From positions 186,001 through 250,000 of the forward strand of contig NZ_MTSZ01000002.1 in assembly GCF_002118315.1 (NCBI RefSeq): 64,000 bases of DNA, written 5' to 3'. Every line of letters begins with the position of its first letter. The stretch's first letter is position 1. Source of the stretch: Kiloniella majae (GTDB taxonomy: Bacteria > Pseudomonadota > Alphaproteobacteria > Kiloniellales > Kiloniellaceae). Position numbers and translations under genes: made by a program. Below, piece by piece: positions 1-64,000 of the stretch. The notes below the pieces were generated by a model. The model saw only the letters and a program-made list of their open reading frames with translations. It was not told where the DNA came from and did not search any database.

Positions 1-483
1 AATCTCGGATATCTTATCAATATCGCGGTCTTTTACATTGCGCCAAGCAGCGCCCATGCAAAACCGCCCAGATCCATTTGCTTTGGCTTTTTTTGCATAT
101 TCAACAACTGTATCTTTATCCATCAGCTTGCTGGCGCCGACATCAGTTTTGTAGCGCGAGGATTGCGAACAGTATTTACAATCTTCTGCACAGCCCCCTT
201 CTTTGATATTCAAAAGCGTCGAGAGCTGTACTTTGTTTGGATCAAAATACTTCCGATGCATAGTCTGCGAACGGAATAACAAATCCATCATCGGCAAATC
301 ATAAAGCGCTTCGATTTCTTCACGTGTCCAATTGTATCGAACATCGGTAGATTTCATATCAGCATCATTACTTGTTTTTGCTTCATCAGAAGAGACCTCA
401 ACTGAAGAAATCGTCACTGAATGTGGCGTCGCTTCGGAGGTCATAATATCAACTTCGTTTTCCATGATGGATTTCACTTCCAT
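1..483 (-). CDS. bioB: Biotin synthase BioB (3' part off the left edge)
   Basis: Biotin synthase is the radical-SAM enzyme that inserts sulfur into dethiobiotin, the last step of biotin synthesis. The 161 N-terminal codons are present and the rest lies outside the window. Cys98, Cys102 and Cys105 form the CxxxCxxC radical-SAM cluster motif (GGCAEDCKYCSQS), and the family block LLFRSQTMHRKYFDPNKVQ lies just before it. The first 45 or so residues, rich in Ser, Glu and Asp, have no counterpart in E. coli-type BioB, so the start is uncertain: ATG at 483 is used here, with GTG at 549 and ATG at 357 (start of the conserved part) as alternatives. It is the last gene of the bio cluster, 164 bp after bioA, and may have its own promoter. 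Confidence 0.93.
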   Translation of the reverse strand, partial: MEVKSIMENEVDIMTSEATPHSVTISSVEVSSDEAKTSNDADMKSTDVRYNWTREEIEALYDLPMMDLLFRSQTMHRKYFDPNKVQLSTLLNIKEGGCAEDCKYCSQSSRYKTDVGASKLMDKDTVVEYAKKAKANGSGRFCMGAAWRNVKDRDIDKISEI

Positions 484-647
484 ATTTTTCTCTGACGCTG
501 TTCTAGCCTGAGCCCGTCGTCTCGGCAAGTATCCAAGTCTTTTGTTCACATATTTTATCGTATAATCAGTTTTAGAGTATTGTCGAAAAGCGCCAACAAG
601 ATCTGCAAAAATCTCTATAAAGCTTATTCACCTCTACATACTGACTA
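484..647 (-). promoter_or_regulatory. bioA-bioB spacer, possible bioB promoter
   Basis: This is the widest gap in the bio cluster. On the minus strand TCGACA is followed after 16 bp by TATACG, a weak sigma-70 pattern shortly before bioB. The top-strand sequence atctctataa (611-620) matches the alphaproteobacterial BioR box TTATCTATAA as I recall it at 8 of 10 positions, but it is not a good dyad. Promoter and operator are both suggestions only. Confidence 0.25.
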
Positions 648-1967
648 TCAAGATAATGAGTTAAGCTCTTCCATTGCCAAGGCCATGGCTTTCCATGCAT
701 CATCAATCTGCTGATCGGAAATGACATAAGGTGGTAAAAGATAAAGCACATTACCAAGCGGGCGAATTAACATATTGCGATCCCAGAACCATTTCTTTAA
801 TTCCCCACCAAGGGAAGAAGTATACCCACCATCATCCACAATCGCGTCAAAGGCAGCGATCGTGCCCATTATTCGATGATGGCGTGTTTGAGGTAACGCA
901 CGAATATAGTCCATACCCTTTTGATGAGCCGCTTCAATACGTTTAAAGTTATTTTGGGTTTCTGTACTTTGTAAAAGTTCAATCGATGCCAAAGCTGCCG
1001 CACATCCCAGGGGATTAGCGGTGAAAGAGTGTCCATGGCAAAAAGCCTTATCAAAGGTTTCGCCTAAAAAAGAGTCATAAAGATGATCCGTGGCTACGGT
1101 CACGGATAATGGCAAGAACCCACCTGTTAACCCTTTTGAGATACAAATAAGGTCCGGCGTTACACCAACTTTCTCACAGGCAAAATTAGCCCCTGTACGG
1201 CCAAATCCGGTCATGACCTCATCAAAGATCACCAGTATCCCTTGGGATTGGAGCTTTTCGACAACAGTCTTGATAAGCTTGGGACGTACCATACGCATCC
1301 CCCCTGCCCCTTGGACCAAGGGCTCAAGGATCATTGCGCAAATTTCCTTGCCATACTTTTCCAGATGAAGATCAATAGCCTCAAGTGCCGTCGCTTCTTT
1401 AGCCTCGATAGCATCATCATTTTCCCATGTGTGCGGATAGGGCATGATATCTACGGAAAACAGTAAATCTTTCCACGCATCAAACATCTGCGAAGAAATA
1501 CCAGCTGACATAGCCCCGACGGTATCCCCGTGGTAAGCACCATCAAACGTCATAAAGCGTGTGCGCTGTTCCTGCCCTGTATTACGACAATGCTGGTAAG
1601 CAATTTTCATCGCCACTTCGACTGCTGTCGATCCATTATCTGAAAAGAAAACCCTATTCAGATCGCCAGGTAAAAGAGTGCTGAGTTGTTGTGCTAGCTT
1701 AACCGCTGGTTCATGTGTAAAGCCGGCAAAAATAACTTGCTCCAGCTTGTTAGCCTGCTCTGAAATCGCATTGGCAATCTTGGGATTTGCGTGCCCAAAA
1801 ACATTCACCCACCAAGACGAGATATAATCAACAATCTCCCGCCCGTCTTTTGTTCGTAAAAGAACACCGTTGGCAGAGTCAATAACTACAGGATCAGGCG
1901 CAGTTTGAGCTTGTGTGAAAGGATGCCAGACATGACGCTTATCCAGTTCAAGAAAGTTGTCAGTCAT
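648..1967 (-). CDS. bioA: BioA, adenosylmethionine-8-amino-7-oxononanoate aminotransferase
   Basis: This PLP enzyme transfers the amino group of S-adenosylmethionine to 8-amino-7-oxononanoate (KAPA), giving 7,8-diaminononanoate. It is 439 residues, the usual length. The BioA marker SWWVN (51-55) contacts the substrate, YHG (145-147) stacks on PLP, Asp249-Glu250 bind the pyridine nitrogen, and Lys278 in ISKGLTGG is the Schiff-base lysine. It lies 51 bp downstream of bioD. The Trp-Trp motif and the bio neighbours separate it from other class-III aminotransferases such as tpa in this window. Confidence 0.96.
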   Translation of the reverse strand: MTDNFLELDKRHVWHPFTQAQTAPDPVVIDSANGVLLRTKDGREIVDYISSWWVNVFGHANPKIANAISEQANKLEQVIFAGFTHEPAVKLAQQLSTLLPGDLNRVFFSDNGSTAVEVAMKIAYQHCRNTGQEQRTRFMTFDGAYHGDTVGAMSAGISSQMFDAWKDLLFSVDIMPYPHTWENDDAIEAKEATALEAIDLHLEKYGKEICAMILEPLVQGAGGMRMVRPKLIKTVVEKLQSQGILVIFDEVMTGFGRTGANFACEKVGVTPDLICISKGLTGGFLPLSVTVATDHLYDSFLGETFDKAFCHGHSFTANPLGCAAALASIELLQSTETQNNFKRIEAAHQKGMDYIRALPQTRHHRIMGTIAAFDAIVDDGGYTSSLGGELKKWFWDRNMLIRPLGNVLYLLPPYVISDQQIDDAWKAMALAMEELNSLS

Positions 1968-2018
1968 TATTTTTACCCTTCACACTATTTTTATTATCAT
2001 TTTTCATTACAGATGATC

Positions 2019-2687
2019 TTAGCTACGGCCCAAACTCGCTGAAAAACGCTCCAATCGAGGCATTAGCCCGATGATGGTTTCAGGTGTTACAAGCTCACAT
2101 CTGGGCAACTCAGCAACGACAGGTATTTTGCCGTACTCCTCAATTGCTTCTCGATTGCCCTTGTTTTCAGGCCCGTTCATAATAACACCCGCCAAGGTAA
2201 CTCCTCGACGTTGTAGGGCCTCAATTGTCAATAAAGTATGGTTGATTGTTCCCAATCCCGAACGCGCCACAATGACCACAGGCAAATTAACTTTCACCAT
2301 CAAATCAGTCATCATAAACTGATCATTCAGAGGAACCAAAGCTCCCCCCGCTCCTTCGACAATCAGAAATTCATTCTCGGAAATCGAAGGCAACTCGATC
2401 TTATCCAGATCAATTGTCTCTCTTACACGTCGAGCCGCTTCATGAGGAGATAAAGGGTCTGGAAAGCTGTAGGAACAAGGGTAGATTTTGCGATCCGTTC
2501 CGCCGGTTAATCGCAGAATTTCAGGTGTATCATGATCCAGATCAGGTCCGGTTTGTACAGGCTTCCAATAGGATGCTCTTAAACTTTCAACCAAAGCTGC
2601 AGAAACAAAAGTCTTACCAACTTCGGTATCCGTACCAGTGACAAATAAACCATTTATACTAGATTTTTTAATCGGACTATCCTGCAT
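2019..2687 (-). CDS. bioD: BioD, dethiobiotin synthetase
   Basis: BioD closes the ureido ring by carboxylating 7,8-diaminononanoate with ATP and CO2. The protein is 222 residues. The P-loop GTDTEVGKT occupies residues 18-26 and the second nucleotide/substrate motif EGAGG occupies 111-115, both typical of BioD. It sits between bioC (42 bp upstream) and bioA (51 bp downstream) on the same strand, consistent with one operon. Confidence 0.96.
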   Translation of the reverse strand: MQDSPIKKSSINGLFVTGTDTEVGKTFVSAALVESLRASYWKPVQTGPDLDHDTPEILRLTGGTDRKIYPCSYSFPDPLSPHEAARRVRETIDLDKIELPSISENEFLIVEGAGGALVPLNDQFMMTDLMVKVNLPVVIVARSGLGTINHTLLTIEALQRRGVTLAGVIMNGPENKGNREAIEEYGKIPVVAELPRCELVTPETIIGLMPRLERFSASLGRS

Positions 2688-2729
2688 GTCTCACCCGGTA
2701 AATAAACACCTGTCGCAATAGATGTTATA

Positions 2730-3584
2730 TCAGTTCTCGATATTTTTGCTGCACAGCACAAAAACTACACCATAATCAGCTTCAATGTCGGCGTCTGTAA
2801 AGTAACTTTCATATTTTTTTAGTAGAGTACGTAACTGTCTCACACTAAGAGGAGACCTTCCAACGCGACTTGAGTGTGCCCCGATCTCACGTAGTGTTCT
2901 CAGGAAATCCAACCCATCCTTATGGCACTGCACAAATTTTTGTTGTCGCATATCAACATGTAAGCCGCCCAGACAGTCGTGATAAAAAGCTGCGTCGGGG
3001 AACTCAGGAGCAAGTCTTTCAATACCCAATTCACTTTGGCACTTGTGCCACAATCCAAACGTTTCTTGCGAAAGCGTGCTAAAAGCAAGCGTCCCATCAG
3101 CAGCCAAAAGATCACTTAGCTTTCCTAAAGTTCCTTCGAGATCATGAAACCATTGAAAAGCCATATTAGAACAAATCAAATCAAACGGACCCTCCAAATC
3201 AACAGCTTCCCCATCCATGGTATGGAAATGAATTTTAGAAAGATCAACCGCGTGTGTAGTTTCAGGGGAACTTAAATTTGGATTACATTCAGGATTTGTA
3301 ATTTTATCTGATAAAGAGCTCTGACATTTGGTCAACATGTCAGCAGAGATATCGGTAACCCACCAATGCGCATCAGGGTAGAGCTTGAGAAGTTCGCGAG
3401 TTAAATACCCTGTCCCACAGCCAATTTCCAATATACGCAAAGGTTTCTTGTTTTGAATTTTAGCTGCAATATGACCCGCTAAAACTTTCGCGGATGTTTG
3501 TTGCACTTCAGATTGCATTTCATAACTTTGAGCCGCCGCACCAAAACGTCTGGCTAAATCTTTTTTCCAGGTAACTTCTATCAT
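2730..3584 (-). CDS. bioC: BioC, malonyl-ACP O-methyltransferase
   Basis: BioC methylates the free carboxyl of malonyl-ACP so that fatty-acid synthesis can elongate it to a pimeloyl chain. The 284-residue protein opens with the BioC-type segment ARRFGAAAQSYE and has the SAM-binding motif ILEIGCGTGYLT at 51-62. Its start overlaps the end of the upstream esterase gene by four bases (ATGA), so the two are probably translationally coupled. That pairing matches their opposite roles: BioC adds the methyl ester and a BioH-type esterase removes it. Confidence 0.92.
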   Translation of the reverse strand: MIEVTWKKDLARRFGAAAQSYEMQSEVQQTSAKVLAGHIAAKIQNKKPLRILEIGCGTGYLTRELLKLYPDAHWWVTDISADMLTKCQSSLSDKITNPECNPNLSSPETTHAVDLSKIHFHTMDGEAVDLEGPFDLICSNMAFQWFHDLEGTLGKLSDLLAADGTLAFSTLSQETFGLWHKCQSELGIERLAPEFPDAAFYHDCLGGLHVDMRQQKFVQCHKDGLDFLRTLREIGAHSSRVGRSPLSVRQLRTLLKKYESYFTDADIEADYGVVFVLCSKNIEN

Positions 3585-4213
3585 AGATCTGTAATTGCCC
3601 GCTTAATAACAGAACAACATGCCCCGGTATCAGTCAAAGGCAATAGATGTCCTTTGCCTTCAGTCCACTCTGAATTACCTTTAAACAATTTAACCGTCAT
3701 TGCCTCTGTAACAACCTGATCATCTTTATCCGCCAAGATATATGAACTCTTCTCGGCACAATTCAAGCGTTGATCCTGATCACGCAGAAAATTAAGCCCC
3801 CAGGTAAGTTTGGATAGATCTGGCGTTTCCATTACTGGATAGTCCGTTATAGCCTGCGGATCACATAGCTTATGGAAAGATCTCAAAACATCCGCAGGTG
3901 CCTTGGGCAATTTGCGCAGCATACGTTCAATAACTCTGGGATGCACACCTTCTGGAAAATCATCACAAGCAGAAAAACGGCTAAAGCCATTTATAAAGAC
4001 GGACTTTTCCCACGTTATTTTATCCTGAGACAACAGCCACTGACAGCCCATAGAATGTCCGACAGCAACATCATAATGCCCCAGAGGAATACGCACATTT
4101 CCAGAAAAGCCCAAGTCAACCTGATCACATGTAATATTAGATCCCAGTAATTTTATAACGGACTGCCATATATCAGGGCCATAGCCCCACCCATGCACGA
4201 ATATAACCCGCAT
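3581..4213 (-). CDS. BioH-like short alpha/beta hydrolase, probable pimeloyl-ACP methyl ester esterase
   Basis: The expected role is removal of the methyl ester from pimeloyl-ACP methyl ester, ending chain elongation before BioF. The 210-residue protein is shorter than E. coli BioH (about 256). It starts VIFVHGWG, like the oxyanion loop of BioH and BioG. Ser54 lies in GHSMG, and Asp162 or Asp165 (ILADKDDQVV) and His189 (GKGHLLPL) complete a plausible triad. It overlaps bioF by one base (TAATG) and bioC by four. The esterase step is done by unrelated or distant families in different bacteria, so function is inferred mainly from the operon. Confidence 0.75.
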   Translation of the reverse strand: MRVIFVHGWGYGPDIWQSVIKLLGSNITCDQVDLGFSGNVRIPLGHYDVAVGHSMGCQWLLSQDKITWEKSVFINGFSRFSACDDFPEGVHPRVIERMLRKLPKAPADVLRSFHKLCDPQAITDYPVMETPDLSKLTWGLNFLRDQDQRLNCAEKSSYILADKDDQVVTEAMTVKLFKGNSEWTEGKGHLLPLTDTGACCSVIKRAITDL

Positions 4214-5424
4214 TATACTGTGCCCTTTGCGTCAATAATCTTTGCTATGCTTTTAATGATTACGCTGGCCAAATCCTCTATCTGCTTTTCCGTATGGACA
4301 GCGCTTAGTGTAACTCGTAATCGCCCAGAACCCTCGGGTACTGTCGGTGGGCGAATAGCACCCACCAAAAAACCCTCTTCTTCTAGTTCATGAGCAACTG
4401 CAAGAGTTTCTTTGTCATTGCCAATGATTACAGGAATAATTTGTGTCGATGACAGGGCCGTGTCTATGCCCTTATCGTTAAGCATGTTCCGAAAATTATA
4501 GCTACAATGTGCCAAATGCCTGCGTTCAGAATCCATTGCCGGGACAAGATCTAGGGCCGCATCAATGGCCCCCAACACTTGCGGGGGAAGTGCTGTCGCA
4601 TAAATGAGACCACTACAGCAATTTACCAGATACTTTTTCATACTTTGCGAACAGGCGATATAAGCTCCATAGCTTCCCAAAGCTTTGCCACAGGTCCCCA
4701 TAATCAGTTCATTATCAGAAATACCGCCAGCGCAAAGTCCCATGCCCTTCGCGCCTAAAACACCTGTAGCATGCGCTTCATCTATATACAGAAAAGCATC
4801 ATAGCGTTTTGCAAGCGACCTTATTTCAGGAACATCCAGTTGATCACCATCCATGGAAAACACACTCTCCGTGACAATGATTTTGGCCTGTTCACTATTC
4901 TTGTGTTTTTCCAACAGTTGCGCGAGATGCCCAAGGTCATTGTGGCGGAAACGTATTTGTTTTGCATTTGCAGCCTGAACACCAAAATGGAGACTGGCAT
5001 GATTAAGTTTATCGCAGAAGAGTAATACTTCCGGCTTCCCCACCCCACCATGCAACCGTGTATTTAACAAAGCAGCTAAAACAGAAGAATTTGCCTGAAA
5101 CCCGGAATTCAAAAGCAAGGCAGCTTCTGCTCCCTTCAGTTCCGCGAGCTTTTTTTCGATGAGCTCATAGGTAAAATGATTACCCGTAATCAACCGAGAT
5201 GCACCAGCTCCAGAGCCATAGGCCTTTGCCCACTCTGCAGCACGCTCTCGAACAACTCTACTTTGTGTTAATCCAAGATAATCGTTAGATGCGAAGTTAA
5301 GAAGTTTACGTCCGGTATGTTCGACATACCCCCCTTCCAAAAGATTAGAGTATTTAAGCTTCCGTAACCTCTCGTCAGGCATGGCCTGAAGATATGTATC
5401 AATTCTTTTGGAAAGGTTTGTCAC
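4213..5424 (-). CDS. bioF: BioF, 8-amino-7-oxononanoate synthase (GTG start)
   Basis: BioF is the PLP enzyme that condenses pimeloyl-ACP with alanine to form 8-amino-7-oxononanoate. It is 403 residues of the alpha-oxoamine synthase family: His142 (DKLNHASLH) stacks on PLP, DEAHATG is at 215-221, and Lys247 in GTCGKALG is the PLP lysine. The start is GTG at 5424, with GAGGT about 10 bases upstream; no nearby ATG fits. It is the first gene of the bio operon, so the 5425-5651 spacer should hold the main biotin promoter. Confidence 0.95.
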   Translation of the reverse strand: MTNLSKRIDTYLQAMPDERLRKLKYSNLLEGGYVEHTGRKLLNFASNDYLGLTQSRVVRERAAEWAKAYGSGAGASRLITGNHFTYELIEKKLAELKGAEAALLLNSGFQANSSVLAALLNTRLHGGVGKPEVLLFCDKLNHASLHFGVQAANAKQIRFRHNDLGHLAQLLEKHKNSEQAKIIVTESVFSMDGDQLDVPEIRSLAKRYDAFLYIDEAHATGVLGAKGMGLCAGGISDNELIMGTCGKALGSYGAYIACSQSMKKYLVNCCSGLIYATALPPQVLGAIDAALDLVPAMDSERRHLAHCSYNFRNMLNDKGIDTALSSTQIIPVIIGNDKETLAVAHELEEEGFLVGAIRPPTVPEGSGRLRVTLSAVHTEKQIEDLASVIIKSIAKIIDAKGTV

Positions 5425-5571
5425 CTTGAGTTACCTCAACAGGGAATACTCTACCTGGAGGACGACAATCAAAGTGACAATCCAACCAGCAATGCTTTAG
5501 TGCTGGTTTTAATATCAAACGCCTTCAAGAGCAACTCTTGTCTTACTATAGCGTTGCCTAACTTTGTCTTT

Positions 5572-5630
5572 TCTGGCCCTGAAATCACAAGCTGTTATCA
5601 ATTTGATATCAACGTATTCTCAGGGCCAGA
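5572..5630. repeat. 11-bp inverted repeat with 37-bp spacer and inner palindrome, upstream of bioF
   Basis: The arms tctggccctga (5572-5582) and tcagggccaga (5620-5630) are perfect complements. Between them lies the 13-bp palindrome tatcaatttgata (5596-5608). Neither arm is followed by a T-tract on either strand, so this is not a standard terminator. It lies between the end of xsc and bioF and may belong to the bioF control region or form a folded RNA leader. Confidence 0.6.
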
Positions 5631-5643
5631 TTAAAAGTCAAAG

Positions 5644-5663
5644 CAAGGCGATTAAACGCCTTG
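5644..5663 (-). terminator. xsc 3' hairpin enclosing the stop codon
   Basis: Arms caaggcg and cgccttg form a 7-bp perfect stem with a 6-base loop. The xsc stop codon TAA (5652-5654, minus strand) lies within the loop. Downstream on the minus strand is a mixed T-rich run (CTTTGACTTTT). This makes a plausible but weak intrinsic terminator for xsc. Confidence 0.5.
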
Positions 5664-7427
5664 TTGTGGTCGCATATCGTCCGGATCAATACCCGCGACT
5701 TCAACTGGTTTAGTCATGGCATCGCGGCGGAAAGGTTCTCCGAGTTCTTGGTTGAGGATGACCTCAACAAAAGTTGTCACCCCATCCTTCTGTGCTTCGG
5801 TGGCTTCTTTCAATGTCGCGGTAAGTTCACTTTGCGTGCGAACAGTAACACCTTTCAAACCACAGCCTTCCGCCACTTTTGCATAACTTAGGTGCGGATC
5901 CAGTTCCGTACCAACAAAGTTGTTGTCATACCAAAGGGTCGTATTCCGCTTCTCAGCGCCCCATTGATAATTGCGGAAAATGACCATTGTAATCGCGGGC
6001 CATTCTTCGCGACCGACAGAGGTCATTTCATTCATGCTGATCCCAAAGGCACCATCCCCGGCAAAACCAACAACAGGTGTATCAGGACAGCCGATTTTAG
6101 CACCGATAATTGACGGAAAACCGTAGCCACAAGGACCGAAGAGACCCGGGGCCAAATATTTACGTCCCTGTTCAAAAGTCGGATAAGCATTACCGATTGC
6201 ACAGTTATTTCCGATATCACTGGAAATAATAGCATCCTGTGGCAACCCTTCTTGAATAGCACGCCACGCCATACGTGGAGACATCCGATCCGCATCACGG
6301 CGACGAGAATCTTCGTTCCATGTCGTTCCCGGATCATCATCTTCGTGATCCATGCTGCTAAGAGCCTGTAGCCATGATGATTTTGTGTGATGGATAAGCG
6401 CTTTGCGTTCTTCCCGCCCATTATCACCAGCAGCGGGACTCAGCTGAGACAGAATTTGCTGTGCAACCTGTTTCGCATCACCGCAAATACCAACTGTTAC
6501 CTTCTTGGTTAGGCCAATACGATCAGAGTTGATATCTACCTGAATGATACTCGCATCTTTTGGCCAGTAATCAATGCCATAGCCCGGTAGTGTAGAAAAC
6601 GGATTAAGGCGTGTTCCCAGAGCCAAAACAACATCCGCTTTTGCAATGAGTTCCATTGCAGCTTTGGAGCCATTATATCCAAGAGGCCCAGCGGCCAAAG
6701 GATGACTGCCCGGGAAGCTATCGTTGTGCTGATAACCACTACATACAGGCGCATCAAGACGCTCAGCAAGAGCCTGACAATCAGAAATAGCATTCCCGAT
6801 AACAACGCCAGCACCTGATAGAATAACAGGGAACTTGGCACTTGATAAAAGCTCTGCTGCTTTGCTGATTGCTGTCGCACCCCCAGATGGGAGCTCAATG
6901 TCAACCATCTGTGGTAGTTCGATATCAATAACCTGTGTCCAGAGATCACGTGGCACATTGATCTGTGCCGGCGCGGAGCCCCGTTTAGCTTTCTGAATAA
7001 CGCGGTTAAGAACTTCTGCCATACGGGATGCGTCACGCACTTCTTCCTGATAGCAAACCATATCTTTGAAAAGCGCCATCTGCTCAACTTCCTGGAAACC
7101 ACCCTGCCCGATTGTTTTATTGGCAGCCTGCGGTGTAACCAGAAGCATTGGTGTATGGTTCCAGTAGGCAGTTTTGATTGGTGTTACAAACCCCGTAATA
7201 CCCGGGCCGTTCTGCGCAATACACATACCGATTTTCCCGGTTGTACGTGTATAGCCATCACAGATCATACCGCCATTCGTTTCATGAGCAACATCCCAAA
7301 ACTTGATGCCCGCCTTCGGGAACAAGTCAGAGATTGGCATAAAAGCAGAGCCGATGATTCCAAAACCATGTTCAATACCGTGCATTTGCAAAACTTTTAC
7401 AAAGGCTTCTTCTGTCGTCATCTTCAT
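5652..7427 (-). CDS. xsc: Xsc, sulfoacetaldehyde acetyltransferase
   Basis: Xsc is the thiamine-diphosphate enzyme that splits sulfoacetaldehyde with phosphate into acetyl phosphate and sulfite in the cytoplasm. The 591-residue length and the start MKMTTEEAFVKVLQMHGIEH are characteristic of Xsc. Glu49 (AHETNGG) is the cofactor-activating glutamate, and the ThDP/Mg motif runs from GDG (457-459) to Asn486 (FRNYQWG). The pathway partners tpa, pta, tauR and soeABC are all within 20 kb. A TauR-like direct repeat lies 212-242 bp upstream. Xsc is distinct from acetolactate synthase, which it resembles in fold. Confidence 0.95.
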   Translation of the reverse strand: MKMTTEEAFVKVLQMHGIEHGFGIIGSAFMPISDLFPKAGIKFWDVAHETNGGMICDGYTRTTGKIGMCIAQNGPGITGFVTPIKTAYWNHTPMLLVTPQAANKTIGQGGFQEVEQMALFKDMVCYQEEVRDASRMAEVLNRVIQKAKRGSAPAQINVPRDLWTQVIDIELPQMVDIELPSGGATAISKAAELLSSAKFPVILSGAGVVIGNAISDCQALAERLDAPVCSGYQHNDSFPGSHPLAAGPLGYNGSKAAMELIAKADVVLALGTRLNPFSTLPGYGIDYWPKDASIIQVDINSDRIGLTKKVTVGICGDAKQVAQQILSQLSPAAGDNGREERKALIHHTKSSWLQALSSMDHEDDDPGTTWNEDSRRRDADRMSPRMAWRAIQEGLPQDAIISSDIGNNCAIGNAYPTFEQGRKYLAPGLFGPCGYGFPSIIGAKIGCPDTPVVGFAGDGAFGISMNEMTSVGREEWPAITMVIFRNYQWGAEKRNTTLWYDNNFVGTELDPHLSYAKVAEGCGLKGVTVRTQSELTATLKEATEAQKDGVTTFVEVILNQELGEPFRRDAMTKPVEVAGIDPDDMRPQQGV

Positions 7428-7816
7428 TGTTATCTATTCCTTATTTCAAAAATTTTTCTCATCATTTAAGAGAAAATTCTCAAAGGTACTGACCAAAGTT
7501 TTGATCAATTCCAGCCGTTTATTTGTTTCGACTTTTGCTTTTAAAGTTCTGCCTTATCTTCAAGTCCAGCAAACTGAAGTCGCGGGCAAAACGCAGGCTC
7601 GTCCTGACATCAGAAAAGCAACTATTTTCTGTTTCACATAGGTCCAGATTTACCCATCAATGATACCAGATTTGAACGAATCTTTTTACAACAAAACAAC
7701 GCAGGAAAAATATAAGGAAAACCCCTGCAATCTTGTAATCAAAGTTCAACGGCCAAAGGCAATTATTTCTAAAACATCCCGGAGAAGTTAATAACGAAGC
7801 CACAAGAGCTATAAAC
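7428..7816. other. Non-coding spacer upstream of xsc
   Basis: I see no credible gene here; the reading frames crossing it lack ribosome sites and coding character. It holds the xsc promoter region and the composite repeat at 7639-7669, about 210 bp from the xsc start, so the xsc message may have a leader. Confidence 0.6.
7639..7669 (-). promoter_or_regulatory. Putative TauR operator upstream of xsc
   Basis: On the minus strand the half-site CTGGTATCA (7669-7661) is followed 22 bp later by CTGGACCTA (7647-7639). The second agrees with the CTGGACYTAA repeats I recall for Rhodobacter TauR. The same two-half-site layout recurs upstream of tpa, the tauR/chemoreceptor pair and pta. Confidence 0.6.
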
Positions 7817-7846
7817 AAAAAAAGGGACTGATCCAAAGATCAGCCC
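7817..7846 (-). terminator. Terminator of tpa
   Basis: Read on the minus strand, GGGGCTGATC pairs with GATCAGTCCC (one mismatch) around a four-base loop CTTT or TTTG, and seven T residues follow directly. It lies 33 bp after the tpa stop. This is a clear intrinsic terminator and separates tpa from xsc transcription. Confidence 0.85.
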
Positions 7847-7878
7847 CGATACAGTTTCATTTAGGAGACGTGTTAAAT

Positions 7879-9261
7879 CTATCCACAGATTTTGGATAAA
7901 GCATAATCAATTGCTGTGACAATTTCATCCAATTCTTCTGTTGTACAAATCAGCGCAGGACTTAGACAAAGCGTATTGTTAAACTCTCTAAAGCTGCGAT
8001 TGGTTGCCCCAATGATAACCCCTTGAGCCATACACTCACCAACAACAGCTTGGGTAATACTTTCATCAACGGGTTGTTTTGTCTCACGATCAACGACCAG
8101 TTCCAGACCACAGAAAAGTCCCTTTCCGCGAACATCTCCGATAACTTCATGCTTGTCCTTAAGCTCATGAAGCTTTCCAAGAAGGTAATCCCCCATATTC
8201 GTGACATTATCGAGCAGGTTTTCTTCTTCGATGATCCGCATGTTTTCAAGTGCAGCCGCAGGACCAGCAGTACATCCACCAAAGGTGGAGATATCTCTGA
8301 AAAAGCTCATGGGGTCAGAAGGGTTGTTCTTGAATTGATCAAAGACCTCTTCTGTTGTCACCGTACAGGAAATCGCAGCATAGCCAGAGGCAACACCTTT
8401 TGCCATGGTAACAATATCCGGTTTGATACCATAATGCTGATAACCAAACCACTTACCTGTCCGTCCCAGACCACAGACAACTTCATCAATATGAAGCAGG
8501 ATATCGTACTTCTTACAGATTTCCTGTACCTTTTCCCAATAGCCCTCTGGTGGCGTAATCACGCCGCCCCCAGCTGTAATTGGTTCCAGAACCAGGGCAC
8601 CGACCGTATCAGGGCCTTCGCGCAAAATGACTTCTTCAATGGCAAGAGCTGCCTTTACGCCATAATTGCCATCACCCCCGTATTGGGAACGATATTCGCA
8701 ACAATGAGGAACCTCGACAAACCCGGGTGTAAAAGGACCATATTGGTCTTTTCTCTGTAACTGACCAGTAGAGCTTAAAGCTGTAATGGTTGTGCCATGG
8801 TAATCACGATCCCGGTAAAGGATTTTATGTTTCTTCCCACCGTATTTGTTATGCGCGATCTGTCGAACGATCTTATAGGCTTTTTCGTTTGCTTCAGACC
8901 CAGAGTTTGAAAAGTAAACTCGACTCATACCCGGCATCTTATCAATAAGGGCCTTGGCAAAATTTGCTCCGGGAATAGAACCAGCAGAGTTTGCAAAATA
9001 ATTAAGTTTCACAAGCTGTTCACGCACAGCATCCGCAATCGTTTCCCGGCCATAACCAACGTTTACAGTCCATACACCACCAGAGACAGCATCAAGATAC
9101 TTTTTACCCTTCGCATCCCAAACGTTCATCCCCTTACCTTCGATGATCACAAGGGGATCAACAGTTTCATAGCGTTTGTGCTGGCTGATATGATGCCATA
9201 CATGAGCCCGGTCATTTTCAATGACCTCGCTAAAATCGTTCATTTGTTCTGTTAATGTCAT
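7879..9261 (-). CDS. tpa: Tpa, taurine-pyruvate aminotransferase
   Basis: Tpa moves the amino group of taurine to pyruvate, giving sulfoacetaldehyde for Xsc and alanine. The 460-residue class-III aminotransferase has SGSEANEKA at about 120 (PLP phosphate pocket), DYHGTT around 153, Asp259-Glu260, and Lys288 in MAKGVASG as the Schiff-base lysine. SGGVWTVNVGYG near 60 is typical of Tpa and differs from the SWWVN of BioA. The ribosome site GGAAGTG lies just before the ATG. A TauR-like repeat sits 159-190 bp upstream. No alanine dehydrogenase to recycle alanine is visible nearby. Confidence 0.93.
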   Translation of the reverse strand: MTLTEQMNDFSEVIENDRAHVWHHISQHKRYETVDPLVIIEGKGMNVWDAKGKKYLDAVSGGVWTVNVGYGRETIADAVREQLVKLNYFANSAGSIPGANFAKALIDKMPGMSRVYFSNSGSEANEKAYKIVRQIAHNKYGGKKHKILYRDRDYHGTTITALSSTGQLQRKDQYGPFTPGFVEVPHCCEYRSQYGGDGNYGVKAALAIEEVILREGPDTVGALVLEPITAGGGVITPPEGYWEKVQEICKKYDILLHIDEVVCGLGRTGKWFGYQHYGIKPDIVTMAKGVASGYAAISCTVTTEEVFDQFKNNPSDPMSFFRDISTFGGCTAGPAAALENMRIIEEENLLDNVTNMGDYLLGKLHELKDKHEVIGDVRGKGLFCGLELVVDRETKQPVDESITQAVVGECMAQGVIIGATNRSFREFNNTLCLSPALICTTEELDEIVTAIDYALSKICG

Positions 9262-9308
9262 GGTTCACTTCCAACACTAAAAGGCCTTAGCTGTTCCGAC
9301 AGATTGAG

Positions 9309-9330
9309 CCAACCCGATTAATCTGGTTGG
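9309..9330. promoter_or_regulatory. 22-bp near-perfect palindrome in the tpa leader
   Basis: Arms ccaacc and ggttgg flank the palindromic core gattaatc, with a single symmetric mismatch pair on each side of the core. It lies 48 bp before the tpa ATG and downstream of the TauR-like repeat. It could be an operator for a second dimeric regulator or a leader hairpin; there is no T-tract. Confidence 0.45.
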
Positions 9331-9419
9331 GCCACTATGTAGATGCTTTTCTTAATGGAAGTGTCACACGCGTTTTCATCAAGGCGATAGCTCCAGTTGA
9401 GCCAAATTGATAAAACCAC

Positions 9420-9451
9420 TTGAACCAGAAATGACAATTTGGTGAGTCCAG
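9420..9451 (-). promoter_or_regulatory. Putative TauR operator upstream of tpa
   Basis: On the minus strand CTGGACTCA (9451-9443) is followed 23 bp later by CTGGTTCAA (9428-9420). The first half-site is identical to those at tauR and pta. The position, 160-190 bp before tpa, suggests a long tpa leader or activation at a distance. Confidence 0.65.
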
Positions 9452-9609
9452 ATTCTACGATCCATAGAGCCTTAAGTGGTAACATGATAGGATGTGGCAT
9501 AAATCGCTGTGATTCTTCCACGGCTTACCTTAGAATTTTAAGCCATAGAATTTAAAGATAGTTCACAAGCATAAAATTCTTGATATGAATGACTGCAGGG
9601 GAAAGGCCG

Positions 9610-9987
9610 ATGATGCCAACAACCGTACATAGCATTTCGAAATATACAGTGCAGATTCTGAACACCAAATCTACTGCTGACAAACCCAAGTCTCAGATAA
9701 TTATCAGACTATTGAACGAAAAAGGTAAAGACTGCGGACTTGCTGTATTCAAAGACTATGGCGATCAAAACGCCCAAAACCCCTATGGTGACCATAAAAA
9801 AGGAACAGCCACAGCCTATTTCGATATCAAGCATTATCAGGCATTCATTGAAATTCTCAGAATGGAAAAAGAACTCTATTGGAAAATTGCCTGGCAGCAA
9901 ACAGGGCCAACCAAGTCTGTATCAGATGTTTCACTCGATACAAAAGAAGAAATTATCGGCGAACACTTTGGGAATGGTGGCGCATAG
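9610..9987 (+). CDS. Hypothetical protein (about 125 residues)
   Basis: I do not recognise this protein. AGGGGAAAGG sits six bases before ATG 9610, which supports that start over ATG 9589. The product is soluble with no signal peptide or membrane segment. Its middle contains KHYQAFIEILRMEKELYWKI, probably helical, and a Gly/Asp-rich turn (KDYGDQNAQNPYG). It is a lone plus-strand gene between tpa and the importer operon and ends just before a strong palindromic terminator. Its place inside the taurine locus hints at, but does not prove, a linked role. Confidence 0.65.
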   Translation: MMPTTVHSISKYTVQILNTKSTADKPKSQIIIRLLNEKGKDCGLAVFKDYGDQNAQNPYGDHKKGTATAYFDIKHYQAFIEILRMEKELYWKIAWQQTGPTKSVSDVSLDTKEEIIGEHFGNGGA

Positions 9988-10033
9988 ATAGCTATAAAAT
10001 CTAATTCTGTTCAAGATTAAATATGACACCAGA

Positions 10034-10065
10034 AATGGCGGTAAAGTTTAAACTTTACCGCCATT
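10034..10065. terminator. 32-bp perfect palindrome, bidirectional terminator
   Basis: The halves aatggcggtaaagttt and aaactttaccgccatt are exact complements with no unpaired centre. On the plus strand AATTTTTG follows. It lies between the convergent 9610 gene and the last importer gene, so it probably ends both transcripts. Confidence 0.8.
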
Positions 10066-10096
10066 AATTTTTGCTGAATTTTCTAATTAAGGCTGA

Positions 10097-10984
10097 CTAC
10101 ACAGGCGCCATACCTTTATCAGCTATATCAGCCGCCCTTTTTGCGGCTTCTGCAGCAAGAGCTTCGCGCCTCATTTCTCTACGGCGGTAGATTTCATGCA
10201 TAACAGCCCCCACCAGCGTAATACCAACAATCACCACAGCCAAAGCACTTAACGACGGGTTGGTCCCCAGTCTTACTTTACCAGCAAGAACAGTTGTCAA
10301 AGTACTTTCTGCCTGAATAGTAAACAGGGTTGTATTGTAGTTTTCGAAACTGGTCAGGAAAGCCAGAAAGGCAGCCGAGCCAATCGCAGGTCTCAGGAAG
10401 GGAATAAGGATCTTCCAGAACACCTGAACATTTGTCGCCCCGAGATCAAGCGCAGCTTCTTCTTGGGTGCGATCAAAGCGTTGCAGTCTGGACAGGAAAA
10501 TCAACATGCAATAAGCAGAAATAAACGTTGATTGACCAATAACCGACAGGAAAATACCGCTGTAAAAAACAGAGTTATAATCCGCATCGACCCAAACACC
10601 CAGACGATCCCAGAAAACCAGCGTTGAAATCCCCAAAATAACACCAGGTGTCAGTAGCGGAGACACAACAATCATGTAATAGATAGACTGAGCTTTCTTG
10701 TGAACCTGTGACATCAACAAAGCTGCTGCCAAACCGATCGGAACAGCCAAGCAAACAACACCCAAACCAATCCAAAGCGAGTTTTTGATTCCCTTTATCA
10801 TGTCCTTGTCATTGGCGAGAACCGAGAACCATTTCATGGTTAATTCATCTATCGGTATCGCTGTCGGGAAGGTCGGCGTGTTAAAAGCAGTTACCCCCAT
10901 CAAGATCAACGGGCCAAAAAGATATAGGAAGAACATCGCGATATAAAAACGCACCATGTACTTCTGAATAAGATCAGAGGTCAT
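10097..10984 (-). CDS. ABC transporter permease, PotC-like
   Basis: This is an inner-membrane permease of the spermidine/putrescine (PotC) type. The 295-residue protein has about six hydrophobic helices and the EAA loop EEAALDLGATNVQVFWK, which docks on the ATPase. It ends in an unusually charged Ala/Arg-rich tail (RREMRREALAAEAAKRAAD). It is the last of a four-gene importer operon and overlaps the upstream permease by four bases. The family also imports other amines and amino acids. The location between tpa and tauR suggests taurine or a relative, which is inference. Confidence 0.85.
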   Translation of the reverse strand: MTSDLIQKYMVRFYIAMFFLYLFGPLILMGVTAFNTPTFPTAIPIDELTMKWFSVLANDKDMIKGIKNSLWIGLGVVCLAVPIGLAAALLMSQVHKKAQSIYYMIVVSPLLTPGVILGISTLVFWDRLGVWVDADYNSVFYSGIFLSVIGQSTFISAYCMLIFLSRLQRFDRTQEEAALDLGATNVQVFWKILIPFLRPAIGSAAFLAFLTSFENYNTTLFTIQAESTLTTVLAGKVRLGTNPSLSALAVVIVGITLVGAVMHEIYRRREMRREALAAEAAKRAADIADKGMAPV

Positions 10985-11979
10985 TTCGCAAGCTCCCCTA
11001 AATTAACTTTGAAGAACTTCATCACTGCCAATACAAAGATAATACAGGAGAAGAGCAAAACAAATGCATAGGCAGAACCACGAGACCAGTCACCGCCGGT
11101 AAAGAACCAGTCATAAATGATCTGTGTAAACCAGAGACTGCTTGGTCCTCCCAAAATTTGGGGAACAGCCAACGCACCTGCCGAAAGCATGAAAACCATC
11201 GTACAGCCAGAAGCGATACCCGGTTTTGCATAGGGAATAACCACACGATAGTGAATACGCCACCACGGTGACCCTAAATCTCTGGCTGCTTCAATCTGGT
11301 TGTGATCCAGACTTTCAATCGCATTGTAAATCGGGAAGACCATGAGCAGGATATAGGCATAGCTCAAGCCCGCATACATCGCGACATCGGCCTTGATGAA
11401 ATCAATAGGTTCGTCCAGAATTCCCATCCCCATCAAAGTGACGTTGATCACACCGCTTGATCCAAAAAGAATTCGGAAGGCAAAGGCCCTTAGAATTTCA
11501 TTAACCCAAAACGGCAAAATCAAAGCGATCAGAAACAAACGAGTTGTCCCGCCTTTTGTGCTTTGAGCAAGGTAATAAGCAATTGGGTAACAGAGCAAGA
11601 ATGCCAATAAGGTTACACCAACAGATGCCAGAATGGTTTTCAGGAAGATTTGCAAATGGAGCAAATTAAAGAGATTTTCATCACTATCGCGCCCAAAAAT
11701 CAAATAGGAATAATTTTTGAGTGTATAGGCATCGGGATTCCCCCCAATCGCACCATCTCTAAATGAAAAATCCACCATATAAAGTTGGGGGGCAACAATC
11801 ATTAAGCCAACCCAAATAAATACAGCACCAAGTAGATAGGTAGAAACCAACACGCCGTTCTTTTTGACGAAAGTGATCTGTCGCAAATTTGCCCAAACTG
11901 TATCGGTATTCTTTTGCAGCATTGGCGCGACAAGAAGAGCCAGAACAACGGCGAGAAATACGGACAGGAAATCACTCAT
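10981..11979 (-). CDS. ABC transporter permease, PotB-like
   Basis: This is the second inner-membrane permease of the importer, 332 residues. An N-terminal helix (about 3-20) precedes the normal six-helix core, so it is longer than typical PotB. The EAA loop EAARDLGSPWWRIHYR is clear. It overlaps the ATPase gene by eight bases and the PotC-like gene by four, so the three are co-translated. Confidence 0.85.
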   Translation of the reverse strand: MSDFLSVFLAVVLALLVAPMLQKNTDTVWANLRQITFVKKNGVLVSTYLLGAVFIWVGLMIVAPQLYMVDFSFRDGAIGGNPDAYTLKNYSYLIFGRDSDENLFNLLHLQIFLKTILASVGVTLLAFLLCYPIAYYLAQSTKGGTTRLFLIALILPFWVNEILRAFAFRILFGSSGVINVTLMGMGILDEPIDFIKADVAMYAGLSYAYILLMVFPIYNAIESLDHNQIEAARDLGSPWWRIHYRVVIPYAKPGIASGCTMVFMLSAGALAVPQILGGPSSLWFTQIIYDWFFTGGDWSRGSAYAFVLLFSCIIFVLAVMKFFKVNLGELAK

Positions 11980-13069
11980 CAGCTAAATCTCCTTCTGGTA
12001 ACACAATAGCTCGGTCGACATTAAAGCAAATTTTTGCTGTATCGCCGACCTTCAAGTGCGTTCCCTTGCCTTCATTACTCACAGAGAAGGATATGCGTTT
12101 TTCCGTGTCCCCTTCCATATGAATATGGATCGATGGTCCTTCGAACTCTTCGGCAAGAATTGTGCTTTCGATAATATTTTCAGCAGGTGTTGTATCGTTA
12201 CCTTCGACAAGAGAAAGTGCTTCTGGTCGAACAAAGAGAATGGCCGCATCCCCCACATTCATATCTTGTGTATTACGCCCTCTGAGCAAACCAAACTTAT
12301 TTTGGATTTGCGCATACTCACCTTCAACCTTAACAACTTTCCCATAGAAAGGGTTATTTTCGCCGACAAATGAAGCAACAAATGCTGTTTCAGGCTCATT
12401 ATAAATTGTACTGCCATCACCAACCTGCTCGATAACACCCGCAGACATCACAGCAATACGATCCGACATGGTCAGGGCTTCGCCTTGATCATGTGTAATA
12501 TAAATAAAGGTAATACCGACACGCTGCTGAATATTTCTCAATTCACTGCGCATATGCTGACGCAGCTTCAAATCCAGTGCTGATAACGGCTCATCAAGAA
12601 GCAAAACTTCTGGTTCAACAGCTAACGCACGGGCAATAGCAACACGTTGTTTTTGCCCCCCCGACAGTTCAGAGACCATTTTGTCTCCCTGTCCAGAAAG
12701 AGCAATAAGGTCGAGAAGTTCCTCGGCTCGCCGGCGACGTTCAACGTACTTTACACCTTCGACTTCCAGGCCAAAGGCAATGTTATCTGCCACTGACATC
12801 AATGGGAAAAGGGCCAAATTTTGAAAGATTAATGCTGTCGGACGCTTGTTCGGTCCAATACCTCGCATATCGCTTCCGTTAATGCGAATCGTTCCTTCAG
12901 TCGGCTCGTTAAATCCTGACACTGCCCGCAGGATCGTTGTTTTCCCGCAACCGGATGGGCCAAGAAAACTGAAAAACTCACCCTTTCGAATTGCTAAATT
13001 AGCATCGTCTACGGCTGTAAAATCACCGAAACGAATTGTTACATGTTCTAAATCTACACCTGAGCTCAT
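11972..13069 (-). CDS. ABC transporter ATP-binding protein, PotA-like
   Basis: This ATPase powers the importer. The 365-residue protein has Walker A GPSGCGKTT (37-45), the signature LSGGQKQR near 140, Walker B VLLLDEPLSALD shortly after, and a C-terminal TOBE region of about 120 residues, as in PotA-type importers. It lies 111 bp after the binding-protein gene; that gap contains a stable hairpin which may lower its expression relative to the binding protein. Confidence 0.88.
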   Translation of the reverse strand: MSSGVDLEHVTIRFGDFTAVDDANLAIRKGEFFSFLGPSGCGKTTILRAVSGFNEPTEGTIRINGSDMRGIGPNKRPTALIFQNLALFPLMSVADNIAFGLEVEGVKYVERRRRAEELLDLIALSGQGDKMVSELSGGQKQRVAIARALAVEPEVLLLDEPLSALDLKLRQHMRSELRNIQQRVGITFIYITHDQGEALTMSDRIAVMSAGVIEQVGDGSTIYNEPETAFVASFVGENNPFYGKVVKVEGEYAQIQNKFGLLRGRNTQDMNVGDAAILFVRPEALSLVEGNDTTPAENIIESTILAEEFEGPSIHIHMEGDTEKRISFSVSNEGKGTHLKVGDTAKICFNVDRAIVLPEGDLADE

Positions 13070-13134
13070 GAGGACCCCACGACCACTCTCTCGGAAAAGA
13101 TAAAATCCCGAAATTTATTATTTTAAGGATGAAG

Positions 13135-13160
13135 GGGAGCACAGAGAATTCTGTGCTCCC
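13135..13160 (-). terminator. 3' hairpin between binding-protein and ATPase genes
   Basis: Arms gggagcacag and ctgtgctccc form a perfect 10-bp stem with loop agaatt, 20 bp after the binding-protein stop codon. No T-run follows on the minus strand, so it looks like an RNA-stabilising or attenuating hairpin that raises the binding protein above the membrane subunits. Confidence 0.6.
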
Positions 13161-13180
13161 TTACCGAACTCAATTACAGA

Positions 13181-14320
13181 TTAAGCTGCGACGAATTTAT
13201 CGCGGAATTCTGTACGAAGCTGTGCATACCAAGTTGGCTCTGCAGGCCAAGCAAAGAGATTATCCAAAGCATCGCCTGGATAAGCTTCCGCAAAATTCTT
13301 CTTGGATGCATCAGACAGATGAGCATCAGCACCGATCACAGCAGAATTATACCCTGTCAGGTTCGCGGTAAGTCCGCCATTTTCAGGGCGATATGAGAAT
13401 TCCAGGAAGGCATAGATTTGGTCAATATTCTTGGCGCCTTTAGGCATTGCAAGACCATCAACCCAAGCCAAAGCTCCTTCTTTCGGTGCCTGATACTGAA
13501 CAGGGTTTCCTTCACCTTTCAGCGCAAGGATTGGACCATCCCAAGTTTGCCCCATAATAACGTCTTCCTGCATCAGACCGTTTTTCTGACCATCAGCATC
13601 ATTCCAGAATTTTTTGACGTTTGCTTTGCGATCAATACAGAATTTGGTGATTTTGGACCACACATCCTTCATGTCGTCTTCGCTATTGTAAGCGCGTTTC
13701 ACATCGCCCGGCGCAAGCTCACCGATGGTTTCCATGTAAAGGCCAGCCCCCAACATCATTGAATGCGGACGACCCATCATGGTGTTTTCGCCACCATCTT
13801 TCCAAAGATCACCATAGCTAGGAACACCGCCTTCAGGTGTCCATTTATCGGTACGCCACGCAACAGCTTCTGTTCCCCAGAGCTGCGGTAGCCAATGAGA
13901 TCCCTTACCTGCAAAATTCCAGTCCGTTTCACCAACTTTGGCCATTGCTGCGTTAACACGATCAATTTTAACTTTGTTCATGTCAAAAGGCTGAAGCAGG
14001 TTTAAAGGCTCCCACTGTTGCGCACGCATATTTGTCGGCGAGATGACATCAAAGCCACGACCACGTGTCGCACGAAGCTTGTTGATAATCTCTTCATTGG
14101 AACCAATGCCAGTGTGATTGATTGTGATCCCGGTTTCTTTTTTGAACGCTTCCTTGAATTCTTCAGGAAGATAATCAGACCACATCATCACATTTAGCTC
14201 TCCGGAAGAGGAAAGCGCGTTTTTGATGAATGCGGGCGCAGCCAATGTTGAAGCACCAGCAATCGCAGCACCTTTTAGAACTTTACGACGGCTTACTGTA
14301 GTTTTCTTAAGTATTGTCAT
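13181..14320 (-). CDS. ABC transporter substrate-binding protein, PotD family, Tat-type signal
   Basis: This is the periplasmic receptor of the importer, 379 residues. The N-terminus has a twin-arginine signal (SRRKVLKGAAIAG) and a hydrophobic stretch ending near ALSS, so it is probably exported folded by the Tat system. The mature part begins ELNVMMWSDYLPEEF, typical of the PotD/PotF fold. TauABC-type systems use a different binding-protein family, so this would be a different route for taurine or a related amine. The substrate is inferred from the neighbours only; polyamines remain possible. Confidence 0.85.
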   Translation of the reverse strand: MTILKKTTVSRRKVLKGAAIAGASTLAAPAFIKNALSSSGELNVMMWSDYLPEEFKEAFKKETGITINHTGIGSNEEIINKLRATRGRGFDVISPTNMRAQQWEPLNLLQPFDMNKVKIDRVNAAMAKVGETDWNFAGKGSHWLPQLWGTEAVAWRTDKWTPEGGVPSYGDLWKDGGENTMMGRPHSMMLGAGLYMETIGELAPGDVKRAYNSEDDMKDVWSKITKFCIDRKANVKKFWNDADGQKNGLMQEDVIMGQTWDGPILALKGEGNPVQYQAPKEGALAWVDGLAMPKGAKNIDQIYAFLEFSYRPENGGLTANLTGYNSAVIGADAHLSDASKKNFAEAYPGDALDNLFAWPAEPTWYAQLRTEFRDKFVAA

Positions 14321-15165
14321 TTTTTTCTCCCATACTCCTTCATTTTATCAACGAGGAGGGTCCCTGTTCACAGACCAGAACTTGCGATATTAGGCAATTC
14401 ATGGCTGCTCTTAATGTTTATGACTTTGACTTCAGTTAAGATTGATTTTAAAGGACAAGCTTTCCTCGGCACCTCCCTGATATAGAATGTGTAAATGTGC
14501 AAATAATCGGCTTTTTACAAAGCCATAAAAATTGACCATATATTTGGGAAGGCAAGCGCCGCATAGACGCTGAGAAGAAGCGGGTAAACCTTAAATCAGG
14601 ATAACTATTTTTCTTGATTAAAGCGACTGCCTTCATCAAGAACGTCCCCGAATGATATTTTGCGCTTGGGCAAAACCCATTTTTCGCTCCCCATACATAA
14701 TCATTCACTTAAAACCGGAATGATTAGTTGTACTTATCAATCAAAGAATTGATTTCAGAAATATTATCAAAATCAATTCAAACGTTGACCATTATTATTA
14801 TCATTCTACGAGCCAGCATTCCGTATTTAAGTTTAGAGATCCTGGCATCAACAACGACAAAACAGTTAAAGTACTCATTCTATTTCCGTTCACAGAAGAA
14901 ACAGAAATAAAACATAAAAAGAAGTAATCTTATTCAGAGCCACGAGAACTAAAATACACTATTATGGTGATTATTCCTAAATTTATTTACAAAACAGATA
15001 TATTTTTACGTAAACAAATTTTGGAAACTACTTGATAATTATATCTAAAATTGTTTTTTAGATTAAATACTTCACCAATTCTTTTGTACTTCGTTCCTCC
15101 GTCCTAAACCAAAATCACGCTTCGATATTTCCTGATAATACGGTAAATGAATTAGCCGTGGTTTA
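14321..15165. other. AT-rich region without a supported gene, upstream of the importer operon
   Basis: About 850 bp separate the binding-protein start from a TauR-like repeat at 15166-15197. The frame at 14448-14708 (minus, GTG start, no ribosome site) and the frame at 14728-14910 (plus, TTG start) are not convincing. A GGACGGAGGAAC run near 15095-15106 (minus) looks like a ribosome site but has no start codon at the right distance. The region could be a long 5' leader, a small RNA, or the remains of a decayed gene. Confidence 0.5.
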
Positions 15166-15197
15166 TAGTACCAACAGGAAAAACTATATGAGTCCAA
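15166..15197 (-). promoter_or_regulatory. Putative TauR operator facing the importer operon
   Basis: On the minus strand TTGGACTCA (15197-15189) is followed 23 bp later by TTGGTACTA (15174-15166). The layout matches the repeats upstream of tpa, tauR, xsc and pta. It lies 47 bp after the chemoreceptor stop codon and points toward the importer, whose first start codon is about 850 bp away. Confidence 0.5.
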
Positions 15198-15243
15198 CTT
15201 TTAGAGTTTCGGACATAGCCAAATAATAACAAGGCCCCTGAAT

Positions 15244-17460
15244 CTACTTCCGGATCTCAAGCATAAAATCATCAACTTCTTTGGACAGTGACAAAAGTTC
15301 TGCCGTTAATTGCTCGGAAGAATTAAGAACAACACCAGCTGCCTGCCCGGTTTCTTCTGAAGCCCGCATAACATCACCAATGTTTTTAGAAACTTTGCTG
15401 GTTCCATCCGCTGCCAATCTCACATTGCGAGACATTTCACCTGTGGCCGAAGTTTGTTCGGTCACAGCAGCCGCAATGCCAGCCGTAATTTCATCAACAT
15501 TACCAACGGCCTTGGTAACCTTCGTTATTGCGTTCGCGGCAACACTCACTGTGTCTCTGATTGTCGTAACCTGAGAAGAAATATCGTCTGTGGCAGTTCC
15601 CGTTTGTGTCGCAAGATTTTTAACTTCTGATGCAACAACTGCAAAGCCTTTACCCGCATCCCCTGCGCGTGCTGCTTCAATCGTTGCGTTCAAGGCCAAT
15701 AAATTAGTTTGATCGGCAATTTCACTGATCAAATCAACAACCGCACCAATTTTTTCTGCCGCTTCAGAAAGGCTGTCTACTGCTCGGTTCGTTGCCTGTG
15801 CGTCTGTGCTCACCTCTCTGGAAGCTGTTGCAGCCATTGATGTCTGACGGCTAATTTCTTCGATAGAAGCCGTTAATTCTTCGGAAGCTGCTGCCACAGA
15901 TTCCACATTTACAGAAACATCCGAAGATGCTTCAGAAGCTTGAGAGGATTGCTGTTGCGCCTGACTAGCTGTTGCATTCATTTCCTGTGCTGTCTGGCCA
16001 AGTTGGGAAACGGATGTTTGAACGCTGGAAACAATTCCTTTAACCCGGATATTAAACTGATCAGCAAGCGCATCCATTTCTTCTTTGCGTTTTTGTTCTG
16101 CAATCGCTTTTGCTTCTTCACGTTCTTTTCGTAAGCGCTCAACATGTTGCGCGTTTTCTTTAAAAACATTCAACGCACTAGCCATTTCACCAATTTCGTC
16201 GTGCTGACCTGTCGGAACTTCTATGGATAGATCCCCTTCGGAAATTTCTTTCATAGCCTCTGACAAGGAGACCAAGCGAGAAATAATCATTTTGCTGACA
16301 ACAAAATACATAACTGCAGCAGCAAGCGCGATTGAGATACCCAAAATGACCAGAAGCCATATCTTTCCGTCCGTAATCGCATTGTTAGACAAAGAAACAG
16401 AGCCAATCGCCCCTTCTTCCGCAGAACTCGCAATTTTGTCCACGAGATCTTTCAATTTTTGGGAAAGCTCGGCATTGTTCCCTAACAGTTGGCTCGAATT
16501 ATTATTTTCAGCTATTTGAGCAATTCTAAGGGAAAAAACATTTTCTTCACCCAACAAAAGGGCGTCCAGCTTCTTGGTTAATTCTCTGATCTTAATTGCT
16601 TCTTGAGAAATATCATCATTGATAAGAGAAATATTATCTTTGTTACGTCTGGCGGCCTCTTTGACTTTCTTTTGTGCCGCTTCAATAAGTTCTTGTTCTT
16701 GATACGTAGCAACTTCAGCCAAGAGAGAAAAAATCTGGTTCGTATCAACCTGCAACGAAGAAGAAACCTGACTTCTCGTGACCGATATCAAAATTTCAAT
16801 AAGTTGGTTGGTAACATCTGTACTTCCAAAGGAAGCATCAATTGTATCTTCGACAGTTTTTCGTGCCGCCTCTTGATAGGGTCCAACAAGACCATCGAAC
16901 TCTCGCTTGGTAGCCAGAAGTTCAGTCATTAAGGCCAAGCTTCGGGAGTTAAGATCTAGTTGTTGAGCAACTGAAGAATTCAACCCGGACAAATTATTCT
17001 TCAATTCTTTTGATGTTTTTTCTAGAAGTTTACTCGTTTCCTGGTCAAATCCACTTTCATTCAGGGCAATAATTAAACTATCAAGGGATGCTTCTTTTTG
17101 CTGTAGAGACGTAAAAACATCGTTTTTTTCCTGTTGTGATTTGACTGTGATCAGTGCAGGTGCAGAGGAAGCGATGTTGGTTGCTGTTTCTGACAGTTCC
17201 AGTGCAATCGACATTTGCGGAATACTTTTCCTGGATATTTGATCAAAAGCACTACTTACACCATCAAAAGACAGCCATCCCACCAAGCTGGCTAGCAACG
17301 TGGTGGAAACGATACTGCCAACGGCCAGCATCAGTTTGGTTTTTACTTTTAATGCCCGTTTGTCGTCTGATCTTTGCTCATTATCGCCTGACGCTTCTTC
17401 TGACGTTTCTTCGACAATATCGTCCTCTTCGATCTGCGTATTAACATCCGTATCAGACAC
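15244..17460 (-). CDS. Methyl-accepting chemotaxis protein, candidate taurine chemoreceptor
   Basis: This is a 738-residue membrane chemoreceptor. An acidic cytoplasmic N-terminus of about 40 residues precedes TM1 (43-64). A long all-helical periplasmic domain of roughly 300 residues, the size of the helical bimodular (HBM) type, leads to TM2 near 365-390. A HAMP domain ([16 protein letters not shown]) and the signalling tip ([20 protein letters not shown]) follow. It is divergent from tauR and shares its TauR-like operator, so it is probably induced with taurine use and may sense taurine or a product. The ligand is inference. Confidence 0.88.
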
Positions 17461-17528
17461 ATCTCTCTCCTGTCAGGCTTTATAAACCACTAAAGGGCAA
17501 CATTATTTGGGGACGACCACACTCTAAA

Positions 17529-17564
17529 TAGGACCAATTCAATATATTAATGAGTCCAGTCCAG
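17529..17564 (-). promoter_or_regulatory. Putative TauR operator between the chemoreceptor and tauR
   Basis: On the minus strand CTGGACTCA (17559-17551) is followed 22 bp later by TTGGTCCTA (17537-17529), and a second CTGGAC (17564-17559) abuts the first. It lies 70-105 bp from the chemoreceptor start and about 93 bp from the tauR start, allowing control of the receptor and autoregulation. Confidence 0.65.
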
Positions 17565-17656
17565 AAGCATGCTATGCTTTAGGAAAAGATAGCCTAGATT
17601 AGCACCCAATAATTTAAAGATGTTTAATTCGATGTGAAACCACGGGGGAATAAGAA

Positions 17657-19180
17657 TTGGCGAGCGATATCCTTTTCCATTTAGAAAAGAAGAGCAGAGA
17701 GTCTCTTCAAAGTCAGCTTCGCCGCGCTATTCTAAACGCTATCCTGAATAGCACTTTGCCTGCAGGGTTCAAGTTACCTTCCAGTAGAAAGCTAGCCAAT
17801 GATTTAGGGGTTTCTCGCAACACAGCCATTCTGGTTTATCAAGGATTGACAGATGATGGCTATCTCGTCACCCGAGAACGCAGTGGCATCTTTGTAAACG
17901 AAGAGTTTGTAGAAAGTTTAGAACAGTCCAAACTCTCACAAAAAGAAACCAGAGTCACAGAACAGGTCGAACAGGAAAAGCCGGATTGGACCAATCGCTT
18001 TTTCATGCGCCCCTCAGAACGTCATTACCTCAACCTCCCAAAGGATTGGCGGGATAAACCTTTTCCCTTTGTCTATGGACAGCCGGACAAACGCCTCTTT
18101 CCCCTAACAGCATGGCGTGAATGTAGCAGGCTAGCCCTGAGCACACGGGACATGGCTGACTGGATCCATGACGATAAAATTTATGACGATCCTCAACTTA
18201 TCGAACAAATAAGAACCCGATTGCTCCCCGCCCGAGGCATCCATGTTTCTAGCGACCAGATCCTTGTCACACTTGGGGGGCAGAACGCGCTCTACCTTTT
18301 GGCGGGACTGTTGGTTCGACAACACACACGCGTTGGCATAGAAAACCCGGGATATCCCGATGCAAAAAATATCATGCAGCTATTCACCAACAATATTGCC
18401 CCGATCCCCGTAGATGAAAAAGGAATGGTCGTCGATGATCATTTAAATGACTGTAATTATGTTTTTGTAACCCCAAGTCATCAATGCCCGACGACGATCA
18501 CAATGCCTCTTTCCAGACGAAACCGCCTTTTGGAAAAGGCCACCGAACAGGACTTTCTTATCATCGAAGACGATTATGAGAACGAGATCAACTATTTCAA
18601 ATCGGCAAGCCCGGCTCTAAAGGCTTTGGATACAAGTGATCGGGTTATCTATACCAGTAGTCTCTCCAAAACACTTTTTCCAGGCTTGCGTATTGGGTAC
18701 ATCGTCGCAGCACCTGAGCTTATTGAAGAACTAAAGTTTTACCGTAGACTGGTTGTCCGTTATACCCCGAGTAACAATCAGCGCACCGTAGCACTTTTCT
18801 TATCGCTTGGATATTACGATAGCCTTATCTATAGCCTGCGTCGGAAATGGCATAACAGATGGAATTCTGTTCACAAAGCATTGAAAACCTATATCCCGGA
18901 ATGTAGCTATTCCCATTCTTCCGGAGGGACATCATACTGGATTAAAATCCCCGAAGGCATAAGTGCAAATCAACTCGTAAAAGAAGCTTATAAAGATGGG
19001 GTGTTAATAGAATCAGGCATGCCATTCTTTCTGGAATCACCTGCGCCGGATACTCATATTCGCATAGGTTTTACCTCTATCGAAAACGCAAAAATCGAAC
19101 CCGGGATCAAGCGACTGGGTAAAACCATTGACCGAATGCTCAGAGAGAAAAATACATCCCTCGGCAATACAACTAGATAA
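17657..19180 (+). CDS. tauR: TauR, MocR-type regulator of taurine use (TTG start)
   Basis: TauR is a GntR/MocR fusion regulator. Residues about 10-80 form a winged helix (LPSSRKLANDLGVSRNTAIL), and the remainder is a fold-type I aminotransferase domain with IIEDDYENE near 302 and Lys338 in SSLSKTLFPG as the predicted PLP lysine. The family binds PLP and an amine effector; Rhodobacter capsulatus TauR activates taurine genes. The start is TTG at 17657 behind GGGGGAA with six-base spacing. The cluster of tpa, xsc and pta supports the TauR name over other MocR paralogues. Confidence 0.85.
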   Translation: MASDILFHLEKKSRESLQSQLRRAILNAILNSTLPAGFKLPSSRKLANDLGVSRNTAILVYQGLTDDGYLVTRERSGIFVNEEFVESLEQSKLSQKETRVTEQVEQEKPDWTNRFFMRPSERHYLNLPKDWRDKPFPFVYGQPDKRLFPLTAWRECSRLALSTRDMADWIHDDKIYDDPQLIEQIRTRLLPARGIHVSSDQILVTLGGQNALYLLAGLLVRQHTRVGIENPGYPDAKNIMQLFTNNIAPIPVDEKGMVVDDHLNDCNYVFVTPSHQCPTTITMPLSRRNRLLEKATEQDFLIIEDDYENEINYFKSASPALKALDTSDRVIYTSSLSKTLFPGLRIGYIVAAPELIEELKFYRRLVVRYTPSNNQRTVALFLSLGYYDSLIYSLRRKWHNRWNSVHKALKTYIPECSYSHSSGGTSYWIKIPEGISANQLVKEAYKDGVLIESGMPFFLESPAPDTHIRIGFTSIENAKIEPGIKRLGKTIDRMLREKNTSLGNTTR

Positions 19181-19201
19181 CAGATAAAAGAAACCAGATT
19201 C

Positions 19202-19244
19202 TTGGACTCCTGCTGGACTCATCGAATGGGTCCAAATGGAGCTA
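19202..19244 (+). promoter_or_regulatory. Putative TauR operator upstream of pta
   Basis: TTGGACTCC (19202-19210) and CTGGACTCA (19213-19221) are direct repeats 11 bp apart, and ATGGAGCTA (19236-19244) follows 23 bp after the second. The site is on the plus strand, about 135-175 bp before the pta ATG, so it keeps the orientation toward its target gene seen at the other sites. Confidence 0.65.
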
Positions 19245-19377
19245 TCCCCAACCTCTAAGACTGGAAAGAATTACCTCGGAACCTATTCCGTTCAATTACC
19301 CAAATCCAGCCCTGAAAATCAATTAGGGAATTCTTTGGTTAATTAACTGGAATTATTTAACAAACGAGGAACAGTTC

Positions 19378-20295
19378 ATGTTGAGTCAGCAACCAATAGA
19401 ATGCCCCAATGCATTGCTACATAATGCTGCTCAATATGCACCCGCACGAACAGCTATTGTTAATGCGACCAGCGCCATAGCCATGGAAAGTGCTTACCTT
19501 GCTCAAAAAGCAGGGCTGGTAGAGCCTGTACTTGTTGGTGATAAATCGATTATCTCCCGCTTATCAAAAGATATGGGGTGGGATCTGTCAAAAGTCGAAA
19601 TTCACCACACAGCTAATGAAGAAGAAGCTGCGAAAATATCTGTCCTGCTCGCCCGATCAGGAAAAGTAAACGCGATCATGAAAGGGCAAATTCACACAGA
19701 CATCTTCATGAAGGCCATTGTAAACCGTGAAACTGGGCTTAGGACCGGTCGGCGTCTATCGCATGCTTTTTACATGTCAGTTCCGGGTTCTGACCGAACC
19801 ATGATTATTACAGATGCGGCCGTTAACATTGCGCCGGACCTCGAAACAAAAAAAGCGATCATTCAGAACTCGGTTGAGATGATGCATGCACTTGGCAACA
19901 GCAAGCCAAAAGTCGCGATCCTATCCGCAACAGAAGAAGTAAATCCGCAGATGCCGTCCAGTACAGACGCTGCAACATTGACAGAATGGGCCAGAGAAGA
20001 AGTTCTTGATGCTTTTGTTTTTGGCCCTATGGCATTGGATAATGCGATCTCTCCTGAAGCAGCACATATTAAGGGGATCAAAAATCCTGTCGCCGGAAAA
20101 GCCGACATTTTGGTGGTACCAAACATTGAAACCGGAAACGCCATGTTCAAGCAACTAGTTTACTGTGACAGTGCCTGCGCTGCCGGAATTGTATTAGGCG
20201 CAAGCGTTCCGATTGTATTGACCAGTCGCGCCGATCCCCCCGCAGCACGCCTTGCTTCTATGGCACTCGCAGCAATTGTTGCTCATATTACTTAA
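19378..20295 (+). CDS. pta: Short phosphate acetyltransferase (Pta)
   Basis: This phosphate acetyl/butyryltransferase family enzyme should convert the acetyl phosphate from Xsc to acetyl-CoA. At 305 residues it is the short single-domain type, lacking the N-terminal domains of E. coli Pta. Family features include MKGQIHTDIFMKAIV near 101 and the C-terminal LVYCDSACAAGIVLGA. It follows tauR on the same strand with a TauR-like operator between them, and precedes soeABC by 101 bp. A phosphotransbutyrylase activity cannot be excluded, but the taurine context favours acetyl. Confidence 0.85.
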   Translation: MLSQQPIECPNALLHNAAQYAPARTAIVNATSAIAMESAYLAQKAGLVEPVLVGDKSIISRLSKDMGWDLSKVEIHHTANEEEAAKISVLLARSGKVNAIMKGQIHTDIFMKAIVNRETGLRTGRRLSHAFYMSVPGSDRTMIITDAAVNIAPDLETKKAIIQNSVEMMHALGNSKPKVAILSATEEVNPQMPSSTDAATLTEWAREEVLDAFVFGPMALDNAISPEAAHIKGIKNPVAGKADILVVPNIETGNAMFKQLVYCDSACAAGIVLGASVPIVLTSRADPPAARLASMALAAIVAHIT

Positions 20296-20396
20296 AAAAA
20301 TTGTAGATTTAATAAAATATAACAATCTATAGTAAGCCTTAAAAAACTCAAAAAAACAAAAATCACAACAGGATAGCGTCAAATTGGAGATGATTT

Positions 20397-23345
20397 ATGG
20401 GTTTCTTTCCCACGTCCAAACAAGAGGAAGTTGATACTTCCCCGCACGTATCGGACGAAGTTAAGACCACGACATGTTACATGTGTGCGTGCCGCTGTGG
20501 CATCAAGGTACACCTGCGTGGCGATCAGATCCGCTATATCGAAGGCAACCCAGATCATCCGGTAAACAAAGGCGTGCTCTGTGCAAAGGGCTCAGCCGGG
20601 ATTATGCAGCATAATTCCCCTGCCCGTTTGCAAAAACCGCTTCTCAGAACAGGAGAACGTGGATCTGGTGAATTCAAAGAAATTGAATGGGATGAAGCCC
20701 TTGAACTCGCTAGAGGATGGCTTGGCGAGATCAGAGCAAAAGACCCGTCAAAACTTGCTTTCTTTACAGGTCGCGATCAGTCGCAAAGCTTGACCGGATG
20801 GTGGGCAGGGAAATTTGGCACAAGAAATTTTGCCGCCCATGGTGGATTTTGTTCCGTCAACATGGCCGCTGCTGGTTTATATAGCGCTGGCGGATCTTTC
20901 TGGGAATTTGGAGAACCCGATTGGGATCATACGAAGTACCTCCTGATGTTCGGGGTCGCCGAAGACCATGATTCTAACCCGATTAAAATTGGGCTGGGTA
21001 AATTAAAGTCCCGCAAGGGAACCAAGTTTGTGTCTGTAAATCCTGTTCGCACAGGTTATTCCGGTATTGCCGATGAATGGATTGGCATCCGCCCCGGGAC
21101 AGATGGTCTCTTTGTCTTTGCCCTCATTCACGAGCTTCTCAAGGCCGAGAAGATCGACTGGACTTACATAACCCGCTACACAAATGCCCCCTGGCTTGTC
21201 ATACAAGACCCCGGCGCGGCAGATGACGGTCTTTTTGCCCGCGATGCCGAGGGAAATCCGCTTTGTTATGATGCTGAGGCAAAAAAACTCGTCTCATCAA
21301 CTAACCTCGAAGCCAAACCAGCATTGGCAGGTGAATTCACCCTTCCGGATGGGCGTAAGGCTGTTCCGGCATTTCATTTGATGGCTGATCGTTATCTTGA
21401 TCCTCAATATGCACCAGAAGCCGTTGCCGATCAGATTGGCTATAGCGCAGCAAATATTCGCCGTATTGCAGCAGAAATTGCCCATGTTGCCTTCGAAGAA
21501 ACAATCGAACTGGATGTAGCCTGGACAGACTGGGCTGGGCGTAAGCAGGATAAAATGATCGGGCGACCGGTTTCCATGCACGCGATGCGCGGGATCTCTG
21601 CCCATTCAAATGGTTTTCATACCTGCCGTGCCATTCACGTCTTGCAAATGCTATTGGGTTCTATTGATGTTCCCGGTGGTTTTAGGCACAAGCCACCCTT
21701 CCCACGCCCCTGTCCTCCGGGTCCAAAACCTGCGGGACATGAATCCATCGCCAACACGCCGCTACCCGGCATGCCGCTTGGCTTCCCTACTGGTCCTGAA
21801 GACTTGCTGGTTGAACCGGATGGCACACCCAAACGCATAGACAAAGCCTACAGCTGGGAATACCCACTGGCCTCTCACGGCTTGATGCACATGGTCATTC
21901 ACAATGCCTGGAAAGGTGATCCCTATCCAGTAGATTTGCTTTTCATGTATATGGCGAATATGAGCTGGAACAGCTCTATGAATGTTCCCGGTACAATTAA
22001 ATATCTCACCGATAAAAATGAAGACGGTAGCTACAAGATCCCCAAGATCATCTATTCAGATGCATATCATTCTGAAATGGTTCCCTATGCCGATCTTGTG
22101 CTGCCGGATACAACCTATCTTGAACGATGGGATGCGATTTCTCTGCTTGATCGCCCGATCTGCAGCGCACATGGCCCTGCTGATTCGATCAGGCAGCCCG
22201 TCATAAAACCAGACAGAGATGTACGCCCCTTTCAGGATGTTCTGTTGGATCTGGGTGCACGGGTTGGCTTGCCCGGCATGACCAAGGAAGATGGCAGTGC
22301 CATGTACCCTGGCGGCTATTCTGATTACATTACAAACCACGAACGAACACCGGGCGTTGGACCACTCGCGGGCTGGCGAGGACAAGACGGAGACAGTCAC
22401 GGCAAAGGAGATCCCAACCCGGATCAGTTGCAAAAGTACATCGATAACGGATGCTTCTGGTCAGATGAGTTCACCCCGGAACAGTCTTACTATAAATTTG
22501 CCAACCGCTCTTATCTTGATCGATCTCATGAAATGGGATGGATACCCAATGCAGAACGTATTGTGATGCACATCTATTCTGAACACATGCAAAAGTTCCG
22601 CCTAGCAGCTCAGGGACATGGCGACATACAACCACCTGATGATCTCCGCAGTCGAATAGACGAGACATTTGATCCTCTTCCGATCTGGTACATGCCTTTG
22701 GAAGAAAAAGCTGTGGATGGCAAAGAGTATCCTCTGCACGCGGTGACCCAACGGCCAATGCATATGTATCACAGCTGGGGCTCTCAAAATGCCTGGTTGA
22801 GGCAGATCACAGCTCAAAACCGTCTGTTCATCAACGAAGAAACTGCCCGAAAACACGGCATTGACAACGAAGACTGGATTTGGGTTATCTCACCACATGG
22901 ACGGGTAAAGACCCAAGTCAAGTTGATGAGCGGTGTTAATCCCCACACAATCTGGACGTGGAATGCTATCGGCAAACGTAAAGGCGCCTGGGGTCTGGAT
23001 GATAAAGCGCCGGAATCTAACCGTGGCTTTTTGCTAAACCATATTATCTCGGAACTGCTACCGCCAAGAAAAGACGGCTATCGTTATTCCAATTCTGATC
23101 CCGTCACAGGTCAGGCAGCCTGGTATGATCTCAGGGTGCGGATAGAAAAGTGCGACGCGCTGGAAGAAGGTGCGACAGAGCCAATGTTTGAGGCTTTTGC
23201 CCCTCTCCCCAATGCACCGGAACAAATGGCTGTATTGCGTTATGGTGCCGATTTTGGCGAAGAAAAGCCAAGGTCAAAAAGTTCAACGCCTAAAGTACAA
23301 GAAGCACCATTATCTGATGATACCCTGGCAGGAGAGAAACCATGA
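20397..23345 (+). CDS. soeA: SoeA-like sulfite dehydrogenase, molybdopterin catalytic subunit
   Basis: This is the catalytic subunit of a cytoplasmic sulfite:quinone oxidoreductase, turning the sulfite from Xsc into sulfate. The 982-residue bis-MGD oxidoreductase has Cys27, Cys30, Cys34 and Cys62 for an N-terminal [4Fe-4S] cluster and Cys152 (HGGFCSVN) as the probable Mo ligand. No Tat signal precedes the first cysteines, so unlike DMSO or thiosulfate reductases it should stay in the cytoplasm, as known for SoeABC. GGAG lies before the ATG. It overlaps soeB by four bases. Polysulfide or thiosulfate reductase is the main alternative. Confidence 0.87.
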   Translation: MGFFPTSKQEEVDTSPHVSDEVKTTTCYMCACRCGIKVHLRGDQIRYIEGNPDHPVNKGVLCAKGSAGIMQHNSPARLQKPLLRTGERGSGEFKEIEWDEALELARGWLGEIRAKDPSKLAFFTGRDQSQSLTGWWAGKFGTRNFAAHGGFCSVNMAAAGLYSAGGSFWEFGEPDWDHTKYLLMFGVAEDHDSNPIKIGLGKLKSRKGTKFVSVNPVRTGYSGIADEWIGIRPGTDGLFVFALIHELLKAEKIDWTYITRYTNAPWLVIQDPGAADDGLFARDAEGNPLCYDAEAKKLVSSTNLEAKPALAGEFTLPDGRKAVPAFHLMADRYLDPQYAPEAVADQIGYSAANIRRIAAEIAHVAFEETIELDVAWTDWAGRKQDKMIGRPVSMHAMRGISAHSNGFHTCRAIHVLQMLLGSIDVPGGFRHKPPFPRPCPPGPKPAGHESIANTPLPGMPLGFPTGPEDLLVEPDGTPKRIDKAYSWEYPLASHGLMHMVIHNAWKGDPYPVDLLFMYMANMSWNSSMNVPGTIKYLTDKNEDGSYKIPKIIYSDAYHSEMVPYADLVLPDTTYLERWDAISLLDRPICSAHGPADSIRQPVIKPDRDVRPFQDVLLDLGARVGLPGMTKEDGSAMYPGGYSDYITNHERTPGVGPLAGWRGQDGDSHGKGDPNPDQLQKYIDNGCFWSDEFTPEQSYYKFANRSYLDRSHEMGWIPNAERIVMHIYSEHMQKFRLAAQGHGDIQPPDDLRSRIDETFDPLPIWYMPLEEKAVDGKEYPLHAVTQRPMHMYHSWGSQNAWLRQITAQNRLFINEETARKHGIDNEDWIWVISPHGRVKTQVKLMSGVNPHTIWTWNAIGKRKGAWGLDDKAPESNRGFLLNHIISELLPPRKDGYRYSNSDPVTGQAAWYDLRVRIEKCDALEEGATEPMFEAFAPLPNAPEQMAVLRYGADFGEEKPRSKSSTPKVQEAPLSDDTLAGEKP

Positions 23346-24091
23346 CCTGTCTTCCGCAAAACGGTCCACAAAAAAAGCTGGGGCTGGTTATTGACTTGGA
23401 TATCTGTGTTGGCTGTCATGCTTGTGCCGTGAACTGTAAAGAATGGAATACTGGCGGCCACTCTGCGCCGCTAACAGATATGGATCCTTACGGTGCCGAT
23501 CCCAACGGTGTCTGGTTTAACCGCATTCACAGCTTCGAAGTCGTTGATGACGATAGCGACAGCCGCACCGTTCACTTTCCCAAAAGCTGCCTTCATTGTG
23601 ATGATGCGCCCTGCGTTACCGTTTGTCCGACAGGTGCATCCTATAAACGCGAAGAAGACGGTATCGTTCTTGTAGATGCGGATAAATGCATCGGCTGTAA
23701 ATTATGTTCATGGGCCTGCGCCTATGGCGCTAGAGAATATGATGAAGACGCAGGCATCATGAAAAAATGTACCCTCTGCGTTGATCGGATTTACAACGAA
23801 AACTTGCCCGAAGCATCCAGAGTACCGGCCTGTGTTTCCACCTGTCCAGTTGGCGCAAGATCCTTTGGTGATTTGGGAGACCCAAACTCTGATGTTAGCA
23901 AGCTTGTTGCGGAGCGTGAAGGTTTTGATCTAATGGCAGAGCTTGATTACAAACCGACAAATAAATATTTGCCGCCTCGCCCCAAACAAAATGAGAATGC
24001 TGTTTCGGATAAACCCGTTAGCCTCTCCCCAGTTGAAACTGAAAAAGCTGGCCTGTTAGCGCGATGGGCTGACAAAGTCTTATCGCTCTAG
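23342..24091 (+). CDS. soeB: SoeB-like iron-sulfur subunit
   Basis: This is the electron-transfer subunit, 249 residues, carrying four cysteine groups for [4Fe-4S] clusters: CVGCHACAVNC near 22, CLHCDDAPCVTVC near 85, CIGCKLCSWAC near 118, and a last group from CTLC to CVSTC near 140-167. The pattern is that of DmsB/SoeB proteins. It overlaps soeA (ATGA) and is followed 18 bp later by soeC. No signal sequence is present, matching a cytoplasmic complex. Confidence 0.9.
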   Translation: MTCLPQNGPQKKLGLVIDLDICVGCHACAVNCKEWNTGGHSAPLTDMDPYGADPNGVWFNRIHSFEVVDDDSDSRTVHFPKSCLHCDDAPCVTVCPTGASYKREEDGIVLVDADKCIGCKLCSWACAYGAREYDEDAGIMKKCTLCVDRIYNENLPEASRVPACVSTCPVGARSFGDLGDPNSDVSKLVAEREGFDLMAELDYKPTNKYLPPRPKQNENAVSDKPVSLSPVETEKAGLLARWADKVLSL

Positions 24092-24109
24092 AAAGAAAGG
24101 AGTTTTCAC

Positions 24110-25063
24110 ATGCATCCAGCAAAGTCAGTTATTCTTTTCACAACCGCTTCAGGCGTAGGTTACGGACTTCTTTTCCTTCTTATCCTAGGGCATATGCTTG
24201 GCGTTATTCCAACGGATCAAACGCTAGCTCTCAGTGGGTTTTGCACAGCCTTCATCCTTATTGTTTTGGGGCTTCTGTCTTCGACATTTCACCTTGGCCG
24301 GCCAGAACGGGCCTGGCGCGCCCTGACACAATGGCGGTCATCCTGGTTAAGTCGCGAAGGTATTCTGGCGATTGTTACTTTCCTGCCTACTGGTATCTAT
24401 GGGCTCTGGTGGGCTTTTTTCTCAAGTAACCACTTCGCTTTTCTACCAGTAATCGGCATCGCTGCGTTATTGCTGTGCTGTGCAACTGTCTATTGCACAT
24501 CAATGATTTACGCCTGTCTGAAGCCTGTTGCAGCGTGGCATAACAAGTTTGTGCCCGCTGGCTACCTGATCTTATCCTTGTCGACGGGTGCCTTGTTGCT
24601 GAATGCGATTTTGCATTTACAGGGCAAAAACGATCAGCTGTTTGATATGATCACCATCGTATTGATTATTATCGCTGTTGTGCACAAGTTCTATTACTGG
24701 CAATACATCAATGAAAATGCGGGTCAAAGCACTGTTGGAAGTGCAACGGGCCTTGGATCAATGGGTAAGGTTCGCCTTTTGGAAGCAGCTCATACCGAAG
24801 CAAACTATTTGATGAAAGAAATGGGGTTTAAAATTGCCAGAAAGCACAGACAAAAGCTGAGAAATATCACCTTTATCTTTGGCTTTATTTTCCCAATCTT
24901 TCTGATTTCACTTTCAGGCATGATTTCAAATGCCACCCTAAGTAACCTTGCAATCATACTCTCAATATTGTCTGGCGCATTGGGCATTATCACCGAAAGA
25001 TGGCTGTTTTTTGCAGAGGCCAAACATACTGTAAGCCTCTATTACGGTGCAGAGAAAGTATAG
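24110..25063 (+). CDS. soeC: SoeC-like membrane anchor (DmsC/NrfD type)
   Basis: This 317-residue integral membrane protein has about eight hydrophobic helices and the DmsC-type start HPAKSVILFTTASGVGYG. It should anchor SoeAB on the cytoplasmic face of the inner membrane and pass electrons to quinone. AAGGAG lies before the ATG. It closes the operon, and a strong hairpin follows its stop codon. Confidence 0.87.
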   Translation: MHPAKSVILFTTASGVGYGLLFLLILGHMLGVIPTDQTLALSGFCTAFILIVLGLLSSTFHLGRPERAWRALTQWRSSWLSREGILAIVTFLPTGIYGLWWAFFSSNHFAFLPVIGIAALLLCCATVYCTSMIYACLKPVAAWHNKFVPAGYLILSLSTGALLLNAILHLQGKNDQLFDMITIVLIIIAVVHKFYYWQYINENAGQSTVGSATGLGSMGKVRLLEAAHTEANYLMKEMGFKIARKHRQKLRNITFIFGFIFPIFLISLSGMISNATLSNLAIILSILSGALGIITERWLFFAEAKHTVSLYYGAEKV

Positions 25064-25068
25064 AACGC

Positions 25069-25104
25069 ATTAACCCTGGATCGTGTTAAAGATCCAGGGT
25101 TAAT
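25069..25104. terminator. Terminator between soeC and the leucine dehydrogenase gene
   Basis: Arms attaaccctggatc and gatccagggttaat form a perfect 14-bp stem with an 8-base loop. It lies just after soeC and 25 bp after the end of the convergent dehydrogenase gene, and probably serves both strands. Confidence 0.8.
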
Positions 25105-25129
25105 TGCCTTATCAATTAGGTCTATTTTT

Positions 25130-26254
25130 TTAAGCAACGATATCTTTTTTCGAACCAGCACTTCCTGATCGACCTATTTTCGATGCCTCTGCAATTTTCA
25201 TGGCTATTTTCTCTTGGGCAATTAGATCAGAGATCGCGCTTGTTGCGCCCTGTTCCTGATCCGCACGCTTAAAGATATCCAACAAAACGTCGTAGATAGC
25301 AGCGACTTTTTCATCGACCCATTTACGATCATACTTTCCGTCAATTTCTGCAGCCACATTGATGATACCACCAGCATTAATGACATAGTCCGGTGCGTAG
25401 AGAATATTATGCTCTCGTAACAACATACCATCTATATCTTTGGCAAGTTGATTATTCGCAGCACCTGCAATGATCTTCGTTTTCAGCTTGGGAATAGATG
25501 TTTCATTCAAGACTGCGCCCAATGCACATGGGGCAACCACATCAACATCAGCAAAGAGTATTTCATCACAAGATACTGCTGTGGCACCGAATTCTTTAAC
25601 TGCATGTTTAACTGCATCTTCGTTGATGTCTGCTACGATTAACTTGGCCCCGGCAGTATGTAGTTCCTTACACAAATGCCATCCGACATGGCCGAGCCCC
25701 TGCACAGCGACAGTTAAGTCGGCAACATTGTCTTTACCCAGTTTGTGTTTAACCGCAGCTCTAATGCCGTTAAAAGTACCGCGAGCAGTGAAGGGAGAAG
25801 GATCACCACTCGCGGCAAGTCCAGAATTTAAACCCGCAACATATGGGGTTTCCTGGGAGACAACTTCCATATCTGAAACAGATATTCCAACATCTTCGGC
25901 TGTAATGTATTGACCACCGAGACCATTAACAAAACGCCCAAACGAACGAAAAAGCTCTTCGGATTTATCGGTCTTGGCATCCCCGATAATAACGGCTTTC
26001 CCTCCGCCCAAATTTAATCCTGCCATTGCGTTTTTATAGCTCATACCCTTGGAAAGTCTGAGAGCATCGTTTAACGCCGAACCGTTGTCCCGATAATGCC
26101 ACATGCGACATCCACCAGCCGCTGGCCCCAGCGCTGTTGAATGGATGGCGATAATCGCCTTGAGACCTGTGGTTTCATCCTGACAGAACACCACCTGTTC
26201 ATGGCCAGAAAAGGCCTCATGATTAAAGACATCCATGTTAGATGCATCAGACAT
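25130..26254 (-). CDS. Leucine dehydrogenase family protein (Leu/Val/Phe dehydrogenase)
   Basis: This NAD-dependent enzyme reversibly deaminates branched-chain amino acids to 2-oxo acids. ATG 26254 is chosen because GGGGAAC precedes it and the protein (374 residues) then matches leucine dehydrogenases; a 28-codon upstream extension is not conserved in character. The substrate glycine loop and catalytic lysine lie in MSYKNAMAGLNLGGGKAV, and the Rossmann motif is QGLGHVGWHL. Its divergent neighbour is an Lrp/AsnC regulator, a pairing typical of amino-acid catabolism. It would feed the valine and leucine operons in this window. It is not alanine dehydrogenase. Confidence 0.88.
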   Translation of the reverse strand: MSDASNMDVFNHEAFSGHEQVVFCQDETTGLKAIIAIHSTALGPAAGGCRMWHYRDNGSALNDALRLSKGMSYKNAMAGLNLGGGKAVIIGDAKTDKSEELFRSFGRFVNGLGGQYITAEDVGISVSDMEVVSQETPYVAGLNSGLAASGDPSPFTARGTFNGIRAAVKHKLGKDNVADLTVAVQGLGHVGWHLCKELHTAGAKLIVADINEDAVKHAVKEFGATAVSCDEILFADVDVVAPCALGAVLNETSIPKLKTKIIAGAANNQLAKDIDGMLLREHNILYAPDYVINAGGIINVAAEIDGKYDRKWVDEKVAAIYDVLLDIFKRADQEQGATSAISDLIAQEKIAMKIAEASKIGRSGSAGSKKDIVA

Positions 26255-26706
26255 ATTCAGTTCCCCAATTCGTCTTTTCTGGTGCGTTCTACCGCGCCTA
26301 AAATCTGTAAGCTCACGTAAAATGGGGCGGTAATGCATATCAGATAATCACGTCTTTTATTGGATCAAAGCCAATAGAATGACGGTTGAAGACCAAATCA
26401 TTAATCAGTGCCAATCATCACCTGAAACTCAATTAACCAGCTTCCCGTAACCAGTTTGGCAGTATCAAAGTGATCAAAAACACAAACTAATATGCAGCTC
26501 TCTCCCAGAAAACATATACTTAAACATATGCTTAAACATGTTCTTGAAGCATGTTTCTCAAGCTCTGTTTATTTCTGCCAATTATTATTATCTTTTTGGC
26601 TTCTATTATTCTGCTTCAAGAAGAAAGAAATGTTCTTTCTATTTTCGTAATTAATTCGCTACAATAGCAATCTGATTTCGCTTATTCGAAAATATGAGAA
26701 ATATTT
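26255..26706. other. Divergent spacer between the dehydrogenase and lrp genes
   Basis: Apart from the unlikely N-terminal extension of the dehydrogenase frame, no gene is seen. It is AT-rich and contains the tandem 12-bp repeats at 26510-26545. It must carry both divergent promoters. Confidence 0.6.
26510..26556. repeat. Tandem 12-bp repeats, probable Lrp operator array
   Basis: Three head-to-tail units, aaacatatactt (26510-26521), aaacatatgctt (26522-26533) and aaacatgttctt (26534-26545), are followed by the inverted arm catgttt (26550-26556), which pairs with aaacatg (26534-26540). Lrp/AsnC proteins bind several phased AT-rich sites, and the array lies 150 bp before the lrp start. Confidence 0.6.
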
Positions 26707-27195
26707 ATGCTGCCAAAGATCGATAATACGGATAAAAAAATCCTAAAAGTTCTTCAGAAGGATTCTGATATCAGTAATGCAGAACTTGCGAATAAAGTTG
26801 GCCTTTCCCCCGCGCCCTGCTGGCGACGGATAAAACGCCTGGAAGAAAAAGGAATCATAAAACGCCGTGTGGCCATTATTGATTCAGATAGCCTTGGTTT
26901 AGAGATCGTGGTCTTTACCACTGTAAAAATCTCAGCACAGGCGCAACACGGCCTTGAGGACTTCGAACGTCGGGTTAGCCGCTTTGACGAGATTACCGAA
27001 TGCTATACTGTCAGCGGTGGCATGGATTATATTCTACGCGTTGTCACAACCGACATGCGTGCTTACGAACGTTTCCTTCGGGATCATCTGTTACAACTCC
27101 CTAACATAGCCGAAGTACATTCCAGATTTGCCGTATCACAGGTTAAATATACCACAGGCCTTCCCCTTGATTTGGTTGAAACCAAAGCGTCATGA
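26707..27195 (+). CDS. Lrp/AsnC family regulator
   Basis: This is a 162-residue feast/famine regulator. An N-terminal HTH (DISNAELANKVGLSPAPCWR, about 19-38) is followed by a beta-hairpin linker and a RAM ligand-binding domain (YTVSGGMDYILRVVT near 99). It probably senses a branched-chain amino acid and controls the divergent dehydrogenase gene through the repeats between them. Both the pairing and the length are typical of Bkd/Ldh-type local Lrp regulators. Confidence 0.9.
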   Translation: MLPKIDNTDKKILKVLQKDSDISNAELANKVGLSPAPCWRRIKRLEEKGIIKRRVAIIDSDSLGLEIVVFTTVKISAQAQHGLEDFERRVSRFDEITECYTVSGGMDYILRVVTTDMRAYERFLRDHLLQLPNIAEVHSRFAVSQVKYTTGLPLDLVETKAS

Positions 27196-27388
27196 GCACC
27201 ATGTCTCTTGCACTCAAGGCTATTGCCATATCGTTATTTTTATTTTAGTGTCCGGCGCAAGGTACACAGGGGTGCCTCACCGCCAAAAGTCAAAACACCC
27301 TGTTATTGTCGATGAATACGATGAGTAATCACCCAAAGAATTCTCTGGATCGCGAGGAGCGGATAGATCCGGTACAAGGAGAAACTCT

Positions 27389-27946
27389 ATGGCTGATAGT
27401 ATCCATGAGCTAAAACATAACGCCCGCATTCTTCACCGTAATATCACAACGGGGAAACAAACGAGCCTTGATTTCATAAAAAAGAACCCGGATTTAAAAA
27501 ATCTGTCTGATCTTGATATTATCGAGACAGTTAAGCGCAAACATTGTTTATCTCAAATAGCAAAAGCGCTTGGGTTTAAGGGTTGGTCACATCTATCTCA
27601 AATTATCCAGATGGAAACGGCCCCCGTCCCGACCAGAGAAAGATCAGAACTTGATTATGGCAAACTTCTCTGTCCATCCAGATGTATGCCCTATACAAAT
27701 TTTTGGACCGTATTCTACCCTGAAGCCAAAGAACACAGGAACCAGACCAACGGGTATCTGCTAGTCTATGGCACCCAGTTTTTGGTCACGGAACAAGATT
27801 TTATCAAGACTCTGGGACTGGATCCTAAAGATTCAGATTGGGATCTCATAGAACAGGATTGGGCTAATCCTAAGAGTATTAAGGCAAGAGACCGCCTCTA
27901 TCAAAAGCTGATTACCCATAACCTGAAAGATCAGACTTGGTTGTAA
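27389..27946 (+). CDS. Hypothetical protein (185 residues)
   Basis: I do not recognise a defined function. AAGGAG lies before the ATG. The N-terminal 70 residues look helical and contain LSQIAKALGFKGWSHLSQI, a small helix-turn motif seen in several uncharacterised families. The C-terminal part is aromatic and acidic (DSDWDLIEQDWANP). There is no signal peptide or membrane segment. A strong terminator follows directly, so it is a single-gene unit. Confidence 0.7.
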   Translation: MADSIHELKHNARILHRNITTGKQTSLDFIKKNPDLKNLSDLDIIETVKRKHCLSQIAKALGFKGWSHLSQIIQMETAPVPTRERSELDYGKLLCPSRCMPYTNFWTVFYPEAKEHRNQTNGYLLVYGTQFLVTEQDFIKTLGLDPKDSDWDLIEQDWANPKSIKARDRLYQKLITHNLKDQTWL

Positions 27947-27956
27947 ATTAATGTGC

Positions 27957-27990
27957 CGCATTGCCTTGACTTTCTTTTCAAGGCAATGCG
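27957..27990. terminator. Terminator after the 27389 gene
   Basis: Arms cgcattgccttga and tcaaggcaatgcg make a perfect 13-bp stem with an 8-base loop, followed by TTTAAT on the plus strand. It lies between two convergent hypothetical genes and can serve both. Confidence 0.8.
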
Positions 27991-28035
27991 TTTAATACGG
28001 GTTATATTCGATATGAATTTACCCGATGCAAAATA

Positions 28036-28359
28036 TTAGCACTGAATTACTTCGCCGTGCTTTCGATGCCATTCTTCATTTTCATGATAAATGCCTTTTT
28101 CATTAATGCGGCAACACCACTTTACATAGGGAAAGAATTCCCCGCTGTTTTTTTCAACAACACCACTAGCGATTAAATTACATTTGATCCAAAGATCACC
28201 ACGAGAAATACAATCTACTTCAAATACAATAACTTCCATACCTTCATATAAGGTAATCAAGTTTCCAGAAAAATTTTCTCGAACATCTGTTTTTGATAAC
28301 AGTATAAAGTCACTCTCAATCAGTTCGTTAAAATCTACCACTAGGCGAGGAACGTCCAT
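28036..28359 (-). CDS. Hypothetical protein (107 residues)
   Basis: The product is unrecognised. ATG 28359 is preferred over TTG 28365, with AAGG nine bases upstream. The sequence alternates beta-like stretches (NLITLYEGMEVIVFEVD, GDLWIKCNLIASGVV) and ends with HENEEWHRKHGEVIQC. It contains four cysteines and no signal peptide. It may be a small beta-barrel domain, but I cannot support a function. Confidence 0.55.
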   Translation of the reverse strand: MDVPRLVVDFNELIESDFILLSKTDVRENFSGNLITLYEGMEVIVFEVDCISRGDLWIKCNLIASGVVEKNSGEFFPYVKWCCRINEKGIYHENEEWHRKHGEVIQC

Positions 28360-28464
28360 TACCAAGAACCTTAAATCATTTCCTGAAAACCGAGATAAGA
28401 TAAAATAACATTTTGTTCAGTTTACAGAAAGTAGCATTCTTGCAGTAAATAATATGATTGAGGT

Positions 28465-30081
28465 TCACCCCAACTCTCTTAATTCACGCCGAATAATCTT
28501 ACCCGTTGTCGTCATGGGCAATGCATCGACAAAAGCAACTTCGCGCGGGTATTCATGCGCCGCGAGCTGTTTTTTAACAAAGAGTTGGATTTCTGATGCC
28601 AGATTATCATCCCCAAGAAAATTATCATTGAGCACGATAAAGGCTTTTACAATTTCGGTTCGTTGAGGATCTGGCTTGCCAATCACCCCTGCCATGCGCA
28701 CAGCCGGATGCCCCATCAGGCAGTCTTCGATCTCGCCAGGACCAATGCGATAACCGGATGACGTAATAACGTCATCATCCCGACCGACAAACTGTATCCA
28801 ACCCTGCGTATCAAGAATGCCTGTGTCACCTGTTAACAACCAGTCACCCGCAAACTTGGCCTTAGTTGCATCCGGATTGTTCCAGTACTTTAGGAACATG
28901 ACAGGATCAGGCGATTTAACAGCGATATTACCCAAGGTACCCTGTGGGAGAACCTCTCCCTTGTCATCAACAATTGCCAGATTGTGCCCGGGAACGGCGC
29001 GGCCCATTACGCCCGGCCTTGCATCCATAATTTTGGCGCAGGACGACACAATCATATTGCATTCTGTTTGTCCGTAAAATTCATTGATTGTTAAGCCGAA
29101 TGTTTTCTGTCCCCAGTCCAGAAGCTCTGTCCCCAAAGACTCCCCGCCTGAAGCAATAGAGCGCATGTTTAAATCCCAGCGAATTTCAGGGTCAGCAACT
29201 GACCGCATCATTTTCAGGGCCGTTGGCGGAATAAAAGCATTCCTGATCCCCTGTTCCGCGAGCAGATCAAACGCTGCTTCGGCTGTGAACTTTTCAAACC
29301 GTCGGGCAACAACAGTTACGCCGTGATGTAACGCAGGTAACAAGACATCCAGAAGCCCGCCGATCCAAGCCCAATCTGCGGGTGTCCAGATTTTATCGCC
29401 CGGTTGCGGAAAGAAATCATGTGACATCTCAACACCCGGCAGATGCCCAAGCAGGACACGGTGCGCGTGAAGTGCGCCCTTAGGCTGCCCCGTTGTTCCA
29501 GAAGTATAGATAATCAAAGCCGGATCATCCGGCTTTGTCTGCACAGGTATGAAATCAGGAGATTGCGACAACAGATCCCGATGTAAATCCTTTGCTCCAG
29601 CAGAAGCACCGTCAATGGAATAAACGTGTTTCAGATCAGGCAGTCGACCTTTGATTTCATTAATCTTCTCAACACCGGCCTGATTGGTAATAACCGCGCG
29701 TGCACCCGAGTTTGACAGTCGATATTCCAGCGCCTCCACACCAAAGAGCATGAAAAGAGGCACAGCAATACAGCCCATTTTATAGGCTGCAATATGAGAG
29801 AATGCCGTCTCCAATGATTGCGGTAGTAAAATAGCAACTCTGTCACCCCGGTTGATCCCTGATGACGACAGAAGATTAGCCATACGATTAGAGTAATCTT
29901 TCAGATCACCAAAGCTGTAGTCAGCGACATTTCCATCTATATCAACAAAGCTAAGCGCCAAACGAACCGGTGCTCGTTGAGCCCATTTATCACAGACATC
30001 AACACCGATATTATAGTTATCCGGTATATCCCACTCAAAGGCCTCTTTAACCGCGTGATAATCAGACCCGTGGCTTAACAT
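28465..30081 (-). CDS. AMP-forming acyl-CoA synthetase
   Basis: This ligase activates a carboxylic acid to its CoA thioester via an acyl adenylate. The 538-residue protein has the AMP-binding signature YTSGTTGQPKGALHAH near 190, the motif NEFYGQTE around 330, the adenylation hinge LLTGDTG near 417, and the C-terminal catalytic lysine region TTTGKIIRRELRE. It ends the valine operon, 52 bp after mmsB. A role in activating propionate or a branched or medium-chain acid made in valine breakdown is likely but unproven. Confidence 0.87.
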   Translation of the reverse strand: MLSHGSDYHAVKEAFEWDIPDNYNIGVDVCDKWAQRAPVRLALSFVDIDGNVADYSFGDLKDYSNRMANLLSSSGINRGDRVAILLPQSLETAFSHIAAYKMGCIAVPLFMLFGVEALEYRLSNSGARAVITNQAGVEKINEIKGRLPDLKHVYSIDGASAGAKDLHRDLLSQSPDFIPVQTKPDDPALIIYTSGTTGQPKGALHAHRVLLGHLPGVEMSHDFFPQPGDKIWTPADWAWIGGLLDVLLPALHHGVTVVARRFEKFTAEAAFDLLAEQGIRNAFIPPTALKMMRSVADPEIRWDLNMRSIASGGESLGTELLDWGQKTFGLTINEFYGQTECNMIVSSCAKIMDARPGVMGRAVPGHNLAIVDDKGEVLPQGTLGNIAVKSPDPVMFLKYWNNPDATKAKFAGDWLLTGDTGILDTQGWIQFVGRDDDVITSSGYRIGPGEIEDCLMGHPAVRMAGVIGKPDPQRTEIVKAFIVLNDNFLGDDNLASEIQLFVKKQLAAHEYPREVAFVDALPMTTTGKIIRRELRELG

Positions 30082-30133
30082 GGTTACCCCTAATTTGTAT
30101 CGTCGCCGGAAGATTACCGACCGAAACCGAATG

Positions 30134-31015
30134 TTATTTATCGCTCTTTAAATGATTGATAATACCGGAAAAATCAATCCCGCTTCCACCTGCATCATTA
30201 AAACTTTGATAAAGTTCTTCTGCATGAGATCCCAGCGGTGTTGGCACACCCGCTGATTTGGCAGCATCCTGAGAGAGCTTTAGATCCTTTAGCATCAAAG
30301 CGGCGGCAAAGCCCGGCGCATAGTCATTGTTTGCAGGACTGGTCGGCACTGGCCCGGGAACAGGGCAATAGGTGTTGATTGACCAACACTGGCCCGAAGA
30401 CGTGGAAGCAACATCAAACAGTGCCTGATGATCAAGTCCAAGTTTTTCAGCCAAATTAAAAGCTTCTGACGAAGCAATCATCGAAATACCAAGGATCATG
30501 TTGTTACAGATCTTAGCTGCTTGTCCGTTCCCTGCACCACCACAGTGAACAATCTTTCCGCCCATAACATCCAGAAGCTCATGCGCTTTATCAAAGGCTT
30601 CTTTCGTGCCACCAGCCATAAAGGTCAAGGTACCAGCTGTTGCCCCACCAACACCCCCGGAGACCGGAGCATCGAGGGATAACATACCCGCTTTTTCAGC
30701 CGCGTCATGGGCCGTGCGTGAGCTATCAACATCTACGGTTGAACAGTCAATAAAAAGTGATCCTCGCTTGGCAACTTTTAGCGTGACTTCATAGACACTG
30801 AGAAGGTGTTTTCCCGCTGGAAGCATCGTGATAATTGCATCAGAAGCCGCAACCGCTTTGTCAACATTCTCCACAATTTCAATACCACCTTTTCTGGCCT
30901 GATCTTTTGCTTCTTCGGACAGGTCGAAACCTTTAACCACATAATTGGCTTTCACCAGGTTAGCCGCCATCGGGCCGCCCATGTTACCCAACCCGATAAA
31001 TGCTATAGTTTTCAT
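30134..31015 (-). CDS. mmsB: MmsB, 3-hydroxyisobutyrate dehydrogenase
   Basis: MmsB oxidises 3-hydroxyisobutyrate to methylmalonate semialdehyde in valine breakdown. The 293-residue protein has the NAD motif IGLGNMGGPMAANL (6-19), the substrate loop DAPVSGGVGGA near 116, and the catalytic lysine in GNGQAAKICNN around 168. The next enzyme, MmsA, is encoded at the start of the same operon. Gene spacing to the upstream hydrolase is 19 bp. Confidence 0.95.
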   Translation of the reverse strand: MKTIAFIGLGNMGGPMAANLVKANYVVKGFDLSEEAKDQARKGGIEIVENVDKAVAASDAIITMLPAGKHLLSVYEVTLKVAKRGSLFIDCSTVDVDSSRTAHDAAEKAGMLSLDAPVSGGVGGATAGTLTFMAGGTKEAFDKAHELLDVMGGKIVHCGGAGNGQAAKICNNMILGISMIASSEAFNLAEKLGLDHQALFDVASTSSGQCWSINTYCPVPGPVPTSPANNDYAPGFAAALMLKDLKLSQDAAKSAGVPTPLGSHAEELYQSFNDAGGSGIDFSGIINHLKSDK

Positions 31016-31034
31016 GTTCTTTTCCTCTTCCGAT

Positions 31035-32108
31035 TTACCGGATTATCCCAGATGACAGACCAAGTTCATTTGATCCCAGACTTGCAAAACAATCGCTCAC
31101 CATTGCCTCTGGCACAGATTCCAATGTCGCAGGGGACCACTTGGGATTTCCGGTTTTATCGATAACAACCGCGCGAACGCCTTCGAAAAAATCTTTCTGT
31201 TCAAACATCCGACACGCGAGACGGTATTCCATATCCAGATCTTCTTCGATCCCGCCCAATGTGCTTGCTTTACGAATAGCTGCCAGTGTTACCTTCATTG
31301 AATGCGGCGCGCGACCAGCAAGATCTTTGACTATTTTCTGTCCCAAATCGCTATCTGCTTTTTCAGCAGCAGTCACAATTTCCTCGACAGCATCATGAGA
31401 GAAGATTTGATCTATTTGACCTCGAATTTCAGCAAGTTGAGATTGTCCGGAACTCACAGTGAAACTTCTGAGCAAACTATCAACATCTGCCCGCGCATCA
31501 GAACCGTAATCGGCCTGAGACAGGACTTCGATCAAATTGGGTAGCTTGTCACTCTGGATTTCAATATCTGCCAATCCCGCATAAATAGCATCTTGCGCCC
31601 CGATACGATGTCCGGTTAATCCCAGGAATGTACCAACTTCGCCCGGCGCATTTGCCAAAAGCCACGTACCGCCGACATCAGGGAAAAGACCAATCGCCGT
31701 TTCAGGCATGGCAATCATGGAACGTTCCGTCACCAGACGATTGCTGCCGTGTGCAGAAATACCAACGCCACCGCCCATGACAATGCCATCCATAATAGCA
31801 ACATAGGGCTTGGGATAATTGGCAATAAGCGCATTGAGCTTGTACTCATCTGCCCAGAATTTTTGGGCAACACCGTCCTGTTCCTGTCCGGATTTATAAA
31901 GGGCGCGAATATCGCCCCCGGCACACAAACCGCGCTCACCAGCACCATCGACGATAACAACCCGAACCGTTTCATCTGTTTGCCAGCTTTCCAAAGCAGC
32001 CAGCATTCCATGAACCATATCCAGCGACAAAGCATTCAAGGCTTTTGGACGGTTAAGCGTAATACGTCCGGCACTACCTTCCTGTCGAACGATCAACTCA
32101 TCTGTCAT
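31035..32108 (-). CDS. 3-Hydroxyisobutyryl-CoA hydrolase (enoyl-CoA hydratase family)
   Basis: The 357-residue crotonase-fold protein matches 3-hydroxyisobutyryl-CoA hydrolase, which releases free 3-hydroxyisobutyrate for MmsB. It is about 100 residues longer than simple hydratases. The oxyanion loop GLCAGGDIRALYKSG is near 60, and the hydrolase-type ETAIGLFPDVGGTW lies near 140. It overlaps the acyl-CoA dehydrogenase by four bases. Position between that gene and mmsB supports the hydrolase role. Confidence 0.9.
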   Translation of the reverse strand: MTDELIVRQEGSAGRITLNRPKALNALSLDMVHGMLAALESWQTDETVRVVIVDGAGERGLCAGGDIRALYKSGQEQDGVAQKFWADEYKLNALIANYPKPYVAIMDGIVMGGGVGISAHGSNRLVTERSMIAMPETAIGLFPDVGGTWLLANAPGEVGTFLGLTGHRIGAQDAIYAGLADIEIQSDKLPNLIEVLSQADYGSDARADVDSLLRSFTVSSGQSQLAEIRGQIDQIFSHDAVEEIVTAAEKADSDLGQKIVKDLAGRAPHSMKVTLAAIRKASTLGGIEEDLDMEYRLACRMFEQKDFFEGVRAVVIDKTGNPKWSPATLESVPEAMVSDCFASLGSNELGLSSGIIR

Positions 32109-33256
32109 GCTCTGTCTCCTTTCAACAGGTCACGAGATATAATCAGTCGCATAATCTCGTTGGTTCCTTCCAGAATTTGATGAACTCTGAGGTCTCTGAC
32201 AATCTTTTCGATGCCGTAATCCGCCAAGTATCCATACCCGCCATGAATTTGTAGGGCTTCGTTTGCCACCGTAAAACCGGTATCTGTCGCAAAACGTTTT
32301 GCCATCGCACACCAGCGCGTTGCATCATGAGTTTTCGCATCCAGCTTGGTTGCCGCTGTATATAACAGTGTGCGGGCCGCTGTCAGTTCTGTTTCCATAT
32401 CGGCAACCTTGAACTGCAATCCCTGAAACTGGGCAAGCGATTTTCCAAAGGCTTTACGTTCGCCCATATAGCCAATGGCTTTATCCAACGCAGATTGTGC
32501 GCCACCAAGGGAACAGGCACCGATATTCAAACGACCACCATCAAGCCCCATCATGGCGATCTTGAACCCCTGCCCTTCTTCACCGATCATATTCGCAGCA
32601 GGAATGCGTACATCTTCCATCACGACCGTTCTTGTCGGCTGTGCTTTCCATCCCATTTTCTTTTCATTGGCCCCAAAAGAAACGCCCTCGGCATCTTTCG
32701 GTACCAGGAAACAGGAAACACCACCCGCGCCATCCCCGCCTGAACGGGCCATAACCAAATAAAGATCAGATGTCCCCGCGCCAGAAATAAACTGTTTCGC
32801 ACCATTGAGAATAAAATCATCCCCATCACGAACTGCTTTGGTTTTCAAAGCCGCGGCGTCTGATCCTGCGGATGGTTCGGTCAGACAATAGCTGGCAATC
32901 AAATCCATCGTCATCATTTGCGGCAACCACTTTTGGCGCTGTTCTTCTGTGCCAAAGCGATCAATCATCCACGATGCCATATTGTGAATAGAAATAAAGG
33001 CAGATACAGCCGGACATCCAGCAGAAAGCGCTTCAAAAATCAACGCAGCATCCAAACGTCCCAAGCCAGAGCCACCGACATCATCCCGAACATAGATCCC
33101 CCCCATACCAAGAGCGGCCGCTTCACGCATTACATCAACAGGAAAATGTTCTTTTTCATCCCACTCCAACGCGAAAGGTGCAATTTTGTCACGGGCGAAA
33201 TCCTGTGCCATTTCTTGAATAGCACACTGTTCTTCATTCAGTTCAAATTGGCTCAT
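32105..33256 (-). CDS. Acyl-CoA dehydrogenase, probable isobutyryl-CoA dehydrogenase
   Basis: This FAD enzyme would oxidise isobutyryl-CoA to methacrylyl-CoA. The 383-residue protein has the signature AYCLTEPSAGSDAA near 125 and ends with the catalytic-glutamate block ILEGTNEIMR near 365, as in short-branched-chain and isobutyryl-CoA dehydrogenases. It follows mmsA by 102 bp and overlaps the hydrolase gene. No dedicated enoyl-CoA hydratase gene is seen in the operon, so methacrylyl-CoA hydration must be done by another protein. Confidence 0.9.
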   Translation of the reverse strand: MSQFELNEEQCAIQEMAQDFARDKIAPFALEWDEKEHFPVDVMREAAALGMGGIYVRDDVGGSGLGRLDAALIFEALSAGCPAVSAFISIHNMASWMIDRFGTEEQRQKWLPQMMTMDLIASYCLTEPSAGSDAAALKTKAVRDGDDFILNGAKQFISGAGTSDLYLVMARSGGDGAGGVSCFLVPKDAEGVSFGANEKKMGWKAQPTRTVVMEDVRIPAANMIGEEGQGFKIAMMGLDGGRLNIGACSLGGAQSALDKAIGYMGERKAFGKSLAQFQGLQFKVADMETELTAARTLLYTAATKLDAKTHDATRWCAMAKRFATDTGFTVANEALQIHGGYGYLADYGIEKIVRDLRVHQILEGTNEIMRLIISRDLLKGDRA

Positions 33257-33358
33257 CAGCTTATCTTTTATTCAGAAAAAAGAGAGCGGGATGCTTCCTC
33301 TAATTACCGTTACAGCGATTATCGAAACAGCAATCTGGAAACATCCCGTATTCTAAAC

Positions 33359-34858
33359 TCAATCCATTGTTGGAATTGAGAACTCGGCACCTTCTTTTAC
33401 ACCGGAAGGCCAACGCTGGGTCACAGTTTTAGTCTTGGTGTAGAAACGAATAGCATCTGGTCCGTGCTGGTTCAGATCACCAAAACCGGAACGCTTCCAA
33501 CCACCAAATGTGTAGTAGGCAAGCGGCACAGGAATAGGAACATTCACACCAACCATACCAACATTCACCTTGGTCATGAAGTCACGGGCTGTATCACCGT
33601 CACGGGTATAGATCGCAACGCCATTACCATATTCATGCTCACTAGGAAGACGCAGTGCTTCTTCATAGTCCTTGGCACGTACAACTGAAAGAACCGGGCC
33701 AAAAATCTCTTCTTTGTAGATGCGCATATCAGGTGTCACGTTATCAAACAGACACCCGCCCATGTAAAAACCTTCTTCATAGCCCTGCATGACAAAGTCA
33801 CGGCCATCAACAACGAGCTTTGCGCCTTCTTCAATACCAAGGCCAACATATCCCTTGGTGCGTTCGACCGCTTCTGCGGTGACCATCGGACCGAAATCTG
33901 CATCCGGATCAGTCGACAGACCAATTTTCAACGCCTCAACACGTGGCGTCAATTTTTCAACCAGACGATCCGCAGTCTCTTCACCAACAGGAACAGCCAC
34001 AGAAATTGCCATACAGCGTTCCCCGGCAGATCCATAACCAGCACCGATCAAGGCATCAGCAACCTGATCCAGATCCGCATCCGGCATAATGATCATGTGG
34101 TTCTTAGCACCACCAAAACACTGTGCTCGCTTGCCCTGCGCTGTTGCACGTGTATAGACATACTCTGCAATAGGCGTTGAGCCAACAAAACCAACGGCTT
34201 TGATATCCGGGTCATCCAAAATGGCATCCACAGAGACTTTATCGCCGTTTACAACATTCAAGATGCCTGCCGGAAGGCCAGCCTCTAGCATCAGCTCACC
34301 CAAGCGTAAGGGTAATGAAGGATCACGCTCGGAAGGTTTAAGAATAAAGGCATTACCGGAAACGATTGCAGGTGCAAATTTCCACATCGGGATCATGGCA
34401 GGGAAGTTAAAAGGTGTAATGCCCGCAACAACGCCCAAGGGTTGGCGCATAGAGAACATATCAATGCCCGGACCTGCACCTTCGGTAAACTCACCCTTTT
34501 GCAAATGCGGAATACCACACGCAAACTCAACAACCTCTAACCCGCGCTGGATGTCACCTTTGGCATCCGGGATAGTTTTGCCATGTTCGCGCGAAAGCAT
34601 ATCAGCAAGTTCATCATAGTTTTCCTGGCAAAGATGAAGGAACTTGAGCATCACACGTGCACGTTTTTGCGGATTGGTCGCCGCCCATGCTGGTTGAGCC
34701 GCCTTGGCATTTTCTACGGCAGCTCTCAATTCATCTTCAGAAGCCAGAGGCACCTTCGCGGCAATCTCTCCGGTCATTGGCCAGAAAACATCGCTAAAAC
34801 GTCCCGAAGTACCTTTTACTTTTTCGCCACCAATCAGGTGATAGAGTTCAGCGGTCAT
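33359..34858 (-). CDS. mmsA: MmsA, methylmalonate-semialdehyde dehydrogenase (CoA-acylating)
   Basis: MmsA converts methylmalonate semialdehyde to propionyl-CoA using NAD and CoA. The 499-residue aldehyde dehydrogenase has the NAD-binding block ITPFNFPAMIPMWKFAPA near 147, the family marker GGAKNH (249-254) with Asn where ordinary aldehyde dehydrogenases have the general-base Glu, and the catalytic Cys282 in GERCMAIS. It is the first gene of the valine operon, divergent from a LysR gene. Confidence 0.95.
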   Translation of the reverse strand: MTAELYHLIGGEKVKGTSGRFSDVFWPMTGEIAAKVPLASEDELRAAVENAKAAQPAWAATNPQKRARVMLKFLHLCQENYDELADMLSREHGKTIPDAKGDIQRGLEVVEFACGIPHLQKGEFTEGAGPGIDMFSMRQPLGVVAGITPFNFPAMIPMWKFAPAIVSGNAFILKPSERDPSLPLRLGELMLEAGLPAGILNVVNGDKVSVDAILDDPDIKAVGFVGSTPIAEYVYTRATAQGKRAQCFGGAKNHMIIMPDADLDQVADALIGAGYGSAGERCMAISVAVPVGEETADRLVEKLTPRVEALKIGLSTDPDADFGPMVTAEAVERTKGYVGLGIEEGAKLVVDGRDFVMQGYEEGFYMGGCLFDNVTPDMRIYKEEIFGPVLSVVRAKDYEEALRLPSEHEYGNGVAIYTRDGDTARDFMTKVNVGMVGVNVPIPVPLAYYTFGGWKRSGFGDLNQHGPDAIRFYTKTKTVTQRWPSGVKEGAEFSIPTMD

Positions 34859-35083
34859 ACCGCATCTCCTTCAAATAGTGATCGCGCCTGAGCGTATGTC
34901 AAAACAACACAGGACACAGAACGCGGCAAATTGTTTAAAAGAGCATCTGCCTGTAAATCCAGAAACCCAATAAGAATCGTCTGAACAAAAGATGCCAGCT
35001 TTTCGATCTTGTCACATAGACTTGCATTGTTTTTTTTGCACAGCTATAGGTAATAGTAACAAACCAGTGTGCGAAAATACATC

Positions 35084-35989
35084 ATGAACCCTACTTTTGA
35101 CTGGAATGACCTCCGCCCATTCCTCGCCGTTGCGAGAACAGGAAAACTGACAATTGCAGCAAAACGCCTGAAAGTGGATCATACCACAGTCAGTCGACGC
35201 ATTCAGGCCCTTGAAACCGCGTTGAACGCGACCTTGTTCGAACGCGGTCCCCAAGGCTATGCCCTGACAGAAATCGGACAGCGACTGCTTGGCGCGGCAG
35301 AGTCCATGGAAACCATGGCAATGGGCGTTCAAAACGAGATTGCCGGGGCCGATCTGGATTTGACCGGAGCGGTCAGAATTGGCGCGCCGGATGGTTTTGG
35401 CAGTTACTTTCTAGCTCCAAGAATTTGTGATCTTTGTCGATCACACCCCGGGTTGGAAATTGATCTCGTCGCAATGCCGCGCATGTTTAGCCTTTCAAAG
35501 CGCGAGGCAGACATCGCGATTGGCCTAAGCCGCCCCACAGAAGGCCGCTTGAGATCCCGCAAGCTCACCGATTACCGCTTGGGACTTTACGCATCGCCGG
35601 AATACCTGGAACGCCGAGGACCAATAACCCATAAAGATCAACTTAAAGAACATCGTTTGGTAGGTTATATCGAAGATCTGATCTTCTCACCCGAATTAAA
35701 TTACGTCCCTCAAATCGGGAAGGAGCTACGCCCTCAACTCCGCAGCACAAACCTGATCGCCCAGATGCACGCGACATCAACAGGGGCCGGTATCTGTATA
35801 CTGCCCTGCTTTATGGCGGATAATCAGGAAAATCTGGTCCCGGTACTGCGTGAAGAAGTTAACTTTATGCGTACCTTCTGGCTTATCTATCATGCAGATC
35901 TTCAGGGATTTGCCCGAATAAGAGCCGCTGTTGATTTTATTGTTGAAAAAGTCACCCGAGAAAGAAAAGTATTTTTACCAGAAACTTAA
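35084..35989 (+). CDS. LysR family transcriptional regulator
   Basis: This is a LysR regulator of about 301 residues starting at ATG 35084; a GTG five codons upstream is less likely. The HTH (LTIAAKRLKVDHTTVSRRIQ, about 22-41) is followed by the usual co-inducer domain. It is transcribed away from mmsA with a 225-bp shared spacer, so it probably controls the valine operon. The inducer is unknown. Confidence 0.88.
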   Translation: MNPTFDWNDLRPFLAVARTGKLTIAAKRLKVDHTTVSRRIQALETALNATLFERGPQGYALTEIGQRLLGAAESMETMAMGVQNEIAGADLDLTGAVRIGAPDGFGSYFLAPRICDLCRSHPGLEIDLVAMPRMFSLSKREADIAIGLSRPTEGRLRSRKLTDYRLGLYASPEYLERRGPITHKDQLKEHRLVGYIEDLIFSPELNYVPQIGKELRPQLRSTNLIAQMHATSTGAGICILPCFMADNQENLVPVLREEVNFMRTFWLIYHADLQGFARIRAAVDFIVEKVTRERKVFLPET

Positions 35990-36247
35990 GAGACTTTACT
36001 AACAAACTAATCCATTGTTATTTAATATTCACTCACCTCATAACTAAACAACAACATATCCAAGTAATATAATACCTTAGGAAATTCCGTCACTACTTCC
36101 CAAACAGGCTTCAATTAGCAAGGTATTAACTTGTAAGTGCTTAGTATAGCATCATTACTTATGAACTACGAACCCTTACAGTTGAGCTATTTAGAAAAAA
36201 CACAGAGCTAAGGTTGTCGCAAGCAATCAGTCTAATGGGAACATCTT

Positions 36248-36577
36248 ATGGAGTTAGAGGATAATTTTTCTCTTAAAAATCTGGCGCCAGCACTATTACT
36301 GATTTTATTCAGCAGTATCTATTTAGCGTATATGTATTTTCGCCCAGCAGAAAACGCCCAACAGATTGCCGTATTGTTTCCCCCTACCCAAACTTTCCAA
36401 GAAAACATTAACTCACTCGATAGCATGAATGCCAGATTAGTCAGAATAGGCTATTGGGATAACTTGTTGATTGTTGATTTTGGAAAAAACATTCCCGTCG
36501 CCGATATCAAGATTCCCTCAGCATTCCTGCTGCTTGATGCAATCGCAACAGGAAGCTGCTTTTTCACCAAAACATGA
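36248..36577 (+). CDS. Small membrane protein of unknown function (109 residues)
   Basis: The product has one clear hydrophobic helix (LAPALLLILFSSIYLAYMYF, about 12-31) after a short acidic cytoplasmic end, then a mostly soluble C-terminal part of about 75 residues containing DNLLIVDFGKNIPVADI. GGGAAC lies before the ATG. It precedes a chemoreceptor gene by 47 bp and may be co-transcribed with it. I do not recognise the family. Confidence 0.6.
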   Translation: MELEDNFSLKNLAPALLLILFSSIYLAYMYFRPAENAQQIAVLFPPTQTFQENINSLDSMNARLVRIGYWDNLLIVDFGKNIPVADIKIPSAFLLLDAIATGSCFFTKT

Positions 36578-36624
36578 CATACCTGAATTGATCCGCTTAA
36601 ACATAAACATAAGAGTTTAAAGCC

Positions 36625-38091
36625 ATGAATGACCTACAAACAATAAGAACACGTGCAGCGAAAATGTTCATTCTATTCATATTTGCTCACATAGTTTTAA
36701 CGCCAGTTATTGCACTAATTCTGGGCGTAGCGTTTATAGATGTAACAATCATGGCAATAGCCGTATCAATTGCTGTTGGCTTAACCTGGAAAACTACAGG
36801 CATAAACTCTGCAGCAACACATTATGTGATCGCTGTTGGCTTGAGCTTAATGCCAGCTATTATCACCTACCTCTTCAAAGGCCATCCGTGGCAAATTGAC
36901 ATACATATGTACTTTTTTGCCAGCCTCGCAATGGTAACGGCCCTATGTAACTGGCGGGCAATTGTTATCGCAGCAGCTACAGTTGCGGTTCACCATTTAG
37001 TTTTAAATTTCTTACTACCAGTAGCTATCTTCCCCTCAGGAGCTGATCTTTTCCGAGTAATATTACATGCCGTAATTGTCATTGCCGAAACTGTTGTCCT
37101 TTTATGGCTCGCCATTAAACTTGAAGCTGCATTCAGCCAAGCATCCAAGGCCCTATCCGAAGCAACTTTCGCTCAAGAAGAAATTGAGAGAGCCAGACAA
37201 GAGCAGTTAAAAACCGAGCACAATGCAAAAGAAAAAAACAATGAAGCTCGCTTGCAAATGGCAAATGATTTTGAGGCTTCAATTGGTCGAATTATTTCGT
37301 CTCTTTCCGGGTCTGCAGATGGAATGAAAACGGTTGCCCAAGATATGTCCAGCGCCGCAACTCAATCATCCAGTCAAACATCTGTTGTAGCGAATGCAGC
37401 GGAAGAAGCATCCACGAATGTCCAATCTGTTGCTGCTGCTACAGAGGAACTCTCCGCTTCAATTAACGAAATTTCATCACAAGTACAACGGTCCGCAGAT
37501 ATTGCAAATAGTGCTGTAGAAGAAGCTTCACATACCAATAATAAAGTAGAAGGCTTAGCCATTGCAGCTGATAAAATTGGTGAAGTTGTAAAGCTTATCA
37601 ATGATATTGCGGAGCAAACCAACCTTTTAGCGCTCAATGCAACTATCGAGGCCGCAAGAGCAGGTGAGGCTGGCAAAGGTTTTGCGGTTGTTGCATCCGA
37701 GGTTAAATCACTCGCAAACCAGACAGCTAAAGCCACGGAAGATATCTCATCACAGATAAACGCAATACAATCAGAAACAAAAGATGCCGTTTCTGCGATT
37801 AAAAGTATATCGGGAACGATAAAATCAATTCATGAAGTCGCGACCGCTATCGCTTCCGCAGTTGAAGAGCAAGGTGCCGCAACGTCTGAGATAACAATGT
37901 CGGTACAACAAGCTGCGAACGGTACAGACCAGGTAACGTCGAATATCCGCCAAGTAAGAGAAACAGCAAACTCAACAGGCGACGCAGCTCATCAAGTGCA
38001 CAGTTCAGCATCAAGCCTTGCGGATGAAGCGGGACAACTTGAACAACAAGTAAAAGAATTCATAGGACAGCTCAGAAGAGCTGATGCCTAA
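36625..38091 (+). CDS. Methyl-accepting chemotaxis protein with six-helix histidine-rich sensor
   Basis: This is a 488-residue chemoreceptor whose input domain is membrane-embedded: about six hydrophobic helices within residues 12-165 and no periplasmic domain. Histidines lie in or near these helices (His66, His87, His94, His123, His124, His148), in segments such as [10 protein letters not shown] and [11 protein letters not shown] coiled coil and the signalling tip ([20 protein letters not shown]) follow. There is no HAMP domain. It could sense a lipophilic, redox or metal-linked signal, as an energy-taxis receptor might. A terminator follows. Confidence 0.88.
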
Positions 38092-38095
38092 AAAA

Positions 38096-38133
38096 GCAAA
38101 AAGCCCCGCCCTAAAAAAGGGACGGGGCTTTTT
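38096..38133. terminator. Terminator after the second chemoreceptor gene
   Basis: Arms agccccg and cggggct extend inward to an 11-bp stem with one bulged base and an A-rich loop, followed by TTTTT on the plus strand. A-runs on the left side would also serve the convergent gene that ends at 38154. Confidence 0.9.
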
Positions 38134-38153
38134 ATGAAGTGTTTACCGCGAAA

Positions 38154-40382
38154 CTACTGGCTCGCAAGAACCTTATCAATTGGTCCCAGATTCAAGAACA
38201 GAGTTTCACCCGTTGAATCATCAACACCGTCGTTATCTGTCACAGCATAAACGGTACCATCTGCAGCAACAGTCAAGCCTTCAAGCTTGTCAGGAGTCCA
38301 ACCGTTTGCACGATTCAGATCAACAAGAACATCTCTGATCAGGGTTTTACGTAAAACCGGAACTTCCTTTGCCCCAAGCTCGGCAGCGGCCGTGTGCTTC
38401 ACAGATACGCGATAGATCCGCTTGATTGCCGCATCCGGACCGCCCTTGTTATCCCGCTCAACAATCGCGAGATCACCATTGCCCAGGCTTGTGATTTCGC
38501 TCAAACCAACCCAACCGCCAGCAGGGCTTTCAGGTTCATCCAAACGATAGGCATTTACACCCCAGGTTCCGGCTTTCAGATCGTGAGAAATGATTTTCGT
38601 ATAGCCTTTTGCATCATCTTTCCAGGCTCTTTGTACCGCAATATAAAGTGTATCGTTGTAAAGCGTCACCCCTTCGAGACCATGCTTCTTCATCTGGCTT
38701 TCAAGTGCTACTGGCAAGGCAACTTCACGGGCAACCTGCCCCGTTGGCAATACATGTAAAAGCTTGCTCTCACGCTTTTCCGGCTTTCCTTCGGAAACAA
38801 CCCAGAAGCTACCATCCGGTGCAGCAACGATACCCTCAAGATCAAGGTTCTCGACAGGCTTCCCGGCTTTGGTAATACGGCGCGAAGAAACGATACGGGC
38901 CGGACGAGACGCCACATCAATTGTGAAAATATCCGCTGTGGAATAGAAGCTGTCATTCACAGCATAGAGGATTGATGGATCTGTCGCATTTGCGGTCAGG
39001 CCTGATAGTGCCCCCCAACCGATCGGCGAACCATTGGCCCCATCAACAGACACAATCTGCGGCAGACTTACACCCTCATTACCCTGTTTGTAGATCGCCA
39101 GGTTTGAACGATATCCGTCTTTGATATCATCTTTTTCGTTAGCGATAACAACAAGCCCACGGGATGGAATGGTAACAATTCCCTCGGGACCAACACCACC
39201 AGATGGCAGAGCTTGCACAAAATCAAAGCGATTGTTCAGGCCGTCGCCTGTTTTCACGTCTTGATAGACGCCGATCAGATTGGCACGTTCCAGTCCGACA
39301 AAGACAAGGCGATCATCACCATAAGTTCCAACAGTCACACCTTCTGGCTCTGTTCCCTTTTTGTGAGATCTTTTTTCCGGATAGTGCCCCATTGAAACCG
39401 CAAGACGTTCTGTCTGAGAACCACTGTCAAACAACACAGAACCTGACTTGGAGAAAACGGTAAAGCCACGTGATCCACCTTCGTAATCACCTTCGTTTGC
39501 AGTTACAAAACGATTGTCATCAATCCAGGAAACCGCATCTGGCTCCCGCTTAAGATCAGCCAGGCTTTCCGTTAGTGATATTGCTTTATCTTTTGTGTTA
39601 TCAACGCCTGTAATTGACGATGTTCCTGCAGAATAGTGATTGACGACTTTGTTATTTTCCAGATCAACAATAACGATATGATTGTTTTCCTGAAGCGTCA
39701 CAACAGCCTGATTAAGCGCGTTAATAGAAACGAACTCGGGCTCGGGATCAGTTGGCGCAATGTCCGCCAGGCCTGTTAAGTCGGTGACAACAGCATTATC
39801 ACAGTTTGAAAGCAACCCCTTATCATTCAAACGGAATGTTGCAAGATGCCCAGCCGGGTTTTGCGGAATGACACCATCATTCAAGTCTTCATCCCGCTCA
39901 TTCTCAATGGCAATCGCAAGATATTTTCCGTTTGGACTAAGCGCAACACTATCAGGCTGTCCAGACACATCACATTTTGCGATAACCTTATTCGCTTTCA
40001 GATCAACAATCGCCATATAACCGGAAGGCTTTACATAACTCTTAGAGGTATTAACCCCAACATAAGCGTAGTTATCTTTAACTGTCACAGATGTCGGCTC
40101 ACCACCAACATTTACAACCCCAGCAGGTTTGGGATTGGCAGGATCAAAGATATCAACTTTACCAATCGCTTCCAATTCAGAGTCCGTGTAAACAAGCATC
40201 GTCCCCTTCATCGCCGACGCAACAATCTCAGCTACAGTCTCAGTTGCTTTCTCTTTGCCTTTGGGCAGATTTTCATAAATTGGAAAAGAAGACAGGCGGC
40301 TAAAAGGTTCAACGGCAAACGCCGATGTTGCAAGACACATAGCCACAACGGCCAGACTTGCGGACTTACCAATATTTTTCAT
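38154..40382 (-). CDS. Secreted esterase-like phytase-family beta-propeller protein
   Basis: This is a 742-residue secreted protein with a Sec signal peptide (cleavage after SAFA, residue 23). The N-terminal part resembles propeller repeats (MAIVDLKANKVIAKCDVSG, DSVALSPNGKYLAIA) and the C-terminal half has phytase/esterase-like blocks (NLDLEGIVAAPDGSFWVVSE, KLEGLTVAADGTVYAVTDND). Members are thought to act on organic phosphates or esters in the periplasm or outside the cell. A strong PHO box 66 bp upstream supports a phosphate-starvation role. Substrate is unknown. Confidence 0.8.
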   Translation of the reverse strand: MKNIGKSASLAVVAMCLATSAFAVEPFSRLSSFPIYENLPKGKEKATETVAEIVASAMKGTMLVYTDSELEAIGKVDIFDPANPKPAGVVNVGGEPTSVTVKDNYAYVGVNTSKSYVKPSGYMAIVDLKANKVIAKCDVSGQPDSVALSPNGKYLAIAIENERDEDLNDGVIPQNPAGHLATFRLNDKGLLSNCDNAVVTDLTGLADIAPTDPEPEFVSINALNQAVVTLQENNHIVIVDLENNKVVNHYSAGTSSITGVDNTKDKAISLTESLADLKREPDAVSWIDDNRFVTANEGDYEGGSRGFTVFSKSGSVLFDSGSQTERLAVSMGHYPEKRSHKKGTEPEGVTVGTYGDDRLVFVGLERANLIGVYQDVKTGDGLNNRFDFVQALPSGGVGPEGIVTIPSRGLVVIANEKDDIKDGYRSNLAIYKQGNEGVSLPQIVSVDGANGSPIGWGALSGLTANATDPSILYAVNDSFYSTADIFTIDVASRPARIVSSRRITKAGKPVENLDLEGIVAAPDGSFWVVSEGKPEKRESKLLHVLPTGQVAREVALPVALESQMKKHGLEGVTLYNDTLYIAVQRAWKDDAKGYTKIISHDLKAGTWGVNAYRLDEPESPAGGWVGLSEITSLGNGDLAIVERDNKGGPDAAIKRIYRVSVKHTAAAELGAKEVPVLRKTLIRDVLVDLNRANGWTPDKLEGLTVAADGTVYAVTDNDGVDDSTGETLFLNLGPIDKVLASQ

Positions 40383-40447
40383 TACGTGGACTCCCGATGG
40401 GTGGTATTTATTCTCCCCCTGCTATGCAGTGTTCTGATTTCAAAGGC

Positions 40448-40465
40448 ATGACAAATTCATGTCAG
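40448..40465 (-). promoter_or_regulatory. PHO box upstream of the phytase-like gene
   Basis: The minus-strand sequence CTGACATGAATTTGTCAT matches the PhoB consensus of two CTGTCAT half-sites with a 4-bp AT-rich spacer at 6 of 7 bases in each half. It lies 66 bp before the start codon in the right orientation. Confidence 0.75.
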
Positions 40466-40514
40466 TTTTTGGAAGTTCCAGTATTTTTGATACTTAAACT
40501 TTCATCCTGTCAGA

Positions 40515-41150
40515 TCATATTTCAGCCCATTCCGAATGACGTATGGCAAAAACAAACTCGCTGGTCCATTCACCTTTTGCCCATACGTTTTCGACAAAAT
40601 GTGCTTCCTGATTCATACCAAGTTTACGTAATAATCCTGCTGATGCTTTGTTTCTGGGATCACAGCGCCCGATAATCCGGTGTAAACCTATATGATCAAA
40701 ACCAAACTGGATCAGTTTTCGTGTGGCTTCATAACCATAGCCTTTACCGTGGTGATGAGGATTAAACACAAAACCGACTTCCCCCTGACACGAAGCTTTA
40801 TCCTTTAGAATAAGAACAAGGTCCCCAACAAAAGACCCCGTTGCTTTTTCTTCAACCGCCAGAATAATTTTGTCGCCATCCTGCTCAAAGCTTTTCATAG
40901 CCAAACGTTGATCAAGTTCAGTCTGTGTCATCTCAGGCGTATGAGCTCCGCCATATAAATACTTCACGACCTCGCTCTGACTACGCATATCATAAAGCGC
41001 TTGATAATCATCAGAGGTAAAGCGGCGTAATATTAACCGCTCAGTCTCAAAGCTCACCCGAACGACATCTACCGCCGATAACTTTGGCGGTGCCCCCGCT
41101 GAGGATACGTTCTTGGCCTTAGATAAGATCTTTTCCCCTGAAGGTGTCAT
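40515..41150 (-). CDS. GNAT family N-acetyltransferase (RimJ-like)
   Basis: This is a 211-residue acetyltransferase. After about 30 poorly conserved residues comes SFETERLILRRFTSDDYQAL, the usual RimJ-type start of the fold. The acetyl-CoA loop is PHHHGKGYGYEATRKLI near 132, and LHRIIGRCDPRNKASAGLLR follows. It may modify a ribosomal protein N-terminus, an antibiotic or a small amine; the target cannot be read from sequence. It lies upstream of the phytase-like gene on the same strand but with its own spacer. Confidence 0.85.
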   Translation of the reverse strand: MTPSGEKILSKAKNVSSAGAPPKLSAVDVVRVSFETERLILRRFTSDDYQALYDMRSQSEVVKYLYGGAHTPEMTQTELDQRLAMKSFEQDGDKIILAVEEKATGSFVGDLVLILKDKASCQGEVGFVFNPHHHGKGYGYEATRKLIQFGFDHIGLHRIIGRCDPRNKASAGLLRKLGMNQEAHFVENVWAKGEWTSEFVFAIRHSEWAEI

Positions 41151-41292
41151 TTGAATTTTCCAAGTATATAGAATGAAAGTGCAGTCTTACGACAAGCCTA
41201 AAGGATCTCATTATGAATAGTACAGGAAAACCATTAGATTCTTGACATCACTAATAATATTCAATTGTTTTAATTGATAAAATTAAACAATG

Positions 41293-41323
41293 TTGACGTT
41301 TACGTAAAATGCGTAAATACTAT
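41293..41323 (+). promoter_or_regulatory. MerR-type promoter of liuR with 19-bp spacer
   Basis: TTGACG (41293-41298) and TACTAT (41318-41323) are separated by the 19-bp spacer TTTACGTAAAATGCGTAAA, the over-long spacing typical of MerR-controlled promoters. The spacer carries a TTTACGTAAA dyad. The liuR ATG begins only four bases after the -10, so the message is probably leaderless. Confidence 0.65.
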
Positions 41324-41327
41324 CACA

Positions 41328-41711
41328 ATGACAAAAAGACGCTACTACACCATTACGGAACTCACTGCAGAATTTGGGATTACAACCCGTACGCTCAGGT
41401 TTTATGAGGATGAGAAGCTTCTTAATCCTGAACGGCAAGCTCGTAAGCGTCTGTACACACCAAGGGACAGAACCCGACTAAAACTTATTTTAAGGGGAAA
41501 GCGGCTGGGGTTCAGTCTGGCAGAAGTCAGGGAGATCATTGAAATGTATGATCACGCCCCGGGAGAACGCGGGCAACTTGAAAAGCTACAAGATCGCATT
41601 GCTGAACGACAGGCAGAGCTGGAACAAAAACAAAAAGACATTCTGGAAACTCTGGAAGAACTTAATCAGGTAAATAGCTCCGTTCAACAACGCCTTAATG
41701 AACTAAAATAA
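41328..41711 (+). CDS. liuR: LiuR-type MerR regulator of leucine/isovalerate genes
   Basis: This is a 127-residue MerR-family regulator: winged HTH (YTITELTAEFGITTRTLRFY), then IIEMYDHAPGE and a C-terminal dimerisation coiled coil. There are no metal-binding cysteines, matching LiuR, which responds to an acyl-CoA intermediate of leucine breakdown. ATG 41328 is used because upstream codons overlap the promoter. It heads the liu operon, 25 bp before the thioesterase gene. A close paralogue lies at 61832. Confidence 0.87.
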   Translation: MTKRRYYTITELTAEFGITTRTLRFYEDEKLLNPERQARKRLYTPRDRTRLKLILRGKRLGFSLAEVREIIEMYDHAPGERGQLEKLQDRIAERQAELEQKQKDILETLEELNQVNSSVQQRLNELK

Positions 41712-41736
41712 AGATATAAAACACAGGGAACAACCG

Positions 41737-42237
41737 ATGGCCAAAACACACTTTGAACCCCGAAATCCTGCCTACGCAGATCTTATTCGCGATAGCTATA
41801 ACAATACAGGTTTCGGGAAAACACTGGGTGCAGAGTTAACCGTCATTGAACCTGGGTATGTGGAAATGGAGCTACCATTTCGCCCAGAACTATCCCAACA
41901 TCATGGTTTTTTTCAAGGTGGGGTTATCGGTGCCCTTGCTGATTATGTGGGGGGCTATGCCACCTACACATTGATTGAAGAAAATGATTCAATTCTGACG
42001 GTTGAATACAAAATCAATATGATGGCACCGGGCGCAGGGAAAAAATTAATCGGCAAAGGCACCGTCCTGAGAGCAGGTAGACGTGTTACAATCGCCCGCA
42101 TGGATGTTTACGCCCTGCAAAACGATAATTCAGAAGTTCATATTGCCGCGGCTCAAGGCACCTTTATGCGGATGGAAAACAAACCTGACGTCGCCGCGAC
42201 AATCGCAAAGATTCAAAAAACAAGAATAGAAAACTAA
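41737..42237 (+). CDS. PaaI-family hotdog thioesterase
   Basis: This is a 166-residue 4HBT-fold thioesterase of the PaaI type, with HHGFFQGGVIGALADYVGG near 51 holding the catalytic acidic residue. It may hydrolyse stalled acyl-CoA esters and free CoA during leucine breakdown. It lies between liuR and liuA with short gaps, so it is part of the operon. The substrate is unknown. Confidence 0.85.
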   Translation: MAKTHFEPRNPAYADLIRDSYNNTGFGKTLGAELTVIEPGYVEMELPFRPELSQHHGFFQGGVIGALADYVGGYATYTLIEENDSILTVEYKINMMAPGAGKKLIGKGTVLRAGRRVTIARMDVYALQNDNSEVHIAAAQGTFMRMENKPDVAATIAKIQKTRIEN

Positions 42238-42261
42238 GTTTCCTCACTGGAGATAAAAATC

Positions 42262-43437
42262 ATGAGTACAGGCCATAACTTCCCTAGCTTAAACTTCAAC
42301 CTCGGTGAAGAAATCGACATGCTGCGAGACAGCGTCAAAGCCTTTGCCGATGCAGAAATCGCTCCTCGTGCTGCTGAGATTGATGAAACCAACGAATTTC
42401 CGATGGATCTGTGGCGCAAAATGGGGGACATGGGACTACTGGGAATCACAGCTGATGAAAGCTATGGCGGCAGCGGTATGGGATATCTCGCCCATATTGT
42501 CACAATGGAAGAACTCAGCCGGGCTTCCGCATCTGTTGCTCTCTCCTATGGCGCCCATTCCAATCTCTGCGTTAATCAGATTAAGCGCAACGGAACGGAT
42601 GCACAAAAATCCAAGTACCTGCCAAAGCTAATCACCGGAGAACACGTTGGTGCCTTGGCTATGTCGGAACCCGGGGCTGGTTCCGACGTTGTTTCCATGC
42701 GTCTTAAGGCAGAAAAAAAGGGTGATCACTATGTTCTGAACGGAAACAAAATGTGGATCACCAACGGACCAGATGCCGATACCTTAGTTGTTTATGCAAA
42801 AACAGATCCTGAAGCAGGCCCCAAAGGTATCACCGCATTTATTATCGAAAAAGATTTCCCCGGTTTTTCAGTAGCACAAAAACTGGATAAGCTTGGGATG
42901 CGCGGCTCAAACACTGGCGAGCTCGTCTTTCAGGACTGTGAAGTTCCGGAAGAAAATATTCTTGGCGACCTAAATGGTGGTGTCCGTGTTCTCATGTCTG
43001 GTCTGGACTATGAGCGTGCTGTTCTGTCTGGTGGCCCCTTGGGCATTATGTCATCCTGTCTGGACATCATTGTCCCTTACATTCACGAGCGTAAGCAGTT
43101 TGGCAAAGCCATTGGTGAGTTCCAATTGATGCAGGGAAAAATGGCGGATATCTATGCAACCTGGAACGCCTGCCGATCCTATGTATATGCCGTTGGGCAA
43201 GCCTGTGATCGCGGCGAAACGACCCGAAAAGATGCTGCCGGTGCGATCCTCTATTCCGCGGAAAAAGCCACATGGATGGCTGGCGAATCAATTCAGGTTC
43301 TGGGCGGAAATGGATATATCAACGAATTCCCGACAGGTCGGTTATGGCGCGATGCCAAGCTCTATGAAATTGGCGCAGGTACCAGCGAAATCCGTAGATA
43401 CCTCATCGGTCGGGAACTCTTTGGGGAGACAGCATAA
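42262..43437 (+). CDS. liuA: LiuA, isovaleryl-CoA dehydrogenase
   Basis: This FAD enzyme oxidises isovaleryl-CoA to 3-methylcrotonyl-CoA. The 391-residue protein has the signature [15 protein letters not shown] near 132 and Glu251 in [14 protein letters not shown], the internal catalytic glutamate position that distinguishes isovaleryl-CoA dehydrogenase from other family members, whose Glu is near the C-terminus. It abuts liuB with a one-base TAATG overlap. Confidence 0.95.
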
Positions 43438-45044
43438 TGTCTGTCATACGTTCTAAAATCTCTCCTCGATCAGATGAATTCAAGGCCAATGCAGCTCATA
43501 TGCAAGGGCTGGTAGATAACCTGAACAACATTCTGGCGGAAACGGCAAAAGGTGGCCCGGAAAAGGCACGTGAAAAGCACCTTTCTCGCGGAAAGATGCT
43601 CCCAAGAGAACGCGTTGAGGCTTTGCTAGATCCCGGATCTCCTTTCCTAGAGATATCTCCGATAGCTGCCCACAATATGTATGATGCCAACATTGCCGCC
43701 GCCGGCGTTATAGCAGGTATCGGCTTGGTATCCGGCGTCGAGTGCATGATTTTGGCAAACGATGCAACGGTCAAAGGCGGTACTTACTACCCAATGACGG
43801 TTAAAAAGCATCTCCGGGCACAGGAAATTGCACAGGAGAACAGGCTCCCTTGTATTTATTTGGTCGATTCAGGTGGCGCAAACCTTCCGAACCAAGACGA
43901 AGTTTTCCCTGATAGAGATCACTTTGGCCGGATATTCTATAATCAGGCCCAGATGTCTTCCATGGGCATTCCCCAAATCGCGGTGGTCATGGGGTCTTGT
44001 ACTGCTGGCGGCGCTTATGTACCGGCCATGTCTGACGAGACTATTATCGTCAAGGAACAAGGCACAATTTTCTTGGGCGGCCCTCCCCTTGTAAAAGCAG
44101 CAACGGGTGAAATTGTCTCTGCTGAAGATTTGGGTGGGGCAGATGTTCATACCCGCCTGTCCGGTGTCGCGGACCATTTAGCAGAAAATGATGCCCATGC
44201 CCTAACCATCGCCCGTCATGTGGTTGACAATTTGAATTGGCAAAAACCCAATCAACTCAATCTGTCCAAACCAGAGGAACCGCTCTATGATCCCAAGGAA
44301 ATTTATGGTGTTGTCCCCAGTGACCTAAAAACACCCTATGATGTGCGCGAAGTCATTGCCCGCATTGTTGATGGATCTCGCTTTGATGAATTCAAAGCCC
44401 GTTACGGTACCAGTATCGTCTGTGGCTTTTCGCGCATATGGGGCTATCCTGTCGGTATTGTTGCAAACAACGGTATTCTCTTTTCAGAAAGCGCCCAAAA
44501 AGCAGCACACTTTATCGAACTTTGTGCGCAACGAGGCATTCCGCTTGTTTTCCTACAAAACATTTCAGGCTTTATGATTGGTCGTAAATACGAAACAGGC
44601 GGTATCGCAAAAGATGGTGCCAAGATGGTCACCGCGGTAGCGACAGCGAATGTCCCTAAGTTCACCGTTCTGATTGGGGGAAGTTTTGGGGCTGGTAACT
44701 ACGGCATGTGCGGCAGAGCCTATCAACCTCGCTTCTTGTGGATGTGGCCGAATTCACGCATTTCGGTCATGGGCGGCGAACAGGCTGCCTCTGTTATGTC
44801 CACACTTCGCCGGGATAATATCGAAGCAAAAGGTGGTACCTGGTCAGCAGAGGAAGAAAAAGAATTCAAACAACCAATGCTGGATATGTTCGAAGAACAG
44901 AGCTCGCCTTATTACGCCTCAGCACGTCTTTGGGACGATGGCGTATTTGATCCCGCTCGAACGCGACGGGTGCTGGCCCTAGGCTTATCTGCCTCTCTTA
45001 ATGCACCAATAGAAGACACCAGGTTCGGTGTCTTCAGGATGTAA
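43437..45044 (+). CDS. liuB: LiuB, methylcrotonyl-CoA carboxylase carboxyltransferase subunit
   Basis: This is the 535-residue carboxyltransferase (beta) subunit, which moves CO2 from biotin on LiuD to 3-methylcrotonyl-CoA. Characteristic blocks are [20 protein letters not shown] near 139, [17 protein letters not shown] near 185, and [20 protein letters not shown] near 412. It is encoded immediately after liuA and before liuC. Confidence 0.96.
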
Positions 45045-45048
45045 TGAT

Positions 45049-45834
45049 ATGACTTATCAAACGCTTGAAATAGAAATTAGATCATCGAATGCATGGGTTT
45101 GGATGAACCGCCCGGAAGTTCACAATGCCCTTGATGAAGTGATGATCGCGGAATTAACCCAGGCCTTTAACGAACTGGGTAAAAATTCTGACATCCGGAC
45201 AATTGTGCTCGGCGGCAGAGGCAAAAGTTTCAGTGCGGGTGCAGACCTCGGCTGGATGAAACGCGCAGCAAGTTTTACCGAAGAAGAGAACCGGGTCGAC
45301 GCGCTCAAACTCGCCCATATGCTCAATACCATAGCTGAATGCCCTAAACCTGTTATCGCACGTGTACAGGGGGCCGCCTTTGGGGGCGGCGTTGGTCTGA
45401 CAGCAGTGGCAGACATCGCAATTGCTGGAGAATACGCCAAGTTCTGCCTGTCTGAAGTAAAACTTGGTTTGGTTCCTGCGACCATTGCACCTTATGTGGT
45501 TGCCGCGATGGGCGAAAGGCAAGCCCGACGGTACTTCCTGACTGCTGAGATATTCCGATCAGAAAAAGCAGCCGATATCGGCTTTGTTCATGAAAGCTGT
45601 CTTGATGAACAACTGGATCAGACAATAGAAGATCTTTTGTCTTCCTTAAATCTTGCTGCCCCTGATGCCCTTCATGTGGCAAAGGAACTTATTAAAACAG
45701 TTAGTCATCGACAACTCGATGATAACTTGATGAATGAGACCGCTGAGCTCATCGCTCAACAACGGTTAAAGCCTGAAGGTCGCGAAGGTCTCAGCGCCTT
45801 CTTCGAAAAACGCAAAGCTTATTGGGTCGCCTAA
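45049..45834 (+). CDS. liuC: LiuC, methylglutaconyl-CoA hydratase
   Basis: This crotonase-family enzyme hydrates 3-methylglutaconyl-CoA to HMG-CoA. ATG 45049 gives 261 residues and avoids overlap with liuB; AGGA lies about 11 bases upstream. The oxyanion-hole segments are GKSFSAGADLGWMKR near 61 and GAAFGGGVGLTAVADIAIA near 105. Its place between the two carboxylase subunits is standard for liu operons. Confidence 0.92.
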   Translation: MTYQTLEIEIRSSNAWVWMNRPEVHNALDEVMIAELTQAFNELGKNSDIRTIVLGGRGKSFSAGADLGWMKRAASFTEEENRVDALKLAHMLNTIAECPKPVIARVQGAAFGGGVGLTAVADIAIAGEYAKFCLSEVKLGLVPATIAPYVVAAMGERQARRYFLTAEIFRSEKAADIGFVHESCLDEQLDQTIEDLLSSLNLAAPDALHVAKELIKTVSHRQLDDNLMNETAELIAQQRLKPEGREGLSAFFEKRKAYWVA

Positions 45835-45860
45835 ATCGGACTTGGATCAGGAAGAATTGA

Positions 45861-47843
45861 ATGTTTAATAAAATCCTTATTGCAAACCGTGGTGAAATCG
45901 CCAGACGCATAATCAGGACCGCCCATTTAATGGGTGTGAAAACCGTTGCCGTCTATTCAGACGCCGATCGGGATGCGCCTTTTGTGCAAGAAGCCGATGA
46001 AGCCATCCATATAGGCCCACCACCTCCTGCGGAAAGCTATCTCCTCGCAGATCGAATACTCGATGTTGCTAAAGCAACAGGGGCTCAGGCGATTCACCCC
46101 GGCTACGGGTTTCTTTCTGAGAATGCCAACTTTGCAAACAACTGCGCCCAGAATGATATTGTCTTTATCGGCCCACCAGCCTCGTCAATTATCGACATGG
46201 GGGATAAATCAGCCTCTAAACGTCTAATGCGTGAAGCAGGAGTGCCCCTATCACCGGGATACGAAGAAGAAAACCAGGATACCGCTCATCTTGTGGAACA
46301 AGCCAATAAAATTGGCTATCCCGTGATGATCAAAGCCTCTGCCGGTGGTGGAGGCAAAGGCATGCGGATCGTGCAAAAAGCCGAGCAATTTGAAGAAGCG
46401 CTTGCGTCCTGTCAGCGAGAATCAAAAGCAGCTTTCGGCGATGACCGTGTTCTTATAGAGAAGTTCATCGAAAACCCTCGTCATGTAGAAATACAAGTTT
46501 TTGCTGATAACCATGGCAACACAATACATCTGTTCGAGCGTGATTGTTCCTCGCAACGTCGCCATCAAAAGGTTATCGAAGAGGCGCCTGCCCCCGGATT
46601 AAGTGATGAAACCCGCGATGCCATGCACAAAGCTGCGATCGCAGCCGCTGAGGCTGTTGGATATCGCGGCGCGGGTACCGTCGAATTCCTTCTTGCCCCA
46701 AATGGCGAATTCTATTTCATGGAAATGAATACACGCCTTCAGGTCGAACACCCTGTAACCGAGCTTATTACAGGTCTCGACCTTGTTGAATGGCAACTAC
46801 GTATCGCAGCCGGAGAGCCTCTTCCCGCACAACAAAATGAGATTTCTCTCTCTGGCCATGCTTTTGAAGCCCGGATCTATGCAGAAGATCCTGACAATGG
46901 TTTCCTACCCGCCACAGGAAAGTTGGTTCGCCTGACATTTCCTACTGCTTCCGAGCATATCCGTATTGATGCTGGCGTCGAACAAGGCGGCGTTGTCTCC
47001 CCACATTATGACCCCATGATTGCCAAGTTGATTACCTGGGATGAAACACGGGAAAAAGCACTGGACAGACTAAGTTCAGCTCTTAACGACACGCATATCG
47101 TCGGGCTTGAAACCAACGTTGCTTTCCTTAATCGACTTGCCAATGTTCCACCCTTTAAAGCTGCACAACTGGATACCGGCTTGATAGAAAGAGAACAGGA
47201 AAGTCTGTTCTCCGAGAAATCAACAGCTTCAGATCTCGCCTTAATCCTCGCATCTCTAGTAGAGCTACAAGGACATACACCAAACATTCCACAATCAGAG
47301 CCTCACTCACCTTGGGGTTCCCAAGACGGGTGGCGTTTGGGGGGCAGAGCACAAAAAAGATTACTCTTCACCGAGAACGATCAGGAACATAACGTCGTTG
47401 CAATATATCACGCAGATGGTTACAGCCTCTTGATCAACAAAAAGGAATACACCGTTTCCGGTCAGGTTAAAGATGACCACGTGACCGTTACAGTGGATGG
47501 GAAAATAACCAAGGCGTCCGTTATCTGCCACGGATTGGAACGCCACATATTCCTTGATAATCAGCACCACCAGATCCACCTTTTTGATCCTCTAATTGCC
47601 GCCGAAAATCTGGAAGAAGACACAGGTGGCCTTCGTGCACCAATGCCAGGAAAAATTATCAAGATATTTGCATCCATCAACAACAAGGTTTCAGCAGGAG
47701 ATCCCTTGATGGTGCTAGAAGCTATGAAAATGGAACACACCATTGTGGCCCCGACCAAGGGCATCGTGAAAGCTTTTCTGGGCCAGGTAAATGATCAGGT
47801 CAACGAAGGTGATGTCCTTGTTGAATTGGATAGCGAGGAATAA
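45861..47843 (+). CDS. liuD: LiuD, methylcrotonyl-CoA carboxylase biotin-carboxylase subunit
   Basis: The 660-residue alpha subunit carboxylates its own biotin with ATP and bicarbonate. Biotin carboxylase (ATP-grasp) spans about 1-450 with [13 protein letters not shown] near 9 and the glycine loop [13 protein letters not shown] near 157. A linker leads to the C-terminal biotinyl domain with Lys623 in AMKMEH. It depends on biotin, made by the operon at the left end of the window. AGGAAG precedes the ATG. Confidence 0.96.
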
Positions 47844-47844
47844 A

Positions 47845-48750
47845 ATGCACTCTACTCCTCCCCAGAAAGTAAAGCTCGTCGAAGTCGGTCCTCGCGATGG
47901 ACTGCAGAATGAAAAAACACTTGTACCTGCCGCTGAAAAAATCGAGCTCATAAATAGATTATCAGACACAGGTTTAACTGCTATTGAAGCATCAGCTTTT
48001 GTATCGCCCAAATGGGTACCGCAGATGGCTGATGCCAATGAAGTGCTCTCTGGGATTACGCGCAAGCCCGGTCTTAGCTATCCAGTATTAACGCCAAACC
48101 TCAAGGGGTTTGAGCGGGCAGTTGAAGCAGGTGTGGAAGAAGTCGCTATATTTGGCGCTGCTTCCGAGAGCTTCTCTCAGAAAAACATCAACTGCTCTAT
48201 TCGGGAAAGTCTAGAGAGATTCCAGCCCGTTGTTCAGGCAGCCCAGGAAAAGAATATCAAAGTACGCGGATATGTATCCTGTGTATTGGGCTGTCCCTAC
48301 GAAGGTAAAATTGCGCCACAAAAAGTAGCCGAGGTTGCAAAAGCCCTTCTAGATATGGGCTGCTATGAAATCAGCCTTGGCGATACCATTGGCACCGGAA
48401 CACCCCTTGCAACTCAAGAACTGATCCGGACGGTTTCAAAGTCTGTTCCCATAGAAAACCTTGCCGGACACTTTCATGATACCTATGGGCAGGCGTTAGC
48501 GAACATTTTTGCTGCCTGGCAGTGCGGTGTTTCAGTTTTTGACACCTCTATTGCTGGCCTTGGTGGATGTCCCTATGCCCGTGGTGCGTCCGGCAACGTC
48601 GCGACTGAAGATGTCGTTTATATGTTTAATGGCATGTCCGTAGAGACCGGTATCAACATCGGTAAGCTGGTCGAAACGGCGTGGTTTATTGCCGGTAAAT
48701 TACAACGTAACCCAAATTCCAAAATATCTTTAGCGATGAGAAATGAATAA
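47845..48750 (+). CDS. liuE: LiuE, hydroxymethylglutaryl-CoA lyase
   Basis: This TIM-barrel lyase cleaves HMG-CoA to acetyl-CoA and acetoacetate. ATG 47845, two bases after the liuD stop and behind GAGGAA, gives 301 residues. Catalytic blocks are [10 protein letters not shown] near 11, metal-binding HFHDTYGQA near 207, and the active-site cysteine loop [14 protein letters not shown] near 236. No CoA-transferase for acetoacetate is seen in the window. Confidence 0.95.
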
Positions 48751-48819
48751 TCTCCCCCCCTGCCCTACATAATAAGTATTACATAATAAAATTTGATCTT
48801 TGATAAGAGGAAACAAGTT

Positions 48820-49587
48820 ATGAAATTATCTGGTCTTACAGCGCTGATCACAGGCGCAGGTTCCGGATTAGGCGAAGCTGTTGCAAGACATTTAGCCTCT
48901 CAAGGTGTGCGGTGTGGCCTCATGGACCTGAACGACGAAGGGGTAAACCGCGTTGCAGCTGACATGGATGCCCAAAACCTTGATGTTGCGGCTGTCACAG
49001 CCGATGTCACTGCCCCAGACGCCGTTAAATCAGCAATCAAAATTATAGAAGACACACTTGGCCCTATACGTATTGTTGTGAACTGTGCAGGCATTGCCCC
49101 CGGCGCAAAGCTTGTAGGCCGAGACGGAGCCCATGATCTGGATCTTTTTCGCAAGACCATCGACATCAATCTGGTTGGTGCATTCAATGTAATGCGACTG
49201 GCTGCTGAACGCATGGTGCAATACGAAGAAATTGACGGCGAACGCGGTGTTATTATCAACACGGCGTCTATTGCAGCTTGGGAAGGCCAGATTGGTCAGG
49301 CAGCATATGCCGCTTCCAAAGGTGGAGTTGCCTCTTTGACCTTGCCTCTATCAAGAGAACTCGCCCGAAGCGCAATACGCGTCATGGCAATCGCACCGGG
49401 TATCATGGAAACGCCAATGATCGCTGGTATGTCCGACAAGGTAAAAGATGCTCTGGTCGAAAAAAGCCTTCATCCGAAAAGACTAGGGCAGCCGGAAGAA
49501 TTTGCAGGTCTAGTAGCACACATTTGTAAAAATGCTTTCCTCAATGGCTCTACAATTCGCCTTGATGGTGCTGTCCGCCTTTCCTAA
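48820..49587 (+). CDS. HSD10-like 3-hydroxyacyl-CoA dehydrogenase (SDR family)
   Basis: This short-chain dehydrogenase of 255 residues resembles type II (HSD17B10-like) 3-hydroxyacyl-CoA dehydrogenase, which in isoleucine breakdown oxidises 2-methyl-3-hydroxybutyryl-CoA. It has the NAD motif TGAGSGLG (12-19), NCAGIA near 91, catalytic Ser in NTASIAAWEGQIGQ and YAASKGG with the Tyr/Lys pair. ATG 48820 behind AGAGGAAAC is chosen over an upstream frame extension. It links the liu genes to isoleucine breakdown together with the next thiolase. Confidence 0.88.
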   Translation: MKLSGLTALITGAGSGLGEAVARHLASQGVRCGLMDLNDEGVNRVAADMDAQNLDVAAVTADVTAPDAVKSAIKIIEDTLGPIRIVVNCAGIAPGAKLVGRDGAHDLDLFRKTIDINLVGAFNVMRLAAERMVQYEEIDGERGVIINTASIAAWEGQIGQAAYAASKGGVASLTLPLSRELARSAIRVMAIAPGIMETPMIAGMSDKVKDALVEKSLHPKRLGQPEEFAGLVAHICKNAFLNGSTIRLDGAVRLS

Positions 49588-49648
49588 ATCAAGAACACCA
49601 ACAACTTTAGCTGGGTAATACCCAGATCACAGTACTGGGAACAAAATC

Positions 49649-50833
49649 ATGTCTGATCCAATCGTTATCGTTTCTGCAGCTCGCACCCCGATGGGGTCCT
49701 TTCAGGGCGCCTTATCCCCGCTCTCAACCACAGATCTGGGTGCAGAGGCAATTAAAGCCGCTGTGTCCAGATCCGGTATTTCCGCTGAAGACATTCAGGA
49801 AGTAATGATGGGGTGTGTTCTTCCAGCTGGTCTGGGCCAAGCCCCGGCAAGGCAGGCTGCAATCAAAGGCGGTCTTCCCCTGTCCGCTGGCTGTACAACC
49901 ATCAATAAAGTCTGTGGGTCTGGCATGAAGACCGTTATGCTGGCACACGATGCCATTGCATCCTCTAGCGTCGATATTGTCCTTGCTGGCGGTATGGAAA
50001 GCATGACAAATGCACCTTATATACTTCCCAAAGCACGCAGCGGTATGCGGATGGGTCATGGTACTGTTCTTGACCATATGTTCATGGATGGTCTGGAAGA
50101 TGCTTATTTTGACAAAGGTGGACTGATGGGCACCTTTGCAGAAGCAACTGCAGATAAATACAAAGCTACGCGTGAAGAGCAGGATGCTTTTGCCATAGAA
50201 AGCCTTAATCGCGCCAAACAGGCAACCGAAGCTGGTTACTTCAAAGACGAAATCGAACCGCTAACCGTCAAAAATCGTAAAAGCGAAACGCTTGTTGAGA
50301 GTGACGAACAACCTTTTAAAGTTGATACCAACAAGATTCCAAATCTTCGCCCCGCATTCCGCCCTGATGGTACAGTTACAGCCGCATCTTCATCTTCTAT
50401 TTCCGATGGCGCAGCAGCCTTGATACTAATGCGTAAATCCGAGGCCAATAAAAGAGGTTTAAAACCTCTGGCGTCAATAAAAGCTCATGCCACCCATTCT
50501 CAGGAACCTTGCTGGTTTACCACAGCACCAGTTGGCGCAATTGAAAAGGTACAGGACAAAGCAGGCTGGTCTACGAATGACGTGGATCTGTATGAAATTA
50601 ACGAAGCTTTTGCCATTGTAACCCTCGCTGCGATTAAAGATCTAAATCTCGACCCCGCAAAGGTAAATGTTAACGGTGGTGCCTGTGCTTTGGGGCACCC
50701 TATTGGTGCTTCGGGAACCAGATTAATTGTTACCTTACTACATGCCCTGAAACGCACAGGTGGATCAAAAGGCATCGCAAGCCTTTGTATTGGTGGTGGT
50801 GAAGCCACTGCCTTGGCTGTTGAGCTATATTAA
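49649..50833 (+). CDS. Acetyl-CoA C-acyltransferase (thiolase)
   Basis: This is a 394-residue thiolase with nucleophile Cys89 (NKVCGSGMK), the His block GGACALGHPIGASG near 344, and the second catalytic cysteine in CIGGGEA near the C-terminus. It can cleave acetoacetyl-CoA or 2-methylacetoacetyl-CoA, the latter fitting the HSD10-like gene before it. It ends the liu operon, and a terminator follows 63 bp later. Confidence 0.92.
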   Translation: MSDPIVIVSAARTPMGSFQGALSPLSTTDLGAEAIKAAVSRSGISAEDIQEVMMGCVLPAGLGQAPARQAAIKGGLPLSAGCTTINKVCGSGMKTVMLAHDAIASSSVDIVLAGGMESMTNAPYILPKARSGMRMGHGTVLDHMFMDGLEDAYFDKGGLMGTFAEATADKYKATREEQDAFAIESLNRAKQATEAGYFKDEIEPLTVKNRKSETLVESDEQPFKVDTNKIPNLRPAFRPDGTVTAASSSSISDGAAALILMRKSEANKRGLKPLASIKAHATHSQEPCWFTTAPVGAIEKVQDKAGWSTNDVDLYEINEAFAIVTLAAIKDLNLDPAKVNVNGGACALGHPIGASGTRLIVTLLHALKRTGGSKGIASLCIGGGEATALAVELY

Positions 50834-51152
50834 GCCAGCAAAGGTTTAGTTTGCGCAGGTAAAAGAAAAAACATCTGATGCACCAGATAACAGAACCCGG
50901 TACTGATAAGGCAATTAATCAGTACCGGACTTCTTATATTTGCCAAAGTTCCAAAGCAGAATTCCAACGACTCTTAAACGCTTTACGAATAATTAAATTT
51001 TATCCACGACCATAGATAGCATCATGTCATAATTACTACCTCATGAGTTAATATGGCCCGCTGTCTAAATACACATAAATACTTTGCAGGACTTCTGTAT
51101 AAAAAACCTGCAGGTAAATGCTTCCCTCTCTCACCAAAGAATGAGGGCAAAA
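50834..51152. other. Spacer after the liu operon
   Basis: Holds the terminator at 50897-50928 and the promoter region of the histidine kinase gene. The upstream extension of the kinase frame to 51084 has no ribosome site. Nothing else is seen. Confidence 0.6.
50897..50928 (+). terminator. Terminator of the liu operon
   Basis: Arms ccggtactgat and atcagtaccgg form a perfect 11-bp stem with a 10-base loop, followed by a T-rich ACTTCTTATATT. Confidence 0.75.
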
Positions 51153-53357
51153 ATGGGTAAGGCACTTCTTAAAACCATCGCCATTATATTCGGGCTAAGC
51201 CTCTGCACTGTTTTAATTTTTACCTACATTGAGACACAAAGAAAACATCCTGTTCACATGCAACAGTTAAGTTTGATGTTGCAGGAGCTAAAAACCAATG
51301 AAACCAATATTAATGAAGAAATTTTAAAGCAACGTCTTGGCACCAGGTTAAACTACGAAGCATATGATCAAGCTGATGCAACGATCGACCAAATCCTTGT
51401 AAATTTAGAGACGAACCTTGATGACAATGAAATAAGCAGTCCTGAATTTCAAACGCTTTATAAAGCCTATAAGCGTAATCACATTAAACGAAAAAACCTT
51501 ATCAAAACTTTTAAAAATCAAAATGCCTTATACAAAGATATTGAAATCTTTTTCCCGCAGGCATTGATTACTTTTTCAGAAAATTATCGAAGTAATGAAA
51601 CAACTCAGGCCGTTCTCAAAAACCTCATCAACTTGATAGCATTAGTGAATAATGACAGGTCTTTTAATCCTGTAGAAATTAGGGTCGGTCTCTCTACGCT
51701 CGTGGATAATCTAAAAGCTTTATCAAAAAGCTCTGATAACGTTGAAAACAACGAACTCAAAACAATTATAGACTATTCAGAGCAGCTTATTTCGTTGGAT
51801 CGTGAGCTTTCAATACTCACCAGAGAACTCATAGATTCAGAAAGCTTATCTATTTTAAACATCCTGATCGAAACACAGGATAATCAGTTCAAAATTTATT
51901 ATCAGGAAGCAGAAAACAATACCCGTATCATGCTTGCGGGAACATGTATCCTTGCATTGGGTATTGCAATCGCCTTTATGGTTCTTTTCAAAACAACAAA
52001 GTCCCTTAATAAAGCCAAAGAAAACCTGGAAGCCAGAGTAAAAGAGCGCACGACAGAACTGGAAAACGCCAAACATCAAGCCGAAGCAGCAAACCTCGCC
52101 AAATCCAGATTTCTTGCATCCATGAGCCACGAAATTCGCACCCCCATGAACGGGGTTCTTGGTATGGTAAGTTCCTTGCTTGGTAGTAATTTGACCAACG
52201 AACAACACAGTAGTGTCTTCACCATTAAAGAATCTGGGGAAGCCCTCCTGTCGCTCCTCAATGACATCCTCGATTTGTCTAAAATTGAAGCGGAGAAAAT
52301 CGAACTTGAGAATATTGATTTCTCACTGAAAAGATTACTTGAAACAACCGAAGCCCTATGGGAATCAAGAGCCAGAGCCAAGAATTTGAGGTTTCAAGTT
52401 CTTAACTCTCCTAAAAATACAGACATTATCAAAGGCGACCCCGGCAGGATTAGACAAATACTGTATAACCTTATCGGAAATGCCCTCAAGTTCACCCAAA
52501 CAGGCAAGATCTCAATTATCATTGAACAGCTTGAAACCACGGATAATAAAATCAGGTTTCGGTTTGAAATTGAGGACACTGGGTCAGGCATTTCACTGGA
52601 CAAGCAAGACAACCTATTCAAAGCTTTTTCCCAAGCAGACTCTTCAACAACCCGAAGATATGGCGGCACAGGGCTCGGACTTGCAATATGTAAACAGCTT
52701 ACACATCTGATGGGTGGTGATATTGGCGTCGAGAGTGTTGACGGTATGGGCTCCACGTTCTGGTTTACCATTCTTGTCGAAAAGGGCGACGAAAAGAAAG
52801 TTCGTGCAGAAGAAGAGGCTGAACGCACCAGAGATCAGATACCTGACTATATAGGCAAAACCATCAAAATACTGGTGGCCGAAGATAACCTTATAAACCA
52901 GAAAGTTATTCAATCTCTCTTAAGACCACTGAACTGCAAACTTCATATCGTGAACAATGGTCTCGAAGCCTATATGATTGCTCAAAAGCAAGAGTTCGAT
53001 ATCGTTCTGATGGATGTCCAGATGCCCCAAATGGATGGTCCAACAGCAACTAAACGTATTCGCAGCCTTCCTCCGCCCACCTCAGACATTCCGATCATTG
53101 CTTTGACGGCCAATGCGATGAAGGGTGATCGTGAATTTTATCTCGCTTCGGGTATGGATGACTATGTCTCGAAACCAATCGATCAAAAAGCTCTTATTGG
53201 TGCAATATCCAGATGGATAAGTGCTTCGCATATCGATAAACCAAGCCCTTCGGGCTCACCGGATTTGAAAGTTGTCAAAAAACCCGACGCCCTTAGCAAA
53301 GAAGCCGAAGAGGAAATGAAAAAACTACAAAGTGATTTGGGCGATATATTACCCTAA
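51153..53357 (+). CDS. Hybrid sensor histidine kinase/response regulator
   Basis: This is a 734-residue inner-membrane hybrid kinase starting at ATG 51153 behind GAGGG. TM1 (about 6-25) and TM2 (about 260-280) bracket a helical periplasmic sensor of some 235 residues. A coiled coil leads to the HisKA domain with His326 ([13 protein letters not shown]), the HATPase ([27 protein letters not shown]), and a C-terminal receiver with phospho-acceptor Asp621 ([12 protein letters not shown]). There is no HAMP, PAS or Hpt domain. No cognate output regulator is adjacent. It ends 6 bp from a convergent gene. Confidence 0.9.
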
Positions 53358-53363
53358 GGACAT

Positions 53364-54611
53364 CTATGAACCAACTACCGGGCGAGTATCATGAATAACC
53401 TTGCCATCGTTAGGTAGTGTTCCAATTTCAACAAAGGCAACTTCCCCGCGTAAACGGCATTCTGATCGTATCGTCTCTTCCAGCCGCTCTTCCAATTCAT
53501 CCCGACTACAGTCAGCGATAATTTCGCACTGTAACGACATGTTATCGCGTCCGGCATTCTCACTTACTTCGAGACGAGCTTTGACAACTTCCTCATGCTT
53601 CTCGACAATGCGAGCGATCTGTTCGGGGTGTATAAACATGCCACGTACTTTTGTTGTTTGATCTGCACGGCCCATCCATCCTTTAATTCGGCGGTTTGTT
53701 CGACCACAAGAACTCTGCCCGGGCATAAATGCAGACAGATCACCCGTTGCAAAACGTATCAACGGATAGTTGGGATTAAAAGAAGTCACCACAATTTCTC
53801 CGACCTCACCCTCGGCTACAAGATCGCCAGTCCCGGGGCGTACGATCTCAACAATAACATCTTCGTCCAGAATCATCCCCTCAAGGCTTTCACTTTCATA
53901 AGCTATTAGCCCAACATCTGCCGTTGCATAACATTGCCTGACATGAATATCCCGATCTTGATAATACCGCCTTAGATCCGGAAATAAGGGTCCACCAGTT
54001 ACCAGAGCACGCTTAATAGAGGTTATCGGCGTTTCCAATGCATCAGCTTTTTCAAGTATGATTTTCAAAAAATCAGGCGTCCCCATATAGGTATCGGCTT
54101 GGAAACGATTTATTGCCTGAACCTGACTTTCGGTCTGTCCGACACCGCCTGGGAAAACTGCGCACTCTAATGTACGTGCCGCAAAATCAAACATGATTCC
54201 TGCTGGCGTAAAATGATACGCAAAACAATTATGCGCAACACCGCCTTTTCGCAAACCAACCGCATGTAAAGCACGTGCAACACGCCAGATATCACCGTCA
54301 ATTCCCTGTGGCTCGACAATTGGCCCCGGCGAAAGGAACAAACGCGCCATTTCGCCTGTTGATACCTGTCCCAATCCACCAAAGGGAGAACTTGAACTTT
54401 GCATCTCTATCAAATTAGATTTCCGCACCACAGGTAGCGCAGCAAGATCTGTTATAGAGGTAATTTTTGTGGGATCGATATTAGCAAGAGTTTCGCTATA
54501 AAAAGGTGCTTTTTCCTTGGCATCAGAAAGGCAACTTTGAAGTTTTTGCAACTGATCATTCTCTCGTTCGTACTGACTACGAGTTTCCTTATGATCAAAA
54601 TAATCAGTCAT
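53364..54611 (-). CDS. PaaK-like phenylacetate-CoA ligase family protein
   Basis: This AMP-forming ligase of the PaaK family (415 residues from ATG 54611; a TTG three codons upstream is less likely) should make a CoA thioester of an aryl or similar acid. Typical segments are LPVVRKSNLIEMQ near 60, the tail SCGRTNRRIKGWMGRADQ near 315, and MFIHPEQIARIV. The usual PaaK loop SSGTTG is replaced by LFLSPGPIVEPQG, which may alter ATP or substrate handling. It is the last gene of the liv-type operon. Confidence 0.8.
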   Translation of the reverse strand: MTDYFDHKETRSQYERENDQLQKLQSCLSDAKEKAPFYSETLANIDPTKITSITDLAALPVVRKSNLIEMQSSSSPFGGLGQVSTGEMARLFLSPGPIVEPQGIDGDIWRVARALHAVGLRKGGVAHNCFAYHFTPAGIMFDFAARTLECAVFPGGVGQTESQVQAINRFQADTYMGTPDFLKIILEKADALETPITSIKRALVTGGPLFPDLRRYYQDRDIHVRQCYATADVGLIAYESESLEGMILDEDVIVEIVRPGTGDLVAEGEVGEIVVTSFNPNYPLIRFATGDLSAFMPGQSSCGRTNRRIKGWMGRADQTTKVRGMFIHPEQIARIVEKHEEVVKARLEVSENAGRDNMSLQCEIIADCSRDELEERLEETIRSECRLRGEVAFVEIGTLPNDGKVIHDTRPVVGS

Positions 54612-54668
54612 AAAAAGCAATCCAATTCAAAATTCGGTTAATCAAATTAGCGAAAAAAAGTAATAATT

Positions 54669-55496
54669 CTAGAGCCAGCGCTTGCGTCTTTTAAACGACT
54701 TAATATTTTTAAACGACTTGCGCTCATTCCCCCCGCCGCCGAGATAAAACTCTTTGACGTCTTCGTTATTCATCAGTTCTTCTGCGGTTCCATCGAGAAC
54801 AATTTTACCATTTTCCATTATATAACCGTAATCTGCGGCACGAAGGGCCATATTAGCATTCTGCTCAACAAGAAGAACACTAATGCCAAGCTCTTCGTTC
54901 ATACGCTTGATAATCCCAAAAACTTCTTTTACCAGAAGTGGCGAAAGTCCCATTGACGGCTCATCCATCATGATAAGATTCGGACGGGCCATAAGCGCAC
55001 GACCAATCGCCAACATTTGCTGCTCACCACCAGAAAGATATCCGGCCAACCCTGTTCTTTCTCTCAACCGTGGGAAATAATTGAAGACCTTTTCCATATC
55101 TTCAGCGACATTTTTCTGTGGCTGAGTAAAAGCACCAAGTCGAAGATTTTCAATTACCGTCATATCCTGAACAATGCCGCGACCTTCCATAACCAGAAAG
55201 GTGCCGTTACGAACACGTTGTTCAGGCGACATCTGCGTAATATTCATCCCATTATAGACGATATCACCACGGCTGACCTCTCCGTCCTCGGATCCCAACA
55301 AACCAGCAATAGCCTTAAGCGTTGTTGACTTTCCTGCACCATTTGCCCCCAACAAGGCAGTAATTTTTCCACGTTCAGCCGTCAGGTTCAAACCTCTGAG
55401 GACGAGAATAACGTCATTAAAGACCACTTCAATGTTATTGACGGCCAGAATAGTTCCATCCTGCGTTGGGTTTTGAAGTTGAGATACAGAACTCAT
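54669..55496 (-). CDS. livF: LivF-type ABC transporter ATPase
   Basis: This is one of two ATPases of a branched-chain-amino-acid-type (HAAT) importer, 275 residues. Walker A is GANGAGKST (about 50-58), the signature LSGGEQQM near 154 and Walker B LIMMDEPSMGLSP near 174. The C-terminus has an extra basic tail (KSFKNIKSFKRRKRW) not usual in LivF. It follows the binding-protein gene by 92 bp, with a hairpin between. Confidence 0.9.
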   Translation of the reverse strand: MSSVSQLQNPTQDGTILAVNNIEVVFNDVILVLRGLNLTAERGKITALLGANGAGKSTTLKAIAGLLGSEDGEVSRGDIVYNGMNITQMSPEQRVRNGTFLVMEGRGIVQDMTVIENLRLGAFTQPQKNVAEDMEKVFNYFPRLRERTGLAGYLSGGEQQMLAIGRALMARPNLIMMDEPSMGLSPLLVKEVFGIIKRMNEELGISVLLVEQNANMALRAADYGYIMENGKIVLDGTAEELMNNEDVKEFYLGGGGNERKSFKNIKSFKRRKRWL

Positions 55497-55552
55497 ATTG
55501 GAGATCCTTAGATTAAGGCCAAATTTTAATATTTATGTTTGTACTGAAAAAC

Positions 55553-55576
55553 CAGGCCTGCCCTGAGACAGGCCTG
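55553..55576 (-). terminator. Hairpin between the binding-protein and livF genes
   Basis: Arms caggcctg on both sides (the sequence is self-complementary) enclose an 8-base loop, and on the minus strand GGTTTTTC follows. It probably ends part of the transcription after the abundant binding protein, as the hairpin at 13135-13160 may do in the other importer operon. Confidence 0.7.
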
Positions 55577-55588
55577 ACAAACTTACGA

Positions 55589-56815
55589 TTAGTAACCAAC
55601 CCAATCGTCACGACGTGGAAGCGTCATTTCAGCAATACGCTCAATATTCACGGCGCCATCTTCGAAAGATCCTTTGTTAATAGAAACAACAGTACTTCCG
55701 CGATGATCCTCTGGTGACCAGCTTGACGGCAGACACACACCTTCAAGGCCCTTAGGCGTCCAGTTCTGGTTCACATACATCCCTTTTTTGATGTTTTCCC
55801 CAGTAATGCCACCATTGGCTTTTGCCCACTCCATCGCCTCTTTCATGTAGTATGCTGAGCAAACTCCACGAATATAATGATGTGTTGGCTTTGCGTCTTT
55901 TGAGAAGCCACTATCGTCTGCAATTTTATAAACCAGTGCCATACCATCCGCAGCCGCATCCCAGAAAGGCGTTGCTGTCGGGAAGACATAGTCTTTTGCT
56001 TCTGCGGCTTGAATAGTTAGATAATCACCAGCCCAGACATTGCCCATATAGGTAACATCAGCGCCAACCGTGTTACAGGATTTCAAAAGAGAGATCACAG
56101 AACCACCCAAGTTTCCAACATACGCATAGTTTGCACCGGACTCTTTAATGGTCAGGCACTGCGCTTTGAAATCACCGGGGCCAAGCGGCACAACAACCGG
56201 AGGCAGAACCTCTAGACCAAGTTCAGTCGCATACTCAGCACACCCTTCCTTAGGGGCGTTCGGGAAAGGATGATTATCCCCAGTGTGCACAAACTTAGGG
56301 TTGGAAAGCCCCTTTTCCTTGGCATCACCCGCTGCCCACTGAACTAAAGCACGGCAAGCATCTGTATAGGATGGGCCATAAAAGAAATTGTATGGAGCAG
56401 GCTTCTTGGTTTTAGGGTTCTTACCTGTTGGATCGGTCAGGTGTCCTGAATAGGATGCAGACCAAACAGGAACCTGATCTTTTGCTACGAACGAAATCAA
56501 GGCTTCCGTATCACCAGTTCCCCAACCTTGCAGCGCAATCATTCCTTTTGATTTCCACTTTTTATAGTTCGCAATCGCTTGCGGCACTTTGTAAGCGTAA
56601 TCAATTGTCTCCATTTCGATTTTAGTACCATCAATTCCCCCAGTCGAATTGATGTAATCAACGGCATCACGAACACCTGGACCGTAGAATTTACTAACAA
56701 ACGATGTCGGACCTGTGTAATCAACAAGATGGCCAACAAATACAGAATCTTCTGCCAAGGCTGGGCTACTAGCTGCCGCCAGGGCAAGTGTTGCGGCGAG
56801 AATACGCTGCTTCAT
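55589..56815 (-). CDS. Substrate-binding protein of the liv-type importer
   Basis: This is a 408-residue periplasmic receptor of the Leu/Ile/Val-binding family. ATG 56815 behind GGAGGAAG is clearly the start; an upstream frame extension runs into livM. The signal peptide ends at SPALA (residue 21). The mature protein begins EDSVFVGHLVDYTGPTS, and contains LQGWGTGDTEALI and SASYSGHLTDPTGK in the ligand lobe. Relatives bind aromatic or short-chain acids as often as amino acids; the two CoA ligases in the operon favour an acid. Confidence 0.88.
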   Translation of the reverse strand: MKQRILAATLALAAASSPALAEDSVFVGHLVDYTGPTSFVSKFYGPGVRDAVDYINSTGGIDGTKIEMETIDYAYKVPQAIANYKKWKSKGMIALQGWGTGDTEALISFVAKDQVPVWSASYSGHLTDPTGKNPKTKKPAPYNFFYGPSYTDACRALVQWAAGDAKEKGLSNPKFVHTGDNHPFPNAPKEGCAEYATELGLEVLPPVVVPLGPGDFKAQCLTIKESGANYAYVGNLGGSVISLLKSCNTVGADVTYMGNVWAGDYLTIQAAEAKDYVFPTATPFWDAAADGMALVYKIADDSGFSKDAKPTHHYIRGVCSAYYMKEAMEWAKANGGITGENIKKGMYVNQNWTPKGLEGVCLPSSWSPEDHRGSTVVSINKGSFEDGAVNIERIAEMTLPRRDDWVGY

Positions 56816-56885
56816 ATCTTCCTCCCTTTTGGCGGCATCATTATTATACCTCCATCCCGGCCGCCACGGAATGGACTGCTCTCTC

Positions 56886-57950
56886 TTAATGAGAGAATGG
56901 ATAGAGTTTCCAACTTGCCCGGATAAGACGCCAGCGATGAATAAGACCTTCTGGTTCAAAAATAAGGAACAGAATAATCACGGCACCAACGGACATTTCT
57001 TTGATATAGGCTTTGCTTTGCTCAATACCTTCAAAAACCACGGCTGCACTACTCGCGATCTCTTCCATGAATTGCGGTAGCAGCAGAATGAAAATCGCCC
57101 CCAGCAAAGAGCCGGAAACAGACCCCAAACCACCAATAATGATCATCGCCAAAAATTGGATGGACAACAGGATAGTAAAGCCTTCGACCGAAACATATTG
57201 CAGATAGTGTGCATAAAGAGCACCACCAAGACCAGCAAAGAAACTGGAAACACCAAAAGACATAATACGGTAGCGGGTCAGGTTGATCCCCATAATTTCA
57301 GCTGAAAGATAGTGATCACGAACAGCAACCAGTGCCCGTCCATCTCTGGAACGACGCAGATTGCTTACCGCCAGAAAAGAAACCACAACCCAAAACAGAA
57401 CTAGGTAGAAATACTTTTGATCCGTGTCCAGATCTATCCCCAAAAAGTTCACGACTTCTGCAGCAGAGCCATAGGCACCACCAGAAAACCAGTCAGCACG
57501 GGAAAAGAAATCCTGCAAAATAAACTGGGATGCCAGTGTTGCAATCGCAAGATAAAGTCCCTTGAGACGCGCTGCCGGAATACCAAAGATCATACCAATC
57601 GCTGTGGTCATCAAACCGGCAAGTGGTATGCAGATAAAGACAGGTATGCCGGTCGTATTGTTTAACCAAGCGGATGCAAAGGCACCAAAACCAAAAAAGG
57701 CAGAATGCCCAAGTGAAATTTGCCCGGTAAAGCCGACCAGAACATTCAAACCAAGAGCAGCAATCGCGTAAATTCCGATGAGGATCATCTGACTAATATA
57801 AAAATCGTTGAAAACCAGCGGCGCAAACAACAATGCAAAAATACCTAGGTATACAGTCCAGCCTTCAACTTTTGTGCGAAACAACGACGTATCTGCGTTG
57901 TAACTGGTTCTAAAGTCGCCACAAGGGCGCGGATGAGGAACATGAGACAT
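56886..57950 (-). CDS. livM: LivM-type ABC permease
   Basis: This is a 354-residue inner-membrane permease of the LivM family with about eight to ten hydrophobic helices, the block GLNVLVGFTGQISLGHSAFFG near 92 being diagnostic. GLGSVSGSLLGAIFI near 280 contacts the ATPase side. It lies between livH and the binding-protein gene. Confidence 0.92.
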   Translation of the reverse strand: MSHVPHPRPCGDFRTSYNADTSLFRTKVEGWTVYLGIFALLFAPLVFNDFYISQMILIGIYAIAALGLNVLVGFTGQISLGHSAFFGFGAFASAWLNNTTGIPVFICIPLAGLMTTAIGMIFGIPAARLKGLYLAIATLASQFILQDFFSRADWFSGGAYGSAAEVVNFLGIDLDTDQKYFYLVLFWVVVSFLAVSNLRRSRDGRALVAVRDHYLSAEIMGINLTRYRIMSFGVSSFFAGLGGALYAHYLQYVSVEGFTILLSIQFLAMIIIGGLGSVSGSLLGAIFILLLPQFMEEIASSAAVVFEGIEQSKAYIKEMSVGAVIILFLIFEPEGLIHRWRLIRASWKLYPFSH

Positions 57951-57969
57951 AACTTAACCGCTCCCTTTC

Positions 57970-58863
57970 TTAGATGCGTTCAATATCTTTGGTGCCAAAA
58001 AGACCATAGGGCCTTATCATCAGAATAATGATCAGCACATAAAACGGAGCAACGGTATACATGTTGCCGATGTGGAAGAACTGGCCATCAAAGAATTCCG
58101 CCAGATTTTCCAGTAGTCCGATAATGACACCGCCGATCACCGCGCCAACGATTGAATCAAGTCCGCCAACAATAACAGCAGGGAAAACTTTAATTCCGAT
58201 AATCGCTAACGAGTTAGAAACAGCGTTCACAAGCCCCAGCACAACGCCCGCGATACAAGACACCAGCGCGGAAATAGCCCAAGCCATTGCAAAGACCTGC
58301 TTCACCGAAATTCCAAGTGACTGCGCGACCTGCTGGTTAAAGGCTGTCGCACGCATCGCAAGACCATAGCGCGAGAACTTGAAGAAGTAATAGAAAAGCC
58401 CCATCACGACCAGAGAAAGTACCAGCGACATCAGGTAAGCGGTTTCGACCTGAAGCCCTCCGATAGATATAGTCTCATCGCCGAAAACCGATGGAAATCT
58501 CTCTGCCGAGTTTCCAAAAACCCAGTTCATCAGAGCTTGCATAAAGATCGAAAGCCCAATGGTCACCATAATAACAGAAATAATAGGTTCACCGATCAAT
58601 GGTCTTAAGATAACCATCTGAACCAAAATGCCAAAAATGGTCATAAAGGCCATGGCAAATATAAAGGCCAGAACAAAGGGTAATTGCCATTTCATGACAA
58701 AAAACCAGCACACCCAAGCTCCGAGGACAAGAAACTCACCCTGTGCAAAGTTAACCACCTGCGTTGATTTATAAATCAACACAAAGCACATGGCGACAAC
58801 ACCATAGAGCAAACCAACAATGATACCATTGATCATAAGTTGGAACAGAAGATCCCAGTTCAT
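57970..58863 (-). CDS. livH: LivH-type ABC permease
   Basis: This is the second permease, 297 residues from ATG 58863, just after the ligase gene and behind GGGGGAC. It begins MNWDLLFQLMINGIIVGLLY and contains the LivH block VNFAQGEFLVLGAW and GGLDSIVGAVIGG near the C-terminus. An upstream extension within the ligase coding region is rejected. Confidence 0.92.
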   Translation of the reverse strand: MNWDLLFQLMINGIIVGLLYGVVAMCFVLIYKSTQVVNFAQGEFLVLGAWVCWFFVMKWQLPFVLAFIFAMAFMTIFGILVQMVILRPLIGEPIISVIMVTIGLSIFMQALMNWVFGNSAERFPSVFGDETISIGGLQVETAYLMSLVLSLVVMGLFYYFFKFSRYGLAMRATAFNQQVAQSLGISVKQVFAMAWAISALVSCIAGVVLGLVNAVSNSLAIIGIKVFPAVIVGGLDSIVGAVIGGVIIGLLENLAEFFDGQFFHIGNMYTVAPFYVLIIILMIRPYGLFGTKDIERI

Positions 58864-58864
58864 C

Positions 58865-60898
58865 TTAACGTCCCCCAGCCAGCTGTTTTTCCGGGCGTGG
58901 GCTTGCACCATCAGACCCTAGGTTTTCGATGTTAAGCGTGGTAACAATTCGTTGTTTTGACCCATCCTGAAAATGAATAACAGTATCAATATCAACATGA
59001 TCATCATCTGAATAAAGTCGGTCGATAATATCCCCGTATTTATCAGCGATGACACCACGACGTACTTTTCTTGTCCGTGTCAGCTCACCATCGTCAGCAT
59101 CCAGTTCTTTGTACAACAACAAGAATTTTTTAATTTGTTGCGCTGGTGGCAAGGTCGCATTAACAGTTTCAACCTCACTGCGGATCTGCTCATAAACAGC
59201 AGACTGCGCCGATAAATCAGTATAGGTTGTAAAACGAAGTCGACGCTTTTCCGCCCACTTGGAGACGATTGGATAGCGAATACATATCATTGCTGTCAGA
59301 TAAGGTTTATCTGCCCCCAAGATAACGGCTTCAGCAACATAGGTTGAAAACTTTAGTTTATTTTCAATATATTGCGGAGAAAACTTCACACCAGAAGTCG
59401 TACTTGCCAAGTCTTTGATACGATCAATAACAACCAAATGCCCGTCATCATTAAAATAACCAGCATCCCCGGTCAGGAACCAACCATCATCCCCAAAAGT
59501 TTCTTTGCTGGCCTCTTCATTTTTGTAATACCCGCGCATCATGTTGCCGTGATTAACGCAGATTTCCCCTAACCCTTCTTTGTCAGGGTTATCTATCCGT
59601 AGCTCTACCCCTGGCATAGGGGAACCAACCGTTTCATGATTAACGTCATCGGCTTTGTGGATTGTATGCGCCCCCAATGCTTCGGTTTGACCGTAGAGTT
59701 GGCGCAACGGAATCCCCATGGAGAGGAAAAACTTAAAAGTATCCGGCCCCATAGCGGCACCGCCAGTGGCAGCCGATTTCAGGTTTTTAAAGCCCAGTCG
59801 ATCGCGTAGTGCGCGCATCAACAACCATTCCGCTGCAGAGGAATCTTGGCCATTGTCCAGTGCTTCCAGTGCTTTTTTAGCTCCCCAGTCGTACATTTTT
59901 TGCTTCCAGGGGCTTGAGTCCATCATTCGGGCTCTGACATCAGCGGCAATTGTCTCCCACACCCTAGGAGCCAAAAGCACAAAACTTGGACCGATTTCCC
60001 GCAGATCAGCCATAACAGTCGACTGTTCTTCCGGAAAATTGACCTTCATGCGTGCGATTAAATTCCACGCCACTGAATACATCTGCTCCATCACCCAGCT
60101 CAGCGGTAAAACAGCAAGGTATTCATCATCCGGGGTCTTTGGGTCCGCACGAAGGTAAGACGCTGCATGCCCCAGAAATGCCCGATGTGGCCACATGGAA
60201 AGTTTTGGGTTTGATGTCGTTCCCGATGTTGTACAAAGCACAGCAACATCATCAGTGTCTGTTGCACTAATCAAAAGATCATAGGCATTCGCATCTTTAT
60301 CCAGAGCAGCCTGACCAACTTTCTCGAGGTCTTCCAGAGACATTAACCGGGGATCGTCATACTTACGCATTCCCCTGGGATCAGTATAAATAATGTGTTT
60401 GATAGAAGGAATTCGATCTTCGAGATTGAGGAATTTATCAACCTGTTCCTCATCTTCAGCGATAACAACCTTTGGTTCCGTATAGTCGGTCAAATAGGCA
60501 ATTTCATCTTCCAGCGCATCTCGGTAAATGCCCATGCTCATCGCACGACAGGCATGAGCAGCCACTTCACCCCAGACCCACTCGACCCGATTGTCGCCAA
60601 TCAAGACAACGGTGTCTCCTTGACCAACCCCCAACGAAGCCATGCCAAGCGCCATCCGGCCGACATGATCGTTAAAGTCTTTCCAGGTAAAGCGATTCCA
60701 GATCCCGAATTCTTTTTCGCGTTGCGCAACAGTGTCCGGAAAATGCGCCGCATTATACGCCAGAATTTTGGGTAATGTATCATATAGCTCAACATCAACC
60801 TGATCATTCGCCTTCGTATCCCAGGCGATGTTATCTCCGGCAATGATATGAGCATTTTCAACAACGCTTAGATTTGGTTTCTTATCAACATCACTCAT
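58865..60898 (-). CDS. Large AMP-forming acyl-CoA synthetase (long-chain type)
   Basis: The 677-residue ligase belongs to the long-chain FadD15-like group. It has the AMP signature LCTTSGTTSNPKLSMWPH near 219, RQLYGQTEALGAH near 404, the WFLTGDAGYFNDDG hinge near 473 and a long C-terminal domain. It overlaps livG by four bases and ends where livH starts. CoA ligases inside liv-type operons are common in alpha- and betaproteobacteria; the imported acid is probably activated on entry. The exact substrate is unknown. Confidence 0.88.
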   Translation of the reverse strand: MSDVDKKPNLSVVENAHIIAGDNIAWDTKANDQVDVELYDTLPKILAYNAAHFPDTVAQREKEFGIWNRFTWKDFNDHVGRMALGMASLGVGQGDTVVLIGDNRVEWVWGEVAAHACRAMSMGIYRDALEDEIAYLTDYTEPKVVIAEDEEQVDKFLNLEDRIPSIKHIIYTDPRGMRKYDDPRLMSLEDLEKVGQAALDKDANAYDLLISATDTDDVAVLCTTSGTTSNPKLSMWPHRAFLGHAASYLRADPKTPDDEYLAVLPLSWVMEQMYSVAWNLIARMKVNFPEEQSTVMADLREIGPSFVLLAPRVWETIAADVRARMMDSSPWKQKMYDWGAKKALEALDNGQDSSAAEWLLMRALRDRLGFKNLKSAATGGAAMGPDTFKFFLSMGIPLRQLYGQTEALGAHTIHKADDVNHETVGSPMPGVELRIDNPDKEGLGEICVNHGNMMRGYYKNEEASKETFGDDGWFLTGDAGYFNDDGHLVVIDRIKDLASTTSGVKFSPQYIENKLKFSTYVAEAVILGADKPYLTAMICIRYPIVSKWAEKRRLRFTTYTDLSAQSAVYEQIRSEVETVNATLPPAQQIKKFLLLYKELDADDGELTRTRKVRRGVIADKYGDIIDRLYSDDDHVDIDTVIHFQDGSKQRIVTTLNIENLGSDGASPRPEKQLAGGR

Positions 60899-61698
60899 AG
60901 CGCAATCGCCTCTGCTTCTTCATCGTGAAGTAAGTCATCCTCTTCCCCAAGGTAAGCATGCTTAACGTGTTCGTTCTCCATGACCTCATCGGGCAGACCC
61001 TCTGCGATTTTTTTACCAAAATCCAAAACCATGACACGGTTTGAAATATCCATAACAACACCCATGTCATGCTCAATCATGACAACAGTCACACCCAATT
61101 CTTCATTAAGATCAAGAATATAGCGTGCCATATCCTCTTTCTCTTCCAGGTTCATGCCAGCCATTGGCTCATCAAGCAAAATGAGATCCGGATTAATAGC
61201 AATTGCACGTGCTAACTCGACACGTTTACGCAAGCCATAAGACAATGTACCCGCAGGCTCATTCCGAACATGCTGAATTTCAAGGAAATCAATAATGTCT
61301 TCGACGTCGCGTCGATGTTTCAGTTCTTCTTTTCGTGCGCCACCAACCCAATAGAGCATTCCGGTAAAGAAGTTGTTTTTAAGCAGGTGATGACGTCCAA
61401 CCATAATATTGTCCAAAACGGACATATGGCTAAAAAGTGCCAAATTCTGAAAGGTTCTACCAATTCCCATGGCCGCACGATCATTGATTGATCGTCCGAT
61501 CAAGTTTTTACCATTATAGACAATTTCACCTTCCTGCGGCTTGTACCGACCGGAAATGCAATTGAGCATAGAGGTTTTACCGGCCCCGTTAGGCCCAATA
61601 ATAGAGAAAACTTCACCTTTACGGACGGAAAAACTCACATCCGTTAAGGCTCTAATTCCGCCAAAGCGAAGGTTGATACCTTTCGCCTCGAGCAACAT
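60895..61698 (-). CDS. livG: LivG-type ABC transporter ATPase
   Basis: This is the other ATPase of the liv-type importer, 267 residues from ATG 61698 (MLLEAKGINLRFGG). A TTG at 61713 behind GGGAGAAG has a better ribosome site and is an alternative. Walker A is GPNGAGKTS near 37, followed by IGRTFQNLALFSHMSV, the signature LSYGLRKRVELARAI and Walker B LILLDEPMAGMN. It is the first structural gene after the MerR regulator. Confidence 0.9.
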   Translation of the reverse strand: MLLEAKGINLRFGGIRALTDVSFSVRKGEVFSIIGPNGAGKTSMLNCISGRYKPQEGEIVYNGKNLIGRSINDRAAMGIGRTFQNLALFSHMSVLDNIMVGRHHLLKNNFFTGMLYWVGGARKEELKHRRDVEDIIDFLEIQHVRNEPAGTLSYGLRKRVELARAIAINPDLILLDEPMAGMNLEEKEDMARYILDLNEELGVTVVMIEHDMGVVMDISNRVMVLDFGKKIAEGLPDEVMENEHVKHAYLGEEDDLLHDEEAEAIAL

Positions 61699-61831
61699 GT
61701 CGCCCGATTGAACCAAACAACTTCTCCCTGTCCGCGACAAACCTTGCCACTATCCTGTTGGTGTTGGACAAATCTTATCATCAAAACTATAGAATATCGA
61801 TTTGTTACACACCGCTAATTGATCTCAAAGA

Positions 61832-62242
61832 TCATGTCTCATCCGATTGAACAGTTTTATTTTTTATTTCGTCCAAACGTTGCGATGCCACAGCTGTTAC
61901 CCGTGCCATTTCTGAAAGGATTTCATCAATATCCTCTCTTTTCTCTACAAGCTTGGAACGATGTCTAGCAATACATTCGAGCAAACGTTGAATTTGACCA
62001 CTCTCCCCCGGTTCCAAATCATACATTTCGATGATTTCTCGGATCTCTGCCAAAGAAAAACCCAAACGTTTCCCACGCAAGATCAAAACCAATCTCGCGC
62101 GATCTCGTGATGAGTACAGTCTCTTACGGCCTTCCCGATGCGGGTTGAGTAGCTTTTCGCCCTCATAAAACCTCAAGGTTCGGGTTGTAATCCCAAACTC
62201 ATGTGTAAGTTCTGTGATGCTATACAAGCCCTGTCCATTCAT
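61832..62242 (-). CDS. MerR-family regulator, paralogue of LiuR
   Basis: This is a 136-residue MerR regulator closely similar to the 41328 protein: both contain GITTRTLRFYE, EKLLNP, LILRGKRLGFSLAE and REIIEMYD. There are no metal-binding cysteines, so an acyl-CoA ligand is likely. It precedes the livG operon by 133 bp on the same strand and probably controls it. Its promoter shares the TTGAC, TTTACGTAA and ATG pattern of liuR. Confidence 0.85.
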   Translation of the reverse strand: MNGQGLYSITELTHEFGITTRTLRFYEGEKLLNPHREGRKRLYSSRDRARLVLILRGKRLGFSLAEIREIIEMYDLEPGESGQIQRLLECIARHRSKLVEKREDIDEILSEMARVTAVASQRLDEIKNKTVQSDET

Positions 62243-62244
62243 AC

Positions 62245-62276
62245 TTTATCTTTGTAACATCTTACGTAAAGGTCAA
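62245..62276 (-). promoter_or_regulatory. MerR-type promoter of the 61832 regulator
   Basis: On the minus strand TTGACC (62276-62271) is followed by TTTACGTAAGATG and, 20 bp from the -35, by GATAAA (62250-62245). The regulator ATG begins two bases later. The layout closely mirrors the liuR promoter, with 34 versus 35 bp from the first T of the -35 to the ATG. Confidence 0.55.
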
Positions 62277-62709
62277 TTAAATTATTTATCTATCAAGCAA
62301 AGCTTCGAAGAGAGAAATGAAAAAACTAACTGTTTCATTTCTTAGAAACTCAATCTAACTACATGACAATAAACAATACTTAAATCGACAAGCTACAATT
62401 TCGTGTTACTGTAACAGGATAATGACATCTGCTTATTTGCAGATAAACACATAATTTCGCATCCAAGATCTGCAAAATAGCAGATCAAATTATCGATTAC
62501 GTATCAAAATTCGGCATAAACCTATTAAATTCAACGAAAAACCACCCCAATCAGCTTCGCAAATTTAATCATATTTGTAATTTTATTACCTGAAATTCCG
62601 TATTGAAATATCCCATTCAAGCAAAATGGACAGAAGGCAGATTACAGATGCAATCTACTTTCTATCCACTCCCAATCGTCTAGGGTTCTATTTTTTCAAC
62701 TCAAAGCTT
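62277..62709. other. AT-rich operator-bearing spacer
   Basis: No gene is supported. The stretch upstream of the MerR regulator contains three palindromes at 62404-62485; the rest is featureless AT-rich sequence. Confidence 0.5.
62404..62485. promoter_or_regulatory. Cluster of three palindromes: two 18-bp dyads 41 bp apart and a 13-bp palindrome
   Basis: ATCTGCTTATTTGCAGAT (62427-62444) and ATCTGCAAAATAGCAGAT (62468-62485) share perfect ATCTGC/GCAGAT arms with 6-bp AT centres; their starts are 41 bp apart, about four helical turns. TGTTACTGTAACA (62404-62416) is a perfect 13-bp palindrome beside them. They look like a double operator for a dimeric regulator, 160-245 bp upstream of the MerR gene. 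Confidence 0.6.
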
Positions 62710-62874
62710 CTACCAAAAATGCTCTTGCCGAAATGGCCATTTTGGTGGATCGGGGTCTGCTGGTAATCCGATGTCTTCACGAATTGACTCAGGAATATCC
62801 TTAATATCTACAGCAGTAATTTCCGCCTTGAAGCGAGAAAAAATAAGATTGAACAGCTTGATAAATCTAGCCAT
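62710..62874 (-). CDS. 54-residue DUF1127-like small protein
   Basis: A short frame with a good ribosome site (GGAG, seven bases before ATG 62874) encodes a 54-residue protein. It opens with an amphipathic basic helix (MARFIKLFNLIFSRF) and contains DIPESIREDIGLPADP, which resembles the (L/I)PxxxLxDIGL signature of DUF1127 proteins, small arginine-rich regulators linked in some alphaproteobacteria to phosphate or RNA control. It ends PPKWPFRQEHFW. Classification is by motif only. Confidence 0.6.
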   Translation of the reverse strand: MARFIKLFNLIFSRFKAEITAVDIKDIPESIREDIGLPADPDPPKWPFRQEHFW

Positions 62875-63487
62875 GACTTACTCCATAATTGTAAGCACGA
62901 CTGTCTGTTGTTAATAGTTACTCGCGTAACACTCAAAATTTGAACGTGACTCTACTAGCAAAAGGGCACCCTGAAATCATCACTATTCATATCTTCACCA
63001 AAAATTGGAAAAGCTATGAAAAGCAGTCAGGCAAACAGCACAAAGATCATGGCTGTGAAAACACAAATCCCAAGCCCGAAAGTCCAGACATCAATAAATA
63101 TAAAATTATGAGTGAATAGGTGAAATACTATTTTCAGACAGTCAGTGCCGAAAAGGTGAGGCACTTAGTGGAGTTTTATTTAGTTACATCCACGAAATGC
63201 TGATCCGAAAACACGAGTAACATAAGCTCGGAGAGAACGATTCCCGAACACGCTCGTGCGGACATATGCAGAGACGAAATTACGGGTCATAAAACGTTCC
63301 TTGTTAAAGCTTAAAGTAGTTCACAAAAGACAAATACCCGCTTTGGTTTTTTTTGCCAAGTACCAAAATTGTACGCAAAAACAATTCCCTGACACGCGTG
63401 ACATAAAAGCAACACCTACTGTTGCCGTAATTACACACGACAGGAATTCGCCCTATACACCTCTGATCCCTTAACCAACCATAAAGC
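62875..63487. other. Spacer between the DUF1127-like and AraC genes
   Basis: I see no convincing gene. Frames at 63256-63474 (plus) and 63304-63564 (minus) overlap each other or the AraC gene and lack ribosome sites. A hydrophobic minus-strand frame near 63030-63160 is discussed under rejected items. The promoter of the small gene should lie in the left part. Confidence 0.5.
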
Positions 63488-64000
63488 TTAAGGCCTGTAT
63501 CGAACGTCTGGATATTCTTGTCTCCAGTCTTTAGGGCTTTGCCCTGTAACCCTTTTAAACTCACGATTAAAATTCGACTTTGTCTGGAACCCGGCTTCGA
63601 ACATAATACTTGTTATGGTCTCATCTGTTTCTACGAGACGGCGACAGACCTCCGCAACTCTATACTCATTAACAAATTGAGACACATTTTGTCCCTTTAA
63701 TCGGTTAATCGCTCCGGATATTCGCCGAGAAGTAATGCCGCTTTTCCGGGCAAGTCGGTTCAAGCTTAAATCACAGTCCTGATAGATAGATTTTTCTTCA
63801 ATCAACTTTTCTATTCTAGCCAAAACTTCACGATCTTCAGGTTCCATATTGTGCTCAGAATTAATATCTTCAAGCTCACTGCCCTGTTCCGTAACAGTCT
63901 GCCCGATTACAGAAGCAGCAATGCCCAGAATTAACAAGGCAGGTACATTCGCCAACGAAACAACCATTCCCGAGAGCTCGCCATCCATAAAGCGAAAGTC
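63488..64000 (-). CDS. AraC-family regulator with membrane N-terminus (5' part off the right edge)
   Basis: The frame stays open to the window end (codons D-F-R-F precede the internal ATG 63988), so the gene begins outside. The first visible part is a hydrophobic helix (NVPALLILGIAASVIG), likely the last of a membrane sensor. A linker is followed by a C-terminal AraC DNA-binding domain: first HTH LSLNRLARKSGITSRRI, second HTH ITSIMFEAGFQTKSNFNREF, and GQSPKDWRQ. Target genes are unknown; it points away from the right edge toward the small gene. Confidence 0.85.
   Translation of the reverse strand, partial: DFRFMDGELSGMVVSLANVPALLILGIAASVIGQTVTEQGSELEDINSEHNMEPEDREVLARIEKLIEEKSIYQDCDLSLNRLARKSGITSRRISGAINRLKGQNVSQFVNEYRVAEVCRRLVETDETITSIMFEAGFQTKSNFNREFKRVTGQSPKDWRQEYPDVRYRP

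Follow-up and report, generated by a model that had tools for sequence, protein, structure and literature searches.

Two half-sites in direct repeat occur at five places in a taurine locus of Kiloniella majae, raising the question of which protein might read them and which genes it would control. We analyzed the whole stretch of DNA that holds this locus (the window, 64,000 nucleotides), its genome and related genomes.

Composite repeats before the genes of a taurine locus

The genes concerned are the following.

5652..7427, minus strand: xsc, sulfoacetaldehyde acetyltransferase (TIGR03457 above cut-off)
7879..9261, minus strand: tpa-like aminotransferase (from its neighborhood and 73% identity to a Paracoccus denitrificans gene adjoining a MocR gene)
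10097..14320, minus strand: Pot-type ABC transporter operon, with binding protein (13181-14320), ATPase (11972-13069) and permeases (10981-11979 and 10097-10984)
15244..17460, minus strand: methyl-accepting chemotaxis protein with a TorS-type sensor domain
17657..19180, plus strand: MocR-type regulator (GntR domain and aminotransferase-like domain), presumed binder of the boxes
19378..20295, plus strand: pta-type phosphotransacylase, presumed target
20397..25063, plus strand: molybdopterin oxidoreductase, iron-sulfur subunit and probable membrane subunit

For the tpa-like product, the best NCBIfam model scores just below its cut-off. The oxidoreductase genes are probably those of the sulfite dehydrogenase SoeABC. 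The product of 17657-19180 belongs to the MocR subfamily of the GntR family (PF00392 at residues 18-80, PF00155 at 170-487), and its gene has xsc, tpa and pta in its neighborhood, as expected of a TauR gene. The boxes are these.

7639..7669, minus strand: TauR-type box before xsc, CTGGTATCA N13 CTGGACCTA, 22 bp, oriented toward xsc
9420..9451, minus strand: TauR-type box before tpa, CTGGACTCA N14 CTGGTTCAA, 23 bp, oriented toward tpa
9388..9419, minus strand: weaker second tpa box immediately behind the first, GTGGTTTTA N14 CTGGAGCTA, 23 bp
15166..15197, minus strand: 15.2 kb box, TTGGACTCA N14 TTGGTACTA, 23 bp, oriented toward the transporter operon
17529..17559, minus strand: tauR/chemoreceptor box, CTGGACTCA N13 TTGGTCCTA, 22 bp, oriented toward the chemoreceptor gene
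19202..19244, plus strand: pta element, with the box CTGGACTCA N14 ATGGAGCTA at 19213-19244, 23 bp

The five composite repeats of a preliminary description were all found, with the letters and the start-to-start spacing (22 or 23 bp) that it gave. Its YTGG half-sites hold with one exception, the second pta half-site, which reads ATGG. The extra half-site that it placed 11 bp ahead of the pta repeat is present (TTGGACTCC at 19202-19210), and an inverted TTGGACCCA lies inside the spacer at 19227-19235.

Judged from sequence comparison, these repeats are very probably operators of the neighboring MocR/TauR-type regulator, 17657-19180, and would coordinate the taurine genes. Each operator would consist of two direct half-sites, the first YTGGACTCA-like and the second YTGGNNCTA-like; their distance of 22-23 bp would let a head-to-tail dimer contact the two from a single side of the helix. 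Its orientation would point to the controlled gene or genes, namely xsc, tpa, the operon of the Pot-type transporter, the gene of the chemoreceptor, or pta together with the oxidoreductase genes. The regulator most likely senses taurine with pyridoxal phosphate and activates these promoters, and taurine uptake, taxis and breakdown would therefore be coordinated. The sequences themselves show that the repeats are present, how they are spaced and oriented, that they are conserved and that they are nearly confined to this locus. Binding, the inducer and activation are what we infer here; the chemoreceptor and the Pot-type transporter are predicted members of the regulon.

Spacing and orientation among related regulators

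The preliminary description proposed MocR operators of a distinctive, wide spacing. The first part agrees with our results, as the sites fit a MocR/TauR-type regulator with half-sites about two helical turns apart; the second does not. Four other tauR intergenic regions (L158, L160, L163 and L164), from Sinorhizobium (S. meliloti pSymB), Cereibacter sphaeroides, one Paracoccus and one Aminobacter, hold CTGGA-type half-sites exactly 22 bp apart and thus have the two-turn spacing of the window. By a criterion chosen after the boxes had been seen, a box at 22-23 bp adjoins 52 of 84 related regulators, or 38 of the 66 that remain after removal of near-duplicates, short rows and second copies. By the available part of Suvorova and Rodionov (2016, PMC5320631), the direct repeats of characterised MocR regulators, including Rhodobacter capsulatus TauR, lie two or three helical turns apart. 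A distinct spacing is thus rejected, 22-23 bp being common among related regulators, and since wide spacing is usual for them, the locus adds a good instance to a kind of system already known.

At the criterion used, 32 of the 84 related regulators lack such a box, including seven of the eight found in the family outside Kiloniella itself, an observation that counts against the operator reading.

S. meliloti, Cereibacter, Paracoccus and Aminobacter all have the tauR-side box pointing away from tauR and toward transporter genes, and orientation away from the regulator gene is general among related regulators; the tauR-side box of the window therefore probably serves the divergent chemoreceptor gene. 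On that assumption, the four boxes in five said to point toward their gene become five in five. The box at 17529..17559 sits between the two divergent genes, a position that would also suit autoregulation only, with the chemoreceptor gene uncontrolled, or a regulator that mainly represses; autorepression is frequent among MocR proteins, according to the available part of PMC5320631. The shared outward orientation argues against both variants, as does the description of TauR in the literature as an activator, and we regard them as improbable, if the most serious of the alternatives.

A paralogous regulator with boxes of equal geometry

A second MocR regulator might bind the boxes instead.

G000:C11:396638-398089: paralogous MocR regulator in the genome of the window, 48% identical to the window regulator
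L145:6636-8096: Kiloniella paralogous MocR regulator

In all eight Kiloniella genomes the paralogue has a 23 bp direct repeat before its own gene, oriented away from it and, in the genome of the window, facing an aldehyde dehydrogenase gene. The tree of the 66 retained regulators, in which Cereibacter TauR stood for R. capsulatus TauR, splits the window regulator from S. meliloti and Cereibacter TauR by a branch with support 96/83 and groups the paralogue with those TauR proteins; the window regulator is thus not placed as an ortholog of S. meliloti and Rhodobacter-group TauR. Its position across this supported branch also counts against the operator reading.

The paralogue's side of the tree and the equal geometry of its own repeat would be compatible with its being the main protein on the window boxes, or with boxes common to both regulators. 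The half-sites speak against this: those of the paralogue are CTGGATATA twice in seven of the eight genomes, the remaining one having TTGGATATA/CTGGCTATA, and both forms differ from the ...CTCA and ...CTA half-sites of the window. Moreover, the window regulator gene lies within the locus and travels with it across the genus. We consider binding by the paralogue unlikely, and control by the window regulator remains the preferred reading.

How two such regulators might be kept apart is suggested by the recognition helix. An Asn in the helix occurs together with C at base 7 of the second half-site in 36 of 36 boxed regulators (62 have Asn in all), and Ile, Met or Pro with A in 13 of 15, L219 and L220 being the exceptions, in a tally with one regulator not readable and many rows from close kin. 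Because of this kinship, and because no more than two independent contrasts can be drawn from the tree, the association of helix residue and base is not significant. We tentatively suggest that the two Kiloniella paralogues share operator geometry and are insulated by base 7 (C in CTGGnnCTA, A in CTGGATATA) through a single residue of the recognition helix (Asn in SRNT; Ile or Met in SRIT/SRMT), and that the window paralogue may have brought two further genes or operons into the taurine regulon, the chemoreceptor and, with a leader of some 800 nt, the Pot-type transporter. The boxes and their paired regulators, among them two paralogues that share a geometry and differ in half-sites, make the rules of MocR DNA recognition testable by residue and base swaps.

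Near-confinement to the locus and conservation

With two-block patterns built from the sites themselves, YTGGWNTCA N13-14 YTGGWNCTA matches the 4.38 Mb genome at three places, every one of them within this locus, and the reversed control nowhere; allowing up to two mismatches gives ten (four at spacing 22, six at spacing 23), five of which are the noted sites. A genome scan had been suggested as a check, and no flood of matches unlinked to sulfonate genes appeared at up to one mismatch. Regulon members elsewhere in the genome were rejected: of the five outside matches, four lie within open frames of at least 309 codons and one a short way ahead of a gene for a DnaJ-domain protein, which has no apparent link to taurine. 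At three mismatches there was no signal (31 and 37 matches at spacings 22 and 23 versus 55 and 54 in the reversed control). Across nine Kiloniella genomes, a wider two-block pattern has 31 matches, all 31 before taurine-locus genes, with none in the reversed control. The tpa box at 9420..9451 does not match this wider pattern; it is present in L138, L139 and L141, as is the second tpa box.

An independent scan of the window looked for CTGGACYTA, the half-site published for TauR, in pairs spaced by 22-23 bp. The top five places were the boxes of pta, of tauR/chemoreceptor and of xsc, and both boxes of tpa. Four of the five noted sites thus lead the window as direct repeats of CTGGACYTAA-type half-sites; the 15.2 kb site does not, its score of 13/18 being tied with seven unrelated places.

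Half-site columns are conserved in Kiloniella. Invariant columns number 14 of 18 versus 35 of 165 outside the box in the chemoreceptor-tauR region (eight genomes), 16 of 18 versus 27 of 165 in the tauR-pta region (eight genomes), and 15 of 18 versus 232 of 891 in the transporter region (seven genomes). Placements scoring at least as well as the box, itself included, were 8 of 166, 2 of 166 and 3 of 892, respectively. For xsc and tpa they were 42 of 421 and 40 of 296, from four close genomes only, too few for power. The DNA repeats are real and conserved: chance similarity without function, to which the scan at three mismatches and the unexceptional 15.2 kb site taken alone would lend themselves, is contradicted for the whole set by the genome, genus and half-site scans and by column conservation, and can be dismissed.

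The gap before the transporter operon

The 15.2 kb box lies about 845 bp from the start of the first transporter-operon gene; this distance from its presumed target and its weakness in the CTGGACYTA scan count against the operator reading. A long leader before the operon is possible. The gap has six promoter-like sites versus 3.6 expected. A hidden gene was rejected: among nine small frames on one strand, only one, overlapping the box, has a K. laminariae match. A search for known RNAs over 5000-25000 gave four matches at E <=1, all under their family gathering scores and from families implausible here. Nothing consistent was found as a common core promoter behind the boxes; the one feature seen was a conserved CCGTATT block behind the 15.2 kb box.

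Comparison with known systems

The TauR operator of Rhodobacter capsulatus was reportedly described by Wiethaus in 2008. The available text of PMC5320631 states that TauR activates taurine genes and binds direct repeats CTGGACYTAA, that tpa, xsc and pta belong to the TauR regulons as reconstructed, and that in some Rhodobacterales these regulons contain a BisC/HybA/DmsC-type oxidoreductase. With these as described there, Kiloniella has in common CTGGAC-type direct repeats, tpa, xsc and pta and, as regards some Rhodobacterales, the oxidoreductase, so that a TauR-type regulon would extend to this genus. The second half-site ends in CTA in the Kiloniella boxes and in ATA in those boxes from Rhizobiales and Rhodobacterales that were inspected, and the window regulator falls on the other side of the tree from S. 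meliloti and Cereibacter TauR.

The Kiloniella locus has a Pot-type transporter and a chemoreceptor, in contrast to the tauABC or TRAP genes of TauR regulons. The taurine section of PMC5320631, as far as available, does not name this transporter type among alphaproteobacterial members. Kiloniella is predicted to couple taurine breakdown to chemotaxis and to this type of transporter. In titles and abstract starts, literature searches on Kiloniella and taurine returned nothing of this kind, and those on chemoreceptors with TauR or taurine genes, and on the transporter, nothing similar among the matches listed.

By the available published description (PMC5320631), GabR and PdxR operators likewise consist of direct repeats for MocR regulators, with a distance of two or three turns that places the repeats on the same side of the DNA, and they differ from the window boxes in half-sites and regulons.

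Composite boxes in the taurine locus

Each of the five composite repeats, two direct half-sites 22-23 bp apart from start to start, was present where the preliminary description had placed it, and, to the extent that sequence can tell, they were correctly read as MocR sites. By the comparisons below, they are a genuine, conserved set of predicted TauR-type operators. Profile searches identified xsc and a tpa-like aminotransferase in the taurine locus, a molybdopterin oxidoreductase operon in the window, and the genes listed here with the boxes.

7639-7669, xsc box
9420-9451, tpa box
10097-14320, Pot-type ABC transporter
15166-15197, 15.2 kb box
15244-17460, methyl-accepting chemotaxis protein with a TorS-type sensor domain
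17529-17559, tauR/chemoreceptor box
17657-19180, + strand, MocR-type regulator (tauR)
19213-19244, pta box
19378-20295, phosphotransacylase 'pta'

The genome scan that had been proposed as a check used a strict two-block pattern built from the sites. It gave three matches in the 4.38-Mb genome (G000; the window is C11:186001-250000), all in the taurine locus and none outside it, and the reversed pattern gave none. Allowing up to two mismatches yielded ten matches, 5/10 being the known sites; four others lay within open frames and one before a DnaJ-domain gene. At three mismatches, the pattern was not commoner in the genome than its reversed control. Because this pattern derived from the sites themselves, a second scan of the 64 kb window used the R. 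capsulatus TauR half-site CTGGACYTAA, as quoted in PMC5320631, in the form CTGGACYTA at spacings of 22-23. The top five places were pta, tauR/chemoreceptor, xsc and two adjoining tpa boxes, of which the second (9388-9419) was newly revealed. The 15.2 kb site scored 13 of 18, level with seven unrelated places.

Next to xsc, 648-5424 holds genes for biotin synthesis: bioA, a bioC-like gene, one for a hydrolase, and bioF. Divergent from tpa, 9589-9987 encodes a 132-aa protein that is kept (77-99%) in the Kiloniella loci covering it and had no match in Pfam or NCBIfam. The top models for 'pta' were bifunctional or phosphate-butyryltransferase-like, and its score with the Pta model TIGR00651 was far under that model's cut-off.

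Conservation and predicted targets

A slightly wider pattern, which excludes the tpa box, matched 31 times in nine Kiloniella genomes, against 0 for the reversed control. Eight of the nine genomes were matched, and the other is an assembly of 1.5 Mb that is 77% complete. Gene mapping placed 31/31 before xsc, transporter, chemoreceptor or pta; in the two K. laminariae genomes, xsc lies apart from the regulator and the box still precedes it. Invariant columns were concentrated in the half-sites: 14/18 versus 35/165 outside the box between chemoreceptor and tauR (eight genomes), 16/18 versus 27/165 between tauR and pta (eight genomes), and 15/18 versus 232/891 in the transporter region (seven genomes). 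Template placements equalling the box numbered 8/166, 2/166 and 3/892, respectively. For xsc and tpa, the alignments covered four close genomes only, too few to inform on conservation; tpa boxes were present in loci L138, L139 and L141.

Four of the five copies had been described as pointing to their gene. In relatives, the box reads toward tauA or the genes of a TRAP transporter, which are divergent targets; by this rule the 17529-17559 box would serve the chemoreceptor gene, a target predicted from position; all five boxes would then point to a target. Among 20 regions mapped, the chemoreceptor adjoins the regulator only in Kiloniella. Mlp37 of V. cholerae is a known taurine chemoreceptor (PMC4754685).

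Though conserved, the 15.2 kb box lies about 845 bp from the first transporter gene. This interval (14321-15165) holds no evident gene and is of similar length in seven Kiloniella genomes. Of its small frames on one strand, none was matched in K. laminariae except one overlapping the box, and an Rfam search gave no match at gathering score. Beyond the box lies a CCGTATT block that is likewise conserved. The simplest reading, as yet unproven, is a putative long leader transcript. Other genera and families also have genes related to the transporter in the neighbourhood of related regulators (loci L150-L153 and L156); taurine as the transporter's substrate is a guess.

The regulator and its paralogue

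Regulators 78-97% identical to the window's occur in seven public loci, six named Kiloniella (one an uncultured bin) and one from an uncultured Rhodospirillales bin. In the maximum-likelihood tree, built from 66 regulators, a branch with support 96/83 placed the TauR proteins of S. meliloti and Cereibacter, with a second Kiloniella MocR, on one side and the window regulator on the other, together with regulators of which some are also beside xsc. Given this position across the branch, 'TauR' labels the window gene by function and does not stand for proven orthology.

The second MocR (L145:4749-8096, a region of the window's contig at ~394.7-398.1 kb) is 48% identical to the window's. In this genome it is divergent from an aldehyde dehydrogenase gene, which its box, CTGGATATA N14 CTGGATATA before the regulator gene, faces. 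The 23 bp box is kept in 8/8 Kiloniella genomes, with CTGGATATA twice in seven and TTGGATATA/CTGGCTATA in the eighth. Among regulators with a box, one of which was unreadable, base 7 of the second half-site was C in 36/36 that have Asn in the recognition helix, and A in 13/15 that have Ile/Met/Pro there. Since the tree gives two independent contrasts only, this possible pairing is a lead. In one Kiloniella genome, tpa and xsc are adjoined by an additional MocR gene and by a second gene resembling xsc (45%), apart from the remaining locus (L201:934-7991, G007:C373).

Comparison with known TauR systems

The likeliest mechanism, predicted by analogy, is that a head-to-tail regulator dimer would bind both half-sites on one DNA face and respond to taurine with PLP by activating, the mode of action described for TauR (PMC5320631); TauR activation of PtauA is described in S. 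meliloti (PMC4254191). At pta, an inverted TTGGACCCA within the spacer and TTGGACTCC preceding the box recall the MocR motifs of three and four boxes in Table 2 of PMC5320631.

We surveyed DNA upstream of 84 distinct related regulators for a TGG-anchored direct repeat at spacings 9 to 60, by a criterion fixed after the boxes had been seen. Reading away from the regulator gene, it occurred at spacing 22 in 27/84 and 23 in 26/84 (52/84 altogether), and at other spacings in at most four regulators each; the toward orientation gave at most three. Shuffles gave 19/3360; in a thinned set, the repeat stood at 38/66 regulators, against 14/2640 in shuffles. The box was absent upstream of 32 of the 84, including 7/8 from the same family's other genera.

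The wide spacing had been thought distinct from that of Rhodobacter TauR. It is not novel, being found at these 52 regulators and, as 22 bp, in S. meliloti 1021 pSymB (CTGGACTCA N13 CTGGATATA, in the gap that separates tauR from the next genes), Cereibacter sphaeroides and a Paracoccus (CTGGACCTA N13 CTGGACATA) and Aminobacter (CTGGAATCA N13 CTGGATATA). Suvorova and Rodionov (PMC5320631) describe direct repeats two or three turns apart for characterised MocR regulators, and a conserved motif shared by TauR regulons. The predicted Kiloniella operators belong to the known TauR kind, and their spacing of 22-23 bp, like the 22 bp of these other tauR boxes, holds nothing new.
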